Source of the DNA: Anaerolineae bacterium | GTDB taxonomy: Bacteria; Chloroflexota; Anaerolineae; Aggregatilineales; Phototrophicaceae | Direction: 5' to 3' | DNA length: 64,000 bases | NCBI GenBank assembly: GCA_019912965.1 | Contig: JAIOHM010000185.1 | Coordinates: 62,001-126,000, forward strand | Shown: positions 1 to 64,000 of the stretch, piece by piece | Layout of the letters: each line of letters begins with the position of its first letter | Position numbering within the stretch: position 1 is the stretch's first letter | Made by a program: the position numbers and the translations under genes | The notes under the pieces: model-generated | The model's input: the letters and a program-made list of their open reading frames with translations, nothing else | What the model was told of the DNA's origin: nothing | The model's database searches: none

Positions 1-1304
1 AGGACAGACATCCATCCGGTTATCAGTTGTGGCTAGTGGATATTGAAGGGGAAAATGATCGGGAAATTGTCAATGTTGGGGATACAGCCAAAGTGTATGG
101 AGCATGGTTCCCAGATGGAAAGCGGATTCTGATCAATGCAGAGAGCGAAACTCATAACAAAATCGGCGTGTGGAATCTGGATGATGGTGTGCTGCGATGG
201 CTGATTGACGATCCCAAGCGGAATATTGAGCAGGCTTATGTGCCTTTCGGCAGCGAACAGGTCGTCATTTTGGAAGTGCAGCAAGCGCGTTTACAAGCGT
301 CGCTCCTCAACGTTGAGACAGGTGAAGAAACCCAATTACCTGAAATTCCCGGCAACCTGAAACCAATTGCACCTTTGGGCGCAGGCGCATGGGTTGGGCA
401 ATACTTCAGTTCAACACATATCACCGATCTCGTGCGGTTCTCACTGCTGGATTTTCAGCCCGAATCGTTCGTCAGTTTGACGCGGGTGAAAGAACGAACC
501 GGATTAAGCGATAACGATTTGGCGGCAGCAGAAGATTTCCGATGGAAATCAGTTGATGGGTTGGAGATTCAGGGGTGGTTGTACAAACCTAAAGGCAAAG
601 CAAAAGGCACCATTGTTTATGTACATGGTGGGCCGACCCACCACAGCAGTGATGCATTAGATGACCAGATTCAATTCTTCGTTTCACAAGGGTTCAATGT
701 CCTCGATCCTAACTACCGGGGCAGCACAGGGTTTGGCCTCGCATTCCGTGAAGCAATCAAGGTTGAAGGCTGGGGAGGCAAAGAACAAGAAGATATTCGG
801 GCAGGGATCGAAGCCCTAATTGCGGCAGGAATCGCTGAAAAAGGGAAAGTGGGCATCACCGGGACATCGTATGGTGGGTATTCATCATGGCACGCTATTA
901 CCCATTTTGCCCCTGATGTTGTTGCGGCATCCGCGCCGATTTGCGGCATGACTGATCTGGTGGTGGATTACGACACGACACGCCCCGATTTACGTCCCTA
1001 CAGTGAGGAAATGATGGGTGGTCGGCCTGACCAAGTGCCTCAACGCTACCACGAGCGTTCACCAATCAATTTTGTGTCGAATATCAAGGGACGATTGTTG
1101 ATTGTGCAAGGGCTTAGAGACCCGAATGTGACGCCCGAAAATGTTCGCATGGTCAAAAAGGCACTCGATCAAGCAGGTATCGAACATCAATTATTGACTT
1201 TCGATAACGAGGGACATGGCATAGATCGACCTGAAAATCTGAAGGTGCTTTATACCCGTTTGGCAGAATTTTTTAGTGAGGCTTTCGCGGAAGCACAGGG
1301 GTAA
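1..1304 (+). CDS. S9 family prolyl oligopeptidase-like serine peptidase, 5'-truncated by the window edge
   Basis: The frame is open from base 3 to the stop at 1302-1304, so the true start lies upstream. The visible 433 residues contain the end of a beta-propeller-like N-terminal part (WFPDGKRILI, VWNLDDG) and a complete C-terminal alpha/beta-hydrolase domain of about 250 residues. The oxyanion-side motif YVHGGPT, the nucleophile elbow GTSYGGYSS (Ser codon 867-869), the acid in GLRDPNV (Asp codon 1119-1121) and the histidine in EGHGIDRP (codon 1215-1217) make a complete catalytic triad. The family cleaves short peptides or removes N-terminal acyl or dipeptide groups; the exact substrate cannot be read from the sequence. 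No membrane segment is visible in the part present. The next gene, an MFS transporter, converges on it. Confidence 0.88.
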   Translation, partial: DRHPSGYQLWLVDIEGENDREIVNVGDTAKVYGAWFPDGKRILINAESETHNKIGVWNLDDGVLRWLIDDPKRNIEQAYVPFGSEQVVILEVQQARLQASLLNVETGEETQLPEIPGNLKPIAPLGAGAWVGQYFSSTHITDLVRFSLLDFQPESFVSLTRVKERTGLSDNDLAAAEDFRWKSVDGLEIQGWLYKPKGKAKGTIVYVHGGPTHHSSDALDDQIQFFVSQGFNVLDPNYRGSTGFGLAFREAIKVEGWGGKEQEDIRAGIEALIAAGIAEKGKVGITGTSYGGYSSWHAITHFAPDVVAASAPICGMTDLVVDYDTTRPDLRPYSEEMMGGRPDQVPQRYHERSPINFVSNIKGRLLIVQGLRDPNVTPENVRMVKKALDQAGIEHQLLTFDNEGHGIDRPENLKVLYTRLAEFFSEAFAEAQG

Positions 1305-1323
1305 GTTTTCCAAAGATCGTTCC

Positions 1324-1354
1324 GCGGTTGATTGCCAATATTCAGGCCAACCGC
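1324..1354. terminator. Possible stem-loop between convergent genes
   Basis: GCGGTTG (1324-1330) pairs with CAACCGC (1348-1354), and an inner GCC/GGC pair extends the stem across a 3-nt bulge. It lies between the stop of the S9 peptidase and the stop of the convergent MFS gene, where a two-way terminator would be useful. There is no clear U tract on either side, so the call is weak. Confidence 0.3.
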
Positions 1355-1367
1355 CAAGCGATATTTC

Positions 1368-2588
1368 CTAATCCTGAGGCGCTGAAGAAACTGACGGTTC
1401 AGAGGAACCCTCTCGAATAAACAATATCAGTAATACAAGACCAATAACGTTAAAAACCGCGCATAAAACTGTATTTGCTCCCAAGCCATAAACAAACAAT
1501 GCTGGCCCAAGCAGCGAACCAATCATGCGGCCTAATAAAGCAGCGGTAGAATTGGCAGCTAGCATGGTGGCACGGGCAGCGGGCACTAATTCAGTCGAAA
1601 GCGGAATAGCGCTGACAACGGTAAATTCAAAAGTGAGATAAAACAGAAATAGGCCAAGCCGAGCGCCATCCGGGGATGTGCCAAGCAAGGGCAGCAATAA
1701 AGCGGTTAGTGCGGAAGTCCCCAATCCCAAGCCAACTGCACGGCGCTTGCCGAGACGGTCAACCAATCCGGCGACCATCCCCTCCCCCAGCAATTCAGAA
1801 ATACCGATGATGGCGGCAGATAAACCGAGTGCTTCTATCTGAAAACGAAATGAGTCTTCCAGCCACTTGCCATAAACAATATTGACGGTTTCATTGCTGC
1901 TGGCGATTAGAAGACTAACAACAATACTTGCCAATGCGGGACGGCTGGCCAAAACAGTTCGTAAACCTTGCCGCAGCGATGGACGTGCAATGGTTCGTGC
2001 AGGCTCAGCAGGGATAATCCGCCATAAAAGCACCCAAAGACCAATACCAATAAAACCAATTACTAGAAAAGGTGAACTCCATCCTGAACGCGCGATCAGC
2101 CAACCCGCAGCAGGAACACCTAATAAGAATGCTCCTGACCAACCAAATTCGACAAATCCTGCCACCAAGCCACGCCGGGCATAAGGCACATGATCGCCCA
2201 AGTAGGCATACATAGCAGGATCAAAAATAATCTTGCTACATGTGGTGAGCATCAAAGCGATGACCAAAGTTGCATAAGTTGGAACAAGACCAACCAAGAG
2301 CATCGCCACAACAAATAAGGCTGCGCCAATCAACATGGCCGCGCGCCGTCCACGTGAATCGGCTAATGAGCCGAGTAAAGGGCTGAACAACCCCAATCCT
2401 GCACGCAATGTAATGGCACGGGTGACAGTTTCCAAACTGACGCCTAATCCACGCGAAATTTCCGGCAGGAAGGGGTAGATCATGCGGAAAGCAGTATTGA
2501 CCACCATGCGGGTCAGCAAGAAACTGACAATTTGGTAGGGCAACGCAAATTGTCGTTTTGAGGCCGATACATCCCTCGAAAATGTCAT
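1368..2588 (-). CDS. Major facilitator superfamily transporter
   Basis: The 406-residue protein has about twelve hydrophobic segments split into two halves by a loop near residues 200-215, as expected for MFS carriers. The conserved cytoplasmic loop between helices 2 and 3 is recognisable as GSLADSRGRRAAM, with a second copy (GLVDRLGKRRAVG) in the second half. The start is an ATG at 2588. The gene lies 58 bp downstream of the formiminotransferase/cyclodeaminase gene on the same strand and could be co-transcribed with it. The substrate cannot be predicted; drug or sugar efflux are common for such proteins. Confidence 0.85.
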   Translation of the reverse strand: MTFSRDVSASKRQFALPYQIVSFLLTRMVVNTAFRMIYPFLPEISRGLGVSLETVTRAITLRAGLGLFSPLLGSLADSRGRRAAMLIGAALFVVAMLLVGLVPTYATLVIALMLTTCSKIIFDPAMYAYLGDHVPYARRGLVAGFVEFGWSGAFLLGVPAAGWLIARSGWSSPFLVIGFIGIGLWVLLWRIIPAEPARTIARPSLRQGLRTVLASRPALASIVVSLLIASSNETVNIVYGKWLEDSFRFQIEALGLSAAIIGISELLGEGMVAGLVDRLGKRRAVGLGLGTSALTALLLPLLGTSPDGARLGLFLFYLTFEFTVVSAIPLSTELVPAARATMLAANSTAALLGRMIGSLLGPALFVYGLGANTVLCAVFNVIGLVLLILFIREGSSEPSVSSAPQD

Positions 2589-2646
2589 ACCATTACCTTA
2601 TTTATAAAAGGGGTATGCTGATTGTGCGTTGGATTCCTGAAGATGG

Positions 2647-4176
2647 CTATAGCCGTTGAGAACCGCCCAACTTCAGGCGCGATTGAACGGATTTCTCCAC
2701 TCGTGAGGCAGCAGCAGAAGCCGATTCTTGATAAGCCATCAGCTCATTCAGGTACTTAACTGCCAGTGTTTGATCGCTCAAAGCGGCTGCATTCACACGA
2801 ATATTGAGCGCGGTCGCCGTGATAGCCGCCTGCGCCAATGCTGTTCCTGAAGCAGCATCGGCAATAGTATTTAGGTTGCCCGTTTCTGCCACCTCAGCCA
2901 GCAAATCTAGCACTTCAACAACAGTCCGGATCATTTTTAACGGCACCTCAATTGCGCCCTGTAAAGCCTTTTCGATGGCTGCTGTTCGTTGTGTTTTTTC
3001 AACTTCCGTACTTTTGGGGAGACGATAAGCCAGCATGACAGATGTATAGGAATTAGCGTCGGCGGCGATGGCCTCATTCAGTTTTGTACGAAGTTCGTCC
3101 GCAAGGGCGGCAATCTCCCACATTCGGGATTCAACAGCCGCGTATTTGGGTTTACCAATAGTAAGACGGGCAGCCATCCCAGCCAAAGCAGCAGCCATTG
3201 CTCCAGCATAAGCCGCTGCTGCACCGCCACCGGGGGCAGCCGTTCCTGCTGCGAGTTGTTCCAAAAAAGATGATTCAGGGCTATTGGAAAATGCCGCATC
3301 CAAACGGGATTCGAGGATACGATTACCAACATCCAACTGCAAATACCACTCGGCGGCGTCAACCAGTGCTTTATTGGGAATCAAACCAATCAGTTCGGTG
3401 TGATGAATGGCAGTACCATAACGGGCAGCTTCGCGCCGAACAGCTTCTATCACACGAGCAAGCGGTGTTTGCGTAAAGTCAGTGAAGTTCATGGAAACCT
3501 GCGCGCGACCATCCACCAGCAGACCCAATGCTTTGAGATAATGAAATCCACCAGATGAGTGCCGCACAGCGCTTGCGATTTTCCGGGCAATTTCGACATC
3601 ATTGGTAGTGAGATAAGCATTGAAAGCAATCAAAAGACGACGCACACCAATGACTACTGCTCCAGCTTTTCCCAACGTCATTGGGCCAAAATCGGGAACT
3701 CGGTCGGTTGTAATCGACTGTTGTAAAGCTTTGTACCCCCCCTGACGAATATTTTCTAATGCTTTACGCTCCGGTCGTGTCGCCGCCGCTTCATAGAGAT
3801 AAACGGGGATTCCGAGTTCTTCCCCTACTCGCTTTCCCAACTGCTGCGCCAGCAATACACATTCTTCTATACTCACATCCGCAAGGGGTACGAATGGAAC
3901 CACATCAGCCGCACCAATGAACGGATGCTGTCCATCATGACTGCTCACATCAATCAATTCAGCCGCTTTGCTTATTCCAGCATATGCCGCTTCAAGTACA
4001 GCTTCGGGCATTCCAGCGAACGTAATCACTGAGCGATTGTGATCCGGATCGCTAGTACGATCCAAGATTTGCACACCGGACACGGATTGAATGGCCGATA
4101 CAATGGCATCCACCACTTCAGGCCTGCGACCTTCGGAAAAATTAGGAATACATTCAATTAGTTTTTGGGGTTTCAT
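2647..4176 (-). CDS. ftcD: Glutamate formiminotransferase / formiminotetrahydrofolate cyclodeaminase fusion
   Basis: The protein has two enzyme domains. Residues 1 to about 295 are the formiminotransferase, with IECIPNFSEGR at the N-terminus and the SHDGQHPFIGA motif carrying the catalytic histidine. Residues about 320 to 495 are the cyclodeaminase, with the Gly-rich TAAPGGGAAAAYAG segment followed by helices. Together they move the formimino group from formiminoglutamate to tetrahydrofolate and release ammonia to give methenyl-THF, the last step of one histidine degradation route. The bifunctional arrangement matches the animal FTCD enzyme; many bacteria split it. No hut genes are adjacent in this window. 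I chose the ATG at 4176 over an upstream TTG because a GGTG element sits just before it. Confidence 0.9.
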   Translation of the reverse strand: MKPQKLIECIPNFSEGRRPEVVDAIVSAIQSVSGVQILDRTSDPDHNRSVITFAGMPEAVLEAAYAGISKAAELIDVSSHDGQHPFIGAADVVPFVPLADVSIEECVLLAQQLGKRVGEELGIPVYLYEAAATRPERKALENIRQGGYKALQQSITTDRVPDFGPMTLGKAGAVVIGVRRLLIAFNAYLTTNDVEIARKIASAVRHSSGGFHYLKALGLLVDGRAQVSMNFTDFTQTPLARVIEAVRREAARYGTAIHHTELIGLIPNKALVDAAEWYLQLDVGNRILESRLDAAFSNSPESSFLEQLAAGTAAPGGGAAAAYAGAMAAALAGMAARLTIGKPKYAAVESRMWEIAALADELRTKLNEAIAADANSYTSVMLAYRLPKSTEVEKTQRTAAIEKALQGAIEVPLKMIRTVVEVLDLLAEVAETGNLNTIADAASGTALAQAAITATALNIRVNAAALSDQTLAVKYLNELMAYQESASAAASRVEKSVQSRLKLGGSQRL

Positions 4177-4195
4177 CAATCACCATCCAAGACAC

Positions 4196-4231
4196 AAAAA
4201 ACAGCCGCAGGGTTTTATTACCTACGGCTGT
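4196..4231 (-). terminator. Rho-independent terminator after the exporter operon
   Basis: On the minus strand an 11-bp stem with one mismatch (4221-4231 pairing with 4201-4211, arms starting ACAGCCG) and a 9-nt loop is followed by six U residues (4201-4196). It sits between the stop of the second ABC gene and the start of ftcD, so it ends the marR-ABC-ABC transcript and separates it from ftcD. Confidence 0.85.
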
Positions 4232-4265
4232 TGGATTGTACGTCCCCTACAGATCGTTTTCCAGC

Positions 4266-6269
4266 CTAGTCACCAGAAGGTTGCAGCGAACGTGTTACAG
4301 ATGCCCCATTGGTTGATGCTGGCGTTTCTTCCTCGCGGCGGAACTGGCTCATGTATAGATCGTAGTATGCACCCTTCAGTTCCAGCAAACTGTTGTGCGT
4401 GCCGCGTTCGACAATCTCCCCATCCTTGAGCACCAATACCTGATTGGCGTTGCGGATGGTACTGAGGCGATGCGCGATCACAAAGCTCGTGCGGCCTTCC
4501 AGCAGTTTTTCAAAGGATTTCTGGATGAGGCGTTCGGTACGGGTATCAACGCTAGAGGTGGCTTCATCCAAAATCAGGATTCGCGGACTCATCAACGCGA
4601 CACGCGCAATTGCGATCAACTGCCGCTGTCCCTGACTCAAGCCACTACCGCGTTCCCCCAAAACGGTCTGATAACCCTCAGGGAGACGTTCGATAAATTG
4701 GTCAGCTGATACCAACTTTGCCGCTTCGATAACTTCCTCGTCAGTTGCCTCCAGCCGCCCATAACGAATGTTGTTCATTACGGTGTCTGAAAACAGGAAG
4801 GTGTCCTGCAACACAATCCCAATCTGGCTGCGGAGACTGGCAGCAGTTACATCGCGGACATCGATACCGTCGATCTTGACCGCGCCATCGGTGACATCAT
4901 AAAAACGGGGCAGCAGATTGATGATGGTTGTTTTGCCCGCACCCGTTGGGCCAACGATAGCGATAGTTTCGCCCGGTTCAGCTGTCAGGCTGACATCCTT
5001 CAGCACCGGTTCTCCTGCCTTGTACTCTGCCCAAGCCTTTACGAACTCGACCTTACCCTGAATGACTGGCATTATGGTCGCGTTCGGCTTGTCAACAATA
5101 TCCGGTTTGGCATCCAGAAGGCTGAAAATGCGTTCACCACCCGCGATAGCACTTTGGATATTCGTCCACAGCACGGCAATCTGTTGAATGGGCATATTGA
5201 AATTCTGCACGTAACCCAAGAAAGCGAACACCGTACCGAGGGAAATCACGGTTGTGCCAAGCAGTGGTTCATTCCGCAGTACAGAAAGACCACCCACAAC
5301 CACTACAATTGCCAGTGCAACATAGCCTAAAGCTTCCAGCACCGGATTGAGTGCACTGGTGAAAGCAGCAGCCCGAACATTGGCATCGCGGTTAGCAGCA
5401 TTAGTACGGCGGAATTCCTCGATGTTTTCTTCTTCGCGGTTAAAAGCCTGCACCTCGCGCACACCAGCAAAACTTTCCTGCAAATTGGCGTTCACGCTAC
5501 CCATTTCTTCACGGCTTTTGCGGAAAGCTTTACGAGCCTGACCGGAGAAATAGGATGTTGCCAAGATCATGAAAGGTACGACAATCAGACTGAGCAGTGC
5601 ATAGGGTACATTTTCCTGAAGCATGTTGACCATCACCCAGATGATCAGGAGCATACCACTCAACACATTGACCAGAGCAAAACCCAAAGCCTGCTGAATG
5701 GTTTCCGAGTCGCTGGTGAAGCGACTCATAATGTCACCTGCTTCATTCTCGGCATAGTAGCCAAGCGATAGACGATGCACATGACGGAAAACATCTTTAC
5801 GAATATCACGCAGGGCATTTTGGCCAGCGTAGTTCATCACAAAGAACATGACACCACGCAGCAGCGACCCGACAACAAACAAGCCAAGCAGCAAGCCCAC
5901 CAAACCAAGCAAGCCAGCGATTTTCGCATTTCTGGCTGCATCCTGATCGGCCATGGCACCGTAATCGGTCGAGTCGTACCAGCAGGTGCGCGTTTGCACC
6001 TGTTCTGACCCGGCTTCACCCCCAAATTGGGATGACATCGAGGCAAACGGATTTTCCTCGAACAGGTAACAATCCACCGATTGACCAATCAACTTCGGCA
6101 CTTCGACCTGCGTCCAGGTGACAACCACCATCAAAATGGCCACTAGTACAAGCATAAACCAATGCTTGCGAAAGTAATCCCAGAAGCGTCGGAGTGTAGC
6201 CCCAACGTTTCTCGGCTTTATAACGTCACGTTCCATCAGACGGCGACCGCCGTCCAGTCCACCCATCAT
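4266..6269 (-). CDS. ABC exporter half-transporter, catalytically intact subunit
   Basis: This is a 667-residue membrane/ATPase half-transporter. About six membrane helices occupy residues 30-345 and the nucleotide-binding domain 385-640. It has Walker A (GPTGAGKTT), a signature altered to LSQGQ, and an intact Walker B (LILDEATSSVD) with the catalytic glutamate. An extracellular loop of about 65 residues with two cysteines lies between helices 1 and 2. It starts 9 bp after the stop of the neighbouring ABC gene. The altered signature fits the partner of a subunit with a degenerate Walker B, as in heterodimeric exporters of the BmrCD or TM287/288 kind. The substrate is unknown; the MarR gene and the divergent ligase cluster suggest either a drug or the cluster's own product. 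Confidence 0.9.
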   Translation of the reverse strand: MMGGLDGGRRLMERDVIKPRNVGATLRRFWDYFRKHWFMLVLVAILMVVVTWTQVEVPKLIGQSVDCYLFEENPFASMSSQFGGEAGSEQVQTRTCWYDSTDYGAMADQDAARNAKIAGLLGLVGLLLGLFVVGSLLRGVMFFVMNYAGQNALRDIRKDVFRHVHRLSLGYYAENEAGDIMSRFTSDSETIQQALGFALVNVLSGMLLIIWVMVNMLQENVPYALLSLIVVPFMILATSYFSGQARKAFRKSREEMGSVNANLQESFAGVREVQAFNREEENIEEFRRTNAANRDANVRAAAFTSALNPVLEALGYVALAIVVVVGGLSVLRNEPLLGTTVISLGTVFAFLGYVQNFNMPIQQIAVLWTNIQSAIAGGERIFSLLDAKPDIVDKPNATIMPVIQGKVEFVKAWAEYKAGEPVLKDVSLTAEPGETIAIVGPTGAGKTTIINLLPRFYDVTDGAVKIDGIDVRDVTAASLRSQIGIVLQDTFLFSDTVMNNIRYGRLEATDEEVIEAAKLVSADQFIERLPEGYQTVLGERGSGLSQGQRQLIAIARVALMSPRILILDEATSSVDTRTERLIQKSFEKLLEGRTSFVIAHRLSTIRNANQVLVLKDGEIVERGTHNSLLELKGAYYDLYMSQFRREEETPASTNGASVTRSLQPSGD

Positions 6270-6278
6270 AATTGGTTA

Positions 6279-8216
6279 CTATGCCTCCTGCATGGGCTGG
6301 GCTTCAGCCGCTTCATCAATTTCGACATCGCCAACAAGCTGCGAATGGTAAATTTCGGCGTAGATGGCGCTGGACTCCATCAGTTCTTCGTGCTTGCCAC
6401 GCGCCACGATCTGACCTTTTTCCAACACCAAAATCTGATCAGCATTCAACACTGTGCTGATACGCTGGGCAATCACAAAACTGGTACGTCCACGCATCAG
6501 GTTATCCAATGCCTTCTGAATGCGGTATTCGGTCATTAGATCAACGCTGCTGGTCGAGTCATCCAGAATGAGGAGGCGAGGATTGAGGAGCAACGCACGG
6601 GCAATTGCAATACGCTGTTTCTGACCACCTGAAAGGGTCGTGCCACGTTCGCCAACCGGTGTATCATAGCCCTCTGGGAAGGTTTCAATGAAATCATGAG
6701 CAGCAGCAGCCTTGGCTGCATTGATGACTTCTTCCATTGTGGCATCAGAGCGACCAAAGGCGATATTATCGCGGATGGTACCGCTGAACAGGTTGGTTTC
6801 CTGAAGCACGATACCAATCTGTGAACGCAAGCTATCCAGCGTCACATCACGCAGATCATGTCCATCAATCAAAACTGCGCCTTCGCTTACATCGTAGAAG
6901 CGCGGAATCAAATTGATGATGGTGGTCTTGCCGCTGCCAGTTGCACCGAGCAGTGCAATAGTCTGCCCAGACTCGGCGGTGAAGGTAACATTCTGCAAAA
7001 CAGGGGTATCACTACCGATGTAACGGAAAGTCACATCTTTGAATTCGACATGCCCCTGAATAGCAGGTAATGTAGCAGCATCTGGCTTATCAGATACATC
7101 GTTTTTAGCGTCCAAAATCTCAAAGATGCGGGTAGACGAAGCTGCTGCCTGCGCCATCAAGGAGATAATGAACCCTAACTGTGCCATCGGGAAAAAGATA
7201 TAGCCCAGATACAAGCTAAACTTCTGATACTCCCCCAACGCCAGCGAACCACCAAGGATTTGAACGCCACCGAAATACAGAATACCCGCCTGCCCCAACT
7301 GCGCGATCAAGAAAATGACCGGGAAGAGGAAGGCAAAGGTACGACTGACCTTTAAACTTTGTGCCAGCAGATTATCGGCGGCCTCGTCAAAGCGTTTTTG
7401 TTCATATGGTTCACGCACGAAGGCTTTGACAACCTTGATACCCGCCAGACTTTCCTGCAAAGTGGTATTCAGATCAGAAATCCGCTGCTGCACTTTGACG
7501 AACAGTGGTTGGCTGACCGCACCGAAGATAACGAACAGTACAAAAGCCAATGGCAGTACAGGCAGTACGACCAACGTCAAACGCCAGTTGGTCGCGAACA
7601 GAATAACCAACGTGAGGATGAGCAAAATGAACGATTGTGCCGCCAGAATTAAGCCCTGCGCGATGAACATTCGAACTTTTTCGACATCATCGGTCGCGCG
7701 GATCATGAGTTGCCCGGTTTGGTTCTGGTCGTGGTAAGTGAAAGAAAGCCGCTGAATCTTGGAAAAGATTTCATTGCGGAAGTCAAAGGCCACGCCCTGC
7801 GAGACTTTTTCCGACATATAGGCTTGCACGAATGAAAACAGGCCGCGCATAACCGCGAAAGCGACGATAAATAATGCCGCGCTAATGAGCAGCGTTTCGG
7901 CATTAGCCTGATCAGCCTGTAGTTGCTCAACTGTTTTTTCCAATTTCAAGGCATCCAACACATTTGGCAAAAAAGCCGTTGGAACATTGGTTAGCAGTGC
8001 ATTGGCTGTAACGCCGTTAGTCGCAGCGTCAATCATATTCTGCACCAATTGAGGTACAGCCAGTTGAGCGATAGTGGCGATGAAAAGCGCGCCATAAGCA
8101 ATCAGTGTTGGGCGGCGTTGTTTGCCAAGATAGCGAATCGCGCGGCCCAAACCGCCACCTGATGCCTGTGCGCCACCAGCGCGACGCCCTCGAGACTGTG
8201 ATGCTGTTGATTGCAC
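6279..8216 (-). CDS. ABC exporter half-transporter with degenerate Walker B
   Basis: This 645-residue half-transporter has six predicted membrane helices in residues 35-345, followed by a nucleotide-binding domain. Walker A (GATGSGKTT) and the signature (LSGGQKQR) are canonical, but Walker B reads LLILDDSTSSVD: aspartate replaces the catalytic glutamate. In known heterodimeric exporters this marks the subunit that forms the non-hydrolysing ATP site. The start is a GTG at 8216 preceded by AGGGAGA; no in-frame ATG lies close by. A basic, Gly/Ala-rich cytoplasmic N-terminus of about 30 residues precedes the first helix. The gene is second in the marR operon, 59 bp after marR. Confidence 0.9.
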   Translation of the reverse strand: MQSTASQSRGRRAGGAQASGGGLGRAIRYLGKQRRPTLIAYGALFIATIAQLAVPQLVQNMIDAATNGVTANALLTNVPTAFLPNVLDALKLEKTVEQLQADQANAETLLISAALFIVAFAVMRGLFSFVQAYMSEKVSQGVAFDFRNEIFSKIQRLSFTYHDQNQTGQLMIRATDDVEKVRMFIAQGLILAAQSFILLILTLVILFATNWRLTLVVLPVLPLAFVLFVIFGAVSQPLFVKVQQRISDLNTTLQESLAGIKVVKAFVREPYEQKRFDEAADNLLAQSLKVSRTFAFLFPVIFLIAQLGQAGILYFGGVQILGGSLALGEYQKFSLYLGYIFFPMAQLGFIISLMAQAAASSTRIFEILDAKNDVSDKPDAATLPAIQGHVEFKDVTFRYIGSDTPVLQNVTFTAESGQTIALLGATGSGKTTIINLIPRFYDVSEGAVLIDGHDLRDVTLDSLRSQIGIVLQETNLFSGTIRDNIAFGRSDATMEEVINAAKAAAAHDFIETFPEGYDTPVGERGTTLSGGQKQRIAIARALLLNPRLLILDDSTSSVDLMTEYRIQKALDNLMRGRTSFVIAQRISTVLNADQILVLEKGQIVARGKHEELMESSAIYAEIYHSQLVGDVEIDEAAEAQPMQEA

Positions 8217-8275
8217 GATAATTTGATCTCCCTCTCTTTGCTAGAACCTAAGTTAATAGGGGTAATGCATGGTTA

Positions 8276-8761
8276 TCATTCTGATGTACGAATGTTCGGA
8301 TTGTCACGTTTCACATTCAAAGCTCGTTCCAGCGCCTCGACAACCATCCGCTGTTCTTCTAGGGGCAGGCCTTCTAATAAAGTGGCAACAGCGCTGCACC
8401 GCGCCGTCCGGCTTTGGACTATAAGCTGACTTCCCTTTTCGCTCAAAGACAATCGCCATGAGCGCGCATCCACAGTATCACGCTGACGCTTGACCAATTG
8501 CATTCGTTCAAGCTGATTGATGGAGGTTGAAATAGCAGCCGGTGTCACTTCCAGTTTTTCTGCCAATTCTTTCTGTGGCATCCCCGGTTCATGATAGAGA
8601 ATCTGCATCGCACGCATCTGATTGAACTTTAGGTCTTTAAATAGTTCGTGACCGGGCGGCGGCTTATGCCTCCCTAACAGCTTGAACGACTCTTCAAACA
8701 CGCGCAAAAAACGCATAGCAAGTTCCTGTGTTTCCACAGAGTCACGGGAAACGGAGTCCAT
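8276..8761 (-). CDS. MarR family transcriptional regulator
   Basis: The 161-residue protein is a winged-helix regulator. The region KELAEKLEVTPAAISTSINQLERMQLVKRQRD is the recognition helix-turn-helix followed by the wing, with flanking helices that would form the dimer. I placed the start at the ATG at 8761, which has an AGGA element six bases upstream, rather than at a TTG 24 bases earlier. It is the first gene of the operon encoding the ABC exporter pair, a common layout in which the MarR protein represses its own operon until a ligand binds. A 32-bp near-palindrome upstream is the likely operator. The ligand cannot be predicted. Confidence 0.88.
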   Translation of the reverse strand: MDSVSRDSVETQELAMRFLRVFEESFKLLGRHKPPPGHELFKDLKFNQMRAMQILYHEPGMPQKELAEKLEVTPAAISTSINQLERMQLVKRQRDTVDARSWRLSLSEKGSQLIVQSRTARCSAVATLLEGLPLEEQRMVVEALERALNVKRDNPNIRTSE

Positions 8762-8808
8762 CTTGTATCCTGATTCAATTGGCAAAAGGATGAATTTTTG
8801 AGAGGAAT

Positions 8809-8840
8809 TAGTTAAATGATTTAATTAAATTGTTTAACTA
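8809..8840. promoter_or_regulatory. Probable MarR operator, 32-bp near-palindrome
   Basis: The half-site TAGTTAAATGATTTAA meets TTAAATTGTTTAACTA about a centre at 8824/8825. Fourteen of 16 pairs match, leaving two mismatches. It lies 48-79 bp upstream of the marR start, within the marR promoter region, and about 80 bp upstream of the divergent promoter for the ATP-grasp cluster. AT-rich palindromes of this kind are typical MarR dimer sites; binding is inferred. Confidence 0.65.
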
Positions 8841-8919
8841 GATTTGATGATAAGCGCAAAACTGAGGACTGTCAAGCCTAACTCCCCAAAGGTATAGGGA
8901 ACTAACTAAATGTCCAATT

Positions 8920-8946
8920 TTGACGAACACTCTGAGATTCTATAAT
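8920..8946 (+). promoter_or_regulatory. Sigma-70-type promoter of the ATP-grasp/peptidase cluster
   Basis: TTGACG (8920-8925) and a perfect TATAAT (8941-8946) are separated by 15 bp, slightly short. Transcription would begin near 8953, downstream of the TTG at 8948, which rules that codon out as the start and supports the ATG at 9017 with a leader of about 65 nt. Confidence 0.65.
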
Positions 8947-9016
8947 TTTGCCGTTCCTATCCTCACACGTTATACTCCCTATTCGTAATTCAACCACATC
9001 CCAACAGGATAGATTT

Positions 9017-10210
9017 ATGACTACCCTGCTCGCCATTTCCAGTTATTTCAAGGGTGAAGCATTTTTACAGCAGGCCAAACGTGAGGGCTGCCAGGTTCTT
9101 TTGCTTACTGAGGAAAAAATTGCCACGGAGAATTGGCCGCGTGAAAGCATTGATGAAGTATTTTTGATGCCTGATCTTTCTAAAACACAGGATGTCATTA
9201 ATGCTGTGAGTTATCTGTGCCGTTCCCAGAAAATTGACCAAATCATTGCACTGGATGAGTATGACATTGAGAATGTGGCTACATTACGTGAACATCTGCG
9301 CCTTCCCGGTATGGGGCAAAGCCACACGCGTTATTTCCGCGACAAACTGGCGATGCGTATGAAAGCAGATGAAAAAGGCATTCTTGTCCCCAGCTTCACT
9401 TCTGTATTCAACTATGATCGCCTGCGAGAATTCATGAGTCAGGTGTCGCCCCCCTGGGTGTTAAAACCTCGTACAGAAGCTGGAGCAATGGGCATCAAGA
9501 AGATTGAAGAATCCGAGCAGTTGTGGCGCTTATTCGATGAGTTGGGAGATCGGCAGTCGGGATTTTTACTGGAACAATTTGTTCCCGGTGATGTTTACCA
9601 TGTTGATTCTATCATCTGGAATAACACCATTCAGTTTGCAACCGTTCAAAAATATGGACAGCCCCCTATGACGGTCGCACACGGTGGTGGTGTTTTTACC
9701 AGCCGCACCCTACCGCCGGGCTCGGAAGACGCTGTTGCATTGAAGGCACTGAATGCCCATGTCATCGGCGCATTGGGAATGGAGCGTGGCGTTACCCATG
9801 CTGAATTCATCAAGGCCCACGCTGATGGGCAGTTATATTTTCTGGAAATTGCGGGTCGGGTTGGCGGGGCACATCTTTCTGATTTAATTGAAGCCTCTAC
9901 AGGAATTAACCCCTGGGCAGAGTGGGCACGCATTGAAACAGCGGTTGCCAAAGGCGAACAATATCAACTGCCTCCGATACAGCAGCGTTATGGTGGTTTG
10001 CTTGTCTCTTTAGCAAAGCAAGAACACCCGGATATGTCCGCGTATCAAGACCCGGAAATCGTCTGGCGCATGAACAAAAAAGATCACGCAGGATTGATTG
10101 TAGCCTCCGATAATCCGGCGCGTGTAGAAGAATTGCTCAACAGTTATGCAGAGCGATTCATGGTGGATTTTATGGCCTACGCACCACCGAAGGACAAGCC
10201 CACCCACTAG
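9017..10210 (+). CDS. ATP-grasp carboxylate-amine ligase, first of three in the cluster
   Basis: The 397-residue protein has a Rossmann-like N-terminal part (residues 1-90), then an ATP-grasp fold of the biotin carboxylase/CarB/amino-acid ligase type: PPWVLKPRTEAGAMGIKK (ATP lysine and Gly-rich loop), LLEQFVPGDVYHVDSI (hinge and nucleotide contacts), and HAEFIKA with FLEIAGRVGG (metal-binding Glu and Asn-like region). Such enzymes activate a carboxylate as acyl phosphate and join it to an amine. The start is the ATG at 9017, downstream of a TATAAT promoter. It is the lead gene of the cluster running to 14578. The substrates are unknown; the presence of two further ATP-grasp ligases suggests stepwise amide bonds in one product. 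Confidence 0.85.
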   Translation: MTTLLAISSYFKGEAFLQQAKREGCQVLLLTEEKIATENWPRESIDEVFLMPDLSKTQDVINAVSYLCRSQKIDQIIALDEYDIENVATLREHLRLPGMGQSHTRYFRDKLAMRMKADEKGILVPSFTSVFNYDRLREFMSQVSPPWVLKPRTEAGAMGIKKIEESEQLWRLFDELGDRQSGFLLEQFVPGDVYHVDSIIWNNTIQFATVQKYGQPPMTVAHGGGVFTSRTLPPGSEDAVALKALNAHVIGALGMERGVTHAEFIKAHADGQLYFLEIAGRVGGAHLSDLIEASTGINPWAEWARIETAVAKGEQYQLPPIQQRYGGLLVSLAKQEHPDMSAYQDPEIVWRMNKKDHAGLIVASDNPARVEELLNSYAERFMVDFMAYAPPKDKPTH

Positions 10211-10259
10211 ATATCTTCATGCACTAGAATCATCTATTTCATATACGCTATTCGGGAAA

Positions 10260-10282
10260 GACCAGACACACACCGTCTGGTC
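10260..10282 (+). other. Intergenic stem-loop upstream of the peptidase gene
   Basis: GACCAGAC (10260-10267) is perfectly complementary to GTCTGGTC (10275-10282) around a 7-nt loop. It lies in the 97-bp gap between the first ATP-grasp gene and the peptidase. No U tract follows, so it may tune read-through or mRNA stability rather than terminate. Confidence 0.45.
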
Positions 10283-10307
10283 ATTTACTTGCCTTACACT
10301 TCTGGAC

Positions 10308-11462
10308 ATGCCTGTGCCTATTTTCACATCCAATTACCCTCATTTTGCCCCCGGTGAACCGACTTTACTGAGTACACCTGAACGCACGGGCGCACTGCCG
10401 GAATATACCGGACGCGGCGTATCGATGGCTTTTATTGATGCGGGATTTTACCCACATCCTGATCTTGATGGCCGTATTCTGGTTCATGCAGATGCTTCCA
10501 CTAACCGGGTTGTTGAGCAAACCGCCGGATTTGACTGCGGTGATTTAAGCTGGCACGGACAAATGACCAGCGTTATTGCCTGTGGCAGCGGGCAAACTTC
10601 AAATAGCAAATACCGGGGAATTGCTTCCGAGGCAAAATTGGTACTGGTGAAAGTTAGCACCCCAAAAGGCCAGATCAAAGAAACCGATATTTTACGCGGG
10701 TTGCGTTGGGTAGCAGATACACACCGTCGTTTCAATGTTCGAATCGTCAATATCTCGGTTGGGGGCGACGATATTAGCAACGACCCTAATCATTTGCTTC
10801 ACAAAATCATCCGCAAGCTGACGAAGGCTGGCGTGGTAGTCATTGTAGCAGCAGGCAACCGCAGTGTTGCCCATTTGCTCCCACCAGCAAGTGCCGCCGA
10901 AGCGATTACTGTTGGCGGTTTAGATGACCTGAATACACTGGATAAAACCAAATGGCATTTGTATCATCACAATTATGGCTCGGTTTATGATGGCACAACC
11001 AAACCAGAACTGGTAGCCCCATCAGCCTGGATTGCCTCGCCTATAATGCCGGGTACAAGTATGGCGAGGGAAGCGCATTGGCTTGCCCCCCTTCTTCTAG
11101 ACTCGCCAGATGAAACCAGCATTCATAAAGTGCTTCAGCAAGGTTATGCAGATTTGGCACTCCCTCGAAAACTGATTGACTCCCCCAACGGACATCTCTA
11201 TACCATGCTTCAGGAACGCATCCATGCCCACAAATTGATTGATGCATATCACCAGCATGTGGATGGCACATCAGTATCTGCACCTATTGTGGCTTCGGTC
11301 GTGGCACAGATACTAGAAGCGAATCCTCGTTTGACGCCACTGCAAATCCGCGCTATTCTGACGGCTACTGCCAATCCGCTGCCAAACACCCCTTCTGAAA
11401 AGCAAGGGGCAGGCATTCTGAATGCAAGCGAAGCAGTGAAGGCAGCCATCAACTTACGCTGA
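10308..11462 (+). CDS. Subtilisin-like (S8) serine peptidase without signal peptide
   Basis: This 384-residue protein has a full subtilase triad: Asp44 in AFIDAGF, His83 in SWHGQMTSV, and Ser322 in VDGTSVSAP, plus the oxyanion-hole Asn184 in AAGN. The start is the ATG at 10308; the longer frame reads back into the ATP-grasp gene and has no gene-like content. No signal peptide or propeptide is visible, so it should act in the cytoplasm. Between KPELVAPS and GTSVSAP, normally about 20 residues, there is a stretch of roughly 80 residues that looks like an inserted subdomain. Its place between ligase genes suggests it trims or matures a peptide substrate, or has been adapted to transfer chemistry; both are inference. 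Confidence 0.88.
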   Translation: MPVPIFTSNYPHFAPGEPTLLSTPERTGALPEYTGRGVSMAFIDAGFYPHPDLDGRILVHADASTNRVVEQTAGFDCGDLSWHGQMTSVIACGSGQTSNSKYRGIASEAKLVLVKVSTPKGQIKETDILRGLRWVADTHRRFNVRIVNISVGGDDISNDPNHLLHKIIRKLTKAGVVVIVAAGNRSVAHLLPPASAAEAITVGGLDDLNTLDKTKWHLYHHNYGSVYDGTTKPELVAPSAWIASPIMPGTSMAREAHWLAPLLLDSPDETSIHKVLQQGYADLALPRKLIDSPNGHLYTMLQERIHAHKLIDAYHQHVDGTSVSAPIVASVVAQILEANPRLTPLQIRAILTATANPLPNTPSEKQGAGILNASEAVKAAINLR

Positions 11463-11481
11463 CAGAAAAAGTGACAACCTT

Positions 11482-12201
11482 ATGAATCGTGAATATCATC
11501 AATGGTGGAGTCCATCGCTCAATCGCCATATGGAATTGCTGGTATTTGGACATGCAGGCGCACGGGCGTTAGTATTTCCCACATCCAAAGGCAAGTTTTA
11601 TGAATGGGAAGACCGGGGTATGCCCGGAGCGCTCCACGACCATCTAGAACGCGGATGGTTACAAATGTTTTGTGTGGACAGTGTAGACGCCGAAAGCTGG
11701 TACAACTACGGCATCCATCCCAACGGACGGGCATATCGCCATGCCCAGTATGATGGTTATCTTTACAACGAAGTCCTGCCATTTACGCAAAGCAAAAATG
11801 GCAACCCATTTCTCATGACGCTGGGAGCCAGCTTTGGAGCCTACCATGCTATGACCTTTGGGCTGAAACACCCGGATAAAGTTGACCGCATTCTGGCACT
11901 CAGCGGTTTATACGATATTCGCACGTTTACAGGCGGCTATGGGGATAGCCATGTTTACCTCAACAATCCGACACAGTTTATCGCCGGGGAACATGATCCC
12001 CATCGAATCAACCAACTCCAACACCTTGACATCATCATGGCAACGGGACGCGACGACCGCCTGATGCAATCCGCAAGAGAATTTTCCGGCCTATTGTGGA
12101 GCAAGGGCATCGGCAATGCACTGCGCGAATGGGATGGCTGGTCACACGATTGGCCGTACTGGCAGCAAATGGTGCGACATTACATCAGTGGGCATGATTA
12201 A
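11482..12201 (+). CDS. Alpha/beta-hydrolase esterase of the COG4947 type
   Basis: The 239-residue protein begins at an ATG 19 bp after the peptidase stop. The nucleophile elbow is LGASFGAYHA (Ser117), and an aspartate (ATGRDDR) and a histidine (GWSHDWPYW) near the C-terminus would complete the triad. The N-terminal segment REYHQWWSPSLNRHMELLVFGHAG is the hallmark I associate with the COG4947 esterase family, which is often found beside ATP-grasp genes. No signal peptide is visible. In this cluster it could hydrolyse an ester or thioester intermediate, or release a product. The substrate is unknown. Confidence 0.8.
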   Translation: MNREYHQWWSPSLNRHMELLVFGHAGARALVFPTSKGKFYEWEDRGMPGALHDHLERGWLQMFCVDSVDAESWYNYGIHPNGRAYRHAQYDGYLYNEVLPFTQSKNGNPFLMTLGASFGAYHAMTFGLKHPDKVDRILALSGLYDIRTFTGGYGDSHVYLNNPTQFIAGEHDPHRINQLQHLDIIMATGRDDRLMQSAREFSGLLWSKGIGNALREWDGWSHDWPYWQQMVRHYISGHD

Positions 12202-12226
12202 GTAGCTTTCATCTGGTATGCATGGT

Positions 12227-12232
12227 TATAAT
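12227..12232 (+). promoter_or_regulatory. Possible internal promoter (-10 only)
   Basis: A perfect TATAAT lies in the 62-bp gap before the second ATP-grasp gene, but no convincing -35 element is found 15-19 bp upstream. It could give the last two genes extra transcription. Confidence 0.3.
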
Positions 12233-12263
12233 GCCAAATTAATTTTAATTACTTCGGAGCAAG

Positions 12264-13226
12264 ATGATGGCCTCTGCAAAATCAAATGAACCGCTGCGGG
12301 TTGGGCTATTCGTCGGCAGAGAATGGTCATGGCCACCTGCCTTCATTGAAGAAGTCAACCGCCGTAATGATGGCGTCATAGCCGAATATGTTCAGGTAGG
12401 GGGCACAATGATGGACGAGCCATGCCCCTATCGCGTGATTGTTGACCGCATCTCGCACGAAGTCCCCTACTATCGCTCCTATCTGAAAAATGCAGCACTA
12501 CAGGGCGTTAAAGTCGTCAATGATCCGTTTATGTGGACAGCAGACGATAAGTTCTTCGGAGCATCATTAGCCAACAAATTGGGTGTTGTTTCACCCAAAA
12601 CGGTGGTGCTGCCCAATAAGGATTATGTTCCGGGGATTGTCCACAGTGAAAGCCTGCGTAATCTGAAGTACCCAATGGACTGGAACGCGGTGGTTGAAGC
12701 AGTTGGTGGGACGCCCTGTGTATTGAAGGACGCTCACGGTGGGGGCTGGAAAGAAGTTTACATCGTTCACTCGGTTTCGGAATTGATCTGGCGCTACAAC
12801 CAGAGTGGATTACTGACCATGATCCTTCAGGAATTCATTCAGTGGGATAATTATGCCCGCTGCATGTGCCTCGGTCAGGAAGAAATCTATGTGATGAAAT
12901 ATGATCCGTCCGAACGTAAATATCATGATGAACATGATTTCTCACCGGAGCTTTATGAGCGCATTGTCCGCGATGCCAAAACGCTAGTGCAGGGATTTGG
13001 GTACGACATGAACACGGTCGAATTCGCCATTCGCAACGGTGTTCCCTATGCGATTGATTTTATGAATCCAGCACCCGATATGGATGTGAATTCGCTGGGT
13101 CGCAAACACTTTGACTGGATGGTGACGCATATGGCTGATATGTGCATCAAAATGGCGAAGGGCAAAACAGGAACGCGCGACAGCTATGAGTGGGGCAAAC
13201 TGGCGAAGCGCGCGGGAACCAAGTAA
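12264..13226 (+). CDS. ATP-grasp ligase (RimK-like), second of three in the cluster
   Basis: The 320-residue protein has a short N-terminal alpha/beta part (RVGLFVGREWSWPP) and a RimK/glutathione-synthetase-like ATP-grasp region: GTPCVLKDAHGGGWKEV carries the ATP-binding lysine and Gly-rich loop, LQEFIQWDNYARCMCLG the hinge, and NTVEFAIRNGVPYAIDFMNPAPD the metal-binding Glu and Asn. It starts at tandem ATGs (12264) after a GGAG element, and its stop is only 2 bp before the circularly permuted ligase, so the two proteins are probably made together. It should form an amide bond from a carboxylate and an amine; the substrates are not known. Confidence 0.85.
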   Translation: MMASAKSNEPLRVGLFVGREWSWPPAFIEEVNRRNDGVIAEYVQVGGTMMDEPCPYRVIVDRISHEVPYYRSYLKNAALQGVKVVNDPFMWTADDKFFGASLANKLGVVSPKTVVLPNKDYVPGIVHSESLRNLKYPMDWNAVVEAVGGTPCVLKDAHGGGWKEVYIVHSVSELIWRYNQSGLLTMILQEFIQWDNYARCMCLGQEEIYVMKYDPSERKYHDEHDFSPELYERIVRDAKTLVQGFGYDMNTVEFAIRNGVPYAIDFMNPAPDMDVNSLGRKHFDWMVTHMADMCIKMAKGKTGTRDSYEWGKLAKRAGTK

Positions 13227-13228
13227 CC

Positions 13229-14578
13229 ATGCCAAAGGAAGCGATTGACCGCTACCACGATTTGTTGAATGACCAGGTTGCAGCCGATACCAGTGCCGAG
13301 TTATATGAAAAACTGAAACCGGCTGGATTGTATTTTGGGGATCGCCCCATATGTACTGTTATCCGTCCTCATTTTTATCTACTGGAAGACTGGCAATACG
13401 TCAAACGCGAAACCGAAATTTTGTTGGGTGCATTCGCCCGCGCACATGCTGCCTGTCTGATTCATGATGACCTGCGGGCACAGCTTGACCTCGAACCCTA
13501 CGAAGAAGCCTTCTTCAATCTGGATATTGGCACAGCCGTTCCCTGGACAACTTCACGACTGGATTCGTTTTTTATCGCGGCTGAACGTGAACTGCATTTC
13601 GTGGAATACAACGCAGAAACACCCGCCGGGATGGGTTACGAAGATGTACTTTCCGAACTCTTCATGACCTTAGAGCCGATGAAGCAGTTCCAAGAGCATT
13701 ATGCTATTCAAAGTATGCCGATGATGAGCAAACTGCTGGCGGTACTCATGCGCGGCTATAAGGATTGGGGTGGTCATGGGATGCCACAGGTTGCAATTGT
13801 GGACTGGGGCCACGTCCCAACGCTGAACGAGCATGAAATTATCCGCAGATCGTTTGAGCGGCATGGCATTCGGGCAGTTCTGGCTGACCCGCGCGCGCTA
13901 GAATACCGCAGTGGGCATCTTTGGGCGGGCAATTTCCGTGTGGATATGATCTACAAGCGGGTCCTGTGCAGCGAACTGGTGCGGCAAATGGGCATGGATA
14001 ACGCGATTGTGCGTGCCATCAAGGATAAAGCAGTGTTCATGAGCAATTCGTTCAGTGCGAAGTTACTGGCGAAAAAAGCCAGTCTGGCACTGATGAGCGA
14101 TGAAGCAAATGGACACCTTTTTGATGACCAGCAGCGGGCGGCTATTTACGCGCATATCCCGTGGACACGACGAGTCTCTGAACGCAAAACACAGTATCAG
14201 GATCAGGAAGTTGATCTCATTCCGTTTATCACGGAACATCGTGACCGCTTTGTGCTGAAGCCGAATGATGAATACGGCGGCAAAGGCGTAGTCATTGGTT
14301 GGGAAGCATCGATTGAAGAGTGGAACGAAACACTGAGATCAGCGCTCACCGATTCGTATGTGGTGCAGGAAAAGGTGAATGTGGTTTACAAGGATTTTCC
14401 GGCGTACATTGACGGCAAGCTGGACATCAGCCCGCGCTTTGTAGATGCGAACCCGTATGTTTTCGATGGTCACAACGTTCATGGGTGTTTGACGCGGCTG
14501 TCATCGGTAGCATTGCTAAACGTGACGGCTGGCGGTGGTTCGGTTGTGCCGACATATTTGTTACAAAGAAAGCAGTGA
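13229..14578 (+). CDS. Circularly permuted ATP-grasp ligase
   Basis: This 449-residue protein belongs to the circularly permuted ATP-grasp group (CP_ATPgrasp type). FVEYNAETPAGMGYED near residue 130 is the segment normally found at the C-terminal end of a standard ATP-grasp, while FVLKPNDEYGGKGVVIG near residue 345 holds the ATP lysine and Gly-rich loop, with VVQEKV as hinge. The order is therefore inverted compared with the other two ligases. The start is the ATG at 13229, 2 bp after the previous stop. It is the last gene of the cluster before stem-loops and a terminator. Known neighbourhoods of this family are predicted to make peptide-like or amide-linked metabolites. Confidence 0.85.
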   Translation: MPKEAIDRYHDLLNDQVAADTSAELYEKLKPAGLYFGDRPICTVIRPHFYLLEDWQYVKRETEILLGAFARAHAACLIHDDLRAQLDLEPYEEAFFNLDIGTAVPWTTSRLDSFFIAAERELHFVEYNAETPAGMGYEDVLSELFMTLEPMKQFQEHYAIQSMPMMSKLLAVLMRGYKDWGGHGMPQVAIVDWGHVPTLNEHEIIRRSFERHGIRAVLADPRALEYRSGHLWAGNFRVDMIYKRVLCSELVRQMGMDNAIVRAIKDKAVFMSNSFSAKLLAKKASLALMSDEANGHLFDDQQRAAIYAHIPWTRRVSERKTQYQDQEVDLIPFITEHRDRFVLKPNDEYGGKGVVIGWEASIEEWNETLRSALTDSYVVQEKVNVVYKDFPAYIDGKLDISPRFVDANPYVFDGHNVHGCLTRLSSVALLNVTAGGGSVVPTYLLQRKQ

Positions 14579-14584
14579 TTTGTT

Positions 14585-14645
14585 ACCTGATAAACAGAGG
14601 GTATCAGGTGATTATTACGTGAATTACGAACCATTCCTGAATGGT
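14585..14645 (+). other. Two tandem stem-loops after the ligase cluster
   Basis: The first pairs ACCTGATA (14585-14592) with TATCAGGT (14602-14609). The second pairs ACCATTC (14630-14636) with GAATGGT (14639-14645) and is followed by GTTTT, so it may be a weak terminator itself. Both precede the main terminator at 14666. Confidence 0.5.
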
Positions 14646-14665
14646 GTTTTAACCGAAAACAGATG

Positions 14666-14703
14666 CAAGTCGGGGCGAAAGCGTATTCGCCCCGACTTGT
14701 TTA
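14666..14703. terminator. Strong bidirectional terminator
   Basis: A perfect 14-bp stem (CAAGTCGGGGCGAA at 14666-14679 with its complement at 14686-14699) and a 6-nt loop is followed by TTGTTTAA on the plus strand and CTGTTTTC on the minus strand. It ends the five-gene ATP-grasp cluster. The stop codon of the convergent permease gene overlaps its edge, so it probably ends that operon as well. Confidence 0.9.
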
Positions 14704-15579
14704 ATCGCGGGTGCTGTTGGTCAGGCGATAGGCGATTAAGATGGGGATGAAGGTGGCGGCGATGACAATCAACGCGGCGACGTTGGTTACAGGACGGTCA
14801 CGCGGTCGCAGCAATTGGCTATAAATCCAGATCGGAAGGGTTTGCTGCTGACCGGCTGTAAAAGTGGTCACAATGACTTCATCAAACGACAGCGCAAAAG
14901 CCAGCATTCCGCCCGCCAGCAGCGCAGTAGCGATATTGGGCAGGATGATGTAGCGGAAAGTCTGGAAAGTGGATGCGCCCAAATCCATTGAGGCTTCGAT
15001 CTGCGAATGAGCCGTGCGGCGCAGACGGGCGATGACATTGTTGTAGACCGTCACGATGCAGAAAGTGGCATGACCGATGACGATTGTCCAGAAGCTAAAG
15101 CTCAATCCAGTCAGACTCATAGCCGAACGCAGCGCGATACCCGTGACAATACCGGGCAAGGCAATCGGTAAGATGACCAGCAGCGAAACGGCCTCCCGAC
15201 CAAAAAACTGACTATGGTAAATGGCCGCCGCCAACAGCGTTCCCAAGATCAAGGCAATCACTGTCGCAATAGCCGCCACCGTGACCGACAATCCTATCGC
15301 CGACCAGAAATCCGGACGGTTGGGCTGATAGACACAATTTTCCTGCGGTGCAGCGCCTTCCTGCTCAACGGTGGTGCATTCGGTTTCGCCACCCAACAAC
15401 TGACCAAACCACTGGGTCGTTAATCCCGGCGGCGGAAAGGTGAAGGATGCTTCTTCGGTGGTGAAGGCATAGAGCAGAATAATGAAAATGGGGAAGTGCA
15501 GGAACAACAAAGCGCATCCGGTCGCACCCTTCAAGCCCCACGAAGCGCGGGGTGCGCTATTCAGTGTATTAGAGCGCAT
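14701..15579 (-). CDS. Polyamine-type ABC transporter permease (PotC/YdcV-like)
   Basis: The 292-residue inner-membrane protein has about six hydrophobic helices and the permease EAA loop ([21 protein letters not shown]), which docks on the ATPase. A periplasmic loop after helix 1, about residues 55-95, carries two cysteines. It overlaps the upstream permease gene by 11 bp, so the two should be translationally coupled. The whole cassette (binding protein, aldehyde dehydrogenase, ATPase, two permeases) has the gene content of the E. coli ydcSTUV-patD operon, which handles putrescine. Substrate assignment is by context. Confidence 0.85.
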
Positions 15580-16504
15580 CGAACGCCCCCGTTCTTCTGG
15601 CTAACAGCAGATATACCGCCATGATCGCCATTGGCACTACGGTAAAGGCAGCAGCTAAGGGGATATTGCCAGCCGTACCCTGCTGGGCAAAGACCACCTG
15701 CCCGATGAAAAAACTGGAATTGCCAATCACGCTCGGAATGATGTAATCGCCCATCGTCAGCGAGAAAGTGAAGATAGAGCCAGCAACTACGCCGGGAAAG
15801 GCCAGTGGCAAAATCACATGGCGGAAGGTGTAATTAGGCGGCGCGCCCAAGTCACCGGAGGCTTCGATCAAGGATTTGGGCACCCGTTCCAAAGCGGCGT
15901 TGATGGGCAAAATCATGTAGGGCAGCCAAATGTAGACGAACACCAAGAACATACCGATGAAGGAAAATGACAGCGAAGAACCGCCCAAACCCGGTATATC
16001 CAATATACTTTCCAGCACGCCCCCTAAACCAAACAGGTTAAAGAACCAGGTGATGATACCTTCCTGCGCCAGAATGATCTTCCATGTGTAGACACGCACC
16101 AGATAGCTTGACCACAAAGGCAACAGAACGGCAAGGTAGAGTATGCCCTTCACCCGATAGGAGGCATAACGCGCCATGTAGTAAGCCAACGGGAAGGCAA
16201 TCAATGCACAGGTGATGGTAACAACAGCCGCCATGACGACCGTGCGGAAGATGATGTCCAGATTGGAAGGGGTGAATAACTGCTGATAAGTCTCCAGCCC
16301 GAACTGCCGGACGATGCGCCCAGTGAAGCCATCCAAATGGAAAAAACTTTGGATGAGCAGCGTCAAAAGCGAACCGAGGTAAAAGGTACCCAACCAGAAT
16401 AACGGCAGCGCCAGCGTCAACAGCAGGGAAAGGGTTGGCCGCCGATAGAAGAAGGTCGAAATCTGGCGGAAAAGCGAGGGCGGGGCGGGTGATATAGAAG
16501 CCAT
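15569..16504 (-). CDS. Polyamine-type ABC transporter permease (PotB/YdcU-like)
   Basis: The 311-residue permease has about six membrane helices and the EAA motif [21 protein letters not shown] near residue 205. The start is the ATG at 16504, four bases after the ATPase stop, with a strong GGGGGAGGGG ribosome-binding site inside the end of the ATPase gene; the longer open frame would overlap the ATPase by about 65 bp. It should pair with the PotC-like permease to form the membrane channel. Confidence 0.87.
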
Positions 16505-16508
16505 AGGC

Positions 16509-17558
16509 TTACCCCTCCCCCACCAATGGGCGGCTGTGATTCTTATCCCACACCAGTTTGACACGGTTGCCACGCGCGGCTAACACATCCATCGAAGTGG
16601 TTTGGAGATTCTGCTGAATCACGGTCAGGTCACCACCCGCATCCAGCTCAACCAGATAACGGGTATTCATGCCCAAATAAACTACATCACGGATCGTGCC
16701 ATCAACGCCATAAGCCGTATCCGACACAGGCGCATCCAACGCCATCATATGGATTTTTTCCGGACGAACCGAGAAAGTTTGCGCCGAACCCGTAATGGAT
16801 TGCGCCGTCGCACCACTGATGAGATTAGATGTGCCGACAAAGCCAGCGACAAACCCAGTCGTCGGACGTTCGTAGACTTCGGCAGGTGTTCCGATTTGCT
16901 CGATCCGACCACGATTGAAAACGGCTAGACGGTCACTCATGGTCAGGGCTTCTTCCTGATCATGAGTGACAAAGATGAAGGTGATACCCACACGCTTTTG
17001 GATGGCTTTGAGTTCGATCTGCATCTGCTGACGCAGTTTGAGATCGAGCGCACCGAGGGGTTCATCCAACAGCAGGACACGGGGATGATTCACCAACGCA
17101 CGGGCTAAAGCGACACGCTGCCGCTGCCCACCGGACAACTGCGACGGTTTGCGGTTTTCCATGTTCGGCAACTGTACCATCGCCAGCATTTCGGACACGC
17201 GGCGTTCGCGTTCAGCCTTCGGCACTTTTTTTATCATCAGACCATAGGCGACATTCTGCCCAACCGTCATATGCGGGAACAGCGCGTAATCCTGAAAAAC
17301 GGTGTTTACATCACGCTCGTAAGGCGGCACACCCGCAACTTCCTCACCATGCAGCAAGATGCTGCCAGAGGTGGGCTGTTCAAAACCCGCAATCAGACGT
17401 AAGCAGGTGGTTTTGCCCGACCCAGAAGGGCCGAGCAAGGAGAAAAATTCGCCGTCGTAGATGTCCAAGTCAAGATGGTCAACCGCCTTTACATCGCCAA
17501 AGAAGCGGCAGACATCCATCATGCGAACGGCCACAGAGGACTTGTTATCAGCGCCCAT
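16509..17558 (-). CDS. Polyamine-type ABC transporter ATPase (PotA/YdcT-like)
   Basis: The 349-residue protein has Walker [10 protein letters not shown], signature [15 protein letters not shown], Walker [14 protein letters not shown] and the switch histidine in FVTHDQEEA, all canonical. A C-terminal TOBE-like regulatory domain ([20 protein letters not shown]) is typical of PotA/MalK-class importers. The ATG at 17558 lies 2 bp after the aldehyde dehydrogenase stop. It powers uptake through the two permeases encoded downstream. Confidence 0.92.
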
Positions 17559-17560
17559 AA

Positions 17561-19003
17561 TCAGCCGTTCTTAATCATGACATGCTTGGTAATTTTGTAA
17601 TCTGAAACTGCTTCCGCCGAGAGGTCTTTGCCGAAACCGGACTGCTTAAAACCACCGTGCGGTGTTTCGGAAGTCAGCGGAATATGATCGTTAATCCAGA
17701 CTGTGCCAAATTCCAACTGGGACGACACCCGCATGGCGCGACCAATATCGCGCGTCCAGACCGAAGCAGCAAGGCCATAATTCACATCGTTGGCGAGGCG
17801 AACGGCTTCTTCTTCGCTCTTGAAGGTGTTGATGGTCAGAACCGGGCCAAAAATTTCGCTCTGGATAACCTCGGCTTTCTGGTCGGCATCGACAATCACG
17901 GTCGGCTCGAAATAATAGCCTTTGTCCCGGCCAGAAGGCACAATGCCGCCCGTCAAAATGGTCGCGCCGGAAGCTTTGGCACGGTCAACAAAACCCTGTA
18001 CCCGTTCACGCTGGACACCAGAAATCAGCGGCCCCATCTGTACCCCATCTTCATAGGGCGAACCGACTTTAACAGCGCGCATGGCCTCGACAATGGCTTC
18101 GGTAGCATGGTTGGCGCGGCTGGATTCGACATAAACACGGGTGGCAGCGGTGCAATCCTGCCCGGTATTGACGGTACTGGTAAAAGCAGCAACGCCAGCG
18201 AGAGCTTCGACATCCATATCGTCGAAAACCAAGAAAGGCGCTTTGCCACCGAGTTCGAGATGGACACGCTTGAGGGTATCGGCGGCAGTCCGCATGATCT
18301 TTTTGCCTGTGCCGGTGGAACCTGTCAGGCTGACGAGACGGACATCGGGATGTTCTACTAACGCCTGTCCGGTTTCATTGCCACCCGTCACAATATTGAC
18401 CACGCCATCGGGGATACCCGCTTCGGCAAATAATTCAGCTAACAGGAGCGTGGTCAGGGGTGTTCCGGGGGCAGGCTTGAGCACAATGGTGCAACCCGCA
18501 GCCAACGCCGGGCCAATCTTCCAAATCGCCATCAACAGCGGATAGTTCCAAGGGGTAATCTGTCCGACCACGCCAACGGGTTCGCGGCGATACATGGAGG
18601 TATAACCTTTGGCGTATTCACCCGCTGTATAACCATGTGTATCCCGCGCGGCGGAAGCAAAAAAGCGCAGGTTATCGACACTAAAGGGCAGGTCACCGCC
18701 GAGGCTGACAAACTGGTAAGGCTTGCCTGTGTTTTCCGATTCGAGGCGGGCGAATTCTTCTTTGCGGGCGTCCAGCAAATCAGCTAATTTCCAGATTGCC
18801 AGCGAACGCTCACCGGGGGTCAGCTTCGACCAGCGTCCATCGTAAAAAGCCTGATGCGCCGCGCCAACTGCCCGATTAACATCGGCACGGCTGGCATCCA
18901 CCACTTCCGCAATTTTTTCACCCGTGGCAGGGTTTTCAATGGGCATCCGCTGACCGCCGTCACTGTCTACCCATTGGCCGTCAATCCACAGCTTATAATC
19001 CAT
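17561..19003 (-). CDS. Aldehyde dehydrogenase, likely gamma-aminobutyraldehyde dehydrogenase (PatD-like)
   Basis: The 480-residue NAD-dependent aldehyde dehydrogenase has [13 protein letters not shown] in the cofactor region, [10 protein letters not shown] as the NAD-binding turn, the general-base glutamate in HLELGGKAP, and the catalytic cysteine in NTGQDCTAA. The last motif and the overall sequence resemble E. coli PatD (YdcW), which oxidises 4-aminobutanal from putrescine to GABA. The position inside a polyamine transporter operon supports this. The start is the ATG at 19003 with GAGGA seven bases upstream, not the earlier TTG. Betaine-aldehyde dehydrogenase activity is an alternative. No putrescine transaminase gene is in the window. 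Confidence 0.85.
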
Positions 19004-19077
19004 GTTGTGTCCTCGCAAAAAGGGAAATTATTCAATTATTCAGAAAGCGCGGATCGATGCTATTTAACAATTTAGTC

Positions 19078-19150
19078 CGGATAAAAATCCCCACCCCTAA
19101 CCCCTCCCCATGCTATAGGGAGGGGGAACAAGAGGGGGGATACCTATCCG
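19078..19150. repeat. Palindromic GC-rich intergenic repeat, copy 1
   Basis: Terminal inverted ends CGGATA (19078-19083) and TATCCG (19145-19150) bracket C-rich and G-rich tracts that can fold into a long hairpin (CCCCTCCC pairing with GGGAGGGG). The 15-base core CACCCCTAACCCCTC (19092-19106) is identical to the insert inside purL at 28420-28434. It lies in the 194-bp gap between the binding-protein and aldehyde dehydrogenase genes and could reduce read-through or protect upstream mRNA. Confidence 0.7.
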
Positions 19151-19197
19151 CATTTAAAAGCTAAAAGCCGAATACCCGCCCTTTCAACGCAGGAGGG

Positions 19198-20361
19198 TTA
19201 ACGTCCGCCAATCACGGCGATGTAACTGGTGACCCATTCATAGTACGGGACACAAATCGGCCCACGTCCATCGGCACATTCCACCGTCGGCGTCTTCCAG
19301 AAACGGATTTGCTCGAAATTATCGAAGCCGTTGGTGGAGCAACCTTCATCGGTCAGCAGTTCGTTGCCCGTGCAAGCAGCGGGAACCGATGGAACCGAAC
19401 CAAACCATGCGGCAAGATCACCCTGCACTTTGGGGCTGATGGAATGTTCCAGCCACTTGTAGGCACATTCGGGATGAGGGGCGTTGACATGCATCATGGT
19501 GCTGTCCGCCCAGCCGGTTGCACCTTCCTGCGGAATGGTGCTGGCGATAGGTGCGCCACCGGCTACCAACAGGTTGACCTGGAACGGCCATGAACCCGAT
19601 GCGACGATACCTTCATTGGTGAAGTCGTCCATCTGGACAAAGGCGTCGTGCCAATAACGGGCAACGAGTTCGCGCTGCTGACGCAGGAGGTCAAGCGCAG
19701 CGGCAAACTGGGTTGCATCCAATGCATAGGGATCGGTAATGCCCAGATCAGGATTATGGAACATCAGGTATTGGGCAGCATCAGCAATGTGAATCGGGCC
19801 ATCGTAAGCCTGTACGCGCCCGGCATTGGATTCGCCATCCGGCAGGGTTTGTTCTTCAAACACCACACTCCAACTGGTCGGCGCTTCCGGGAATACCACG
19901 GTGTTATACATCAACACATTCGGCCCCCACTGGTACGGAACACCGTAATGTTCAGTTGTGCCGTCACCATCTACATCAACGGTGTGCCAGGGCGCATTTT
20001 GCAGCCGTTCATCAACGGTACTCCAGCTTGGGATTTTATCGACATCGATAGCCTGTACACGGCCACCATAGACCAAACGAAGGCTAGCATCGCCAGAGGC
20101 GGTTACCAAATCAAACAGGCCTTCGTTCATGAGGGCAACCATTTCGTCGGAGGTAGCAGCGGTCTTGATATTTACCTTGCAACCTGTTTCAGCCTCGAAG
20201 CTCGTCACCCAGTCAAACGCCGGATCAGTTTCGCCGCGTTCGATGTATCCCGGCCAAGCCACAATATCGACTTGCCCTTCACCATCCTGCGCCATCACAG
20301 CAGTGACAGAAATGCTCAAAACGAGCGCCGCCAGCAGCAGGAACAAAGAAAACTTTTTCAT
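19198..20361 (-). CDS. Polyamine-type ABC transporter substrate-binding protein (PotD/YdcS-like)
   Basis: This 387-residue secreted protein has a signal peptide (MKKFSLFLLLAALVLS..., cut probably after VMA at about residue 24). The mature part starts EGQVDIVAWPGYIERG, close to the PotD/YdcS opening, and NEGLFDLVTASGDAS and YQWGPNVLMYNT are further family landmarks. Six cysteines in the C-terminal half could form disulfides. The start is the second ATG at 20361: GGAG lies six bases before it, while it abuts the ATG at 20367. It is the first gene of the transport operon and carries its own promoter. Confidence 0.85.
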   Translation of the reverse strand: MKKFSLFLLLAALVLSISVTAVMAQDGEGQVDIVAWPGYIERGETDPAFDWVTSFEAETGCKVNIKTAATSDEMVALMNEGLFDLVTASGDASLRLVYGGRVQAIDVDKIPSWSTVDERLQNAPWHTVDVDGDGTTEHYGVPYQWGPNVLMYNTVVFPEAPTSWSVVFEEQTLPDGESNAGRVQAYDGPIHIADAAQYLMFHNPDLGITDPYALDATQFAAALDLLRQQRELVARYWHDAFVQMDDFTNEGIVASGSWPFQVNLLVAGGAPIASTIPQEGATGWADSTMMHVNAPHPECAYKWLEHSISPKVQGDLAAWFGSVPSVPAACTGNELLTDEGCSTNGFDNFEQIRFWKTPTVECADGRGPICVPYYEWVTSYIAVIGGR

Positions 20362-20397
20362 GCTCATCTCCTACAAATTAAAAATACTTCAGGAGCT

Positions 20398-20411
20398 TAC
20401 GACAAGTCGTA
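20398..20411. promoter_or_regulatory. Inverted repeat downstream of the polyamine operon promoter
   Basis: TACGAC-AA-GTCGTA is a perfect 14-bp inverted repeat located just after the expected transcription start of the binding-protein gene. Its position would suit a repressor operator; no regulator gene is adjacent. Confidence 0.4.
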
Positions 20412-20420
20412 GCCTTTAGA

Positions 20421-20449
20421 ATTATAACAATTGTTTAGAAATCACCCAA
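20421..20449 (-). promoter_or_regulatory. Sigma-70-type promoter of the polyamine transport operon
   Basis: On the minus strand TTGGGT (20449-20444) and a perfect TATAAT (20426-20421) are 17 bp apart, and TGT before the -10 makes it an extended -10. It points at the binding-protein gene, giving a leader of roughly 55 nt. Confidence 0.7.
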
Positions 20450-20479
20450 CCTTTCCTGTTACTTTCAACAAGGATTGAA

Positions 20480-21451
20480 TTAGCGTAAGCCATCCACAGT
20501 CAGGCGACCAGCAGCAACGGCTGATTTAAAAACGGCAATGGTTTCGGCAACGCCCTGCTCTAGCGGAGTGTAATCCAAGCCGCCAAGTACACTTGCCAGC
20601 GCTGCATCTTCCATTTCTTCAGGAAAGGGCAACTGCTTGTCATCAAAGGTGATTTGGGCATTGGGTTCAACCGCTTGAATCGCCGCAACAATTTCGCCCA
20701 TCCACACGACACTACCGCGCAGGTTGAAGACATCCGCACCCTGAAAAGCGGTACGGGCAGAGCGAATAAAAATTCGGGCAGTATCATCGGCATACTGATA
20801 CATGGAACGTCCGCCGTAGGGGATGTGGTAGGACTGACCCAGTGCAGCGGCGAGCATAGCTTTGGTTGGGCTGGAAGTCATGCCCTGATCGCGCCCCGGC
20901 CCATAGACGATGTAAGGACGCAGGCCAATGCTGCTGAGGCCATCGTCCAGCCAATAAATGCGGGCTGTGCCTTCGTTGGCTTGTTTGTAAACGCCGTAAT
21001 GGGTGCGGGGTTTGGGTGCGGCTTCGTGCTGCAAGGCACCTTCGGGATACTCTTCGCTCAACCCATAAACGGCGATACTGCTGGCGTAAACGACGTGCTT
21101 CAGTCCAGCGCGTTTAGCAGCTTCAAAAATATTGACTGTACCCACGACATTCACACGCGCGCCGAGCGAGGGGTCGGCTTTGCACATAGGCACTTGCAAT
21201 CCGGCAAGGTGGATGATGTGGGTCGTGCCTGTATCTTTCACGGCGGATTCGACTACATTTAAATCGGACACATCGCCTTTGATGAAGTTGACCTGCGCCA
21301 ATTCGTCGGCGGTCATGATGAGTTCGAGGCGGTGGGTGCTGCCACCTAAGTCAAAAACAGTAGTCGGAATACCTTCGCGCACCAGATTACGAACAACCCA
21401 TGCGCCGATGCAGCCCAGCGCACCCGTCACCAAAAATCGTTCGTCAGCCAT
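20480..21451 (-). CDS. NAD-dependent epimerase/dehydratase family protein
   Basis: The 323-residue short-chain-type enzyme has the nucleotide-binding loop TGALGCIGAWV near the N-terminus, GDVSD and HLAGL segments, and the catalytic pair in YGVYK. These mark an extended SDR such as a nucleotide-sugar epimerase or dehydratase. The C-terminal region does not identify the sugar. It starts 3 bp after the pyrF stop, as the last gene of the pyrimidine operon. A nucleotide-sugar substrate would be consistent with that neighbourhood, but this is inference. Confidence 0.82.
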   Translation of the reverse strand: MADERFLVTGALGCIGAWVVRNLVREGIPTTVFDLGGSTHRLELIMTADELAQVNFIKGDVSDLNVVESAVKDTGTTHIIHLAGLQVPMCKADPSLGARVNVVGTVNIFEAAKRAGLKHVVYASSIAVYGLSEEYPEGALQHEAAPKPRTHYGVYKQANEGTARIYWLDDGLSSIGLRPYIVYGPGRDQGMTSSPTKAMLAAALGQSYHIPYGGRSMYQYADDTARIFIRSARTAFQGADVFNLRGSVVWMGEIVAAIQAVEPNAQITFDDKQLPFPEEMEDAALASVLGGLDYTPLEQGVAETIAVFKSAVAAGRLTVDGLR

Positions 21452-21454
21452 CTT

Positions 21455-22261
21455 TTACCCCTTTGGGCGGTGTTGATTAATTTCGTCACGCAACTGCTTG
21501 GCAGCCTTACGCGGTTCATTGGCAAAAATAATACTGCGGGCAGCATTAATAATCATGCCTTTACGGTCACCATTCAAACCTGATGTGACAGTCAATTTGA
21601 CATTACCGCCCTGCGCGCCAATCCCAGGCACGAGCAGCGTCATATCACCAACCAGTTCGCGTACCTGTCGCAGCTCTTGCGGGTAAGTCGCGCCAACCAC
21701 CAGCATACAATTGCCCAGCGTATTCCACTCGGCATGCACTTTTTCGGCAATAACGTGCCAGAGTGGCTTGCCGCCCACATCCAAATCCTGTAACTCGCGT
21801 GCGCCGGGATTCGAAGTGCGGCATAGAATAATCGAGCATTTGTCTTCCCGCTGTAAGAACGGTTGGAGCGCCTGTTTACCCAGGTAAGGATGCAGCGTCA
21901 CAGCATCAAAATTGAACCAGTCAAAAATGGCTTCAACGTATCCGGCATTGGTCGAACCAATATCGGCGCGTTTGGCGTCACAGATCGTCAGGATATTTGG
22001 ATGCCGTTCCTGTAAATAGGCAACGGTCATCTTAAGTTCACTAATGCCCCGGTCGCCGCGCGCCTCGTAAAATGCAATATTCATCTTATAGGCGCTCACA
22101 AAGTCGCGGGTTTCTTCGATCACCCAGCGATTGAAAGCAAATTGCGGGAACGGATCATCCCGATAATGGCGAGGAAGCTGGCGCAGGTCGCTATCCAGCC
22201 CAACACACAACAGTGAATTTACTTGGTCGACTCGATTGTTATACTTTTCCAGAGGATTCAT
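21455..22261 (-). CDS. pyrF: Orotidine-5'-phosphate decarboxylase
   Basis: The 268-residue enzyme converts OMP to UMP, the last step of de novo UMP synthesis. CVGLDSD at the N-terminus, the catalytic DAKRADIGST motif (Lys and Asp residues of the charged network) and the phosphate-binding VPGIGAQGG loop are present. The length and motif spacing fit the longer type-2 (PyrF2) group rather than the 230-residue E. coli form. It follows pyrE by 6 bp in the pyrimidine operon. Confidence 0.93.
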   Translation of the reverse strand: MNPLEKYNNRVDQVNSLLCVGLDSDLRQLPRHYRDDPFPQFAFNRWVIEETRDFVSAYKMNIAFYEARGDRGISELKMTVAYLQERHPNILTICDAKRADIGSTNAGYVEAIFDWFNFDAVTLHPYLGKQALQPFLQREDKCSIILCRTSNPGARELQDLDVGGKPLWHVIAEKVHAEWNTLGNCMLVVGATYPQELRQVRELVGDMTLLVPGIGAQGGNVKLTVTSGLNGDRKGMIINAARSIIFANEPRKAAKQLRDEINQHRPKG

Positions 22262-22267
22262 GCGTGA

Positions 22268-22906
22268 CTAAAACCCATGCTTTTCTGCCCAATGCGCCGG
22301 ATCGCGCAGCCAATCTTCAATAATTGCCATCTCATCAGCGGTAAAACGCCCCATTGAGAAGGCTTCCTGAAGGATAATCGCAAATGATGTTAAAGGATAG
22401 AGTCGGACTTGAACATCTGTGAACGCAGAGGCTGCTTCCGCGAATTCATAGCTGACAATGGTCAAGCAAACATCGACCTGCGCTCCATCCTGTCGCAGCG
22501 CCTCTACCCCGGCAAGACTGCTGCCCCCGGTGGTGACTAAATCTTCGACCAGCAACACACGCTTATTGGCTACGTCGCCACCTTCAATACGGCTTTTTGT
22601 GCCGTGTTCTTTGGGCTGTTTACGGACAAAAACGGATGGTTTACGGGTGACATAGCCCAAAGTGGCGCTGTGCGGAATGCCACCCGATTCGATGCCCGCA
22701 ATAACATCAAATTCCAGTCCATTTTCCGCGATCACAGCCTGAAAACCTGCGATCACCTTTTGCCATTGTTCCGGCCAATAGGGAATGCGGCGGTTATCGA
22801 CATAAACGGGCGAAATCAAACCGGATTTAAATGTTATCGGTTTATGGGGCGAAAAACCGACCGCATTAATTTCTAGCAGCGCCCGCGCGACCTGTTGTTT
22901 ATACAT
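22268..22906 (-). CDS. pyrE: Orotate phosphoribosyltransferase
   Basis: The 212-residue enzyme adds ribose-5-phosphate from PRPP to orotate, giving OMP. The PRPP-binding motif VLLVEDLVTTGGSS and the flexible-loop segment RKQPKEHGTKSRIEG are intact, and FKSGLISPVYVDNR is the orotate-side segment. Its ATG at 22906 overlaps the stop of pyrD by 8 bp, so translation is probably coupled. Confidence 0.94.
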   Translation of the reverse strand: MYKQQVARALLEINAVGFSPHKPITFKSGLISPVYVDNRRIPYWPEQWQKVIAGFQAVIAENGLEFDVIAGIESGGIPHSATLGYVTRKPSVFVRKQPKEHGTKSRIEGGDVANKRVLLVEDLVTTGGSSLAGVEALRQDGAQVDVCLTIVSYEFAEAASAFTDVQVRLYPLTSFAIILQEAFSMGRFTADEMAIIEDWLRDPAHWAEKHGF

Positions 22907-24020
22907 ATTCCAACCTTTTCGCAGCTTCTGCCGCTATAACCGCCCCAGCCAAAGGGCCGCGATAAATCAGGGCTGACCAATACTGCGCCGCGCGAATACC
23001 CAAATCAGCATAAGCTAAAAAGGTTTCGCCATCCTGTAGGCCACCGCAGCCGATGACATCAACAGGATAGTTGTACTGCGTTTTCTCCACCATCAGCAAG
23101 GCGGCAACTCGTAAAGCAGATGGGTGCAAACGTCCACCCCCTACCCCAGCCTGCAATGCTGGATTATCCGGTTGTGGGGCAGGCAAAGTATTGGTTGCTA
23201 TGACCGCACGAACACCTGTTTCGGCAAAAACGCGCATGAGCGTCCGATATTGTTCATCGGACAAGTTTGGGCTAATTTTCACCCACAGCGGAATCGACTC
23301 ACCTAAAAGCCCTACAACTGCGCTGCATAATGCGTGTGTGCGGGATTCGGTTTGGTGGCTGCCGGGATCGTCTTCCGTATTCGGGCAGCTTATGTTGAGC
23401 GTGAACCATGATGGATTAATCCGCGCGGCGAGAAATGAACTTATGGTTTCCAGCACTTCGGTTCGTTCCTGATCGGCATCGGACACACCGGGACTGACGG
23501 CGATATTGATCCCAAATACAGATGGCAGATGACGTTTACGCGCACCCAAGAAATAAGCAGCAGCAGTTGAACCGGGATTTTTCAAGCCGATGTAATTCTG
23601 GGTCGAGTTGGTAGGCACGTCGCGCCAAATGACCGTACCGGGATTGCCCATACGCGGCCAACGGGTGAATGAACCGAACTCTACAGCGCCAACCAAATCC
23701 GGCATAGCACGCCAGCCGGGAATGATGTTATCGAAGGAATTGAAGGCAACATCTTCGTTGTCAAAGCCATGTCCTTTAACGAATCCCGCTGCCAAAATCA
23801 GGGGATGTGGCAGAGAAACACCACCGACCTCGACAGGTTGAGGGCGAAAGCTCATCCGATGCACTAAACGCAAAATGGGTTGTGTCCAGAAATGGTCATC
23901 CAGCCAACCAAGCAAACGCATAGCAGTTTCGTGAGCATTCTGCGGCGACTGACGGAATATCAATGGGCAAGCAAGCCAGCGGTAAGTGAAGTTATAAATC
24001 GCCAGCCACACCCGCCGCAT
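22899..24020 (-). CDS. pyrD: Dihydroorotate dehydrogenase, class-2-like
   Basis: The 373-residue flavoenzyme oxidises dihydroorotate to orotate. Motifs include PLILAAGFVKGH (FMN cap), NPGTVIW, NISCPNTEDDPG (substrate-binding asparagines), LWVKISPNL (FMN lysine) and IGCGGLQDGE (FMN phosphate loop). The helical N-terminal extension (MRRVWLAIYNFTYRW) resembles the membrane-contacting region of quinone-linked class-2 enzymes. The start is the ATG at 24020, 2 bp after the pyrC stop; the longer frame overlaps pyrC. The sequence is rather diverged, so the electron acceptor is uncertain. Confidence 0.87.
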   Translation of the reverse strand: MRRVWLAIYNFTYRWLACPLIFRQSPQNAHETAMRLLGWLDDHFWTQPILRLVHRMSFRPQPVEVGGVSLPHPLILAAGFVKGHGFDNEDVAFNSFDNIIPGWRAMPDLVGAVEFGSFTRWPRMGNPGTVIWRDVPTNSTQNYIGLKNPGSTAAAYFLGARKRHLPSVFGINIAVSPGVSDADQERTEVLETISSFLAARINPSWFTLNISCPNTEDDPGSHQTESRTHALCSAVVGLLGESIPLWVKISPNLSDEQYRTLMRVFAETGVRAVIATNTLPAPQPDNPALQAGVGGGRLHPSALRVAALLMVEKTQYNYPVDVIGCGGLQDGETFLAYADLGIRAAQYWSALIYRGPLAGAVIAAEAAKRLEYV

Positions 24021-24022
24021 TA

Positions 24023-25096
24023 TCACCCCACAGCCACATTCTGACCGAAACCGGGTTCGACCAGCACAGTTTCGCCATCGAACACTTTTTGCCCGCGAAT
24101 CCAAACTTCGCGCACACGGCCATGAACCTGCATTCCTTCAAATGGCGACCATCCACAAGCCGTTCGTAATTGGGAACGCTGGATGATGTAGCTGGCATCC
24201 AGATCAACCCGCGTGTAGGTTTCTGAATCTGGCTTTAACCCCCAAATGCGCTGGGCATTGGTCGCCAGCAGTTCGATGACTCGTTCAATCGTCAGACGAT
24301 TTTGATGAACAGCCGTGAGCAGCAGGGGCAAGGTTGTCTCTAAGCCGGGGACACCGTAAGGCGGTTTTTCGGAGGCTTTTTCGTCGAGTGTATGGGGGGC
24401 GTGATCGGACTCGACCACATCCACTACACCCGATTCAATCGCCTCCCAAAGCGCGGCTTGGTCGGCTTTCGTCTTGAGTTCGGGTTTCATCAACCCAAAC
24501 GCGCCGAGGGTGGGCAAATCGTCCACCGTCAGAAACAAATGATGGGGTGTGACGCCGACGGTTACAGGCAAACCTTCTTCTTTGGCGACGGTCAGCAGGT
24601 CAATCTCATGAGCCAGCGAAATGTGACAAAAATGAGTGGGTTTGCGATGTTTACGAACAAGATCAAGAATATCGGCTACAGTATCGTCCTCAGCGTGAAC
24701 AGCGATAATTTTATGCGCAGGCCAAGCGGCATAATGGCGATCACGGGCGGCTTGATCGGCTATGAGGAGTGTTCCGGTGGTGGCATTATTGTAGATTTTG
24801 AGGCCACAGGCGCGACCCGCAACGAGGGGATATTCGGTCTGATTATCATCTTGTGATGCGCCGAAATATAGACCCCAATCGCAAACCGCGGTCGCTCCAA
24901 TCCGGGTTAATTTATGGTCAAAAGCGGCGTGGTTGATGGCGGGCGGCGCGGTATTGGGCATATCCATCACCACCCAATAACCACCTGCTAAAGCGGCAGC
25001 GGTTTCGCTGGCAAAAGTGGCTTTATGCGCCCAATCCAGATCGCGCAAATGCACATGCGGATCGACCATGGCGGGAATGCGGATTTCGCGCGTCAT
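24023..25096 (-). CDS. pyrC: Dihydroorotase
   Basis: The 357-residue amidohydrolase interconverts carbamoyl aspartate and dihydroorotate. The metal-binding motif is DPHVHLRD, followed by the lysine of GLKIYNNAT (likely carboxylated metal bridge), histidines in FCHIS and VTPHHL, and the aspartate of ESDHAPHT. This pattern is closer to the CAD-type dihydroorotase than to short E. coli PyrC. Its start ATG overlaps the pyrB stop by 4 bp (ATGA), so PyrB and PyrC may work as a complex, as in several bacteria. Confidence 0.92.
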   Translation of the reverse strand: MTREIRIPAMVDPHVHLRDLDWAHKATFASETAAALAGGYWVVMDMPNTAPPAINHAAFDHKLTRIGATAVCDWGLYFGASQDDNQTEYPLVAGRACGLKIYNNATTGTLLIADQAARDRHYAAWPAHKIIAVHAEDDTVADILDLVRKHRKPTHFCHISLAHEIDLLTVAKEEGLPVTVGVTPHHLFLTVDDLPTLGAFGLMKPELKTKADQAALWEAIESGVVDVVESDHAPHTLDEKASEKPPYGVPGLETTLPLLLTAVHQNRLTIERVIELLATNAQRIWGLKPDSETYTRVDLDASYIIQRSQLRTACGWSPFEGMQVHGRVREVWIRGQKVFDGETVLVEPGFGQNVAVG

Positions 25097-26166
25097 GCCC
25101 CTGCCAATCCTAGAACCTTCGCCAACAGCGCCATACGGACAAACATGCCGTTTTCCATCTGCCCAAAGTAGACGGCGCGTGGGTCTTCATCCAACACATC
25201 ATGATCGGATTGTGTACCCATCTCATGTTTACGTGGGAGGGGGTGCATCAAAATGGCGTCCGATTTGGCACGGCTAAGAACTTCCGGCGTCATGACGAAA
25301 TGATCGCGGATGGCTTCGTAATCTGCCGGATTGGCGAAGCGTTCTTCCTGTACGCGCGTCCAGTAAATGACATCACTGGTCGCCAGCACTTCATCCAGTT
25401 CACTCGTTTGATGAACCTGATAACCACGCTGCACCAGAAAATCCTGAATGTAGGCGGGCATTTGCAATATGTCCGGCGAGACAAAACAAAAGGTGACATT
25501 CTTCGCTTCGTACTGGGCAATCAATTTTGAGAGGGAGTGCACTGTGCGGCCATTACGCAAGTCGCCAACCATAGTGACAGTGAGGTTATCGATGCCATTT
25601 TTATAGTCAGTAATGGTGAAGAGGTCGAGCAATGCCTGTGTGGGATGTTCGCCAATGCCATCGCCACCGCTCACAATGACTGGATGACGGTCTAGACGGG
25701 TGTGGAGCTTATCAAGATAATAGGCAGCTTCATAGGATGAGCCTACATCGGGATGTCGTAAAACGATCACATCGGCATAACAGCCAACCGCACGGAGTGT
25801 ATCAGCCAGATTTTCGCCTTTATAAACCGATGAAAACTGGACGCCGCCGCTGGTGCTGACGACCGCGCCGCCTAAACGATGCATGGCCGCCTGAAATGAC
25901 ATATCGGTACGGGTGCTGGCCTCATAAAACAGAGTCGCCATCACTTTGCCAGCGCCGATTTCGATCAGTGAGCGGTCACCCTGCCGCACCCGTTCGCGCA
26001 GTGAAAGCGCCAATTGAAATAAATCCTGTAAATCCAGATAGGAGAATTGTTCAACCGTGACGATGTGCTTGCCAGTGAAACTGCCATCAATCTTACGCGG
26101 GGAATACAACCGGGTAAAAGCCTCCGAAGAGTGAGCCTCCCCGTTACCAGTTTTCGCAGCAACCAT
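25093..26166 (-). CDS. pyrB: Aspartate carbamoyltransferase catalytic subunit
   Basis: The 357-residue enzyme makes carbamoyl aspartate, the committed step of pyrimidine synthesis. The carbamoyl-phosphate loop reads FYEASTRTDMSF, HPTQALLD binds the substrate, and MHPLPR the aspartate side. An N-terminal extension of about 30 residues precedes the usual fold. No pyrI regulatory gene follows. It is the first gene of the leftward pyr operon; AAGGA lies 7 bases before the ATG at 26166. Confidence 0.93.
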   Translation of the reverse strand: MVAAKTGNGEAHSSEAFTRLYSPRKIDGSFTGKHIVTVEQFSYLDLQDLFQLALSLRERVRQGDRSLIEIGAGKVMATLFYEASTRTDMSFQAAMHRLGGAVVSTSGGVQFSSVYKGENLADTLRAVGCYADVIVLRHPDVGSSYEAAYYLDKLHTRLDRHPVIVSGGDGIGEHPTQALLDLFTITDYKNGIDNLTVTMVGDLRNGRTVHSLSKLIAQYEAKNVTFCFVSPDILQMPAYIQDFLVQRGYQVHQTSELDEVLATSDVIYWTRVQEERFANPADYEAIRDHFVMTPEVLSRAKSDAILMHPLPRKHEMGTQSDHDVLDEDPRAVYFGQMENGMFVRMALLAKVLGLAGA

Positions 26167-26195
26167 TGTGTGTCCTTATGCTGAATGGCGACCCA

Positions 26196-26204
26196 ATCAT
26201 AGCA
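26196..26204 (-). promoter_or_regulatory. Extended -10 promoter of the pyrimidine operon
   Basis: The minus strand reads TGCTATGAT, an extended -10 element (TGn plus TATGAT), with no good -35. It lies 30 bp upstream of the pyrB ATG, giving a leader of about 22 nt, too short for a classical PyrR-type attenuator. Confidence 0.45.
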
Positions 26205-26258
26205 GAAAAGTACCTGCCAGCCACGCCCAAAATTTGACTAGGCATGCGGATTGTGAAG

Positions 26259-26267
26259 TGTTACACT
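26259..26267 (+). promoter_or_regulatory. Possible extended -10 promoter of the purine operon
   Basis: TGTTACACT fits an extended -10 (TGn plus TACACT) about 80 bp before the purL start. It sits inside a small inverted repeat AGTGT-T-ACACT (26257-26267). A TTGACT 22 bp upstream is too far away to be a normal -35. Confidence 0.35.
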
Positions 26268-26345
26268 AGGCTTCCATCGAATACACCTGAGCACATCCGA
26301 CCCTATAACACAACACTCAATAAATCCCTATCAGGAGACTAACGG

Positions 26346-29300
26346 TTGACCAACACGCCTTTCGCCTCTGCTGAACGCATCCACACAAGAACGCCTGTTT
26401 TTCGCGTCCAAGTTCGCCAACGACACTCAAATCCCGCTTCGCATCCACTGCTGCGAACTGCGGCACAGATGAACATCAGCGGTTTGACGGGTTGTGGCGT
26501 TGAACAGCTTTATTTTCTTGAAGGCGATTTAACGCCAGACGAAGTAACTCAAATCAGCCATGAACTGCTGGCCGATCCGGTAACGGAATTGACTACAGCC
26601 TTTAAAATAGGCGCAATCACCGACTCAAATCTTCGGGAAACGACGTTTGATACTCCCGATTACACGGTGGATGTGACTCCCCTTCCCGGCGTCACTGATC
26701 CGGCGGCAGAAAACCTGCTGCGCGCGGCGCACCTTCTAGGCATATCATCACTCAAAAACGCTGCTACCGGGCAGCGTTATTTATTAAATGGAAATTTGAC
26801 ACCCAATGCACTGGAAAAATTAGCCAGTAAAGTACTGTCAAATCCGGTGATTCAGCAGTACAGCATCAACCAGCCCATTAACCCACCATTTGTGCATGTC
26901 GAAAATGCAGATGATACGGTTGAGGTGATTCCGGTTCGGGAGGCTGATGATGCGGGTTTGCGGCAAATCAGCACGGAACGGCGGTTGGCGCTTGATCTGG
27001 CTGAGATGGAGGCCATCCGCAATTATTTCCAGCAGGAAAAGCGCGACCCGACTGATGCTGAACTGGAAATGCTGGCGCAAACGTGGAGTGAGCACTGCGT
27101 TCATAAAACCTTCCGCGCGAAGATTGATTACAGCGGGCCGGATGGTAAACAAATTATTGACGGTCTCCTTAAGACTTACATCCGTGCAGCTACGGAAAAA
27201 GTGAATAAGCCGTGGGTGCGTTCGGCATTTGTTGATAACGCGGGGATTATCGCGTTTGATGACCAATTCGACATCGCGTTTAAGGTGGAAACCCATAATC
27301 ATCCATCGGCGCTGGAGCCGTTCGGTGGTGCCAATACGGGTGTTGGCGGGGTGATTCGGGATGTTCTGGGGGTCAGTGCACGGCCTATCGCCAACACGGA
27401 TATTTTGTGCTTCGGCCCGCCGGATTTAGCAGAAGAAAATCTGCCGGAAGGGGTTTTGCATCCACGCCGAATCGCGGATGGTGTGGTGCATGGCGTCGAA
27501 GATTATGGGAATAAAATGGGGATTCCAACGGTCAACGGCGCGATTCTGTATCACGAAGGGTATACAGCTAATCCATTAGTGTTCTGCGGCTGTTTAGGTA
27601 TTTTGCCGCGCGGGTCACATGTTTCGGCGCCGCAGCCGGGTGATCTGGTGGTGGTGATCGGCGGGCGCACCGGGCGGGATGGTCTGCGTGGGGCGACTTT
27701 TTCCAGCATGGAGATGGATCAATCCACCGGACAAATCGCAGGCAGTTCGGTGCAAATTGGTCATCCTATCCATGAAAAACAGACGCAGGAAGTGGTGCTG
27801 CGGGCGCGGGATGAAAAGCTGTACAACGCGATCACCGACTGCGGCGCGGGTGGATTGTCGTCGGCGGTGGGTGAGATGGCCAGCACATTGGGCGCAAGCA
27901 TTCAACTTGCCGATGTACCGCTGAAATATCCCGGTTTGCGCCCGTGGGAGATCTGGTTGAGCGAGGCACAGGAGCGCATGGTGCTGGCTGTGCCGCCGGA
28001 AAAGTGGGAACGCTTTAAGCAAATCTGTGATGGGCAGGATGTTGAAGCGGTCAGCATTGGGACGTTTGAAAGCAACGGTCGGTTAAAACTGCATTATGGT
28101 GAGAAAGCTGTTGGTGATCTCTCGGTTGAATTTTTGCATGAGGGCATTCCGCAGCGACACCTGAAAGCGGTGTGGAAAGCACCTAGTACAACCGCAAATG
28201 CAAGTGAGGATCTGAAACCCTCCTCTACGATAAACTTCACCAATACACTGCTTAAATTATTGGCGCATCCGAATATCCGCAGTAAGGAAGCGGTCATCCG
28301 GCGTTATGACCATGAGGTGCAGGGAGCAACAGCGGTCAAACCGCTGGTTGGCAAGGCCAATCATGGACCATCGGATGCAGCAGTGATTGTGCCGCTGGAT
28401 ACACTGTTGGCAAAACCCTCACCCCTAACCCCTCTCCCTCAGGGCGAGGGAGATAAAACAAATATGGTAACCAGCCCAGCTCAAAAAGCGGTTGCGATTG
28501 CGAATGGTATTTGCCCGCTGTATGGCGAGATAGACCCCTATGCGATGGCGTGGGCGGCGGTGGATGAGGCGATACGCAATCTGGTAGCCGTCGGGACTGA
28601 TCCAGACCAGATCGCTATTCTGGATAATTTCTGCTGGGGAAATCCGCTGCTGGAAGATCGTTTAGGGGCACTGGTGCGGTGCGCGCAGGGATGCTATGAC
28701 GCAGCAGTGGCTTATGGCGTACCATTTATTTCCGGCAAAGACAGTCTGAACAATGAATATACCGGGGCGGACGGTAAAAAACATGCTATCCCCGGCACGC
28801 TGTTGATTTCGGCGGTCGGCATTGTACCGGATGTGAACAAAACAGCGACGATGGATTTGAAAGCAGCTGGCAATCTGCTGTATGTCATCGGTGAAACCCG
28901 CGATGAAATGGGCGGCAGTCATTACAATCTGGTCAATGGGATTGAAGATGGCAGCGTTCCACAGCCCAACCCCAAAGCAGTAGAAACCTATCGCGCTTTG
29001 CATCAAACTATTCAAGCTGGATTAGTGCAATCGTGCCATGACACCAGTGAGGGCGGCATTGCAGTTGCGTTAGCTGAAATGTGCATCGCAGGACGTTTGG
29101 GGACACACTTCGACAGCATCACCGATGACAAACTGACCCGAATAATTGCCCAAACCAATCCTGATATAGCAGATGGTGATTTTGAAACCGCCATCTTTTT
29201 CTCTGAAACGGCGTCGCGGTTCATCGTTGAAGTTCAGCCGGAAAATCAGGCAGCGTTTGAAGCTGCAATGCAAACTGCGGTTTGCCTGCGATATGGCAAG

Positions 29301-30293
29301 GTCACGGATGATAACCAACTCAAGCTGGACAGTTTTTCGGGCTACGGCATCATTCAAGCACCAATTAACCAACTGGAAACAGCTTGGCGGGGTGAAGCTG
29401 TGGATACGGGGACGCAGCCTAATGCACCCCTACAGGCTGTTTCACAGGAAGATCGACGCAAGCAAACGATCCCGATGCACACACTATCGACACGCGTTGG
29501 TTCGCCGAAAGTACTGATTTTGCACGCGAATGGCAGCAACCGTGACAGGGATGCTTATCTGGCCTGCCAACTGGCGGGTGGTGAACCAGAAATCGTTCAT
29601 ATTAATCAGCTTATTGGGGGGGAACGGCAACTGCTGGATTACCACATGCTGGTTGTGCCGGGTGGGTTCTCGTATGGCGACGATCTCGGCGCGGGCAAAT
29701 TGTGGGCACTCGATCTCAATCACCGATTGGGTAGCAATGTGCAGCAGTTTATCGCCGATGGGCGTCCAGTGATGGGCATCTGTAACGGGTTTCAGGCATT
29801 GGTAAAAACCGGACTGCTGCCGGGGAAATTAACCTCACTTATTGAAGGCGACGGATTTAAGAACCCAGAACGCTCAGTCACCCTGACATTTAATGAAGGC
29901 GGACATTTTGAATGCCGATGGGTATATCTGCAACCCAATCCGCACAGTCCTTGTCTATTCACCGAAGGGCTTAATGAGCCGATTTACTGCCCGGTCGCAC
30001 ATGGCGAAGGGCGGATTATGGTGAGTGACGAGGCAGCATTGAGCTATCTGTGGGAGGAGGGATTAGCGCCGCTGATGTATGTTGATGCTGATGGTCAAGC
30101 GGCTGGATACCCGGTTAATCCCAATGGCTCAGCTTATAACATCGCAGGGTTGTGCAACCCAGCAGGCAACGTTTTCGGCCTGATGCCACATCCCGAAGAT
30201 CATATTTTCCCGTGGCAGCATCCACGCTGGCGGCGGGGTGAAGGTGGTTTGGATGGGCTACGGTTGTTCAAGAACGGGGTGAAATATGCCTGA
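26346..30293 (+). CDS. purL: Phosphoribosylformylglycinamidine synthase, PurS-like/PurL/PurQ fusion
   Basis: The 1315-residue protein carries the whole FGAM synthase in one chain. Two tandem PurS-like segments (about residues 18-90 and 103-178) are followed by the PurL synthetase (about 200-985; TWSEHCVHKTF, VETHNHPSALEPFGGANTG) and a PurQ glutaminase (about 1050-1315) with nucleophile Cys1146 in GICNGFQ and His1282/Glu1284 in MPHPE. It uses glutamine and ATP to turn FGAR into FGAM. The start is a TTG at 26346 with AGGAG eight bases upstream; no ATG is near. A palindromic repeat is inserted in frame at residues 691-702. It heads the purine operon, and purB overlaps its end by 8 bp. Confidence 0.92.
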   Translation: MTNTPFASAERIHTRTPVFRVQVRQRHSNPASHPLLRTAAQMNISGLTGCGVEQLYFLEGDLTPDEVTQISHELLADPVTELTTAFKIGAITDSNLRETTFDTPDYTVDVTPLPGVTDPAAENLLRAAHLLGISSLKNAATGQRYLLNGNLTPNALEKLASKVLSNPVIQQYSINQPINPPFVHVENADDTVEVIPVREADDAGLRQISTERRLALDLAEMEAIRNYFQQEKRDPTDAELEMLAQTWSEHCVHKTFRAKIDYSGPDGKQIIDGLLKTYIRAATEKVNKPWVRSAFVDNAGIIAFDDQFDIAFKVETHNHPSALEPFGGANTGVGGVIRDVLGVSARPIANTDILCFGPPDLAEENLPEGVLHPRRIADGVVHGVEDYGNKMGIPTVNGAILYHEGYTANPLVFCGCLGILPRGSHVSAPQPGDLVVVIGGRTGRDGLRGATFSSMEMDQSTGQIAGSSVQIGHPIHEKQTQEVVLRARDEKLYNAITDCGAGGLSSAVGEMASTLGASIQLADVPLKYPGLRPWEIWLSEAQERMVLAVPPEKWERFKQICDGQDVEAVSIGTFESNGRLKLHYGEKAVGDLSVEFLHEGIPQRHLKAVWKAPSTTANASEDLKPSSTINFTNTLLKLLAHPNIRSKEAVIRRYDHEVQGATAVKPLVGKANHGPSDAAVIVPLDTLLAKPSPLTPLPQGEGDKTNMVTSPAQKAVAIANGICPLYGEIDPYAMAWAAVDEAIRNLVAVGTDPDQIAILDNFCWGNPLLEDRLGALVRCAQGCYDAAVAYGVPFISGKDSLNNEYTGADGKKHAIPGTLLISAVGIVPDVNKTATMDLKAAGNLLYVIGETRDEMGGSHYNLVNGIEDGSVPQPNPKAVETYRALHQTIQAGLVQSCHDTSEGGIAVALAEMCIAGRLGTHFDSITDDKLTRIIAQTNPDIADGDFETAIFFSETASRFIVEVQPENQAAFEAAMQTAVCLRYGKVTDDNQLKLDSFSGYGIIQAPINQLETAWRGEAVDTGTQPNAPLQAVSQEDRRKQTIPMHTLSTRVGSPKVLILHANGSNRDRDAYLACQLAGGEPEIVHINQLIGGERQLLDYHMLVVPGGFSYGDDLGAGKLWALDLNHRLGSNVQQFIADGRPVMGICNGFQALVKTGLLPGKLTSLIEGDGFKNPERSVTLTFNEGGHFECRWVYLQPNPHSPCLFTEGLNEPIYCPVAHGEGRIMVSDEAALSYLWEEGLAPLMYVDADGQAAGYPVNPNGSAYNIAGLCNPAGNVFGLMPHPEDHIFPWQHPRWRRGEGGLDGLRLFKNGVKYA
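28415..28453. repeat. Palindromic GC-rich repeat, copy 2, in frame within purL
   Basis: This 39-bp stretch shares CACCCCTAACCCCTC with the intergenic copy at 19092-19106 and folds as TCTCCCT / AGGGAGA around a short loop. It encodes PSPLTPLPQGEG (residues 691-702) in PurL, in a segment where PurL proteins usually have a short surface loop before the ALANGINPxYG-like region (here AIANGICPLYG). The reading frame stays open. Confidence 0.75.
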
Positions 30294-31704
30294 GCACTAT
30301 ACGCACGATACATTCCTCAGCCCGTTCACATGGCGCTATGGTTCGGACAAGATGCGGCACATCTGGTCAGAAGCGCACAAACGGGGATTATGGCGGCGCA
30401 TCTGGGTCGCGCTGGCGGAAGCCCAACAAAGTGCCGGATTAGTCACTAAAGAACAGGTTGAAGATTTACGGGCGCACCAGACCGAAATTGATATGGAACG
30501 AGCGCACCAGATTGAAGCTGAGATCAAACATGACCTAATGGCCGAAGTCCGTGCTTATGCGGAACAGTGCAAAATCGGCGGCGGCATTATTCATCTGGGG
30601 GCAACCAGCATGGATATTGAAGATAATGCCGAGGCGCTACGGATTCAGGAAAGTCTGAATCTGCTGCATGAGCAGTTAAAAGTTTTGCTGATCACACTGG
30701 CCGATCTGATCGAACGTGAAGCTGATCATGTGTGCATGGCATTCACCCATTTGCAACCCGCTGAACCGACAACAGTTGGTTATCGACTGGCGGGGTACGC
30801 ACAGGATTTGCTGCACTATTATCTGCAATGGATAGCGGTGGCGGGTAAAGGGTTCAAAGGGGCAGTTGGCACGGCGGCATCATACGCTGAACTGCTGATT
30901 GATACCTCAATTACACCCGCTGATTTAGAAGCACGAATTTTGGGTAATTTGAATCTGCCCGCTTTCACGATTGCCACCCAGACTTATCCGCGCCGTCAGG
31001 ATTGGGATGTGCTGAATCTGCTGGCGGGGTTGGCGATGAGCATCTACCGCATGGCGTTCGATATGCGTCTGCTGCAATCGCCACCGTTTGGTGAATGGGC
31101 AGAACCGTTCGGGAAGTCACAGGTCGGCTCATCCGCTATGCCGTTCAAGCGCAATCCGATTAATGCAGAAAATCTGGACAGTCTCGCGCGTTATCTGGCC
31201 GCCCTGCCCCGCGTGGCGTGGGACAATGCCGCCCACAATTTACTGGAACGCACGCTGGACGATTCGGCTAACCGCCGCATTATGCTGCCAGAAGCATTTT
31301 TAACGGCGGACGAACTGCTCACCCGTGCACAAAAAATTCTGGAAGGATTGCGGATTGACGATCCCGGCATCCAGCGTAATCTGAACATCTATGGCGTTTT
31401 CGCGGCGACGGAGCGTTTGCTGATGGAAGGCGTCAAGCGCGGTGGTGACCGTCAAGAATTGCATGAGGTCATTCGTGAACAGAGTTTAAAGGCATGGGAA
31501 GCAGTGCGGTTGGGGCAAAACAATCCGTTAGCAGACAGCCTGTGCAGCGATGAACGGATTACACGGCTCATGCCACCGGAACGGGCACGCGAACTCCTGA
31601 ATGCCCAAGCCTACATCGGCGATGCACCAGAAAGAGCACTACAACTGGCGCAACAAGTACGCGAAGCAGTTGAGAAAACTGAGGCACATTATGCTGAAGC
31701 ATGA
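30286..31704 (+). CDS. purB: Adenylosuccinate lyase
   Basis: The 472-residue fumarase-superfamily enzyme cleaves SAICAR to AICAR and adenylosuccinate to AMP, releasing fumarate each time. The signature GSSAMPFKRNPINAENLD is intact, with HLGATSMDIEDNA and FTHLQPAEPTT as the other two conserved regions. Its ATG overlaps the purL end by 8 bp, and purC begins inside its last codons, so it is tightly coupled in the operon. Confidence 0.94.
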   Translation: MPEHYTHDTFLSPFTWRYGSDKMRHIWSEAHKRGLWRRIWVALAEAQQSAGLVTKEQVEDLRAHQTEIDMERAHQIEAEIKHDLMAEVRAYAEQCKIGGGIIHLGATSMDIEDNAEALRIQESLNLLHEQLKVLLITLADLIEREADHVCMAFTHLQPAEPTTVGYRLAGYAQDLLHYYLQWIAVAGKGFKGAVGTAASYAELLIDTSITPADLEARILGNLNLPAFTIATQTYPRRQDWDVLNLLAGLAMSIYRMAFDMRLLQSPPFGEWAEPFGKSQVGSSAMPFKRNPINAENLDSLARYLAALPRVAWDNAAHNLLERTLDDSANRRIMLPEAFLTADELLTRAQKILEGLRIDDPGIQRNLNIYGVFAATERLLMEGVKRGGDRQELHEVIREQSLKAWEAVRLGQNNPLADSLCSDERITRLMPPERARELLNAQAYIGDAPERALQLAQQVREAVEKTEAHYAEA

Positions 31705-32656
31705 TGAACTGGTGGCGGCTATTCCCAATGCGCTGAAAATGGTCGAGTTGCAACGCTGGGGTGAAAAGCATTCCGGCAAGGTGCGTGATATTTATCACAC
31801 GGACAGCCAACGGGTGCTGATTACGACTGACCGCATCTCGGCGTTTGATCGGGTTCTAGGGACAATTCCGTACAAGGGACAGGTACTGAATCAACTCAGT
31901 GCGTGGTGGTTTGAGCAAACTCAGGATATTGTCGCTAACCATGTTGTCGCTGTCCCTGACCCGAATGTGACCATCGGGCGTGAGGCTGAACCGCTGCCCG
32001 TCGAAGTGATTGTGCGGGGCTACATTACGGGCGTCACCAAAACCTCGTTATGGACGCTTTACGAAGCAGGCGACCGCCAACCTTATGGTATTCCGCTGCC
32101 GGATGGCCTCCATAAAAATGATGCGCTGCCGCAGCCCATTATCACACCGACAACCAAAGCCGAAGCGGGCGCACATGATGAGCAGTTGACCCGCCAGCAA
32201 ATTATTGAACGTAAGCTCGTCAACGAAAGTCTGTGGCAGGAAGTTGAAACCGCCGCTCTAGGGTTATTCAAACGGGGTCAGGCAATCGCCCAAAAAGCGG
32301 GATTGATTCTGGTGGATACCAAATACGAGTTCGGCCTGATTGACGGCAAGCTGGCGCTGATCGACGAAATCCACACGCCGGATTCCAGCCGTTACTGGAC
32401 ACAAGAATCATATCAATCTGGCGAAAAACCAGAGAATTTCGACAAGGAGTATTTGCGGGAATGGTATGCCGCACGAGGGTATAAAGGGGATGGTGAGCCG
32501 CCGATTATGCCGGATGATGAGATCGCGCAGGTGGCTGCACGATACATCGCGGCTTATGAACGGCTGACCGGATTAACCTTCATACCGGGTAAGCAGCCCG
32601 CCGACGAACGCATCACTCGTAATCTGGAATTTTATCGCTCGAAACAGCGTGTGTAG
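31691..32656 (+). CDS. purC: Phosphoribosylaminoimidazole-succinocarboxamide (SAICAR) synthase
   Basis: The 321-residue enzyme joins aspartate to CAIR with ATP. GKVRDIY near the N-terminus, TTDRISAFD, and LILVDTKYEFG with LIDEIHTPDSSRYW are the family landmarks. The length is nearer the 300-residue eukaryote-like form than the 240-residue E. coli form. I chose the ATG at 31691, which overlaps purB by 14 bp; the longer frame runs 90 bp further back into purB without similarity. Confidence 0.93.
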   Translation: MLKHDELVAAIPNALKMVELQRWGEKHSGKVRDIYHTDSQRVLITTDRISAFDRVLGTIPYKGQVLNQLSAWWFEQTQDIVANHVVAVPDPNVTIGREAEPLPVEVIVRGYITGVTKTSLWTLYEAGDRQPYGIPLPDGLHKNDALPQPIITPTTKAEAGAHDEQLTRQQIIERKLVNESLWQEVETAALGLFKRGQAIAQKAGLILVDTKYEFGLIDGKLALIDEIHTPDSSRYWTQESYQSGEKPENFDKEYLREWYAARGYKGDGEPPIMPDDEIAQVAARYIAAYERLTGLTFIPGKQPADERITRNLEFYRSKQRV

Positions 32657-32668
32657 AAAGCAAGGGGA

Positions 32669-34180
32669 ATGGGAGAACATATCTGGGAGTCTGCCGAGTC
32701 GTTTGATGACCATCCGCATGATGAATGTGGAATCTTCGGCATTTATGCACCGGGGCGTGATGTCGCGCGTATGAGTTTCTTCGCGCTGTATGCCCTGCAA
32801 CATCGTGGGCAGGAAAGCGCCGGCATTGCCACCAGCGATGGGCGTTCAGCCTATATTCACAAGGATATGGGACTGATCGCGCAGGTGTTCAACGAGGACA
32901 ATATGCGTCCGCTACAGGGTCATATGGCAATTGCCCACAACCGCTATTCGACAACGGGTTCATCTCATTACAAGAATGCACAACCCTATTTGATTGAAAC
33001 TATTTATGGCCCGTTGGGGGTCGCCCATAACGGCAACCTGACTAATGCCTTGCACCTGCGCCACCAACTACTCAAACGCGGAGTTGGGCTTTCCTCAACC
33101 ACAGACAGCGAAGTCGTCACCCAAATTCTGGCTGCACCGCCGGAAGTTTGGGCAGCAGACGGCTTATATACTAATGGCAATCACATTGATGACCGATGGG
33201 AAGCGCGCATCCGGGCATTTATGCGAGTGGCAGAAGGCGCATACTCGCTGACCATTTTGACACATGATGCAGTGTACGCAATCCGCGATGCGAATGGCTT
33301 GCGCCCATTATGCCTGGGTCAATTGGGCGACAACGGCTATGTGGTGGCCTCAGAATCCAGCGCGCTCGCCACCATCGGTGCAACCTATATCCGCGAAGTC
33401 AATCCGGGCGAAATTATCCGCATGGATGCTAACGGAATCAAAAGCAGCATGGGGCGGGAACCCGAACAGCGCGCTTTATGCAGTTTTGAGTACGTCTATT
33501 TCGCCCGTCCAGACTCCCTCATGGAAGGCCAGAGCGTCCATAATGTGCGGCAACGGATGGGCAAACAGCTTGCACGTGAAGCCCCAGCGGATGCAGATAT
33601 TGTTGTTCCTGTTCCTGATTCATCGATTCCGGCAGCGATTGGGTACAGCCTGGAATCCGGACTGCCATTCACCGAAGGACTGATTAAAAATCGTTACATC
33701 GGGCGTACCTTCATCCAACCGGATGACAACATTCGCAAAGTGGGTATTCATCTGAAGTTCAACGCTCTTCCTGCCAATTTGAAGGGGAAACGTGTGGTGC
33801 TGGTGGACGACTCGATTGTGCGCGGCAACACATCCGGGCCACTGGTCAAGTTGCTACGGGAAAGTGGTGCAGCAGAGGTACATTTGCGCGTATCATCGCC
33901 ACCTGTGCGGCACCCCTGTTTCATGGGTGTGGATATGGCAACCTATAAAGAACTGATTGCTCATAAACTGGATATTGAGAGCATTTGCCAACGCATTGGT
34001 GCAGACAGCCTCGCTTACCTGACGCTGGAAGGCATGATGGAATCGATCAATGAGGCACTGCCTGCCCCCATTGGGCACTGTTCGGCCTGTTTCTCCGGGG
34101 ATTATCCGGTGCCGGTGCCAGAGTGGTTGTTCACCGAAGACCGTGACAAGATGATTTTTGAAGCCAACTGGGGAGGCTGA
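32669..34180 (+). CDS. purF: Amidophosphoribosyltransferase
   Basis: The 503-residue enzyme makes phosphoribosylamine from PRPP and glutamine, the first step of purine synthesis. Cys20 (HDECGIFGIY) becomes the N-terminal nucleophile after removal of a 19-residue propeptide, as in Bacillus PurF. Cysteines 271, 417, 471 and 474 (ALCSFEY, RHPCFMG, HCSACF) match the 4Fe-4S ligand pattern of the Bacillus-type enzyme, suggesting oxygen sensitivity. The PRPP-binding motif is VVLVDDSIVRGNTS. AAGGGG precedes the ATG, 12 bp after purC. Confidence 0.95.
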   Translation: MGEHIWESAESFDDHPHDECGIFGIYAPGRDVARMSFFALYALQHRGQESAGIATSDGRSAYIHKDMGLIAQVFNEDNMRPLQGHMAIAHNRYSTTGSSHYKNAQPYLIETIYGPLGVAHNGNLTNALHLRHQLLKRGVGLSSTTDSEVVTQILAAPPEVWAADGLYTNGNHIDDRWEARIRAFMRVAEGAYSLTILTHDAVYAIRDANGLRPLCLGQLGDNGYVVASESSALATIGATYIREVNPGEIIRMDANGIKSSMGREPEQRALCSFEYVYFARPDSLMEGQSVHNVRQRMGKQLAREAPADADIVVPVPDSSIPAAIGYSLESGLPFTEGLIKNRYIGRTFIQPDDNIRKVGIHLKFNALPANLKGKRVVLVDDSIVRGNTSGPLVKLLRESGAAEVHLRVSSPPVRHPCFMGVDMATYKELIAHKLDIESICQRIGADSLAYLTLEGMMESINEALPAPIGHCSACFSGDYPVPVPEWLFTEDRDKMIFEANWGG

Positions 34181-34182
34181 AG

Positions 34183-35517
34183 TTGACCGGATTAAAAATC
34201 CTTGTTGTTGGTTCGGGCGGGCGAGAACATGCGTTAGCGTGGTCGCTGTCACGTTCGCCGCAGGTTGGACAGGTATTTGTCGCACCGGGAAATGGTGGGA
34301 CAGAGTGGGCTGCAAATCCTAACGCAAAAGGTTTGCAACCGTGTGCAAAATCAAAAAATGTGCCGATTGCAGCCGAAAACATTGTGGAGTTGATGGCATT
34401 TGCTCAGCGAGAAAAGATTGATCTGACGGTCGTCGGGCCGGAAGTACCCTTGTCGATGGGCATTGTCGATCAGTTTCAGGCGGCGGGGTTACGAGTTTTC
34501 GGCCCAACACAAGCCGCTGCTCGTTTAGAAGCATCCAAAGCATTCGCCAAAGATTTTATGAAGCAGCACAGTATTCCAACGGCTGAATACGGCGTGTTCG
34601 CGGAATTTGAGGTCGCGAGGCAGTTTGTTCACGATTTCGGCAGACCCGTTGTGGTTAAGGCAGATGGATTAGCGGCGGGCAAAGGAGTCATCGTCTGCGA
34701 CACGGTTGAAGAAGCAGAGGATGCGCTGCGACGGATTCTGATCGATAAAGAATTCGGTGCGGCGGGCGAGACAGTCGTAATCGAAGAACGATTGGAAGGT
34801 GAAGAAATCTCCAATCTGATGTTCGCGGATGGCAAGCAGATTGTAGCGATGCCTACAGCCCGTGACCATAAACGCGCCTACGATGGCGATCAGGGGCCGA
34901 ATACAGGCGGGATGGGCGCTTATGCTTATACCCATGTCAGCAATGAATTTGAAATCGCCGAAGAAAATTATGATCGCGTCACACGTCCAACAATTGACGG
35001 GTTGCAGCAGGCGGGCACTCCTTATATTGGCGTTCTGTACGCTGGATTGATGATCACACCCGATGGCCCAAAGGTGCTGGAATTTAACTGCCGCTTTGGC
35101 GACCCGGAAACACAGGTAATTCTGCCCCTTTTGCAGACTGATTTGGTGGACATCCTCAATGCCTGCATTGACGGCAAACTGACATCCAATCTGGTGTACG
35201 AAAAATATGAAGAAAGAACTGCGGCAACGGTTGTGCTGGCTGCACCCGGCTACCCCGGCAGTTACCCCAAAGGACTGCCGATTTCAGGACTGAAAAACAT
35301 CACAGATGAAAACGTGATCGTGTTCCACGCAGGCACAACGCAAAAAGATGGGCAACTTGTAACCAATGGTGGTCGCGTTCTGAATGTGACGGCGGTTGGC
35401 AGCACACTAGATGAAGCGCTCCAACGGGCTTATGCCGCCATTGAGCATATTCATTTTGATGGGATGCATTATCGCAAAGACATCGGGCGCACAGGGGTGA
35501 AGCAGCATGACCGCTAA
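34183..35517 (+). CDS. purD: Phosphoribosylamine-glycine ligase
   Basis: The 444-residue ATP-grasp enzyme joins glycine to phosphoribosylamine, giving GAR. LVVGSGGREHALAW is the N-terminal substrate-binding signature, VVVKADGLAAGKGVIV the ATP loop, RDHKRAYDGDQGPNTGGMGAY the PurD hallmark, and EFNCRFGDPETQ the metal site. The start is a TTG at 34183 preceded by GGGAGG seven bases upstream, 2 bp after purF. purM overlaps its end by 11 bp. Confidence 0.95.
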   Translation: MTGLKILVVGSGGREHALAWSLSRSPQVGQVFVAPGNGGTEWAANPNAKGLQPCAKSKNVPIAAENIVELMAFAQREKIDLTVVGPEVPLSMGIVDQFQAAGLRVFGPTQAAARLEASKAFAKDFMKQHSIPTAEYGVFAEFEVARQFVHDFGRPVVVKADGLAAGKGVIVCDTVEEAEDALRRILIDKEFGAAGETVVIEERLEGEEISNLMFADGKQIVAMPTARDHKRAYDGDQGPNTGGMGAYAYTHVSNEFEIAEENYDRVTRPTIDGLQQAGTPYIGVLYAGLMITPDGPKVLEFNCRFGDPETQVILPLLQTDLVDILNACIDGKLTSNLVYEKYEERTAATVVLAAPGYPGSYPKGLPISGLKNITDENVIVFHAGTTQKDGQLVTNGGRVLNVTAVGSTLDEALQRAYAAIEHIHFDGMHYRKDIGRTGVKQHDR

Positions 35518-36529
35518 CAACACTTATGCCAGTGCGGGGGTCGATATTGCTGCGGGAACGCGCGCAACCGAGATGATGGCTGATGCGGTGCGTTCAACTT
35601 ATGGCAAAGAAGTGCTGGCGGGGTTAGGTGCATTCGGCGGTTTATTTGATGTATCAGCACTCAAAGGCATGAACGCCCCGGTGCTGGTGGCCTCAACCGA
35701 TGGCGTCGGCACCAAGACCAAAGCTGCCGCCCGACTCAACCGATGGGATACGATTGGGCAGGATTTGGTCAACCATTGCGTTAATGACATTCTGGTACAG
35801 GGCGCAAGACCCCTGTTTTTTCTGGATTATGTGGCTTCGTCCAAACTGAATCCAGAACAAATTGCTGCTGTTGTAGGTGGGGTCGCTACAGCCTGCCGTG
35901 AAGCAGGATGCGCTTTGCTAGGGGGCGAAACAGCCGAAATGCCGGGCGTGTATCTGGATGGAGAATTTGATCTGGCAGGCACAATTATCGGCATTGTTGA
36001 ACGCAATCGGATCATTGACGGATCCCGCATTCAATCCGGTGATGCTATTATCGGTCTACCGTCCTCAGGGCTGCACACCAACGGTTATTCGCTGGCGCGG
36101 CGCATCCTCGACTCGCTGGATTGGGAAACACCACACCCTGATTTAGACCAATCGGTTGGCGATGCACTGCTGGCGGTTCACCGTTCATACCTCAAACCTG
36201 TTCACCAGTTGCGGGATGCAGAAGTTGATATTCGCGGATTAGCCCATATCACAGGTGGGGGATTTATCGACAACCTGCCGCGTATTCTGCCCGAAAATAC
36301 AGGGGCAACTATCCAGCGCGGGAAATGGCCGGAACTACCAATCTTCAGCCTTATCCAACAAAACGGACAGGTAGAAGACAGCGAAATGTTCCATGTGTTC
36401 AATATGGGAATCGGGATGTTAGTCATTGTTCCTGCTGAACAGATTCAGCAGACATTGGCAGCACTGCCGAATGACAGTTATCACATTGGGGAAATCGTCG
36501 CGGGCAACCGTGAAGTTACCATCAGATAA
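35507..36529 (+). CDS. purM: Phosphoribosylformylglycinamidine cyclo-ligase (AIR synthase)
   Basis: The 340-residue enzyme closes FGAM to AIR with ATP. YASAGVDIAAG at the N-terminus, LVASTDGVGTKTKAA (ATP loop), LGGETAEMPG and LAHITGGGFIDNLPR are all diagnostic. The ATG at 35507 overlaps purD by 11 bp. It is structurally related to the synthetase half of PurL. Confidence 0.95.
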   Translation: MTANNTYASAGVDIAAGTRATEMMADAVRSTYGKEVLAGLGAFGGLFDVSALKGMNAPVLVASTDGVGTKTKAAARLNRWDTIGQDLVNHCVNDILVQGARPLFFLDYVASSKLNPEQIAAVVGGVATACREAGCALLGGETAEMPGVYLDGEFDLAGTIIGIVERNRIIDGSRIQSGDAIIGLPSSGLHTNGYSLARRILDSLDWETPHPDLDQSVGDALLAVHRSYLKPVHQLRDAEVDIRGLAHITGGGFIDNLPRILPENTGATIQRGKWPELPIFSLIQQNGQVEDSEMFHVFNMGIGMLVIVPAEQIQQTLAALPNDSYHIGEIVAGNREVTIR

Positions 36530-36537
36530 GGACTAGA

Positions 36538-37143
36538 ATGACCGCCAAACTCGTTGTTCTTATATCTGGTTCTGGTACCAATTTGCAGGCCATTATGGAT
36601 GCTATCACTGAGGGAGTTTTGACTGCCCAAATTGCGCTGGTGGTTTCCAACCGGAAAGCGGCATATGGGCTGACACGCGCCGAAAATGGTGACATTCCAA
36701 CGCTCTATTTCCCCCTTAAACCCTATCTTGATTCGGGGAAAACGCGCACTGATTACGATAGAGATTTAGGTGCAAAGATCAGCCCGCACGAACCCGATTT
36801 AATCGTGTTGGCTGGCTGGATGCACGTTCTGAGTCTGGCATTTCTGGAACAATTTCCGCAGAAGGTCATCAATCTGCATCCTGCCTTACCCGGTGAATTT
36901 CCGGGAACAGACGCTGTTGGCCGCACATTCGCTGCCTATCAAGCAGGTGAGGTTACACACGGCGGCTGCATGGTGCATTACGTTGTGCCAGAAGTGGATG
37001 CAGGACCAGTCATCGCTCATACTATTGTGCCTTTTGAAACCGGCGATACATTGGAAACATTTGAGGCACGATTGCATACGACTGAACATCGCTTAATCGT
37101 GGAAGCGATCCATTTAACGTTGAAGGAAAAAGGACTCGCGTAA
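36538..37143 (+). CDS. purN: Phosphoribosylglycinamide formyltransferase
   Basis: The 201-residue enzyme transfers formyl from 10-formyl-THF to GAR. LISGSGTNLQAI is the N-terminal phosphate loop; INLHPALPGEFPG holds the catalytic histidine, and VVPEVDAGPVI the catalytic aspartate. The usual HPSLLP is HPALPG here, a minor variation. It is the last gene of the purine operon, and its stop lies only 6 bp from the stop of the convergent permease gene. Confidence 0.93.
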   Translation: MTAKLVVLISGSGTNLQAIMDAITEGVLTAQIALVVSNRKAAYGLTRAENGDIPTLYFPLKPYLDSGKTRTDYDRDLGAKISPHEPDLIVLAGWMHVLSLAFLEQFPQKVINLHPALPGEFPGTDAVGRTFAAYQAGEVTHGGCMVHYVVPEVDAGPVIAHTIVPFETGDTLETFEARLHTTEHRLIVEAIHLTLKEKGLA

Positions 37144-37149
37144 AAATGG

Positions 37150-38010
37150 CTATCGCTTCAAACCACTCAGCGCGACACCTTCGACAAAGTACCGCTGCAA
37201 AACCACAAAGATTATTAACATCGGCAGGGTTGCCAACAATGACCCCATCATCAACAGATTCCAAGCGGTGTTGCGTTCGCCTTGCAGCAAACTGATGCCG
37301 ATGGTCACAACCCGTGTATTCGGTGTATTGGCCGCCACCAAAGGAAACAAAAAATCGTTCCATGCCGCTTGTATGGTGATAACGGCGAAAGCAGCCAAAG
37401 CAGGGACAGACAGCGGCAGTGTGATATACCACAATACTTGCAGCGGATTCGCACCGTCCAGCATTGCGGATTCTTCCAGTTCCAGCGGGATTTGCAGAAA
37501 CGCCTGTCGCAGCAGGAAGAGAGCAAAGGCGCTAAACACGCCGGGAACAATGACCGCAGTGAGTGTATTCAGCCAGCCAATTTGCCGCAGCAGAAAATAT
37601 TCAGGGATGATGATGGCCTGAAAGGGTATCATCAACAAACCCAAGCATAAGGCAAATGTGATACTGCGCCCCGGAAACCGAAAACGTGCAAAACCATAGG
37701 CGGCAAGCGAACAGGTCACCAATTGCCCCAGCGTTCGCCCAATGGTAACTAAACCTGAATTCAGTAGATAGCGGTTGAAGTTTGGCGACTGGTCATAAAG
37801 TTTTGCCAGGTTTTCACGGCATACCGGGTTTTGTGGTATCCAGCGAATCGTCAAATTGCTCAATTCAGTGGGCGGTTTACAGGCAGTTGAGGCCATCCAT
37901 AAGAAGGGCAGCACCATCACCACCGCCCCAACCATCAGGATTCCATAGGTCAAAATTCTGATCGGTAAACCGAGGTCGGATGACGGGGATGTTTGGTCAA
38001 CAAATTCCAC
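37150..38010 (-). CDS. Carbohydrate-type ABC transporter permease (UgpE/MalG-like)
   Basis: The 286-residue permease has six predicted helices and the EAA loop LEESAMLDGANPLQVLWYITLP about 90 residues from the C-terminus. It starts at a GTG (38010) that overlaps the stop of the other permease by one base (TAGTG), so the two should be made at similar levels. No ATPase gene is nearby; CUT1-family importers often share one MsmX/UgpC-type ATPase encoded elsewhere. Confidence 0.88.
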   Translation of the reverse strand: MEFVDQTSPSSDLGLPIRILTYGILMVGAVVMVLPFLWMASTACKPPTELSNLTIRWIPQNPVCRENLAKLYDQSPNFNRYLLNSGLVTIGRTLGQLVTCSLAAYGFARFRFPGRSITFALCLGLLMIPFQAIIIPEYFLLRQIGWLNTLTAVIVPGVFSAFALFLLRQAFLQIPLELEESAMLDGANPLQVLWYITLPLSVPALAAFAVITIQAAWNDFLFPLVAANTPNTRVVTIGISLLQGERNTAWNLLMMGSLLATLPMLIIFVVLQRYFVEGVALSGLKR

Positions 38011-38942
38011 TATGTTCCCCCTTCTGCCTCGTAATAGACCCAGCGCCGTTGGAGCACCAACTGGAACACCGTAAAACCCAAAATAATTAGAAACAAAACC
38101 AGTGCAATAGCAGATGCATAACCGAATTCTGATTGGATGAACCCGGTATTGTATAGCAAATAGGAAAGCGTTGTAGCGCTGCCCCCCACTCCACCCCGCG
38201 TTGTGCGCGCCGTCATAATGTAAACCTGATCAAAAACCTGAAAGGCGTTGATGCTCGTCAACACCAGCACCAGAAATATGGTAGGCGTAAGTAATGGAAG
38301 GGTTACATAGAGAAAGAGCTGCCAACGAGTCGCACCATCAATCAGTGCCGCCTCGTGCAGTACACGGGGAATATTTTGTAACCCCGCGAGGAACAGAATC
38401 ATATCGAAACCCAACCGCTGCCAGATCATCACCACACCTACAGGAATCAACACCAGATCAGGATGAGTCAGCCAGGGAGTATCCCGCCCGCCCAATCCAG
38501 CAAAGAGATTGCCGATTAATCCATAACGGGGTTGAAAAATCCATGTCCAGACAATGGAGGCAACCACAGTTGAAGTGACTACTGGCAGAAAATACAGCAC
38601 ACGGAAAACCGTTCGCCCTCTCAAACGCTGATTGAGCAGCAAGGCTACTCCGAGTGCCAATGTTACCCCGGTTGGAACGCTCAACAGGAACAGTTTAAAG
38701 GTGTTTCCAGCCGCCTGCCAGAATGCACTATCCTGCGCAAGGCGGGAAAAGTTATCCAGACCAATTGGTACAGGTGGCTTGATGCCATTCCACTCAACGA
38801 GGGATGTTAAAAAGGTATTCAGCGCTGGAAGACCAAAGAAAAACATCAATCCAATAACATTGGGGGCAACCAACGCCATCCCCCATAATGCCCGACGGCG
38901 GCTGAGCGGCGTGCGACCCAACAGATTCAGCAAAATCATCAT
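38010..38942 (-). CDS. Carbohydrate-type ABC transporter permease (UgpA/MalF-like)
   Basis: The 310-residue permease has six predicted helices and the EAA loop LHEAALIDGATRWQLFLYVTLP. The longest open frame starts at 38996, inside the terminator hairpin; the tandem ATGs at 38942/38939 give the expected short N-terminus before RTPLSRRRALWG. Expression depends on read-through from the binding-protein gene or on an unseen promoter. Confidence 0.87.
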   Translation of the reverse strand: MMILLNLLGRTPLSRRRALWGMALVAPNVIGLMFFFGLPALNTFLTSLVEWNGIKPPVPIGLDNFSRLAQDSAFWQAAGNTFKLFLLSVPTGVTLALGVALLLNQRLRGRTVFRVLYFLPVVTSTVVASIVWTWIFQPRYGLIGNLFAGLGGRDTPWLTHPDLVLIPVGVVMIWQRLGFDMILFLAGLQNIPRVLHEAALIDGATRWQLFLYVTLPLLTPTIFLVLVLTSINAFQVFDQVYIMTARTTRGGVGGSATTLSYLLYNTGFIQSEFGYASAIALVLFLIILGFTVFQLVLQRRWVYYEAEGGT

Positions 38943-38960
38943 GCGCGTGTGTAGAGATGC

Positions 38961-38994
38961 AAAAAAAGAGGAGTGACAATCATTGCCACTCCTC
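38961..38994 (-). terminator. Attenuating terminator between binding protein and permeases
   Basis: On the minus strand GAGGAGTG (38994-38987) pairs with CACTCCTC (38975-38968), and seven U residues follow (38967-38961). It lies between the stop of the binding-protein gene and the start of the first permease, and would leave binding protein in excess over membrane parts. Confidence 0.85.
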
Positions 38995-39007
38995 ATCAGT
39001 TATTTTA

Positions 39008-40315
39008 CTATTGAAGCTCTGGAAGGTGTGTTTCAATGAAATCACACGCGTCTTGGGTCGCATCGCTAACACTCATCCCCAAGTCAAAGATATTGATAAC
39101 CAGTTCAGTGTTAATCTTATCCCAGATTTCCTCAAATACAGTTACGCCCTGCGAGTCGTTAATCGCATCCACAAACGTCTGAATATTCACGTCGGTATCC
39201 CCGAACGAGTTAATCCACTGCTGCTGAAGCGCGGGATTAGCGGGAGACACACCGCCAGCATCCGCGAAGTAGGCCTGCCCTTCATCGCTGGAAAGGAACA
39301 GAATCAGGTTCGCAGCCAAATCAGCGTTCGGCGTATTGGCCGAAGCTACATAACCAACCGAATGAAGAATAGAACGACTACGCTCGGTATCCGGGTTTTT
39401 GGGTAGCGTCACGACATCCCAATTGAAAGCAGCCTGTTCAAAAGCCGTCGGCAGTTTCCACGAGCCACCTGCAACCATCGCCACTTTACCTGCCAACCAG
39501 AAGTTAAAAGCATCGTCTGCAGAGGCACCACCCAAAACTGAAACGCTGGGCATATACCCCTGATCATACAAACCTTTCAGAAAATCCAATGCTCCAATAC
39601 TGCTGGCTTCGGTCAGTGTGCATTGGGTACGTCCCAGCCCGACAATTGGGGGGATACCAGTCGCGGCAATCCAATTGGGATAGCCAGCCTGGTATTCCGA
39701 ATAGACAGATGCACCATATATATCCTGTTCGGGATTAGTCAATGCCGCTGCTGCTGCCGCGAAACCGTTCCAATCCCATGCTTTGGAGGGATATGGAATA
39801 CCCGCTGCATCAAACAGGTCTTTATTGTAGTAAATCGCTATCGTATCCCAGTTTACGGGGGTAGCGTGAAGATCACTATTTTCGCCCCAACGGTATGGGT
39901 CAATCATACCGGAACCCCAGAGTGCGGTATCTACCCCTGCGGCATCCAGATAAGGCTGCAAATCAAGCAGTGCATCATTATTGGCGTAGAAGTAAAAGCG
40001 ATCTTGCGAGATATTAAACACATCCGGCATGTTGCCGCCTGCCACATTGGTTTTCAGCAAATCCCAATACTGCTGCCAGGGCTGCACCTGAAGATCGACC
40101 TCCGCGCCGGGACAATAATTGGTCTTCCAATCCTCAATCGACTCACCAATGATCGTCGCCCAATTTTCATCCCACACCCACATCGTCAGGTTACCGGGGG
40201 CGGCACAGGGCTGAGCAGCAATCGCTGGCGCATCCTGAGCCTGCACCAAACCAACGCTTGTGAACGCCAGCACAAATGCCATCCACAGAGCAAAGCGCCG
40301 TTTCACACTCAACAT
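39008..40315 (-). CDS. Carbohydrate-type ABC transporter substrate-binding protein
   Basis: The 435-residue protein has a signal peptide (basic start MLSVKRRFALWMAF, cut probably after VQA near residue 26). Family landmarks of the CUT1 binding proteins include LTMWVWDEN, GNMPDVFNISQDRFYFYAN, WDTIAIYYNKDLFDAAGIPYP and VAMVAGGSWKLP. The ligand cannot be deduced; sugars, oligosaccharides or glycerol phosphate are usual. GAGGAG precedes the ATG. It is followed by an attenuating terminator and two permeases. Confidence 0.88.
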   Translation of the reverse strand: MLSVKRRFALWMAFVLAFTSVGLVQAQDAPAIAAQPCAAPGNLTMWVWDENWATIIGESIEDWKTNYCPGAEVDLQVQPWQQYWDLLKTNVAGGNMPDVFNISQDRFYFYANNDALLDLQPYLDAAGVDTALWGSGMIDPYRWGENSDLHATPVNWDTIAIYYNKDLFDAAGIPYPSKAWDWNGFAAAAAALTNPEQDIYGASVYSEYQAGYPNWIAATGIPPIVGLGRTQCTLTEASSIGALDFLKGLYDQGYMPSVSVLGGASADDAFNFWLAGKVAMVAGGSWKLPTAFEQAAFNWDVVTLPKNPDTERSRSILHSVGYVASANTPNADLAANLILFLSSDEGQAYFADAGGVSPANPALQQQWINSFGDTDVNIQTFVDAINDSQGVTVFEEIWDKINTELVINIFDLGMSVSDATQDACDFIETHLPELQ

Positions 40316-40419
40316 GCGGTTTTCTCCTCAACCTAATTTAGAAGTGAAGAATTATCGAGGTTCTCAGGGCACAACCTTATCCAACCCGCTCAAAAGTTGC
40401 AAACAAATTTACAGTGGAC

Positions 40420-40863
40420 TTATTCGCTGCTGCCGCCTGACCAACTGCCAAAATCGGATTTGTCATTTGGAGGTGGGGCAGATGGTTGGGGTTTGGGTTT
40501 GGCTGCACCGTTGCCTTCTGGAACAGCAGATTGTGTATTGGGGGTATTGACAGATACACTGGCTTCTTTCAAGGTATCCTCAATCGGCTTCGTTACAGGC
40601 GACATGACTTTCTGAACCTGCTGGTTAAATTGCCGATTTAGGTTGCCATGCTTGGGAAGCTCTTTAGGCAGTTCTACATCAACACCCGACTCTTTGAGTT
40701 CCTGTTGCACGGCACTCATCACTTCTGCCCACATCGCTCGTAGCTTTGCCATGTAGGTACCCAGCACATAAGCCCACTGAATCATGCGCTTCGGCCCGGC
40801 AACCACCAGCATAACAATCAGAATCGCAATGAGTTCAGCGCCACCAATACCCAGAATGTCCAT
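40420..40863 (-). CDS. TatA/TatB-family twin-arginine translocase subunit
   Basis: The 147-residue protein starts MDILGIGGAELIAILIVMLVVAGPKRM, a short membrane helix followed by a Gly-Pro hinge and an amphipathic helix, the TatA/B plan. A long C-terminal tail rich in Pro, Ser and Asn is low-complexity. The hinge reads AGPKRM rather than the usual FGPxKLP. No tatC is adjacent. It has its own promoter inside the end of the preceding dehydrogenase gene. Confidence 0.75.
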   Translation of the reverse strand: MDILGIGGAELIAILIVMLVVAGPKRMIQWAYVLGTYMAKLRAMWAEVMSAVQQELKESGVDVELPKELPKHGNLNRQFNQQVQKVMSPVTKPIEDTLKEASVSVNTPNTQSAVPEGNGAAKPKPQPSAPPPNDKSDFGSWSGGSSE

Positions 40864-40903
40864 CTTGTTCCCTTAAACTCACCCTGCGCGAACTTTCAAG
40901 CGC

Positions 40904-40932
40904 ATTATAACCCCGCGCTCAGGCTTATCCAA
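40904..40932 (-). promoter_or_regulatory. Sigma-70-type promoter of the tatA/B-like gene
   Basis: On the minus strand TTGGAT (40932-40927) and a perfect TATAAT (40909-40904) are separated by 17 bp. The -35 overlaps the last codons of the zinc dehydrogenase gene. Transcription would start about 33 bp before the ATG at 40863. Confidence 0.55.
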
Positions 40933-41974
40933 CGGATGAATTGGGCATAACCACCGCCCGCACTACCCCATCCTGATAAAGTGCCGCTGTCTCGAAGGCC
41001 TCGCCCGTCTGATCGAGCGTAAAGCGATGCGTCGCCAATTTTTCAAGATCAACCAACCCGCTGGCCGCCAATTGAATCGATGCTGGATAAACATGTTTCA
41101 TCCGGCGCGAAGGTTGGACGAAAAGTTCCTTACGCCGCAGGGCAGAAGCGCGCAGGGTAATAAAATCTTCTGCTGGAATGCCCACAATGATAACCCGACC
41201 GCCGAAACGCGCCACATCCACACACTGATTGGTTGTATCGGCAGCCCAGGCCGCTTCCAATGCTACATCAACACCCCGTTTATTGGTCATCCGCAAAATT
41301 TCGGCCACCACATCCACTTGATCAGTATTGAGGATTTCATCAGCCCCATAATAAGCAGCCAGATCAAGCCGCCAGGGATGGCGATCTGTCGCAAAAATAC
41401 GCCGTGCCCCGGCTAATCGTGCCAAGCGGATGAGCAGCAAACCAATTGCACCACAGCCAATCACTGCCACATCATCACCAATTTGAATCTGCGCCAATCG
41501 ATTAGCGTGCAGCGCCACACCCAAGGGTTCAAGAAGTGCCACACTAGCATCAGAAATCACGTTCGGCACAGGCACAAGACAACGCGCCGGATGTACCATG
41601 CGTTCCCGTAACGCGCCGTGATGCGGCCAGAGTCCCATAAAAATCAATTGTTCGCAAAGATGGACATCACCCGCCTGACATCGTTCACATACACCGCAAG
41701 AAGTCGCCGGATCAATGGCAACCCGCTGCCCAATAGAAAAGGCTTCATCTACATCTGGCCCAAGAGCCACAACAACGCCAGCGGCTTCATGACCCAATGT
41801 CAATGGGCCGTCAGTTGTTATGCCGCCAATATTGCCCAAGAGATAGGTATGCAAATCACTGCCACAAATACCCACTGCTGTCACATCCACCAACACCTGC
41901 CCTGGGCCGGGTTCGGCATCATTGACTTGTTCAATGCGAATATCACGCGGGCCATAAAAGGATGCTGTTTTCAT
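40925..41974 (-). CDS. Zinc-dependent MDR alcohol/polyol dehydrogenase
   Basis: The 349-residue enzyme has the catalytic zinc site (GICGSDLHTY, GHEAAGVV), a structural zinc site with four cysteines (CGVCERCQAGDVHLC), and the NAD-binding loop VIGCGAIGLLLIRLA. It resembles sorbitol/threonine dehydrogenases; the natural substrate is probably a sugar alcohol or similar diol given the carbohydrate importer downstream. It lies 11 bp after the iron-dependent dehydrogenase gene. Confidence 0.85.
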   Translation of the reverse strand: MKTASFYGPRDIRIEQVNDAEPGPGQVLVDVTAVGICGSDLHTYLLGNIGGITTDGPLTLGHEAAGVVVALGPDVDEAFSIGQRVAIDPATSCGVCERCQAGDVHLCEQLIFMGLWPHHGALRERMVHPARCLVPVPNVISDASVALLEPLGVALHANRLAQIQIGDDVAVIGCGAIGLLLIRLARLAGARRIFATDRHPWRLDLAAYYGADEILNTDQVDVVAEILRMTNKRGVDVALEAAWAADTTNQCVDVARFGGRVIIVGIPAEDFITLRASALRRKELFVQPSRRMKHVYPASIQLAASGLVDLEKLATHRFTLDQTGEAFETAALYQDGVVRAVVMPNSSVG

Positions 41975-41985
41975 TGATGCCTCGT

Positions 41986-43140
41986 TTAGTATGCTCGTGC
42001 CAGAATTTGACGCATTTCGTCGGTCGTCAGTTTGATGGGGTTGCCCTGCATCGAACTGGCAACCGCCGATTTTTCGATGAGCGACGGATAATCCGCTTCA
42101 GTTAACCCATAAGTGCTCAAAGGAGGAATATTCAAAGCCGCACAGAGTTCGTGTACCCATTGGGCGCCATCTTCAGCAGTGGCAGTTTCGCGTCCGGTCA
42201 GCAATCGTCCAACTTCGCTATAGCGCTGCATTGCTTCTCCATTAGCGTCGCGTTCGCGCAGCGCCTTTATATTCGTATCCATCACAAATGGCAGCAATCG
42301 CGCACAGATTGCGCCATGTGGAGCATCAAACATCCCGCCAAATGGCCCGGCAAATCCATGTACAGCACCTAGTTTGGCATTCGCCAAAGCCAAGCCACCA
42401 AAGAGACTGGTCAGTGCCATATCCTCACGGGCAGCAGCATCGTCGCCCTGTTCATACGCCCGCCGCAAGGAACGTGCAGCCCGTCCTATACCTTCCCGGC
42501 AGAAAGCATCTGTCATCGGGTTGGCCTTGTTAGAAACGAAGGGTTCAATCACCTGTGTCAATGCATCCAATCCGGTTTGGGCGGTCACATCCGGTGGCAG
42601 GCCGTGTGTCAGCGACGGGTCAACAATGGCAACCCGCGCCAGCATCAAAGGGCTGCGAAGGCTGACTTTCACGCGATGTTTGGTTGAAGCAAGAACAGCG
42701 TTGCTGGTAACTTCTGAACCTGTTCCAGCGGTGGTTGGGATAGCAATAAAGGGCACAGAAGGATATTTGACTGGCTGCCCACGCCCAATCACTTCCAGAT
42801 AATCCAGCGGATCGCCCGGATTGGTCAGCAAGGCTGCAATCGCTTTACCTGTATCCAATGCGCTACCACCGCCAAACCCAATCACCATGTCACAGTCAGC
42901 ATCACGCGCCTGCTGCGCGCCTTCCCGCGCCATCTCGACACTGGGTTCACTAATCACCGAAAGCAGTGTTGTGTGAACATCTTGTTCATGCAATAGGGTC
43001 AATAATTCAGAAGCCCGTTCCGCCTTGCCGCCAACCACAATCAGCGCATGTTGCCCCATCTGTGCAGCCAGTTTGCCAACTTCGTTTAACACCCCTGCAC
43101 CAAAAATGATTTTGGTCGCGGTCGCAAATTCAAAACGCAT
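41986..43140 (-). CDS. Iron-containing alcohol dehydrogenase
   Basis: The 384-residue group III dehydrogenase has the NAD(P)-binding GFGGGSALDTGKA motif, TTAGTGSEVT, and metal ligands in TGLDALTQ and in GAVHGFAGPFGGMFDAPHGAICA. The start is the ATG at 43140, four bases after the monooxygenase stop with GGGTAGGG just upstream; the longer frame overlaps that gene. Maleylacetate reductase or 1,3-propanediol-type activity are possible; the context favours aldehyde or alcohol handling in sugar catabolism. Confidence 0.87.
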   Translation of the reverse strand: MRFEFATATKIIFGAGVLNEVGKLAAQMGQHALIVVGGKAERASELLTLLHEQDVHTTLLSVISEPSVEMAREGAQQARDADCDMVIGFGGGSALDTGKAIAALLTNPGDPLDYLEVIGRGQPVKYPSVPFIAIPTTAGTGSEVTSNAVLASTKHRVKVSLRSPLMLARVAIVDPSLTHGLPPDVTAQTGLDALTQVIEPFVSNKANPMTDAFCREGIGRAARSLRRAYEQGDDAAAREDMALTSLFGGLALANAKLGAVHGFAGPFGGMFDAPHGAICARLLPFVMDTNIKALRERDANGEAMQRYSEVGRLLTGRETATAEDGAQWVHELCAALNIPPLSTYGLTEADYPSLIEKSAVASSMQGNPIKLTTDEMRQILARAY

Positions 43141-43144
43141 CACC

Positions 43145-43453
43145 CTACCCCCAGTTTGCATCATCCGGGAAAAGATTGGTGTAGCGGATGCCCACACGCG
43201 GTTCGGCCATCATATCGGTAACCGTATCACGCCACTTTAGATAATGTGCTGTTTCCCGATGTTTGGGTGGATCATCTTCCGTTCGATATACCTCATACAA
43301 CACAAAGCGCGTTGGATCGTCGTTTTGCTGGAGCACATCAAAGCGCAGAATACCTGCTTCCTGAAGGCTGTTACGTGCATTTTCCAGTGAGGCCGTTTTG
43401 AATGCTTCCACAAATTCCGGCTTCACATGAATATTTATAATAGCGATCAGCAT
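43145..43453 (-). CDS. Antibiotic biosynthesis monooxygenase (ABM) / LsrG-like domain protein
   Basis: This 102-residue single-domain protein has the ferredoxin-like ABM fold pattern: [38 protein letters not shown], and [12 protein letters not shown]. The closest style is LsrG/YgiN, small cofactor-free enzymes acting on quinols or phosphorylated autoinducer-2. It is the first gene of a set with two dehydrogenases. The substrate is unknown. Confidence 0.82.
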
Positions 43454-43549
43454 ATGAAATCCCTTTACTCAATAACTGGCGCAATCTTAGCCAGTCCCAG
43501 CCCGTCACGCAATCTATAGGAAACAGTTCCCAAAATCTTTGTTACAATC

Positions 43550-43579
43550 TGGACGGACATAAAAATTGTGCCTTATAAT
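43550..43579 (+). promoter_or_regulatory. Promoter of the small HEAT-repeat gene
   Basis: TGGACG (43550-43555) and a perfect TATAAT (43574-43579) are 18 bp apart. The start of transcription near 43586 excludes upstream start codons and supports the ATG at 43611. Confidence 0.6.
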
Positions 43580-43610
43580 TGCCTACACAAACTGGATGAA
43601 AAGGGTTCGT

Positions 43611-43862
43611 ATGGACTCGCCAACCTCAGCAACGAAACGCATTGTCAACTACCATATCTCGCGGTTACAGGACAAGAGCCGCGATGTTCGTCTAAAAGCC
43701 ATTGCCGAACTGGCACTGCTGCCAGACACGGATGCACTCAACGCCCTGCGCTCTGTATTTGAAAATGACGAAGATGTCGAAGTCCGTCGCGCAGCACAGG
43801 AAGCCGGACGCGCTGTATTCGTGAAGATCAAAGAACAGGACGATGGCAGTGTAAGTTCTTAA
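43611..43862 (+). CDS. Small HEAT-repeat-like protein
   Basis: The 83-residue soluble protein contains two helical hairpins of the HEAT/PBS-lyase kind: SRDVRLKAIAELALLPDTDALNALRSVF and DEDVEVRRAAQEAGRAVFVKI. AAGGG lies six bases before the ATG. Such repeats bind proteins; no catalytic residues are apparent and no partner is suggested by the neighbours. It converges on valS. Confidence 0.7.
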   Translation: MDSPTSATKRIVNYHISRLQDKSRDVRLKAIAELALLPDTDALNALRSVFENDEDVEVRRAAQEAGRAVFVKIKEQDDGSVSS

Positions 43863-43880
43863 ATCAGCAACATCGATATA

Positions 43881-43914
43881 AATGTAGAGGCGTCTCGCGA
43901 GACGCCTCTACATT
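43881..43914. repeat. Perfect 34-bp palindrome between convergent genes
   Basis: The sequence from AATGTAGAGG to CCTCTACATT is exactly self-complementary over 34 bases with no central spacer. It lies in the 57-bp gap between the HEAT-repeat gene and valS. No U tract follows in either direction. It may be a dispersed repeat, an mRNA 3'-end stabiliser or a two-way terminator. Confidence 0.8.
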
Positions 43915-43919
43915 ATGAC

Positions 43920-46538
43920 CTACGAACAGAGTGCCGCCAATCGCTCGGCAATCTGGGTCGCGCTGGCTTGCAAATCCGCCAGCTTCGTTCGTTCGCGCTC
44001 CACTATATCCGGCTTGGCACGGCTCACAAACTGCTCATTGCCCAACATGCCCTCCGAACGCGCAATCTGCTGCTGAATTTTCTCCTGCTCCTTCGTCAGC
44101 CGTTCACATTCCGCTGCCACATCAACCAAACCCGCCAGCGGCAGGTAAGCCGTCACTTCGCTCACCACTACCGAAGCGGCATCACCGGGTGCGGTTGCTC
44201 CGCTGGAGAGAATACTGGTTTCGGGCGTATTACACATCCGTCCAAACAGGTAGCCGTACTGTTCCAGCGCCTTGCCATAACTTCCCGGTGCAAAAACAGC
44301 ACTGATTTTGCGCGCTGGATCAACATTATATTCCAGACGCACGTTGCGGATGCCGCGCACCAAGTCCATAAGCACGGTCATTTCCGTTTCAGCGCGATCA
44401 TCCAGATAAGCATTATCGGCTTTCGGCCATGATGCCACAATCAGCGATTTACCTTCGTGCGGAATATACTGCCACAATTCCTCGGTGAAAAATGGCATAA
44501 AGGGGTGCAGCAAACGCAACCCTGTATCCAGAATATGCACCAGCACCCGCCGTGTGTTCAACTTGGCCTGAGCATCGCCTTCGTACAGTGGATATTTGCT
44601 CATCTCGATATACCAATCCGCAAATTCACTCCACAGGAAGTCGTAAATCTGCCGTCCCGCTTCGCCATACTGGTAATTGTCGAACAGATACTGCACATTG
44701 CTGATCAGCCGAGTCAAACGACTGGTAATCCAGCGCGAGGGCAAATCCAGTTCGTTTACAGGGGGTAAGCCCGGTGGTATATCGTCTTCCAGATTGCTGG
44801 TCACAAAGTTGGTCATCTGCCACACTTTATTGACAAAACGCCAATTGGCTTCAATCCGGTCTTCACCCAGATTGATGTCGCTGCCCGGTGTGCCGCTGGT
44901 TACTAGGGTAAACCGCAGCGGGTCAGCACCGTATTTATCAACCAATTCCAGGGGGTCGATGGTGTTGCCCAACGTCTTGCTGATTTTGCGGCCGAACTTA
45001 TCGCGAATCAGGCCGTGCAGATATACAGTGCGGAACGGCACATCATCCGTAAACCACAAGCCCATCATAATCATGCGCGCCACCCAGAAGAACAGGATGT
45101 CGTAGCCCGTTTCCATGGTCGCAGTGGGATAAAAACGCTTCAGATCGGGCGTTTTTTCCGGCCAGCCCAGAGTGCTGAATGGCCACAAACCGCTGCTGAA
45201 CCAGGTATCTAACACGTCCTGTTCTGGCGTCCAACCATCCCCTTTGGGAGGCTGCTTGCCTACATGGATTTCACCATTCGGCCCATACCATGCCGGAATA
45301 CGATGTCCCCACCAAAGTTGGCGGCTGATGCACCAATCCTCGATATTTTCCAACCAGTGATAATAGACTTTCTCGAAACGCTCAGGCACGATCTTGATGC
45401 GCCCATCACGAACAGCAGCAACCGCTTTCTCAGCCAGCGGTTGAATTTTCAGGAACCATTGGGTGCTAATCATCGGCTCAACCACTTCGCCGCCTCGCTG
45501 ACTGCGCGGCACAACCATGGTGTGATCTTCAACCTTGATGGTTAACCCCAATGCCGTCATATCCGCCCACAATTTCTCGCGGCAGACGAAACGATCCAGG
45601 CCTTCATATGGTCCCGCCTCGGCATTCAGGGTCGCATTGCGGTTCATCACATTGATGAACTTCAGATTATGGCGCTGCCCGATTTCATAATCGTTGAAGT
45701 CGTGCGCCGGGGTAATTTTCAGCGCCCCGGTACCAAATTCACGATCCACATAGTCATCGGCAATCACCGGAATCGGACGATTCAGGGCTGGCACATAAGC
45801 CGTCTTGCCGATCAGGTGTTTGTAGCGGACATCATCCGGATGCACACAAACAGCCGTATCCCCCAGAATGGTTTCCGGTCGAGTCGTCGCCACCGGGATG
45901 AACTCACCGCCCTCCACCGGATATTTGAAGAAATACAGCTTGCCCTGTTCTTCTTCGCGCTCCACTTCCAAGTCAGAAACCGCCGTCTGTAAACCGGGAC
46001 TCCAGTTCACCAAGCGTGGGCCGCGATAAATCAAACCCTGTTCATACAGCTTGATAAACACTTCCCGTACTGCATTCGACAGCCCATCATCCAGTGTGAA
46101 GCGTTCCCGATCCCAGTCACAGCTTGCGCCCAAACGACGATGCTGATTGGAAATCGATTTTCCATATTTTTCTTTCCATGCCCAGGTACGCGCCAGGAAT
46201 TCTTCACGGCCAACCGCTTCCCGGCTGGTGCCTTCGTCCTGCAACATCCGCTCAACCATCAACTGGGTCGCAATCCCGGCATGGTCAGTACCCGGCACCC
46301 ACAGCGCCGCTTTGCCACGCATCCGTTCATAACGAATCATCAAATCTTCCACCGAAGCAGTCAGCGCGTGCCCAATATGCAGCGCCCCGGTAACATTCGG
46401 CGGCGGCATACTGATGACGAAAGTTTCGGCATCCGGTGCGGCAACCTCCGGCTTAAATAAGCCATTTTGTTCCCACTGCTCATAAATACGCGGTTCAGAT
46501 TCCGCAAAGTTGAAGTTCTTCGGCATCGCTTTGGTCAT
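43920..46538 (-). CDS. valS: Valyl-tRNA synthetase
   Basis: The 872-residue class I synthetase charges tRNA-Val. The HIGH motif is PPNVTGALHIGHA, the KMSKS motif reads KISKT, the editing domain contains TTRPETILGDTAVCV, and a C-terminal coiled coil (residues about 805-870) is the ValRS tRNA-binding arm. The start is the ATG at 46538 with AGGGGTG upstream. Expression is controlled by a T-box leader just upstream. Confidence 0.97.
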   Translation of the reverse strand: MTKAMPKNFNFAESEPRIYEQWEQNGLFKPEVAAPDAETFVISMPPPNVTGALHIGHALTASVEDLMIRYERMRGKAALWVPGTDHAGIATQLMVERMLQDEGTSREAVGREEFLARTWAWKEKYGKSISNQHRRLGASCDWDRERFTLDDGLSNAVREVFIKLYEQGLIYRGPRLVNWSPGLQTAVSDLEVEREEEQGKLYFFKYPVEGGEFIPVATTRPETILGDTAVCVHPDDVRYKHLIGKTAYVPALNRPIPVIADDYVDREFGTGALKITPAHDFNDYEIGQRHNLKFINVMNRNATLNAEAGPYEGLDRFVCREKLWADMTALGLTIKVEDHTMVVPRSQRGGEVVEPMISTQWFLKIQPLAEKAVAAVRDGRIKIVPERFEKVYYHWLENIEDWCISRQLWWGHRIPAWYGPNGEIHVGKQPPKGDGWTPEQDVLDTWFSSGLWPFSTLGWPEKTPDLKRFYPTATMETGYDILFFWVARMIMMGLWFTDDVPFRTVYLHGLIRDKFGRKISKTLGNTIDPLELVDKYGADPLRFTLVTSGTPGSDINLGEDRIEANWRFVNKVWQMTNFVTSNLEDDIPPGLPPVNELDLPSRWITSRLTRLISNVQYLFDNYQYGEAGRQIYDFLWSEFADWYIEMSKYPLYEGDAQAKLNTRRVLVHILDTGLRLLHPFMPFFTEELWQYIPHEGKSLIVASWPKADNAYLDDRAETEMTVLMDLVRGIRNVRLEYNVDPARKISAVFAPGSYGKALEQYGYLFGRMCNTPETSILSSGATAPGDAASVVVSEVTAYLPLAGLVDVAAECERLTKEQEKIQQQIARSEGMLGNEQFVSRAKPDIVERERTKLADLQASATQIAERLAALCS

Positions 46539-46547
46539 ACATCACCC

Positions 46548-46816
46548 CTAAAAACAAAAAGCCCTTTCATCCTATACACAAGGACGAAAGGGCTAGCTTT
46601 CGCGGTACCACCTTGATTCCCCAAACCAAATATTGGCATGGGACACTCTGGCGCTTTAACGGGCGTACCCGGCCATGCTTACTAAGCGTTCAGCATAGCA
46701 ACTCGCGGGCGACCTTCAGTGAACGTTGGCGAGTGGGCTTCCAGCCGATGACCCACACTCTCTGGCGCAGGGAGCTCACCTACTCCTCCCGGTCGAAGTC
46801 GTTACAATTCGGTTTG
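46548..46816 (-). ncRNA. T-box leader (riboswitch) of valS
   Basis: Reading the minus strand, the leader has a GGGAGGAGTA segment (46790-46781, AGTA box), CCAGAGAGTG (46765-46756), a distal loop GGCTGGAAGCC (46745-46735), the T-box proper AAGGTGGTACCGCG (46614-46601), and a terminator with a 14-bp stem (46594-46581 with 46573-46560, one mismatch) followed by U-rich sequence to 46550. A GUC valine codon at 46713-46711, 51 nt after the CAGAGAG element and preceded by GAAG, is the best specifier candidate. Uncharged tRNA-Val should stabilise the antiterminator and turn on valS. This element fills most of the 408-bp gap before the next gene. Confidence 0.93.
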
Positions 46817-46822
46817 AATGGC

Positions 46823-46852
46823 AGTATAACATGGTACGAATTAGCCAGTCAA
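46823..46852 (-). promoter_or_regulatory. Sigma-70-type promoter of the valS leader
   Basis: On the minus strand TTGACT (46852-46847) and TATACT (46828-46823) are 18 bp apart, placing the transcription start near 46816, just ahead of the T-box stem I. Confidence 0.75.
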
Positions 46853-46946
46853 TCCCTCCACTTCGTTATAATGTCCTTAGCTTGCAGGGCATATGCATCT
46901 GTGCTAGACTGTCTCAAACATTGGTTCAAGTATAAAACATACTAGC

Positions 46947-48110
46947 ATGTCCGAAAAAATCTTAATTGTGGATGATGATATTGATAGCCTGAAGTTGATC
47001 GGCCTGATGTTGCAGCGGCACGGTTATGAAGTTGTGGCCGCCAATGCCGGGAATCAAGCTATCTCCAAAGCATCCACCGAACATCCCAATCTCATCATCC
47101 TTGATGTGATGATGCCGGACATGGACGGCTACGAAGTCTGCCGCCGCCTGCGCGCCAACCCGGACACCAAAACCATCCCGATCATCATGTTCACCGCCAA
47201 AACGCTGGTGGATGATAAGGTAGCAGGCTTTGAGGCGGGCGCGGACGATTACCTCACCAAACCAACCCACCCCAACGAACTTGCCTCGCGTGTCAAAACG
47301 ATGCTGGCCCGCACGACCGGGCAGAAACAACAGGAAACCAGCAAGGGTCTGAGTGTCGGTGTGATTGGTGCTAAAGGGGGAGTGGGAACCAGCACCATTG
47401 CCCTAAACCTGACGGCAGCCTTCAATCTGCGCGGTGAAAACAGCATACTTGGAGATTTCTGTCTCGGCTCTGGTAGTCTGGGATTATCCATCGGTTTTGG
47501 TCAATCGTCGGGCATGGCAAATGTCCTGATTAAACCCGCCAATGAAATCCGCTCCACGCTGATTGAAAGTGAATTGACACTTCACCAATCCGGCCTGCGG
47601 GCGCTTTTAACCGCCGCTCATCCCCAGGATGCCCAATTATCCTACCCGGATGACTCGGCGTTGGCGGTTGTGCGGGCGATGCGGACGATGGGACGACCAG
47701 CAGTATTCGATCTGGGCAGCCGTCTGAATACAACCACTAACCGCCTCCAGCGCGAGATGGATCAACTGGTATTGGTCGTGGAACCAACTCCGGTAGCGCT
47801 GTCTATGGCACGCGAAATGCTGCACGAATTAGAACCTGGCAACCCAAATTCCGGGCGCATTCATGTTGTTGTCGTTAATCGGGCGCAATCCAATGTCCAA
47901 ACGCCCTGGCACGAAATCGAGCACGCACTTGGTCAGGATTTACGGGCAATCATCTCCAACGCCCATGACCAACTTTTCCAAGCCATGCGTGCCGCTGTTC
48001 CAATTGTCATTTATCAACCGAACGCTGTTATCTCCGGGCAGATCATGAAACTGGCCGAAGACCTGGCTGCGCGCGTCAAGGTGACAGCCGGGGGTGAATT
48101 GAGTTATTAG
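46947..48110 (+). CDS. Receiver domain fused to a TadZ/CpaE-like ATPase
   Basis: Residues 1-122 are a complete response-regulator receiver: acidic Asp9-11, phosphoacceptor Asp53 (LDVMMPDMDG), Thr83 and Lys105. After a short linker, residues 135-385 form a MinD/ParA-type P-loop ATPase with the deviant Walker A GAKGGVGTST: signature Lys143 is kept, but Thr148 replaces the canonical P-loop lysine, as in TadZ/CpaE pilus-localisation proteins. Unlike many TadZ proteins, the receiver keeps all active-site residues. Phosphorylation may control polar localisation of some machine; no pilus genes are in the window. It leads an operon with a sirtuin and a histidine kinase. Confidence 0.85.
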   Translation: MSEKILIVDDDIDSLKLIGLMLQRHGYEVVAANAGNQAISKASTEHPNLIILDVMMPDMDGYEVCRRLRANPDTKTIPIIMFTAKTLVDDKVAGFEAGADDYLTKPTHPNELASRVKTMLARTTGQKQQETSKGLSVGVIGAKGGVGTSTIALNLTAAFNLRGENSILGDFCLGSGSLGLSIGFGQSSGMANVLIKPANEIRSTLIESELTLHQSGLRALLTAAHPQDAQLSYPDDSALAVVRAMRTMGRPAVFDLGSRLNTTTNRLQREMDQLVLVVEPTPVALSMAREMLHELEPGNPNSGRIHVVVVNRAQSNVQTPWHEIEHALGQDLRAIISNAHDQLFQAMRAAVPIVIYQPNAVISGQIMKLAEDLAARVKVTAGGELSY

Positions 48111-48125
48111 TTGTAAGCCCCAATT

Positions 48126-48887
48126 ATGTTGCTTGAAAAAATTGATTGTGTCGCGCAGTTGATTAAACAGTCCCGGAAAATCGTCGCCTTCACGGGCGCA
48201 GGCATTAGCACTCCCTCCGGCATTCCCGATTTTCGCAGCCCACATTCCGGTATGTGGAATAATGTAGACCCGATGGTGGTTGCCAGCATTTACGGCTTTC
48301 GCAACGATCCGCAGGCGTTCTATGACTGGATTTATCCGCTGACTCAAACGACCGTAAACGCCCTGCCCAACCCAGCGCATGATGCACTGGTGCGGTTGGA
48401 AACGCTTGGTCATTTGAAAGCAGTCATCACCCAGAATATCGACATGCTGCATACCCGTGCGGGCAGCAAAACGGTTTACGAATTACACGGTCACATGCGG
48501 GAGGCCACCTGTATCCATTGTTTTGCCGTCTATGCCGCAGAACCAATTATTGCTCAATTTCTGGTCGATAAGCAGGTGCCGCACTGTAGCCGCTGCGGGG
48601 GTGTGCTGAAGCCAAACGTGATTCTGTTTGGTGAACAATTGCCCATTCAACAGCTTATGGGCGCACAGGATGCTGCCCGTAATACCGATTTAATGATTAT
48701 TATTGGTTCATCGCTGGAAGTTGCACCTGCTTCCGAGTTGCCGCTATTGGCGACCCGTGCGGGCGCAAAACTGGTCATCCTTAACCTGGAAAATACGCAT
48801 CTGGATGCAAAGGCGCAGGTCGTTATTCACGCAGACGCCGCCGAAATCCTACCGGAAATCATGCAGCGTTTGGAGATTACCGCATGA
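48126..48887 (+). CDS. SIR2-family NAD-dependent protein deacylase
   Basis: The 253-residue sirtuin has FTGAGISTPSGIPDFRS for NAD binding, TQNIDMLH, the catalytic His121 (ELHGHM), and a zinc ribbon with Cys129, Cys132, Cys154 and Cys157. It should remove acyl groups from lysines using NAD and release nicotinamide. The ATG lies 15 bp after the preceding stop, and its stop overlaps the kinase start (ATGA). Its place between a response regulator and a kinase hints at a regulatory role. Confidence 0.93.
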   Translation: MLLEKIDCVAQLIKQSRKIVAFTGAGISTPSGIPDFRSPHSGMWNNVDPMVVASIYGFRNDPQAFYDWIYPLTQTTVNALPNPAHDALVRLETLGHLKAVITQNIDMLHTRAGSKTVYELHGHMREATCIHCFAVYAAEPIIAQFLVDKQVPHCSRCGGVLKPNVILFGEQLPIQQLMGAQDAARNTDLMIIIGSSLEVAPASELPLLATRAGAKLVILNLENTHLDAKAQVVIHADAAEILPEIMQRLEITA

Positions 48888-50107
48888 CAATTGCCACCAA
48901 TAACACCGATAGCAACACACTGATGCTCTCCCGTTACCAACGATTGATTGAAATCAGCCAGCAGTTGAATTCAACGCTCGATTTAGGATCGCTGCTGAAG
49001 AAAATTATCTCCGCCGCGAAGGAACTCACCAATACCGAAGCCGCTTCGATTATGCTCATTGACCCCTCAACTGGCGATTTGCGCTTCGAGATTGCATCCA
49101 ACATCAAACCGCAGGATATGGAAGATATTATCATTCCAAAAGGTAGCGGCATCGCTGGATGGGTGGCGCTGCATGGTGAACCACGTGTGATTGACGACGT
49201 GACCAAAGAGCCAACCTGGACGCGCAAAGTTGACGATACCATCGAATTCCAGACGCGCAGCATTCTGGCTGTCCCGCTGCGTACCCACAACAAGGTTATC
49301 GGTGTGCTGGAAGGAATCAACAAAATTGGTGGGGGCGGATGGGATGAAAGTGACATCAACACACTCACCACACTGGCAGGACAAGCCGCTATCGCCATCG
49401 AAAATGCGCGCCTGTTCCAGCAGAGCGACTTCATTGCCGAAATGGTTCATGAACTGCGTACCCCGCTGGCTGCCCTGAAAGCCAGTACGGTTCTGCTTAT
49501 GCGCCCCGACCTGCCGGATAATAAACGCAGCGACATCATCACCACCATGCACAGCGAAACCGAGCGCCTCAGCCGCCTGACGAGTGACTTCCTCGATCTG
49601 GCACGACTAGAGTCCGGGCGTACACGGTTGGATATTTTGCGCTTTGATTTAAAGAAACTGATTGAAGAAAGCGTGGATGTTGTACTGCCGCAGGCCAGCG
49701 ATAAACACGTCAATATCTACATCGAGTGTGACCACTTCACTGCCAGTGCAGATCGCGGCAAGATCAAACAAGTGCTGCTTAACCTCCTCACGAATGCCAT
49801 CAAATACAACCGCGAAAAGGGCGAGATTCGCGTTCAAGCGAGTGAAGCTGGCGAAGGCGGCGAACAACAACCGCTTGTTCAAGTCGCAGTTGCCGATACG
49901 GGCTATGGTATTTCCAAAGAACATCAAAAGCACATGTTCGAGAAATTCTATCGAGTCTCAGATACTGCCGGATTCACACAGGGAACCGGGTTAGGACTGG
50001 CAATCGCCAAACAGATCATCGAGGCGCACGGCGGCCAGATCACACTCGAAAGTGAACAGGGACGAGGCTCAACATTCGCCATCACGCTGCCGCTTGCCAC
50101 CCGCTAA
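48884..50107 (+). CDS. Soluble GAF-domain sensor histidine kinase
   Basis: The 407-residue protein has a GAF domain (about residues 25-178) followed by a HisKA domain with phosphoacceptor His189 (MVHELRTPLAAL) and a HATPase domain with N box NLLTNAIKYN, G1 DTGYGIS and G2 GTGLGLA. There is no membrane segment, so it senses a cytoplasmic signal. The start overlaps the sirtuin stop. The receiver-ATPase two genes upstream is the likely phosphorylation partner. Confidence 0.93.
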   Translation: MTIATNNTDSNTLMLSRYQRLIEISQQLNSTLDLGSLLKKIISAAKELTNTEAASIMLIDPSTGDLRFEIASNIKPQDMEDIIIPKGSGIAGWVALHGEPRVIDDVTKEPTWTRKVDDTIEFQTRSILAVPLRTHNKVIGVLEGINKIGGGGWDESDINTLTTLAGQAAIAIENARLFQQSDFIAEMVHELRTPLAALKASTVLLMRPDLPDNKRSDIITTMHSETERLSRLTSDFLDLARLESGRTRLDILRFDLKKLIEESVDVVLPQASDKHVNIYIECDHFTASADRGKIKQVLLNLLTNAIKYNREKGEIRVQASEAGEGGEQQPLVQVAVADTGYGISKEHQKHMFEKFYRVSDTAGFTQGTGLGLAIAKQIIEAHGGQITLESEQGRGSTFAITLPLATR

Positions 50108-50120
50108 ACCAAAATTTCAC

Positions 50121-50147
50121 GGGGAGCTACAGCTTTCCCCTTCTTTG
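50121..50147 (+). terminator. Terminator after the histidine kinase gene
   Basis: GGGGAGCT (50121-50128) pairs with AGCT-TT-CCCC (50131-50140) around a 2-nt loop, followed by TTCTTTG. It lies between the kinase stop and the stop of the convergent dehydrogenase gene. The very tight loop makes the exact fold uncertain. Confidence 0.55.
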
Positions 50148-50165
50148 AACTTCTGACCACTGCAC

Positions 50166-51113
50166 TCAAAAATCCAGCAGTACCTTCAACGCACCTTTTA
50201 TTTGAGCATGTTCCATTGCCAGTAGTGCCTCGTCAAATGGATAACGGGCTTCAATTAACGGTTGAGTATCTACTAGACCGCGTTCCAGCAAACGAAGTGC
50301 CGCGTCAAATGGGCCGCAGCGGCTTCCCACAATACGGATTTCGCGGACAGCAATCTGCGTCAAATCCGCTTGAGGCAAACCGTTATAAGTGCTTTTGAGG
50401 ACAATTGTTCCACGCGACTCAACCAGATTGAGTGCCGCCGCAAAGCCGTCTTCATTCCCTGTGACTTCCACCACTACCTGCGCGCGCTGGGGTTCTAAAT
50501 CCTCCAATGCTGCTGTTTGAATGCCCCAGTTTTGCAGCAAACGAGCCTGCTGCTCCCGGCGCACAACCGCAATTACATCCGCACCTGTCAGTTTCAAGAC
50601 CTGTGCGATCAACATCCCCAACTTGCCCAAACCAATGACGATCACCCGGTCGCGCGGAGAAATATGAACCCCTTCTGTTACTTGCAAGGCTGCCGCTAAT
50701 GGCTCAACAAAGACTGCTTGGTCATCGCTAACCATATCTGGAACAATGTGGAGGTTGCGTTGGGGAAGCACTAGATAATCCGCAAATGCCCCCGGATAAC
50801 GTCGGATGCCAACTGTCATACGATTGCGGCACTGACTTGGAATACTCCGTTGGCAGAAATCACACTGCCCGCACACCACACTGATCTCACCCACCACCCG
50901 CTTACCCATTAGGGTTGGTGAACCTTCGACCACTTCCGCGACAAATTCATGCCCAAGAATACCGGAAAAATTGTACATCCCGGCGACGAGTTCCAAATCA
51001 GTATTGCAGATGCCAGCCTGCCGTATTTTCAGCAGCGCGCCGTCACCTTGATATTGCGGTATCGGCAAGGAAGTATCCAAACGCAGTTGACCGTCAAAGA
51101 TCAGCCCACGCAT
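50166..51113 (-). CDS. Zinc-dependent MDR family dehydrogenase
   Basis: The 315-residue enzyme has the catalytic zinc motif AGICNTDLELVAG and GHEFVAEV, structural-zinc cysteines (CGQCDFCQRSIPSQC), and the NAD loop VIGLGKLGMLIAQV. At 315 residues it is slightly shorter than typical alcohol dehydrogenases of about 345. It begins 3 bp after secF, apparently co-transcribed with the Sec genes, an unexplained pairing. The substrate is unknown. Confidence 0.83.
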   Translation of the reverse strand: MRGLIFDGQLRLDTSLPIPQYQGDGALLKIRQAGICNTDLELVAGMYNFSGILGHEFVAEVVEGSPTLMGKRVVGEISVVCGQCDFCQRSIPSQCRNRMTVGIRRYPGAFADYLVLPQRNLHIVPDMVSDDQAVFVEPLAAALQVTEGVHISPRDRVIVIGLGKLGMLIAQVLKLTGADVIAVVRREQQARLLQNWGIQTAALEDLEPQRAQVVVEVTGNEDGFAAALNLVESRGTIVLKSTYNGLPQADLTQIAVREIRIVGSRCGPFDAALRLLERGLVDTQPLIEARYPFDEALLAMEHAQIKGALKVLLDF

Positions 51114-51116
51114 GGC

Positions 51117-52070
51117 TTAAACCTCAGCGTCAGCGGTTTTCAAAGGCCGCCGATTGATGAACGGAATTTCGCCCTTTTCCCATGAAACCAGCAGCGGCAC
51201 GGCAATGAAAATTGAGGAATATGTACCCGTCAGCAAACCCACAAACAGGATGGCGATGAACTGTTTGATGCTGTCGCCGCCGAAAATGAGAATAGCGACC
51301 ATGATGAAAAAGGCATTCAACTGCGTCGCCAACGAGCGATGAATCGTCTCCAGAATACTCCGGTTGATAATCGTTTCATACGGCTCACCGAGATGTTTGG
51401 GAATGTTCTCACGAATACGGTCGAATAACACGATGGTATCCTGTACCGAAAAACCAACAACAGTCAACACTGCTGTCAGGAACAGCGCATCAACTTCCCA
51501 ACCCAACAGCAAACCCGCCAGTGACATAATGGCCGAAACCACCAGAACATCATGCACCATCGCCAGCACTGCACATACACCATAGCGGAAAGCATTCGGC
51601 ACACTGCGGAAAGCAAACAGGATAAACCCGGTGATGACCGCCGCCACCACCAGAACCGCCACAAATGCGGCCTGTGTCACTTCTTGCCCGATGGTGGCAG
51701 AAACCTGCTCAATACGCAGGCTGCCCCGGTCAACGGGTGCAAGTGTGCCCAATGCGCCTACAATTTCATCGACAGTTGCCTGATCGCGGAACGAACCACG
51801 CACCGACCAGCGATTTTGTTCCGGTTCGCCAAGCTGCTGAATAATGACCGTATCTTCGCCAAAACTGGCAAACACATCCCGAATGCCGCTTTCAGTCGCC
51901 CCAGCTTCGGCAAATTTCAACTCGTAAATTGCACCACCTTCAAAATCGATACTCAGGCGGAAAAGCTGCCCGGTCGTCGCCAGTGAATAGATCATAACAG
52001 CGATACCGGGGAGGATTACTAACGCGGAAATAATGAAAAACCAGCGTCGTTTCTGTACCAGACTGAACAT
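51117..52070 (-). CDS. secF: Protein translocase subunit SecF
   Basis: The 317-residue membrane protein works with SecD to pull secreted proteins out of the SecYEG channel using the ion gradient. It has helix 1 (FFIISALVILPGIAVMIYS), a periplasmic domain beginning SIDFEGGAIYELKF, and five further helices with VGFSVQDTIVLFDRIREN between helices 4 and 5, the SecF hallmark. It starts 12 bp after secD. Confidence 0.95.
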   Translation of the reverse strand: MFSLVQKRRWFFIISALVILPGIAVMIYSLATTGQLFRLSIDFEGGAIYELKFAEAGATESGIRDVFASFGEDTVIIQQLGEPEQNRWSVRGSFRDQATVDEIVGALGTLAPVDRGSLRIEQVSATIGQEVTQAAFVAVLVVAAVITGFILFAFRSVPNAFRYGVCAVLAMVHDVLVVSAIMSLAGLLLGWEVDALFLTAVLTVVGFSVQDTIVLFDRIRENIPKHLGEPYETIINRSILETIHRSLATQLNAFFIMVAILIFGGDSIKQFIAILFVGLLTGTYSSIFIAVPLLVSWEKGEIPFINRRPLKTADAEV

Positions 52071-52082
52071 AGTATTATCTCC

Positions 52083-53567
52083 CTAGACGCCCAGTAACCA
52101 GTGGCGCTGGATAAGCGGTTGCCGCAAACCAGCAACCAGCAAATGCAGAAATGTGCGCGTCACAATGACCGCTGTAAACAAGTTGATTAGCAAGCCAAGT
52201 GCCAATGTCACCGCGAAACCACTGACGATGCTCGCACCGGGAGTCTGCCCAAACAGGAACAAAATACCGCAGATAATAATTGTCGAAAAATTCGAGTCAC
52301 GGATTGAAGCCCAAGCGCGATCAAAACCGGATTTCAAAGCGGTATCCAGATCGTTTCCAGCCCGCAGTTCTTCTTTGATGCGTTCAAAAATCAGGATGTT
52401 GCCATCCACCGCTGTGCCAATGGAAATCAAAAAGCCGACAATCGCGGGCAGCGTCAATGTCACCGGAAGGAGTTTGAAGACTGCCATATTCAGCACAATG
52501 AACACCAGCAGTGCCAGATCAGCCGCAATTCCCGGAACACGGTAATACACCAGCATGAAGGTCAGCACCACGATCACACCAATGATACCTGCCCGAATGC
52601 TCAGATTAACTGATTCCTGTCCGAGCGTTGCACCAACCGTTTCAGCGGATTCAACCCGCAGCGGAATAGGAAGCGCACCGGAACGCAGTTGCAGCGCTAA
52701 CTGTTTGGCCTCCTGTTCAGTGAAATTGCCGGAAATTACCCCGCCTGTATCCAGCTTCGCCTGAATAGTCGGCGCAGACAGCACAATACCGTCCAATACA
52801 ATTGCCATCGGTTGCCCAATGCGAGCATCAGTGAATGGCCCGAACACCGCCCCACCTTCTGATGTCAATTCAAACTGGATAATCCAGCGACCGCGTTGGT
52901 CAAGCGATGCCACTGCCGATTGTAACCCCGCGCCCGTCATCACCGTCTGGAAAGGCTGCCCGGTCAGCGGATTAGCGATAGCCTGTGGCTCAGTCGGCGT
53001 TTCAGGAGTCACTTCGGCAGCTACCTCCCCAGCAGTCTCAACAGCAGAAGTTGCCTCTGGTGTAACTTCGATAGAGGCTTCTACTGCATCGCGCTGCTGT
53101 TGAATAAGCAACTGCTCGGTCGTCAGGATTTTCTGGCCTTCAAGTTGAAGCACCTGTGCCCCCAGCCCACCGAAATCAACGAATTCCAGCAGTGCCGTTT
53201 TCTGAATGGTGTCAATCGCCTGCTGCGGATCACGCACACCCGGCAGTTCCACCAGAATGCGGTCACGCCCCTGCACCTGCACCGTTGCCTCGCCCACACC
53301 CAGCGAATTTACACGCCGCGCCACATTGTTGGCGGCCTGACGTAAATCGTCAATTGTAAATGCCCCCGGTGGCAATTCCGCCTGAAGCAGAACACGCAAC
53401 CCACCGACCAAATCCAGGCCCAAACTCTGCCGGACATTTAGGCCAATGTCCTCTTTGCCATCGTTATCAGTATCCAGATGGATACCTTGATTATCTGGCA
53501 GGCTCACCCACACGCAGAAAATCGTCAATACCACGATGAAAACCAGCCAGCGAACGTGACTTCGCAT
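52083..53567 (-). CDS. secD: Protein translocase subunit SecD
   Basis: The 494-residue partner of SecF has a first helix (residues 7-23), the motif LGLDLVGGLRVLLQ, a large periplasmic domain, and five helices at the C-terminus with GTAVDGNILIFERIKEE. The periplasmic part holds a low-complexity insert of about 35 residues rich in Thr, Pro, Glu and Val (around residues 165-200). It follows yajC in the operon, after a stem-loop. Confidence 0.95.
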   Translation of the reverse strand: MRSHVRWLVFIVVLTIFCVWVSLPDNQGIHLDTDNDGKEDIGLNVRQSLGLDLVGGLRVLLQAELPPGAFTIDDLRQAANNVARRVNSLGVGEATVQVQGRDRILVELPGVRDPQQAIDTIQKTALLEFVDFGGLGAQVLQLEGQKILTTEQLLIQQQRDAVEASIEVTPEATSAVETAGEVAAEVTPETPTEPQAIANPLTGQPFQTVMTGAGLQSAVASLDQRGRWIIQFELTSEGGAVFGPFTDARIGQPMAIVLDGIVLSAPTIQAKLDTGGVISGNFTEQEAKQLALQLRSGALPIPLRVESAETVGATLGQESVNLSIRAGIIGVIVVLTFMLVYYRVPGIAADLALLVFIVLNMAVFKLLPVTLTLPAIVGFLISIGTAVDGNILIFERIKEELRAGNDLDTALKSGFDRAWASIRDSNFSTIIICGILFLFGQTPGASIVSGFAVTLALGLLINLFTAVIVTRTFLHLLVAGLRQPLIQRHWLLGV

Positions 53568-53589
53568 AACGAACCTTTCTAAAACAATT

Positions 53590-53612
53590 GCGGAATGGTT
53601 AGCCCATTCCGC
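53590..53612 (-). terminator. Stem-loop between yajC and secD
   Basis: On the minus strand GCGGAATGG (53612-53604) pairs with CCATTCCGC (53598-53590) around a 5-nt loop and is followed by AATTGTTTT. It may partly terminate transcription between yajC and secD, setting a higher level of YajC. Confidence 0.55.
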
Positions 53613-53628
53613 ATATCATGAACGCAAT

Positions 53629-53958
53629 CTAGGAATTCGTCTGGGGCTTCTCGTCTGTCTCCAACCCCATCTGAGCCGCCCTTGCAAATTCATCCGGGTC
53701 ATACGGCTGTACCAGCGCCGCCGTCACCAACCGGACGATAATACCATCAGCAATTTCAACGTGGGCGACACCTTTCTCGGCTTCAATGTCAATCACTTTG
53801 CCGATAATTCCGCCATAGGTAACCACTTCGTCGCCAACCGCTAACGACTGCACATACCGCTGTCGTTTGCTAAAATCCCGCTGCTTGGGGAATATCACCA
53901 TCGACCAATAAGCGCCCAACCCCAACACCAGCACTAATGCTAAAACCGCGAACTCCAT
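53629..53958 (-). CDS. yajC: Preprotein translocase subunit YajC
   Basis: The 109-residue protein has one N-terminal membrane helix (FAVLALVLVLGLGAYWSMVIF) and the soluble YajC part with SLAVGDEVVTYGGIIGKVIDI. YajC associates with SecDF. I prefer the ATG at 53958; the GTG at 53967 would sit too close to the AGGA element. Confidence 0.92.
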   Translation of the reverse strand: MEFAVLALVLVLGLGAYWSMVIFPKQRDFSKRQRYVQSLAVGDEVVTYGGIIGKVIDIEAEKGVAHVEIADGIIVRLVTAALVQPYDPDEFARAAQMGLETDEKPQTNS

Positions 53959-54015
53959 ATCAACCACATCCTGATTGGTTACAAACCCGCGCGATTATAG
54001 CACCAGCCCTGAAAA

Positions 54016-55896
54016 CTAGGAAGATACCACCAATAAGCCAGCGCCCTGCTCTTGATATGGCCCGCCCTTCGGCCCAACCGCCACCAGCAGGGTATACTGC
54101 CCCGGTTCTGCACCTTCCGGCACAACAAATCCGTGCCATGTCGAGAATGCACCCTGCCAATGTGCCGTTCCATAATCGCCATCAAAGGCAGGATTTGTTC
54201 CAGCCATATCCAGCCCTTTCACCGCGATATGGATTTCCGGCGGCAGTTCACCCAACACTTCCCAATCCAGCCGCACCCGCACCGCACCGCCTGCCCCCGT
54301 CAGCGAATCACCATCCGTCGCCAATCCAATTAATCGCAGATTGCCAAAATCCAGTTGTATCGCCTGTGGGTTTAAGGCATTTTCCGGTGTTGCACGTTCA
54401 AAAATCGTCACCGGGCCAGATGAATAACGTGGGTCGTCAAACTCAGTTACCGGTTGATAATTTGCCTTAAACCAAGAATCTTCTTCAATAACATAGTTGT
54501 AAAGCACGAGCGGCGCGCCCCGAAATCGCTGGAATACCAGATAATCCGGCGCATACCCTGCCAACCAGCTATACAAATCACCGCGTTTGAGCATCTGCGA
54601 GGCATCCGGTTGCAACAAACCGAGGTAATCCGTCATCCAGCGCCGCGCATAAAAACCCACCTGCCCCACTTCGGCAACGCCCACTGTTGCATCTGGAGGT
54701 GCATTGTTGTCCAGCCATTCACCCGTTTCGCGGTAAGCCTGCCAATCCACAATCGGCAGCATCACATCTACCGGGCCGCCATTCAGGATTTGCTGGCGAA
54801 CGGCCACAAATGACTCCAACTGTGCAATCAACGGAAAAATCGCCAAAGCCGCTGCCAGATAAGCCGCAAACCGGAACTTACGAGCCTGCAAACGCCCATA
54901 AATGAAATACAATCCACAAGCCGCCAGCAGCACCAAACCCGGCACCAGCGGCGCATAATACCAGCGATACGGCGCAACCCGCAACACCACATAGGCAAGC
55001 AAATGTAATGCACCCCAAATAACCACGAGGAATACCGAAATTGAGATCGATCCTGCCAATCCCAGCACTGCCAGAAGCGCCAGTGCCACATACAGCGAAC
55101 TCTGCGTCATTAGACTGCGTAAAATCAGCCGCAAACCTTCCCATGTATCCACATTGACACCTAACCCGGTAATGCCCAGAACTGCCTGCGCGCTTTTGGC
55201 ACTCAACGTTGCCGGGAATGGTGATCCATAAGTCGCAACCGCCCACAATGCAAACAGGACAATCGGCACAATGCCAGCCCCTACGTAGCCAACCAGTGGC
55301 AGCCACCAGCGTTCGCGCGTTTGAGATGTATTCACGGTTGTACCAATCGCTGCCAAGCCCAACAGCCCACTCGGAAGCGCCGCGTCAGGTCGGGCCAGCA
55401 CCGCCAGCCCAACCAGCAAACCAGCCCATGCCCACCATCCACGCTGCCCTAACGCAATCGCCGCCAGCACCAACAGAATCCACAAGGCCGTTTCCATGCC
55501 CAGCGCCAGCCACAGTGGACTGCTCAAGGTATACACCAAGCCTGCCCATAGCCGAATCCATTCTGGCATAACAGTCGGCAGCAGCTTATAAATCACCCAA
55601 CCGCCCAACCCGATGCACATGATCCCGATAAAACTACCGAGCAGATGAAAATCAGGAATGACAAAACTCAGAGCAGCCAGAAGCATCGCATACAGGGGTG
55701 CAGTGGTGCTGAGTACCGAATCGCCGGGGTTATAAACCAGACCCGCCCCGCCCGCGAAGTTTTGGGCATAGCGATAGGTGATAAAACTGTCGTCCAGACG
55801 GAATTCACACATCACCGTCAACCATACCAAAACTGCCAGCAGCAGGTAGGCAACGGGTAGGAGAAATGCGCTATAAAGCCTGAGTTGCTTGACCAT
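54016..55896 (-). CDS. GT-C family glycosyltransferase with C-terminal beta-rich domain
   Basis: The membrane enzyme of 626 residues has about eleven hydrophobic helices in the first 370 residues. The first extracytoplasmic loop holds RLDDSFITYRYAQNFAGGAGLVYNPG, an Asp-Asp motif typical of polyprenyl-phosphate-sugar-using GT-C enzymes (AftB-like style). A soluble C-terminal region follows; its last about 130 residues (RVRLDWEVLGELPPEIHIAVKG) look like a beta-sandwich. The start is the ATG at 55896; a TTG 42 bases upstream is less likely. The acceptor is unknown; a cell-surface glycan or glycoprotein is probable. It is divergent from the next gene. Confidence 0.8.
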   Translation of the reverse strand: MVKQLRLYSAFLLPVAYLLLAVLVWLTVMCEFRLDDSFITYRYAQNFAGGAGLVYNPGDSVLSTTAPLYAMLLAALSFVIPDFHLLGSFIGIMCIGLGGWVIYKLLPTVMPEWIRLWAGLVYTLSSPLWLALGMETALWILLVLAAIALGQRGWWAWAGLLVGLAVLARPDAALPSGLLGLAAIGTTVNTSQTRERWWLPLVGYVGAGIVPIVLFALWAVATYGSPFPATLSAKSAQAVLGITGLGVNVDTWEGLRLILRSLMTQSSLYVALALLAVLGLAGSISISVFLVVIWGALHLLAYVVLRVAPYRWYYAPLVPGLVLLAACGLYFIYGRLQARKFRFAAYLAAALAIFPLIAQLESFVAVRQQILNGGPVDVMLPIVDWQAYRETGEWLDNNAPPDATVGVAEVGQVGFYARRWMTDYLGLLQPDASQMLKRGDLYSWLAGYAPDYLVFQRFRGAPLVLYNYVIEEDSWFKANYQPVTEFDDPRYSSGPVTIFERATPENALNPQAIQLDFGNLRLIGLATDGDSLTGAGGAVRVRLDWEVLGELPPEIHIAVKGLDMAGTNPAFDGDYGTAHWQGAFSTWHGFVVPEGAEPGQYTLLVAVGPKGGPYQEQGAGLLVVSS

Positions 55897-55996
55897 CAGT
55901 AACAATATCCCTAAAATAGCCGCCAGATCATACACCAAGTAGCGTGTGGCGCAAACCTATCGTTTTTGACAATGCCCGCGCTGGATAGGATGAACA

Positions 55997-57139
55997 ATGC
56001 TTTCGATACGAAAATTTGCACTGGTTGCCTTTATGGCACTGATTGTACTCAGCCTTTCAACCCTGTTTGTCAACGCTGGGCAGATTGCGCTGAGCAACAA
56101 CCGGGGCGATACCAGTACCACTTGGTTCATCACGGGCGAGCAAACGCTGGTTATGAACGGCTTTGACCTCACGCCATTGAGCTTGCAGCTACCCGCCGTC
56201 ATCGACCGGGTGAGCATCGCCGTTGATAGCCCTGTTCCCGGTGCAGCGATTGATGTAGTCGTGTATCAGGATGGGAATGGGGGTTCACCTTCTGATGCTA
56301 CCCTCGTTGGGCAAACGCAGGCCAACATCACCCAAACAGGTGTTGTCACCATTACCTTCCCCACACCTGTCACCATCACCCAACCCGTTGTCTGGGTCGG
56401 ATTCTATCTGCCTGTCAATTTCAAGTTTTTGGCGGATAACTCCGGTTCATCAGTACTCACCTATTGGGGTTGGACGCCCGGTGGTCGCTTCGATCTGGCG
56501 CGTTTGTCCTCAGCAACGGTGCTTGGCCCATCGAACGGAACAGCCCCCGTCAATCTGGATATGAAGGGCATTGCCCGCATTACAGCCGAAATCACCGGTG
56601 GCATTTCCGTAACCACCTCGCCCGGCGCGCCTACGGTCATCGTGCCAACCTTCGCGGGAACGGCTGCTTTCAGTGTCACCCAGGTATCATCTGTTGACAG
56701 CGCCAAATTAAGTGTCATGAAGGTTTATCCGCCCGCCTGCGACACCTTGTTCTGGGATACCGAAGATGTCGGCATCACTTTCCGCAGCACCATCGCCCCA
56801 AGCTGCACCGCCATTTGGGTCGGTTATGCCCCTGCAAATCCGCTGGGTTACATCCGCAAACAGCTTTACTACGACATTACTTTCTATAATCAGAATGGCA
56901 ACCCCCTTCACGACACGCTGGCTGCCGCAGTTACCCACTGCATTAAGGTCAACCCGGAGGACATCAATACGGCGGTTGTTGGGCTGGCAAAAGGTTCGCC
57001 CCGTGTCTGGGAAATTCTGCCTAGTTTGCGCATAGGCGAGCTGGTCTGTGCGGAAATCCCGCAGAGTGGCGGCATCTCTTACTTTGTCCCCGGCAATGCA
57101 ACTGTGACGCCAACTTTTACACCATCGCCTACACCGTGA
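55997..57139 (+). CDS. Secreted protein of unknown function with Thr/Pro tail
   Basis: The 380-residue protein has a signal peptide (MLSIRKFALVAFMALIVLSLS, cut likely after VNA at about residue 27). The N-terminal 150 residues (VIDRVSIAVDSPVPGAAIDVVVYQDGN and VVWVGFYLPV) look like a beta-sandwich domain, and the C-terminal half has four cysteines. It ends TPTFTPSPTP, a tail style common on exported Chloroflexota proteins. I do not recognise the family. The next gene encodes a membrane NERD-like protein 18 bp downstream, then a glycosyltransferase; a glycosylated surface protein is a possible role. Confidence 0.7.
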   Translation: MLSIRKFALVAFMALIVLSLSTLFVNAGQIALSNNRGDTSTTWFITGEQTLVMNGFDLTPLSLQLPAVIDRVSIAVDSPVPGAAIDVVVYQDGNGGSPSDATLVGQTQANITQTGVVTITFPTPVTITQPVVWVGFYLPVNFKFLADNSGSSVLTYWGWTPGGRFDLARLSSATVLGPSNGTAPVNLDMKGIARITAEITGGISVTTSPGAPTVIVPTFAGTAAFSVTQVSSVDSAKLSVMKVYPPACDTLFWDTEDVGITFRSTIAPSCTAIWVGYAPANPLGYIRKQLYYDITFYNQNGNPLHDTLAAAVTHCIKVNPEDINTAVVGLAKGSPRVWEILPSLRIGELVCAEIPQSGGISYFVPGNATVTPTFTPSPTP

Positions 57140-57157
57140 TAATCTGGAAGGTCATTT

Positions 57158-57958
57158 ATGCGTATTGAAACCAATGTCAAGCTGGTTAGGAGAAATCGTC
57201 GCCTCGCCAACTACCTGTTTTTTTTCAGTGTGGCGGTGCTGATCGGCGGCTTTCTGCTGGCTAATTTGCAACTCAGCGCCGAGGATAGCACATCGCTGAC
57301 ACTTGCCCTCTTCCTCCCCTGGCTTGTCCTGCCCATCGGTTTCATCGCTACGATGGCATCGGTACGGATGACCAACCTCTGGGTGCGAAAACCGCGCCCG
57401 GAGGATGCTATTCAGGAAGGGCTGAAGGGATTAAGCAACAAGAGCGTCCTCTACAACTACTATCACTTTCCTGCCCGTCATGTGCTGATTGCCCCACAGG
57501 GCGTTTTCGCCATCATCACCCGATTTCAGGAAGGTCGATACGCAGTTGAAGGCGACCAGTGGCGCACACACGGCGGTTTTGCCGGACGCATCCTGAGCAT
57601 CATCCGCCGCGACTCGATTGGCAACCCAACTGAGGAAGCCCAGAGAGCCGCCGCCCATGTTAAAAAACTGCTGGAAAAAGGTGCGCCAGATGTTGAAGTA
57701 CAGCCCCTCATCATCTTCGTAGACCCACGCGCACAGGTAGACATAATCAATCCAACGATCCCGGTGTTGTTCACCCACGAAGACAAAACACCGAATCTGC
57801 GCGACTATATACGCGAGATCACGCGCCAGCAGCAGGAAAAAGCACCGCAGCCTGCACCTGCCAAAAAGAAAGGCGAAAAAACCGAGAAACCCAAAATCGG
57901 CATTGTGCCAGAAGTTGTAGCGGACGCGCTCGAAGAAGCCACAGTCGTCACCGGATGA
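57158..57958 (+). CDS. Membrane protein with NERD-like domain
   Basis: The 266-residue protein has two N-terminal membrane helices (about residues 20-40 and 48-68) and a cytoplasmic domain with HVLIAPQGVFAIITRFQEGRYAVEGDQWR and VQPLIIFVDPRAQVDI, the pattern of NERD (nuclease-related) domains. The C-terminal tail is rich in Lys, Pro and Glu. Nuclease activity is unproven for the family. Its stop overlaps the glycosyltransferase start (ATGATG), so the two are co-translated. Confidence 0.72.
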   Translation: MRIETNVKLVRRNRRLANYLFFFSVAVLIGGFLLANLQLSAEDSTSLTLALFLPWLVLPIGFIATMASVRMTNLWVRKPRPEDAIQEGLKGLSNKSVLYNYYHFPARHVLIAPQGVFAIITRFQEGRYAVEGDQWRTHGGFAGRILSIIRRDSIGNPTEEAQRAAAHVKKLLEKGAPDVEVQPLIIFVDPRAQVDIINPTIPVLFTHEDKTPNLRDYIREITRQQQEKAPQPAPAKKKGEKTEKPKIGIVPEVVADALEEATVVTG

Positions 57959-59811
57959 TGTTCCGAACTGCCCTGCTGGTCATGGTCATCACCATGATCG
58001 GCTTTTTCTTGCGCCTGCATAATCTGGCTGTCACACCGCTTCGGGGTGACGAAGCCTTCAGCATTCTGTATTGGGCGCGGTTGCCGTTGGGCGAATCGCT
58101 GACGAATATCGCTACCATCGAACCCCATCCAGCGTTTATCTATGCGCTCTTTCGGGGATGGGGTCTGCTTTTCGGCACAACCGAATTCTCGATGCGTTTG
58201 CTGCCTGCGCTGTTCAACCTGCTTGGTATCCCAGCCCTGTATATACTCGGCACACAGCTTGGCGGAAAGCATGTCGGTCTACTAGCCGCCCTCTTGTTTG
58301 CCCTGCATCCTTTTGAGATTTGGCATGCACAGGACGCCCGCAACAATGGCATTTGGGCAGGTCTAAGCGCACTTGCACTAATCACTGGACTTCGCGCCTT
58401 ACAACAGCCAAATAACAGATGGCGATGGCTTCTTTATGGCATCCTCGCTGCTCTTGCTGCCAATGTCTTTTACTTCGATCTGCTGACCTTATCTGCTTTT
58501 GGCTTCTATGTCCTGGTCAGCCATAGAAAAACATTTGGACGCTGGATAATTGCGACGCTTCCAGCTTTCGTCACCGCCATTGGATCATTCCTGATCTTGC
58601 AGGGGAATCTGGTCGCAACTGGAACATACAGTGGCACAATTGCTGGACAACTGGATATACCCCGCCTGTTCACGACCTTTCTACCAACGCTCACCTTTGG
58701 CGAAACACTCCCGCTGGACATAGTGAACATCGTTTGGCCGTTTATCACGTTAGTGCTGGGGATTGGGTTGGTTAGTCTCTGGCGCTGGAAGCCGAAAAGC
58801 GCTCTGTTCCTGAGCATCATCGGCTTTGTGCCGCCGCTTTTGTTTAGTCTTGCGGCAATACGCATGAATATTTTCACGCCGCGTTATCTGCTAGCGGTCA
58901 TTCCTGCCTACATCGTGATTGTCGCCACTCTCATCACCTGTCTATGGCAAATGCGCCGAACAACTCTACGCTGGATAGGGGTTACGGTATGCATAACCTG
59001 GATCGGCCTATCTGGATACAGCATCTACAACTACGTTGCTGTGCCAGCCTACGCCAAATCCCGCGATTGGCCTGCCCTGACAGACTATCTAGCCGCCAAC
59101 GTCACCGCCAGTGATCTGGTGATACAACTTTCGGTCGACTCCGCCTTCGGTTATTACTACAACGCCCCGGCTGACGACATCGCACTCCCCGGCTACCCCA
59201 CCCAACCTGCTGACGAAATTGAGCGCATCCTGACGACAGAATCCGAAAAACGTCGCGGCATATGGATTGTTGGGCAAACTTTCCCGGATTGGCCTAGCGC
59301 GGGCGTGGTCGAAAATTGGCTGGATTCCAATATGCAGCTTGTGCGTGAGGGTCAAGCCGACGATCTCAAATTCCGCCAGTACATGCGCTGGTCAGTCTCA
59401 GCCAATGAACTTACCCCACAGCCGCTTGCCAATTTTGATGATAGTATCGAACTGGTCGGCGCTCAAACCTTCCTGTCACCTGACCGAAACCTCACCATCT
59501 GGCTCTACTGGCGTCCACAACAGCAAATGGCTACACCGCTAAAAATCTTCGTCCATCTAATCGGCGCTGTGAATCCCGCTACGGGCAGCCCGCTATGGTC
59601 ACAGGATGACCAGTATCCACAAGATGGACGCATCAGCACTACCGATTGGACATCAGGTGAAATTTACCGCGATGTCTACACACTGCCGCTCGTTTCGGTT
59701 GCACCTGGCGACTACGAAATCCACGTTGGCTTCTACGAGCCCGAAACCAATGCCCGTCTCCCGATTGGCGATTCGGATAGTTATCTGCTCACCACCCTCA
59801 CCATCCCATAA
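57955..59811 (+). CDS. GT-C family glycosyltransferase (PMT/ArnT-like) with C-terminal beta-rich domain
   Basis: The 618-residue membrane enzyme has about eleven helices, an N-terminal LRGDEAFS motif in the first external loop (the acidic pair of PMT/ArnT enzymes), and FALHPFEIWHAQDARNN, the typical second motif. A soluble C-terminal domain (LTIWLYWRPQQQMATPLKIFVHLIG) resembles the beta-rich tail of the other GT-C gene here. It should transfer a sugar from a polyprenyl phosphate to a surface acceptor. It ends at a terminator shared with the convergent SPFH gene. Confidence 0.82.
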   Translation: MMFRTALLVMVITMIGFFLRLHNLAVTPLRGDEAFSILYWARLPLGESLTNIATIEPHPAFIYALFRGWGLLFGTTEFSMRLLPALFNLLGIPALYILGTQLGGKHVGLLAALLFALHPFEIWHAQDARNNGIWAGLSALALITGLRALQQPNNRWRWLLYGILAALAANVFYFDLLTLSAFGFYVLVSHRKTFGRWIIATLPAFVTAIGSFLILQGNLVATGTYSGTIAGQLDIPRLFTTFLPTLTFGETLPLDIVNIVWPFITLVLGIGLVSLWRWKPKSALFLSIIGFVPPLLFSLAAIRMNIFTPRYLLAVIPAYIVIVATLITCLWQMRRTTLRWIGVTVCITWIGLSGYSIYNYVAVPAYAKSRDWPALTDYLAANVTASDLVIQLSVDSAFGYYYNAPADDIALPGYPTQPADEIERILTTESEKRRGIWIVGQTFPDWPSAGVVENWLDSNMQLVREGQADDLKFRQYMRWSVSANELTPQPLANFDDSIELVGAQTFLSPDRNLTIWLYWRPQQQMATPLKIFVHLIGAVNPATGSPLWSQDDQYPQDGRISTTDWTSGEIYRDVYTLPLVSVAPGDYEIHVGFYEPETNARLPIGDSDSYLLTTLTIP

Positions 59812-59842
59812 AAAAGAGCGCATCCCATCTGGGACACGCTCT
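59810..59842 (-). terminator. Terminator of the SPFH operon
   Basis: On the minus strand AGAGCG and TCCCA pair across a symmetric 2-nt internal loop (59842-59830 with 59827-59815), and six U residues follow (59815-59810). It ends the operon coming from the window's right edge. The stop codon of the convergent glycosyltransferase lies in its U tract. Confidence 0.8.
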
Positions 59843-59882
59843 CGCATTTACTGAAAACTGACAACCGAGAACTGAGAACTAC

Positions 59883-60968
59883 CTATCCCATTTCATCCAA
59901 TTTCTTCTGCCACTTCTCGACCAGACGATTATAAATCGCCTCGGAAATTTCACCCTTCGCCAGCTTCATATCCAGATTATCCAGCAGTGCCTGAACTTCG
60001 GCTTTCGTCTGCGGATTATCCGAAACAGGTGCGCTGGCCGGTTGCTGACCACCCTGTCCACCCTGATTTTGCATCATCTGCATCATCATCTGGTTCATCA
60101 TCATCTGCTGCTGTTGAAGCTGCTGTTGCATCGCTGCCGCATCCGGGTTCATCGCCGCACCAAGCTGCTGCCCAACACCCAACCCAACGCCTGCACTCGC
60201 CAGCGCACCGCCCATACCGGGATTGGCTGCCGCCGTCTGTGCGATCTGAAGCCGTTGTACACGTTCCCAAACATCGAGGCTCACATAATTTCGCAGTTGA
60301 TCCAGCGAAACATCCTTCGCTGTAAATGGATTGGCCTCAAATGCCTTAATCCGCAGCCCCATCACCGTGAACTTCTCGTTGACTTTCGCCAGCATTGCCC
60401 CTTCCAGATCGCCCAACAGTTTGTTGGCATCCGGGATACTCTGCGCGCCGGACTTGCCAATCAGTTCGGCAATCTCACCCAGCAGCATTGACTGAATGCG
60501 GTCACGGATAGAATCCAGATTCAGCGATGCTTTACCCACCGCATACTGCTTGACGAACAGCAGCGGATCATCCACGCCGATGTCGATGACGCCGTGCGTA
60601 ATCAGCAGCACCACACCCATACCTTTGCCGGGGGTTTCCATCACAATCGGGGTGCTGGTTCCCCATCCCACCTGCGGCATATCCTTCAGGTTGATGAAGT
60701 ACAAATCAGCGGTGAACGGCGTCCGTCCGCTGGTCGCCAGCCCAATCAATCCTGCAAGAATCGGTAGGTTAGCGGTAGAAAGCGTATGGCGTCCGGTTTT
60801 CAGCACGTCGAGCACCTGCCCACCGCGCACGAATACCGCTGCTTGGCTCTCACCCACAATCACCTGCGAACCCATCCGAAAATCGCCACTGCCTTCTTGT
60901 GGTTCACGGTAAGCAAACTCATAGTCGCCAACATTAGTATGATCGACTACATCAATAATGCGCGGCAT
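59883..60968 (-). CDS. SPFH/Band-7 domain protein (YdjI-like)
   Basis: The 361-residue protein starts with the YdjI-type SPFH region (MPRIIDVVDHTNV, IVGESQAAVFVRGGQVLDVLKTGRHTLSTANLP, TADLYFINLKDM). It has a Met/Gln-rich low-complexity stretch (around 280-305) and a C-terminal helical hairpin of SHOCT-like character (LDNLDMKLAKGEISEAIYNRLVEKW). No membrane segment is seen; it likely assembles at the membrane on partner proteins. Bacillus YdjI has this role together with YdjG, YdjH and PspA. AAGGAGAT precedes the ATG. Confidence 0.87.
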   Translation of the reverse strand: MPRIIDVVDHTNVGDYEFAYREPQEGSGDFRMGSQVIVGESQAAVFVRGGQVLDVLKTGRHTLSTANLPILAGLIGLATSGRTPFTADLYFINLKDMPQVGWGTSTPIVMETPGKGMGVVLLITHGVIDIGVDDPLLFVKQYAVGKASLNLDSIRDRIQSMLLGEIAELIGKSGAQSIPDANKLLGDLEGAMLAKVNEKFTVMGLRIKAFEANPFTAKDVSLDQLRNYVSLDVWERVQRLQIAQTAAANPGMGGALASAGVGLGVGQQLGAAMNPDAAAMQQQLQQQQMMMNQMMMQMMQNQGGQGGQQPASAPVSDNPQTKAEVQALLDNLDMKLAKGEISEAIYNRLVEKWQKKLDEMG

Positions 60969-61009
60969 AATTTGATCTCCTTAAATTGACTGCCCGGTTT
61001 AGGATAATC

Positions 61010-61042
61010 GCTCACTCGCCAAAGCTGCTGGCATGAGTGAGC
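61010..61042 (-). other. Long intergenic stem-loop
   Basis: GCTCACTC-GCCA (61010-61021) pairs with TGGC and GAGTGAGC (61029-61042) with a 2-nt bulge. It lies between the helical protein gene and the SPFH gene. No U tract follows on the minus strand, so RNA processing or stability control is more likely than termination. Confidence 0.55.
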
Positions 61043-61067
61043 CTGTTTACTGAAAACGGATAACGCG

Positions 61068-61598
61068 CTAAAGCCCTTTATCCAACTGCGTCAATACATC
61101 TTCCCGCAGCGTGAATACCTCGTTAGCTTCAGTTGTCACCCTGTCCAATCCCGTAATGGCCTCTGCGACCCCGGCATTGCTGGTCACAGCATCATCCACA
61201 GCTTTGATTGCGGTATCAATCTCGTCCATATAACGCACCTGTGCTTCATCAAAACTATACAGCTTTTCCAGTTCTTCTGCGCCAATCTTAATCGCCGCAA
61301 AGAAACCGGAATAACCCGGCACAGCCGCCTTCACGCGGTCATGATAGAGTTGCAGTTTGCTCTTGGCGCTGGTCATCTCGCTCATCAACGCCAATCCACC
61401 ACTGTCCAGCAAACGCTTTTGAATATCCGCCAATCGGTTGATCCGCAGCGCCAACTGCCCGGAAACATGATCGCGCAGCATCCGGTCAGCCAATCGCCGC
61501 GCCTTATTATCCAGATACCCGCTAAAACCCGGTATCCGGGCTACCAATCGTTCAAATGAGCCGCGCTCACTGATAATACGATCATACAATTCAGACAT
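61068..61598 (-). CDS. Uncharacterised helical protein in the SPFH operon
   Basis: The 176-residue protein is predicted almost wholly helical, with heptad-like stretches (LRINRLADIQKRLLDSGGLALMSEM, IDTAIKAVDDAVTSNAGVAEAI) and no membrane segment or cysteine. The start is the ATG at 61598, with AAAGGA six bases upstream; an ATG 15 bases earlier has no proper site. I do not recognise the family. Its place between a YdjG-like and a YdjI-like gene, where other bacteria have pspA close by, suggests a coiled-coil membrane-associated partner; this is inference. Confidence 0.65.
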   Translation of the reverse strand: MSELYDRIISERGSFERLVARIPGFSGYLDNKARRLADRMLRDHVSGQLALRINRLADIQKRLLDSGGLALMSEMTSAKSKLQLYHDRVKAAVPGYSGFFAAIKIGAEELEKLYSFDEAQVRYMDEIDTAIKAVDDAVTSNAGVAEAITGLDRVTTEANEVFTLREDVLTQLDKGL

Positions 61599-61726
61599 TT
61601 CGTGTCCTTTCATCCATCAGAAAAACAGTAATAATTTTACCCGTACTTCAGCCGCATCTTCTCCCCAATGTTTGGGAGTCTCAAATGCTCTCATGTTCTA
61701 TCGACCAACGACTAATGACTCCCCAA

Positions 61727-62239
61727 CTAGCTCAGAAAATACTCCATCCCACAAAAGCGGCAGGTCACCACACCTTTACCCACCAGTTTGATTTCGCCGC
61801 CACAGTTTTTGCATTTATCCAGTTCTCGCAGTTGTTTGGCATCAGATGAATAAATCACGCCTTTTTCCCAGTTTACGTATCCGCTAAAAACCTGCAACCC
61901 AACCAGTTGATTCAGCAGATTTTTTACGTTATCCACGCTGGTTTTCATCTCCAGCGCCAGATCAGCCACTGCCACCTGCCCCCGGCTTTTCACAATATCC
62001 AGCAGTTGGCGCTGCTGCTGCATACTGGATTCTTCCACCACTTCTTTGCTGCCAATCACGTACATATAGATACCGCCTCCGACCAGCAGCGCCACCGGGA
62101 TAAAAGCGATAACTGCGCCGATCAATGCACCGCCCGCGCCAATTTGCTGCACTTGCAGCGCCAGCCATAACCCGGCAATCACCGCGATACCGAACCCCAC
62201 CACGATCAGAATAACGCCAACCAGCCGCCCTGTATTCAT
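61727..62239 (-). CDS. Membrane protein with winged-helix-like and zinc-ribbon domains
   Basis: The 170-residue protein has two N-terminal membrane helices (about residues 5-28 and 35-62), a winged-helix-like region (LLDIVKSRGQVAVADLALEMKTSVDNVKNLLNQLVGL), and a C-terminal zinc ribbon with cysteine pairs CKNC and CRFC. The combination recalls YdjG-like proteins of the PspA/YdjGHI module. It may act as a cytoplasmic docking platform at the membrane rather than a DNA-binding regulator. The gene is 86 bp downstream of the DUF2207 gene. Confidence 0.75.
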   Translation of the reverse strand: MNTGRLVGVILIVVGFGIAVIAGLWLALQVQQIGAGGALIGAVIAFIPVALLVGGGIYMYVIGSKEVVEESSMQQQRQLLDIVKSRGQVAVADLALEMKTSVDNVKNLLNQLVGLQVFSGYVNWEKGVIYSSDAKQLRELDKCKNCGGEIKLVGKGVVTCRFCGMEYFLS

Positions 62240-62325
62240 TCACACACTCCTTGAGTTGTGTATTTAATCTGTTCACCTAATGGGCAACTCACAAGTCTCC
62301 GAGTCGCATAACTCATTACTTCTTG

Positions 62326-64000
62326 TTATCCAAACCCGCGCGAACCGCCACCGCTGCCACCGCCCCGGAAGCTGCCACCACCACTCCAGCTGCGTCCCCC
62401 ACTGCTCCAGCGTCCACTGCTGCCGCTGCTCGGCTGTGGACGACTGGTGACAACCGATGAAGCCGAAGCCAGCATCGTGTTCAACCCGTTGGAAATATTG
62501 GCTAATCCGCCGCCCATTTTGTCGGAAAGATCGCCAAGTGACATACCTCCATCCGCCCGTGCCAGTTCACCCGGCAAACCACCGGATGCGCTGCTGCCAC
62601 CCCAATTGGGGCGATGATAAGGTGAACCCGCGACATAGCGCCGACCATAGGGGCCATAATTCGGAAAATACCAGGGCGGAATAGGAACAGTCGCTACCTC
62701 GCTGAAACGCCGCACCCATGACCGTTCTAACTGGAACGCGACTGCATACGGCAGATAATCATCAAATTGTTCAGCGGCTTCTTGCACATCCGCATACTTT
62801 TCCAGATTACGCAGATATTCCAGAAATGCACGCCACTTGGCCGTATCCTCTGCCCCTTTGCGCGTTTTGGCGGGCATCGCCTGTGCCATAATCAGCGCCA
62901 CAACACCCACAATCCCCAACGCTACCGGAATACACAGCAGTGCCGCACTGATCGATTCCATAAGAACCGACAATCCAAAACCCAACAGGAAAGCAATCAC
63001 CAGTATGATCACACCCAGACTTGTCCACATCATCCGGGTCGTACTGGGATTAGTGGTGAACAGCCCCGCCTCCACCACCGCATCATACAAATCCGCTTGC
63101 AAACGCGGAATCACCGCATAAAAACTGTTCCGCAGTGAATCCAGCGTCCGTTCCAGCTTGCCGTTGAACAACGAATCGATCATGCTCTTTTCAAATTGGC
63201 GCAGATCATCCAGCGGTTTATCCGTGCGCTTGAAGGTGAATTCACTCGTGCTGCCGATGCCGAACAAACCTTCTTTTTGTGTTTCTTCCATCACCATATA
63301 TCCACGCCGCGAAAGATCAACGATGGTCGAAATCACATCACACACCTCCGCCCGTTCATCCAGCAGCGTTCCCACCACTGCGGGCGGCAGATCAGTTGGC
63401 GGTTCGGTCAAATAGGTCGGCACTGGCCCAACTTTCGGGTCACGCCCACGTGTGTACCACAGCGAATACACACCCATCAATCCGCCGACGAAAATCAGGA
63501 GCGCAATCGCCACCACCCCTAAACTGACAATCGGCCCATAAGTTTGCCGCTGGTCAAACGTACCCTGCCAATCGGCTGCCTGTGCCGCCGGATTATGTGG
63601 ATACTGAACCCGAATTTCAAACGACTCGTTCCCGGTGATGGGTTCATTAGCTGTCGCTGTAATCGTCGTGCCCTGTACATTCACTGTTGCAGGAACGCCA
63701 TAAGTTTCCACAGGGTCAATACCCTCGCGCGGCGCAAAACCCTCTGGCAGTTCGACCGTAACAGTGCTGCTGCCAATCGGGAAACCAAAATGCTCACTCG
63801 GCACGGCAATCCAATACAATTGGTCGCCGCCTTCGTATACCCGCAGCGCACCTGTCACCTGATACCGAATCTCAAATTGCTGCCGGTCATTGTTAATCGG
63901 ATCGACAAAATAGTAAGTGATCGAGAGTCCTTCATCAGTGTTTTCGACGCAGTAAGTACCCCCGGAGCCAGAACAGCTTTCCCGCAGCGCTTGTCCATCT
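62326..64000 (-). CDS. DUF2207 family membrane protein, 5'-truncated by the window edge
   Basis: The frame stays open from the stop at 62326 to the right edge, past the GTG at 63858, so the true start is outside the window. The N-terminal external part (ITYYFVDPINNDRQQFEIRY, VTVELPEGF) is the DUF2207 beta domain, with a possible disulfide pair near 63950-63985. One helix (VVAIALLIFVGGLMGVYSLWY) leads to a cytoplasmic winged-helix-like region (VCDVISTIVDLSRRGYMVMEE), then two more helices and a tail rich in Gly and Ser. Such proteins resemble YdjH and lie beside SPFH genes. The function is unknown; a membrane-stress role is likely by context. Confidence 0.85.
   Translation of the reverse strand, partial: DGQALRESCSGSGGTYCVENTDEGLSITYYFVDPINNDRQQFEIRYQVTGALRVYEGGDQLYWIAVPSEHFGFPIGSSTVTVELPEGFAPREGIDPVETYGVPATVNVQGTTITATANEPITGNESFEIRVQYPHNPAAQAADWQGTFDQRQTYGPIVSLGVVAIALLIFVGGLMGVYSLWYTRGRDPKVGPVPTYLTEPPTDLPPAVVGTLLDERAEVCDVISTIVDLSRRGYMVMEETQKEGLFGIGSTSEFTFKRTDKPLDDLRQFEKSMIDSLFNGKLERTLDSLRNSFYAVIPRLQADLYDAVVEAGLFTTNPSTTRMMWTSLGVIILVIAFLLGFGLSVLMESISAALLCIPVALGIVGVVALIMAQAMPAKTRKGAEDTAKWRAFLEYLRNLEKYADVQEAAEQFDDYLPYAVAFQLERSWVRRFSEVATVPIPPWYFPNYGPYGRRYVAGSPYHRPNWGGSSASGGLPGELARADGGMSLGDLSDKMGGGLANISNGLNTMLASASSVVTSRPQPSSGSSGRWSSGGRSWSGGGSFRGGGSGGGSRGFG

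Follow-up and report, generated by a model that had tools for sequence, protein, structure and literature searches.

Three ATP-grasp ligases in one gene cluster of an Anaerolineae bacterium: a probable lineage-specific form of a Chloroflexota amide-forming module

The cluster and its flanking signals

The window, by which we mean the whole 64,000-nucleotide stretch of Anaerolineae DNA that was analysed, contains five intact genes on the forward strand, designated A to E and separated by gaps of 97, 19, 62 and 2 bp. Gene A (9017 to 10210) encodes a 397-aa ATP-grasp ligase that, among proteins of solved structure, comes closest to the L-amino acid ligases. It is followed by B (10308 to 11462), a 384-aa subtilase of family S8 with no visible pro-region or signal, and C (11482 to 12201), a 239-aa alpha/beta hydrolase of the esterase family PF00756. 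The core of the module comprises D (12264 to 13226), a 320-aa ATP-grasp ligase with the predicted fold of RimK, LysX and Ddl, and E (13229 to 14578), a 449-aa circularly permuted ATP-grasp protein with the predicted fold of the glutathione and glutathionylspermidine synthetases. The preliminary description had reported five genes on one strand with the last two 2 bp apart, and both points are borne out. Purifying selection acts on all five (pN/pS 0.10–0.27 against two relatives, with synonymous sites near saturation).

The hairpin at 14666–14699 (−29.2 kcal/mol, z −5.8) lies between E and a convergent downstream operon, which encodes an ABC importer and an aldehyde dehydrogenase; it is probably the strong terminator that had been proposed. 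The proposed promoter fares differently. The promoter-like site at 8948–8976 is one of 11 between 8000 and 16000, where 10.5 are expected, and so has no support beyond chance. A MarR regulator and two ABC half-transporters (4266 to 8785) run divergently on the reverse strand; they may serve as regulator and exporter, their membership of the cluster being uncertain.

Among NCBIfam models matched at E ≤ 1, none of the five proteins reaches a cut-off. PADLOC models at E ≤ 0.001 find nothing for A, C, D or E, and B matches only the subtilase and IetS models; with no defence model for any ligase, an anti-phage defence system was rejected.

Families, folds and catalytic residues

The family assignments made earlier for A and B stand, and C is an esterase as stated, of putative COG4947 type. 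Gene A matches ATP-grasp_4 of Pfam (34.6 bits, cut-off 27), and residues K150, E186, E277 and R281 are invariant in the 10 rows aligned. It is related to the L-amino acid ligases 4wd3 (E 1.2e-15) and 3vot (E 2e-9), but differs from the characterized families in scoring far below the NCBIfam cut-offs for BacD (22.9 against 850) and the dapdiamide A synthase DdaF (20.9 against 840). Gene B matches Peptidase_S8 at 124.4 bits (cut-off 21.8), and its catalytic residues D44, H83, N184 and S322 are invariant in 12 aligned rows. The S8 domain starts at residue 35, and the protein is predicted to be cytoplasmic. It falls below the cut-offs of the PatA-type RiPP protease model TIGR03895 (42.4 against 421) and the mycosin model TIGR03921 (95.4 against 278.75). 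Gene C scores 32.8 bits with PF00756 (cut-off 22) and has S117, D192 and H222 invariant in 14 rows; this broad family is the only one over its cut-off, and the NCBIfam model of S-formylglutathione hydrolase gives no match at E ≤ 1.

Gene D has no Pfam match. Its AlphaFold model (pLDDT 86.3) resembles Ddl, ArgX/LysX and RimK (7qys_B, TMq 0.67), with graspetide ligases also among the fold matches, and its catalytic residues do not vary across the alignment. It differs from these enzymes in sequence: the match to rimK_fam (TIGR00768) reaches 26.4 against a cut-off of 143.4, and pyruvate/biotin carboxylase and Ddl chains outscore RimK with the D profile. Thus the earlier term 'RimK-like' holds for the fold and a weak model match, and does not extend to membership of the family.

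Gene D could act on a protein rather than a small molecule. In one explanation of this kind the target of the ligases is a protein or a ribosomal peptide, which they would extend or cross-link in the manner of RimK or the graspetide ligases and which subtilase B would mature. The RimK and graspetide folds and the complete catalytic residue set of B would suit such a role. Yet the rimK_fam score is low, 38 of 80 loci have no B within 6 kb of D, and GCS2-family and E-type enzymes are known chiefly from small molecules. Moreover, of 21 small ORFs in the gaps between 8200 and 15000, none matched anything at E < 0.01 when compared with 12 related loci (each nested start was treated as a separate ORF, those largely contained in genes were dropped, and the search was made at the locus). 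This agrees with the earlier statement that nothing like a precursor peptide was found in the cluster, and leaves the suggestion of a subtilase-matured peptide without support. We regard this explanation as very unlikely.

Gene E reaches the cut-off of CP_ATPgrasp_2 (PF14403) marginally, at 32.7 against 32, in keeping with the circular permutation claimed earlier; the homologue in another Chloroflexota genome (G170) scores 46.2. Residues R110, D112, E126, N128 and K344 are invariant in 19 aligned rows. By analogy with Cp1B, drawn without superposition, these would be the catalytic Arg/Asp and Glu/Asn pairs and the ATP-binding Lys. When the model of E (pLDDT 88.2) is searched with Foldseek, the human, plant and yeast glutathione and homoglutathione synthetases and 3n6x rank first (3kal_B, TMq 0.74; 2hgs, 0.69), followed by GspS, Cp1B (9cjn, 0.67) and YgiC/YjfC. 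The eukaryotic-type synthetases are thus the closest in fold, but none is among the three PDB sequences that the E profile matches at E ≤ 10.

Cp1B and Cp2B of the fungal E-64 pathway offer a parallel in setting. According to the available passages of PMC12568646, Cp1B is a demonstrated pseudodipeptide ligase with conserved R-x-D and E-x-N residues, and a second amide ligase stands alongside in a small-molecule cluster. The parallel has its limits, since Cp1B has no significant sequence similarity to E (9cjn, E 0.68), the partner ligase is of the ANL family, and no esterase or subtilase is among the genes of the cluster named in those passages.

The polyamine-linked enzymes GspS, YgiC and YjfC share the circularly permuted ATP-grasp fold with E, and this raises another explanation, in which E resembles a glutathionylspermidine or peptidylpolyamine synthetase and the product is a peptide–polyamine conjugate. 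YgiC and YjfC are termed peptidylpolyamine synthetases in the passages available (PMC12568646). The putative glutathionylspermidine synthase 3n6x is the sole PDB sequence matched by E at E < 0.1, and the EYNAETP stretch of E can be aligned with the EYNA(D/E)TP of YjfC, at a non-significant E of 1.4. The importer and aldehyde dehydrogenase operon downstream would also fit, its permeases being, we presume, polyamine-specific. However, permeases adjoin the cluster in just 4 of 114 loci, and we have rejected that operon as part of the pathway. E lacks the amidase domain of GspS (its 449 aa give ATP-grasp matches only in Pfam), and glutathione synthetases rank above GspS in the fold search. A polyamine conjugate is therefore unlikely.

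More distant homologues of E are found in metabolite-like settings. On the Selenomonas plasmid pSRC2 the gene lies beside one of GCS2 type and a MATE exporter gene, on a Pantoea plasmid beside other ATP-grasps and an MFS transporter, and in Streptomyces near another ATP-grasp and a racemase.

Conservation of the D–E pair and its GCS2 partner

How widespread is the arrangement? From a scan of genome_contigs with D, 80 loci were kept. In 77 of them E is encoded 3′ of D in the same orientation, and in 75 it lies no more than 300 bp downstream. C is on the strand of D within 6 kb in 60 loci, upstream in every one of the 60. In the 34 most divergent of these loci, where D is 65–72% identical, E is present in 33 and C in 25; in a hand-picked distant set of 34, E is absent from 10 and C from 17. 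Within 6 kb of D, and with many loci truncated, C is missing from 20 of the 80 and A, counted on either strand, from 52, beside the 38 lacking B. The conserved unit is therefore D–E, often with C, while A and B are lineage-specific. Synteny of all five across genomes had been proposed as a check; within the Chloroflexota it is found for D–E, often with C, but the five-gene set is not the unit.

Lineages differ in which of A, B, C and the GCS2 ligase are found near D, and this might suggest that the genes came together by chance and have unrelated housekeeping functions. The close spacing of D and E in 75 of 80 loci and their co-occurrence over 20 family groups argue against this, and for D–E we consider it strongly disfavoured, to the point of being highly improbable.

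Three of the 80 loci carry labels outside the Chloroflexota (L056, Bacteroidetes; L079, Pleurocapsa; L132, Proteobacteria) and may be misnamed MAGs. A plasmid search with D gave no match.

The pair has a third partner, a ligase of the GCS2 family. Among 301 Chloroflexota genomes, D occurs in 72, E in 69 and GCS2 in 65 (the last among the matches listed). All three are together in 62 of the 72 D-bearing genomes, across 19 family groups and again with GCS2 among the matches listed, and so constitute an uncharacterised set of enzymes that co-occur tightly. Fisher tests that ignore kinship give p = 2e-55 for D–E and, among the matches listed, 1e-49 for D–GCS2. The thresholds, at least 190 bits for E and at least 460 for GCS2, were chosen after the scores were seen. 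They leave out 41 of 110 genomes for E and, among the matches listed, 55 of 120 for GCS2; eight of 80 D genomes were also left out (G107, G179, G208, G211, G223, G245, G345 and G353), and G215 was retained as two D pieces. In G170, D and E adjoin and the GCS2 orthologue is 4.74 Mb away in contig coordinates or, should the 5.26-Mb contig be circular, about 0.5 Mb in the opposite direction. Thus the link of D and E to GCS2 is not only one of neighbourhood.

GCS2 accompanies D in most D-bearing genomes outside the family of the window, whose own genome lacks it. A search at E ≤ 1e-3 in 17 genomes of the window's genus did not detect it; A and B are present there instead. D is also present in 26 of 27 relatives carrying A. 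A simple exchange of GCS2 for A was nevertheless rejected as a general rule: five loci have both (L104, L107, L116, L127 and L195), and G031 showed neither, with A sought at E ≤ 1e-60 and GCS2 at E ≤ 1e-3. In all, four of 33 D-bearing relatives showed neither (G013, G031, G036 and G058), which tells against the explanation preferred below.

Several ATP-grasps were reportedly found linked with COOH–NH2 ligases in the survey of amidoligase operons by Iyer et al. 2009, a likeness to the present set. As far as the available part of PMC4431377 goes, such linkage had been observed before. Among titles and the starts of abstracts we found no paper on this gene set; an earlier description is possible, foremost in the survey just named.

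The GCS2 partner and the fold of E together raise a further alternative, that D, E and GCS2 make the low-molecular-weight thiol of Chloroflexus and other Chloroflexota, a glutathione-like gamma-glutamyl peptide. GCS2 would join Glu and Cys, E would act on that dipeptide in the manner of a glutathione synthetase, D would add a residue and C would cleave S-acyl adducts, with A having replaced GCS2 in a variant first step in the window's genus. In favour, with positive controls, BshC (PF10079) and GSH-S_N (PF02951) are found in none of the 301 genomes, the former result being the ground on which bacillithiol was rejected as the thiol, and MshC has no match over its cut-off. Matches to MshC below the cut-off occur in 296 of the 301, as in all control genomes except one, and are probably the related cysteinyl-tRNA synthetase. 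D, E and GCS2 are all present in G170, which may be C. aurantiacus. In that species, among other anaerobes, glutathione was absent and a novel thiol detected, according to the available part of a commentary (PMC6336425). On the other hand, both GCS2 proteins examined pass the carboxylate–amine ligase model PRK13515 (513.7 and 510.6 against 371) and the YbdK-family model TIGR02050, but lie under every glutamate–cysteine ligase cut-off tried. At E ≤ 10 the sequence profile of E reaches no glutathione synthetase, and its EYNAETP stretch aligns with YjfC, if non-significantly; the window's genus lacks GCS2, D is in only 72 of 301 genomes, and among the families annotated no thiol-specific gene is a regular neighbour. 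As to glutathione synthesis, the negative result concerns PF02951, one type of synthetase beside the eukaryotic and the fused GshF types, and the available text of Hiras et al. 2018 (PMC6282198) makes no mention of Chloroflexus or Chloroflexi. The thiol pathway thus appears quite unlikely; were it correct, it would settle an open question on the redox chemistry of the phylum.

A probable amide product

The explanation that we find fairly probable is that the cluster is a form, specific to its lineage, of a Chloroflexota module whose small product, peptide-like or an amide, is made by neither ribosome nor NRPS. Of the two products proposed at the outset, the better supported is the amide-linked metabolite, assembled by several ligases. 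From the folds and residues we infer that each ligase, A, D and E here and GCS2 in many other lineages, would use ATP to convert a carboxylate to an acyl phosphate and couple it to an amine. Within the core pair, D would add a residue in the fashion of RimK, LysX or Ddl, and E would cap or extend the product, using either an amine or an amino acid. Beyond the window's family, GCS2 would form another amide bond, perhaps the first, in most genomes that carry D, while in the window's genus A may be the source of a starting dipeptide. Trimming, de-esterification or recycling, whether of the product itself or of its precursor, might fall to esterase C and protease B.

That 19 family groups share the set suggests a generally useful metabolite and not one peculiar to a strain. 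Cultured Chloroflexus, Roseiflexus and Herpetosiphon are presumably among the carriers, which opens the metabolite to a direct search.

The neighbouring ABC half-transporters may export the product. Homologues of the pair are present in 10 of 114 loci, all close to the window's genus except L086 (33–42% identical). In L086 and in L061, two ABC genes lie on the strand of A, directly upstream of it.

Organization of the cluster and its flanks

The cluster lies in G000:C129:62001-126000, within an assembly of 7.76 Mb. As proposed in the preliminary description it comprises five genes, all on the forward strand. Gene A (9017-10210) matches Pfam ATP-grasp_4, B (10308-11462) Peptidase_S8, C (11482-12201) Esterase, D (12264-13226) no Pfam family, and E (13229-14578) CP_ATPgrasp_2, barely above the cut-off. 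None of the five proteins reaches an NCBIfam cut-off. D and E are separated by the 2 bp originally described, and the strong terminator is borne out by a hairpin at 14666-14699 that folds far beyond shuffled sequence (z -5.8). The proposed promoter fares less well, being one of 11 promoter-like sites where 10.5 are expected. In comparison with the related loci L053 and L055, where synonymous sites are nearly saturated, pN/pS is 0.10-0.27 for each of the five; these are genes under purifying selection.

A MarR regulator and two ABC half-transporters (4266-8785, reverse strand) diverge from A. Of 114 loci, 10 contain homologues of the half-transporter pair; L061 and L086 each have two ABC genes immediately upstream of A and on its own strand. 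On the other side, 14701-19018 (reverse strand) encodes an ABC importer (two permeases and an ATPase with a TOBE domain) and an aldehyde dehydrogenase; only 4 of the 114 loci have the importer permeases next to the cluster. A T-box leader at 46577-46805 (reverse strand, 116 bits) stands immediately upstream of an 872-aa ORF (43920-46538) read as a putative valyl-tRNA synthetase, an ordinary arrangement.

Conservation of the D-E pair and its partners

How general is this arrangement? We surveyed the Chloroflexota with D as the anchor. D is found in 33 of 61 genomes (that of the window and 60 relatives), and a contig scan confirmed at least 539 relatives, labelled among the matches listed mostly as Chloroflexi, Anaerolineae and related MAGs; the best 80 of these were retained as loci. 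Within 6 kb of D and on its strand, E is present in at least 77 of the 80, C in at least 60, B in at least 42, A in at least 23 (with five more on the opposite strand), GCS2, a carboxylate-amine ligase, in at least 15 and a Peptidase_C26 gene in at least 7, all minima because many contigs are short. In 75 of the 80 loci E starts downstream of D at a distance of no more than 300 bp, and wherever C is present (60 loci) it precedes D. The unit conserved within the Chloroflexota is the D-E pair, often joined by C, and not the full five-gene set. When the 80 loci are restricted to their 34 most divergent members, whose D proteins are 65-72% identical, E is found in 33 and C in 25. A further 34 loci were picked by hand from other Chloroflexota, two of them lying in the same genome; of these, 24 carry E, 17 carry C and 23 carry GCS2. 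Frequent gene orders, read from greedily picked stop-to-stop ORFs, are C-D-E-GCS2 and, in L104, L107, L116 and L195, B-C-D-E-GCS2-A; E and GCS2 precede D in L170 and L171.

Five loci (L073, L079, L081, L082 and L083) have a Peptidase_C26 (gamma-glutamyl hydrolase-like) gene near B, with A and GCS2 absent within 6 kb of D. L183, L184 and L186 represent a distant cluster in which GCS2, an esterase and three A-like ATP-grasps accompany a divergent D, the latter contained in stop-to-stop ORFs of 426-606 aa; L183 additionally has an enterochelin-esterase-like gene. Genome G196 contains a second, diverged D paralogue (L188, 273 bits), without E, C or GCS2 across an 18.8-kb stretch.

In one even set of 301 Chloroflexota genomes, requested as at least 85% complete, strong D is found in 72, strong E in 69 and GCS2 orthologues in 65, at thresholds chosen after the scores were viewed; all three occur together in 62, spanning 19 family groups. 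Fisher tests, which ignore shared ancestry, give 2e-55 for D-E, 1e-49 for D-GCS2 and 4e-55 for E-GCS2. In G170, a single contig of 5,258,541 bp, D adjoins E while GCS2 is 4.74 Mb away in contig coordinates, or about 0.5 Mb in the opposite direction should the contig be circular. Therefore the partnership of D-E with GCS2 outlasts loss of linkage.

The window represents a variant with A and no GCS2. GCS2 was not found in its genome by protein search, nor by a Pfam search in which the controls were detected, and it was detected in none of the 17 genomes of the genus. A occurs in 27 of the 61 genomes, 26 of which also carry D. The 33 D-bearing genomes include A in 26 and GCS2 in 7, both in four (G043, G049, G054 and G059), and neither was seen in four (G013, G031, G036 and G058, of which G013 and G036 are fragmented assemblies). 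Thus A is a D-associated enzyme, and not a strict replacement for GCS2.

Nature of the ligases and a possible pathway

ATP-grasp and GCS2 enzymes convert a carboxylate to an acyl phosphate that is then coupled to an amine. The model of E (pLDDT 88.2) most closely matches the fold of glutathione or homoglutathione synthetases from human, soybean, potato and yeast (TMq up to 0.74) and of 3n6x, a putative glutathionylspermidine synthase, followed by GspS, the fungal E-64 pathway ligase Cp1B, the peptidylpolyamine synthetases YgiC/YjfC and trypanothione synthetase. By sequence, 3n6x is the only significant match; an EYNAETP stretch aligns to YjfC at E 1.4. The model of D (pLDDT 86.3) matches Ddl, ArgX/LysX and RimK, and its sequence profile ranks pyruvate carboxylase and Ddl chains ahead of RimK. 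The closest solved relatives of A are L-amino-acid ligases.

A GCS2 ligase with a partner of glutathione synthetase fold is how a gamma-glutamyl thiol pathway would be expected to look. A commentary describes surveyed anaerobes in which GSH is absent, with novel thiols detected in several including Chloroflexus aurantiacus (PMC6336425), and D-E-GCS2 could be the source of the Chloroflexus thiol. BshC (PF10079) and GSH-S_N (PF02951), with controls detected, and MshC above its cut-off were each found in 0 of 301 Chloroflexota genomes, in a search confined to these three families. Yet GCS2 is closest to YbdK, scoring above the cut-offs for PRK13515 and the YbdK family but below all of those for glutamate-cysteine ligase; the sequence of E retrieves no glutathione synthetase at E <= 10; the genus of the window lacks GCS2; and D is present in just 72 of the 301 genomes. 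We consider a thiol product improbable.

On the most economical interpretation, D and E would act in series to build a small peptide or amide from material supplied by GCS2 or A, and C and B would serve as trimming or recycling hydrolases. Cp1B, which shares the fold of E, is shown in PMC12568646 to be a pseudodipeptide ligase acting before a second amide ligase, with conserved R-x-D and E-x-N residues. Distant homologues of E occur in metabolite-like settings. In Selenomonas the adjacent genes are a MATE exporter and one of GCS2 type; in Pantoea the neighbourhood holds other ATP-grasps together with an MFS transporter; and in Streptomyces a racemase and another ATP-grasp lie close by. On the Selenomonas ruminantium plasmid pSRC2 (L199) a glutamate-cysteine-ligase-family gene, the MATE exporter and the E homologue stand in a row, possibly an independent secreted-metabolite cluster.

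The presumed catalytic positions, with roles inferred from the families, are invariant in aligned rows hand-picked from the loci: K150/E186/E277/R281 of A (10 rows), D44/H83/N184/S322 of B (12), S117/D192/H222 of C (14), K155, E190, E253 and N268 of D (16), and R110/D112/E126/N128/K344 of E (19). In other lineages, the subtilase B of L104 (4629-6317) and that of L116 carry a C-terminal CBM48/AMPK1_CBM-like domain, identified by Pfam and by alignment, respectively, and the L104 protein has N-terminal CxxC motifs too; a glycogen-binding-like module is unusual on a peptidase.
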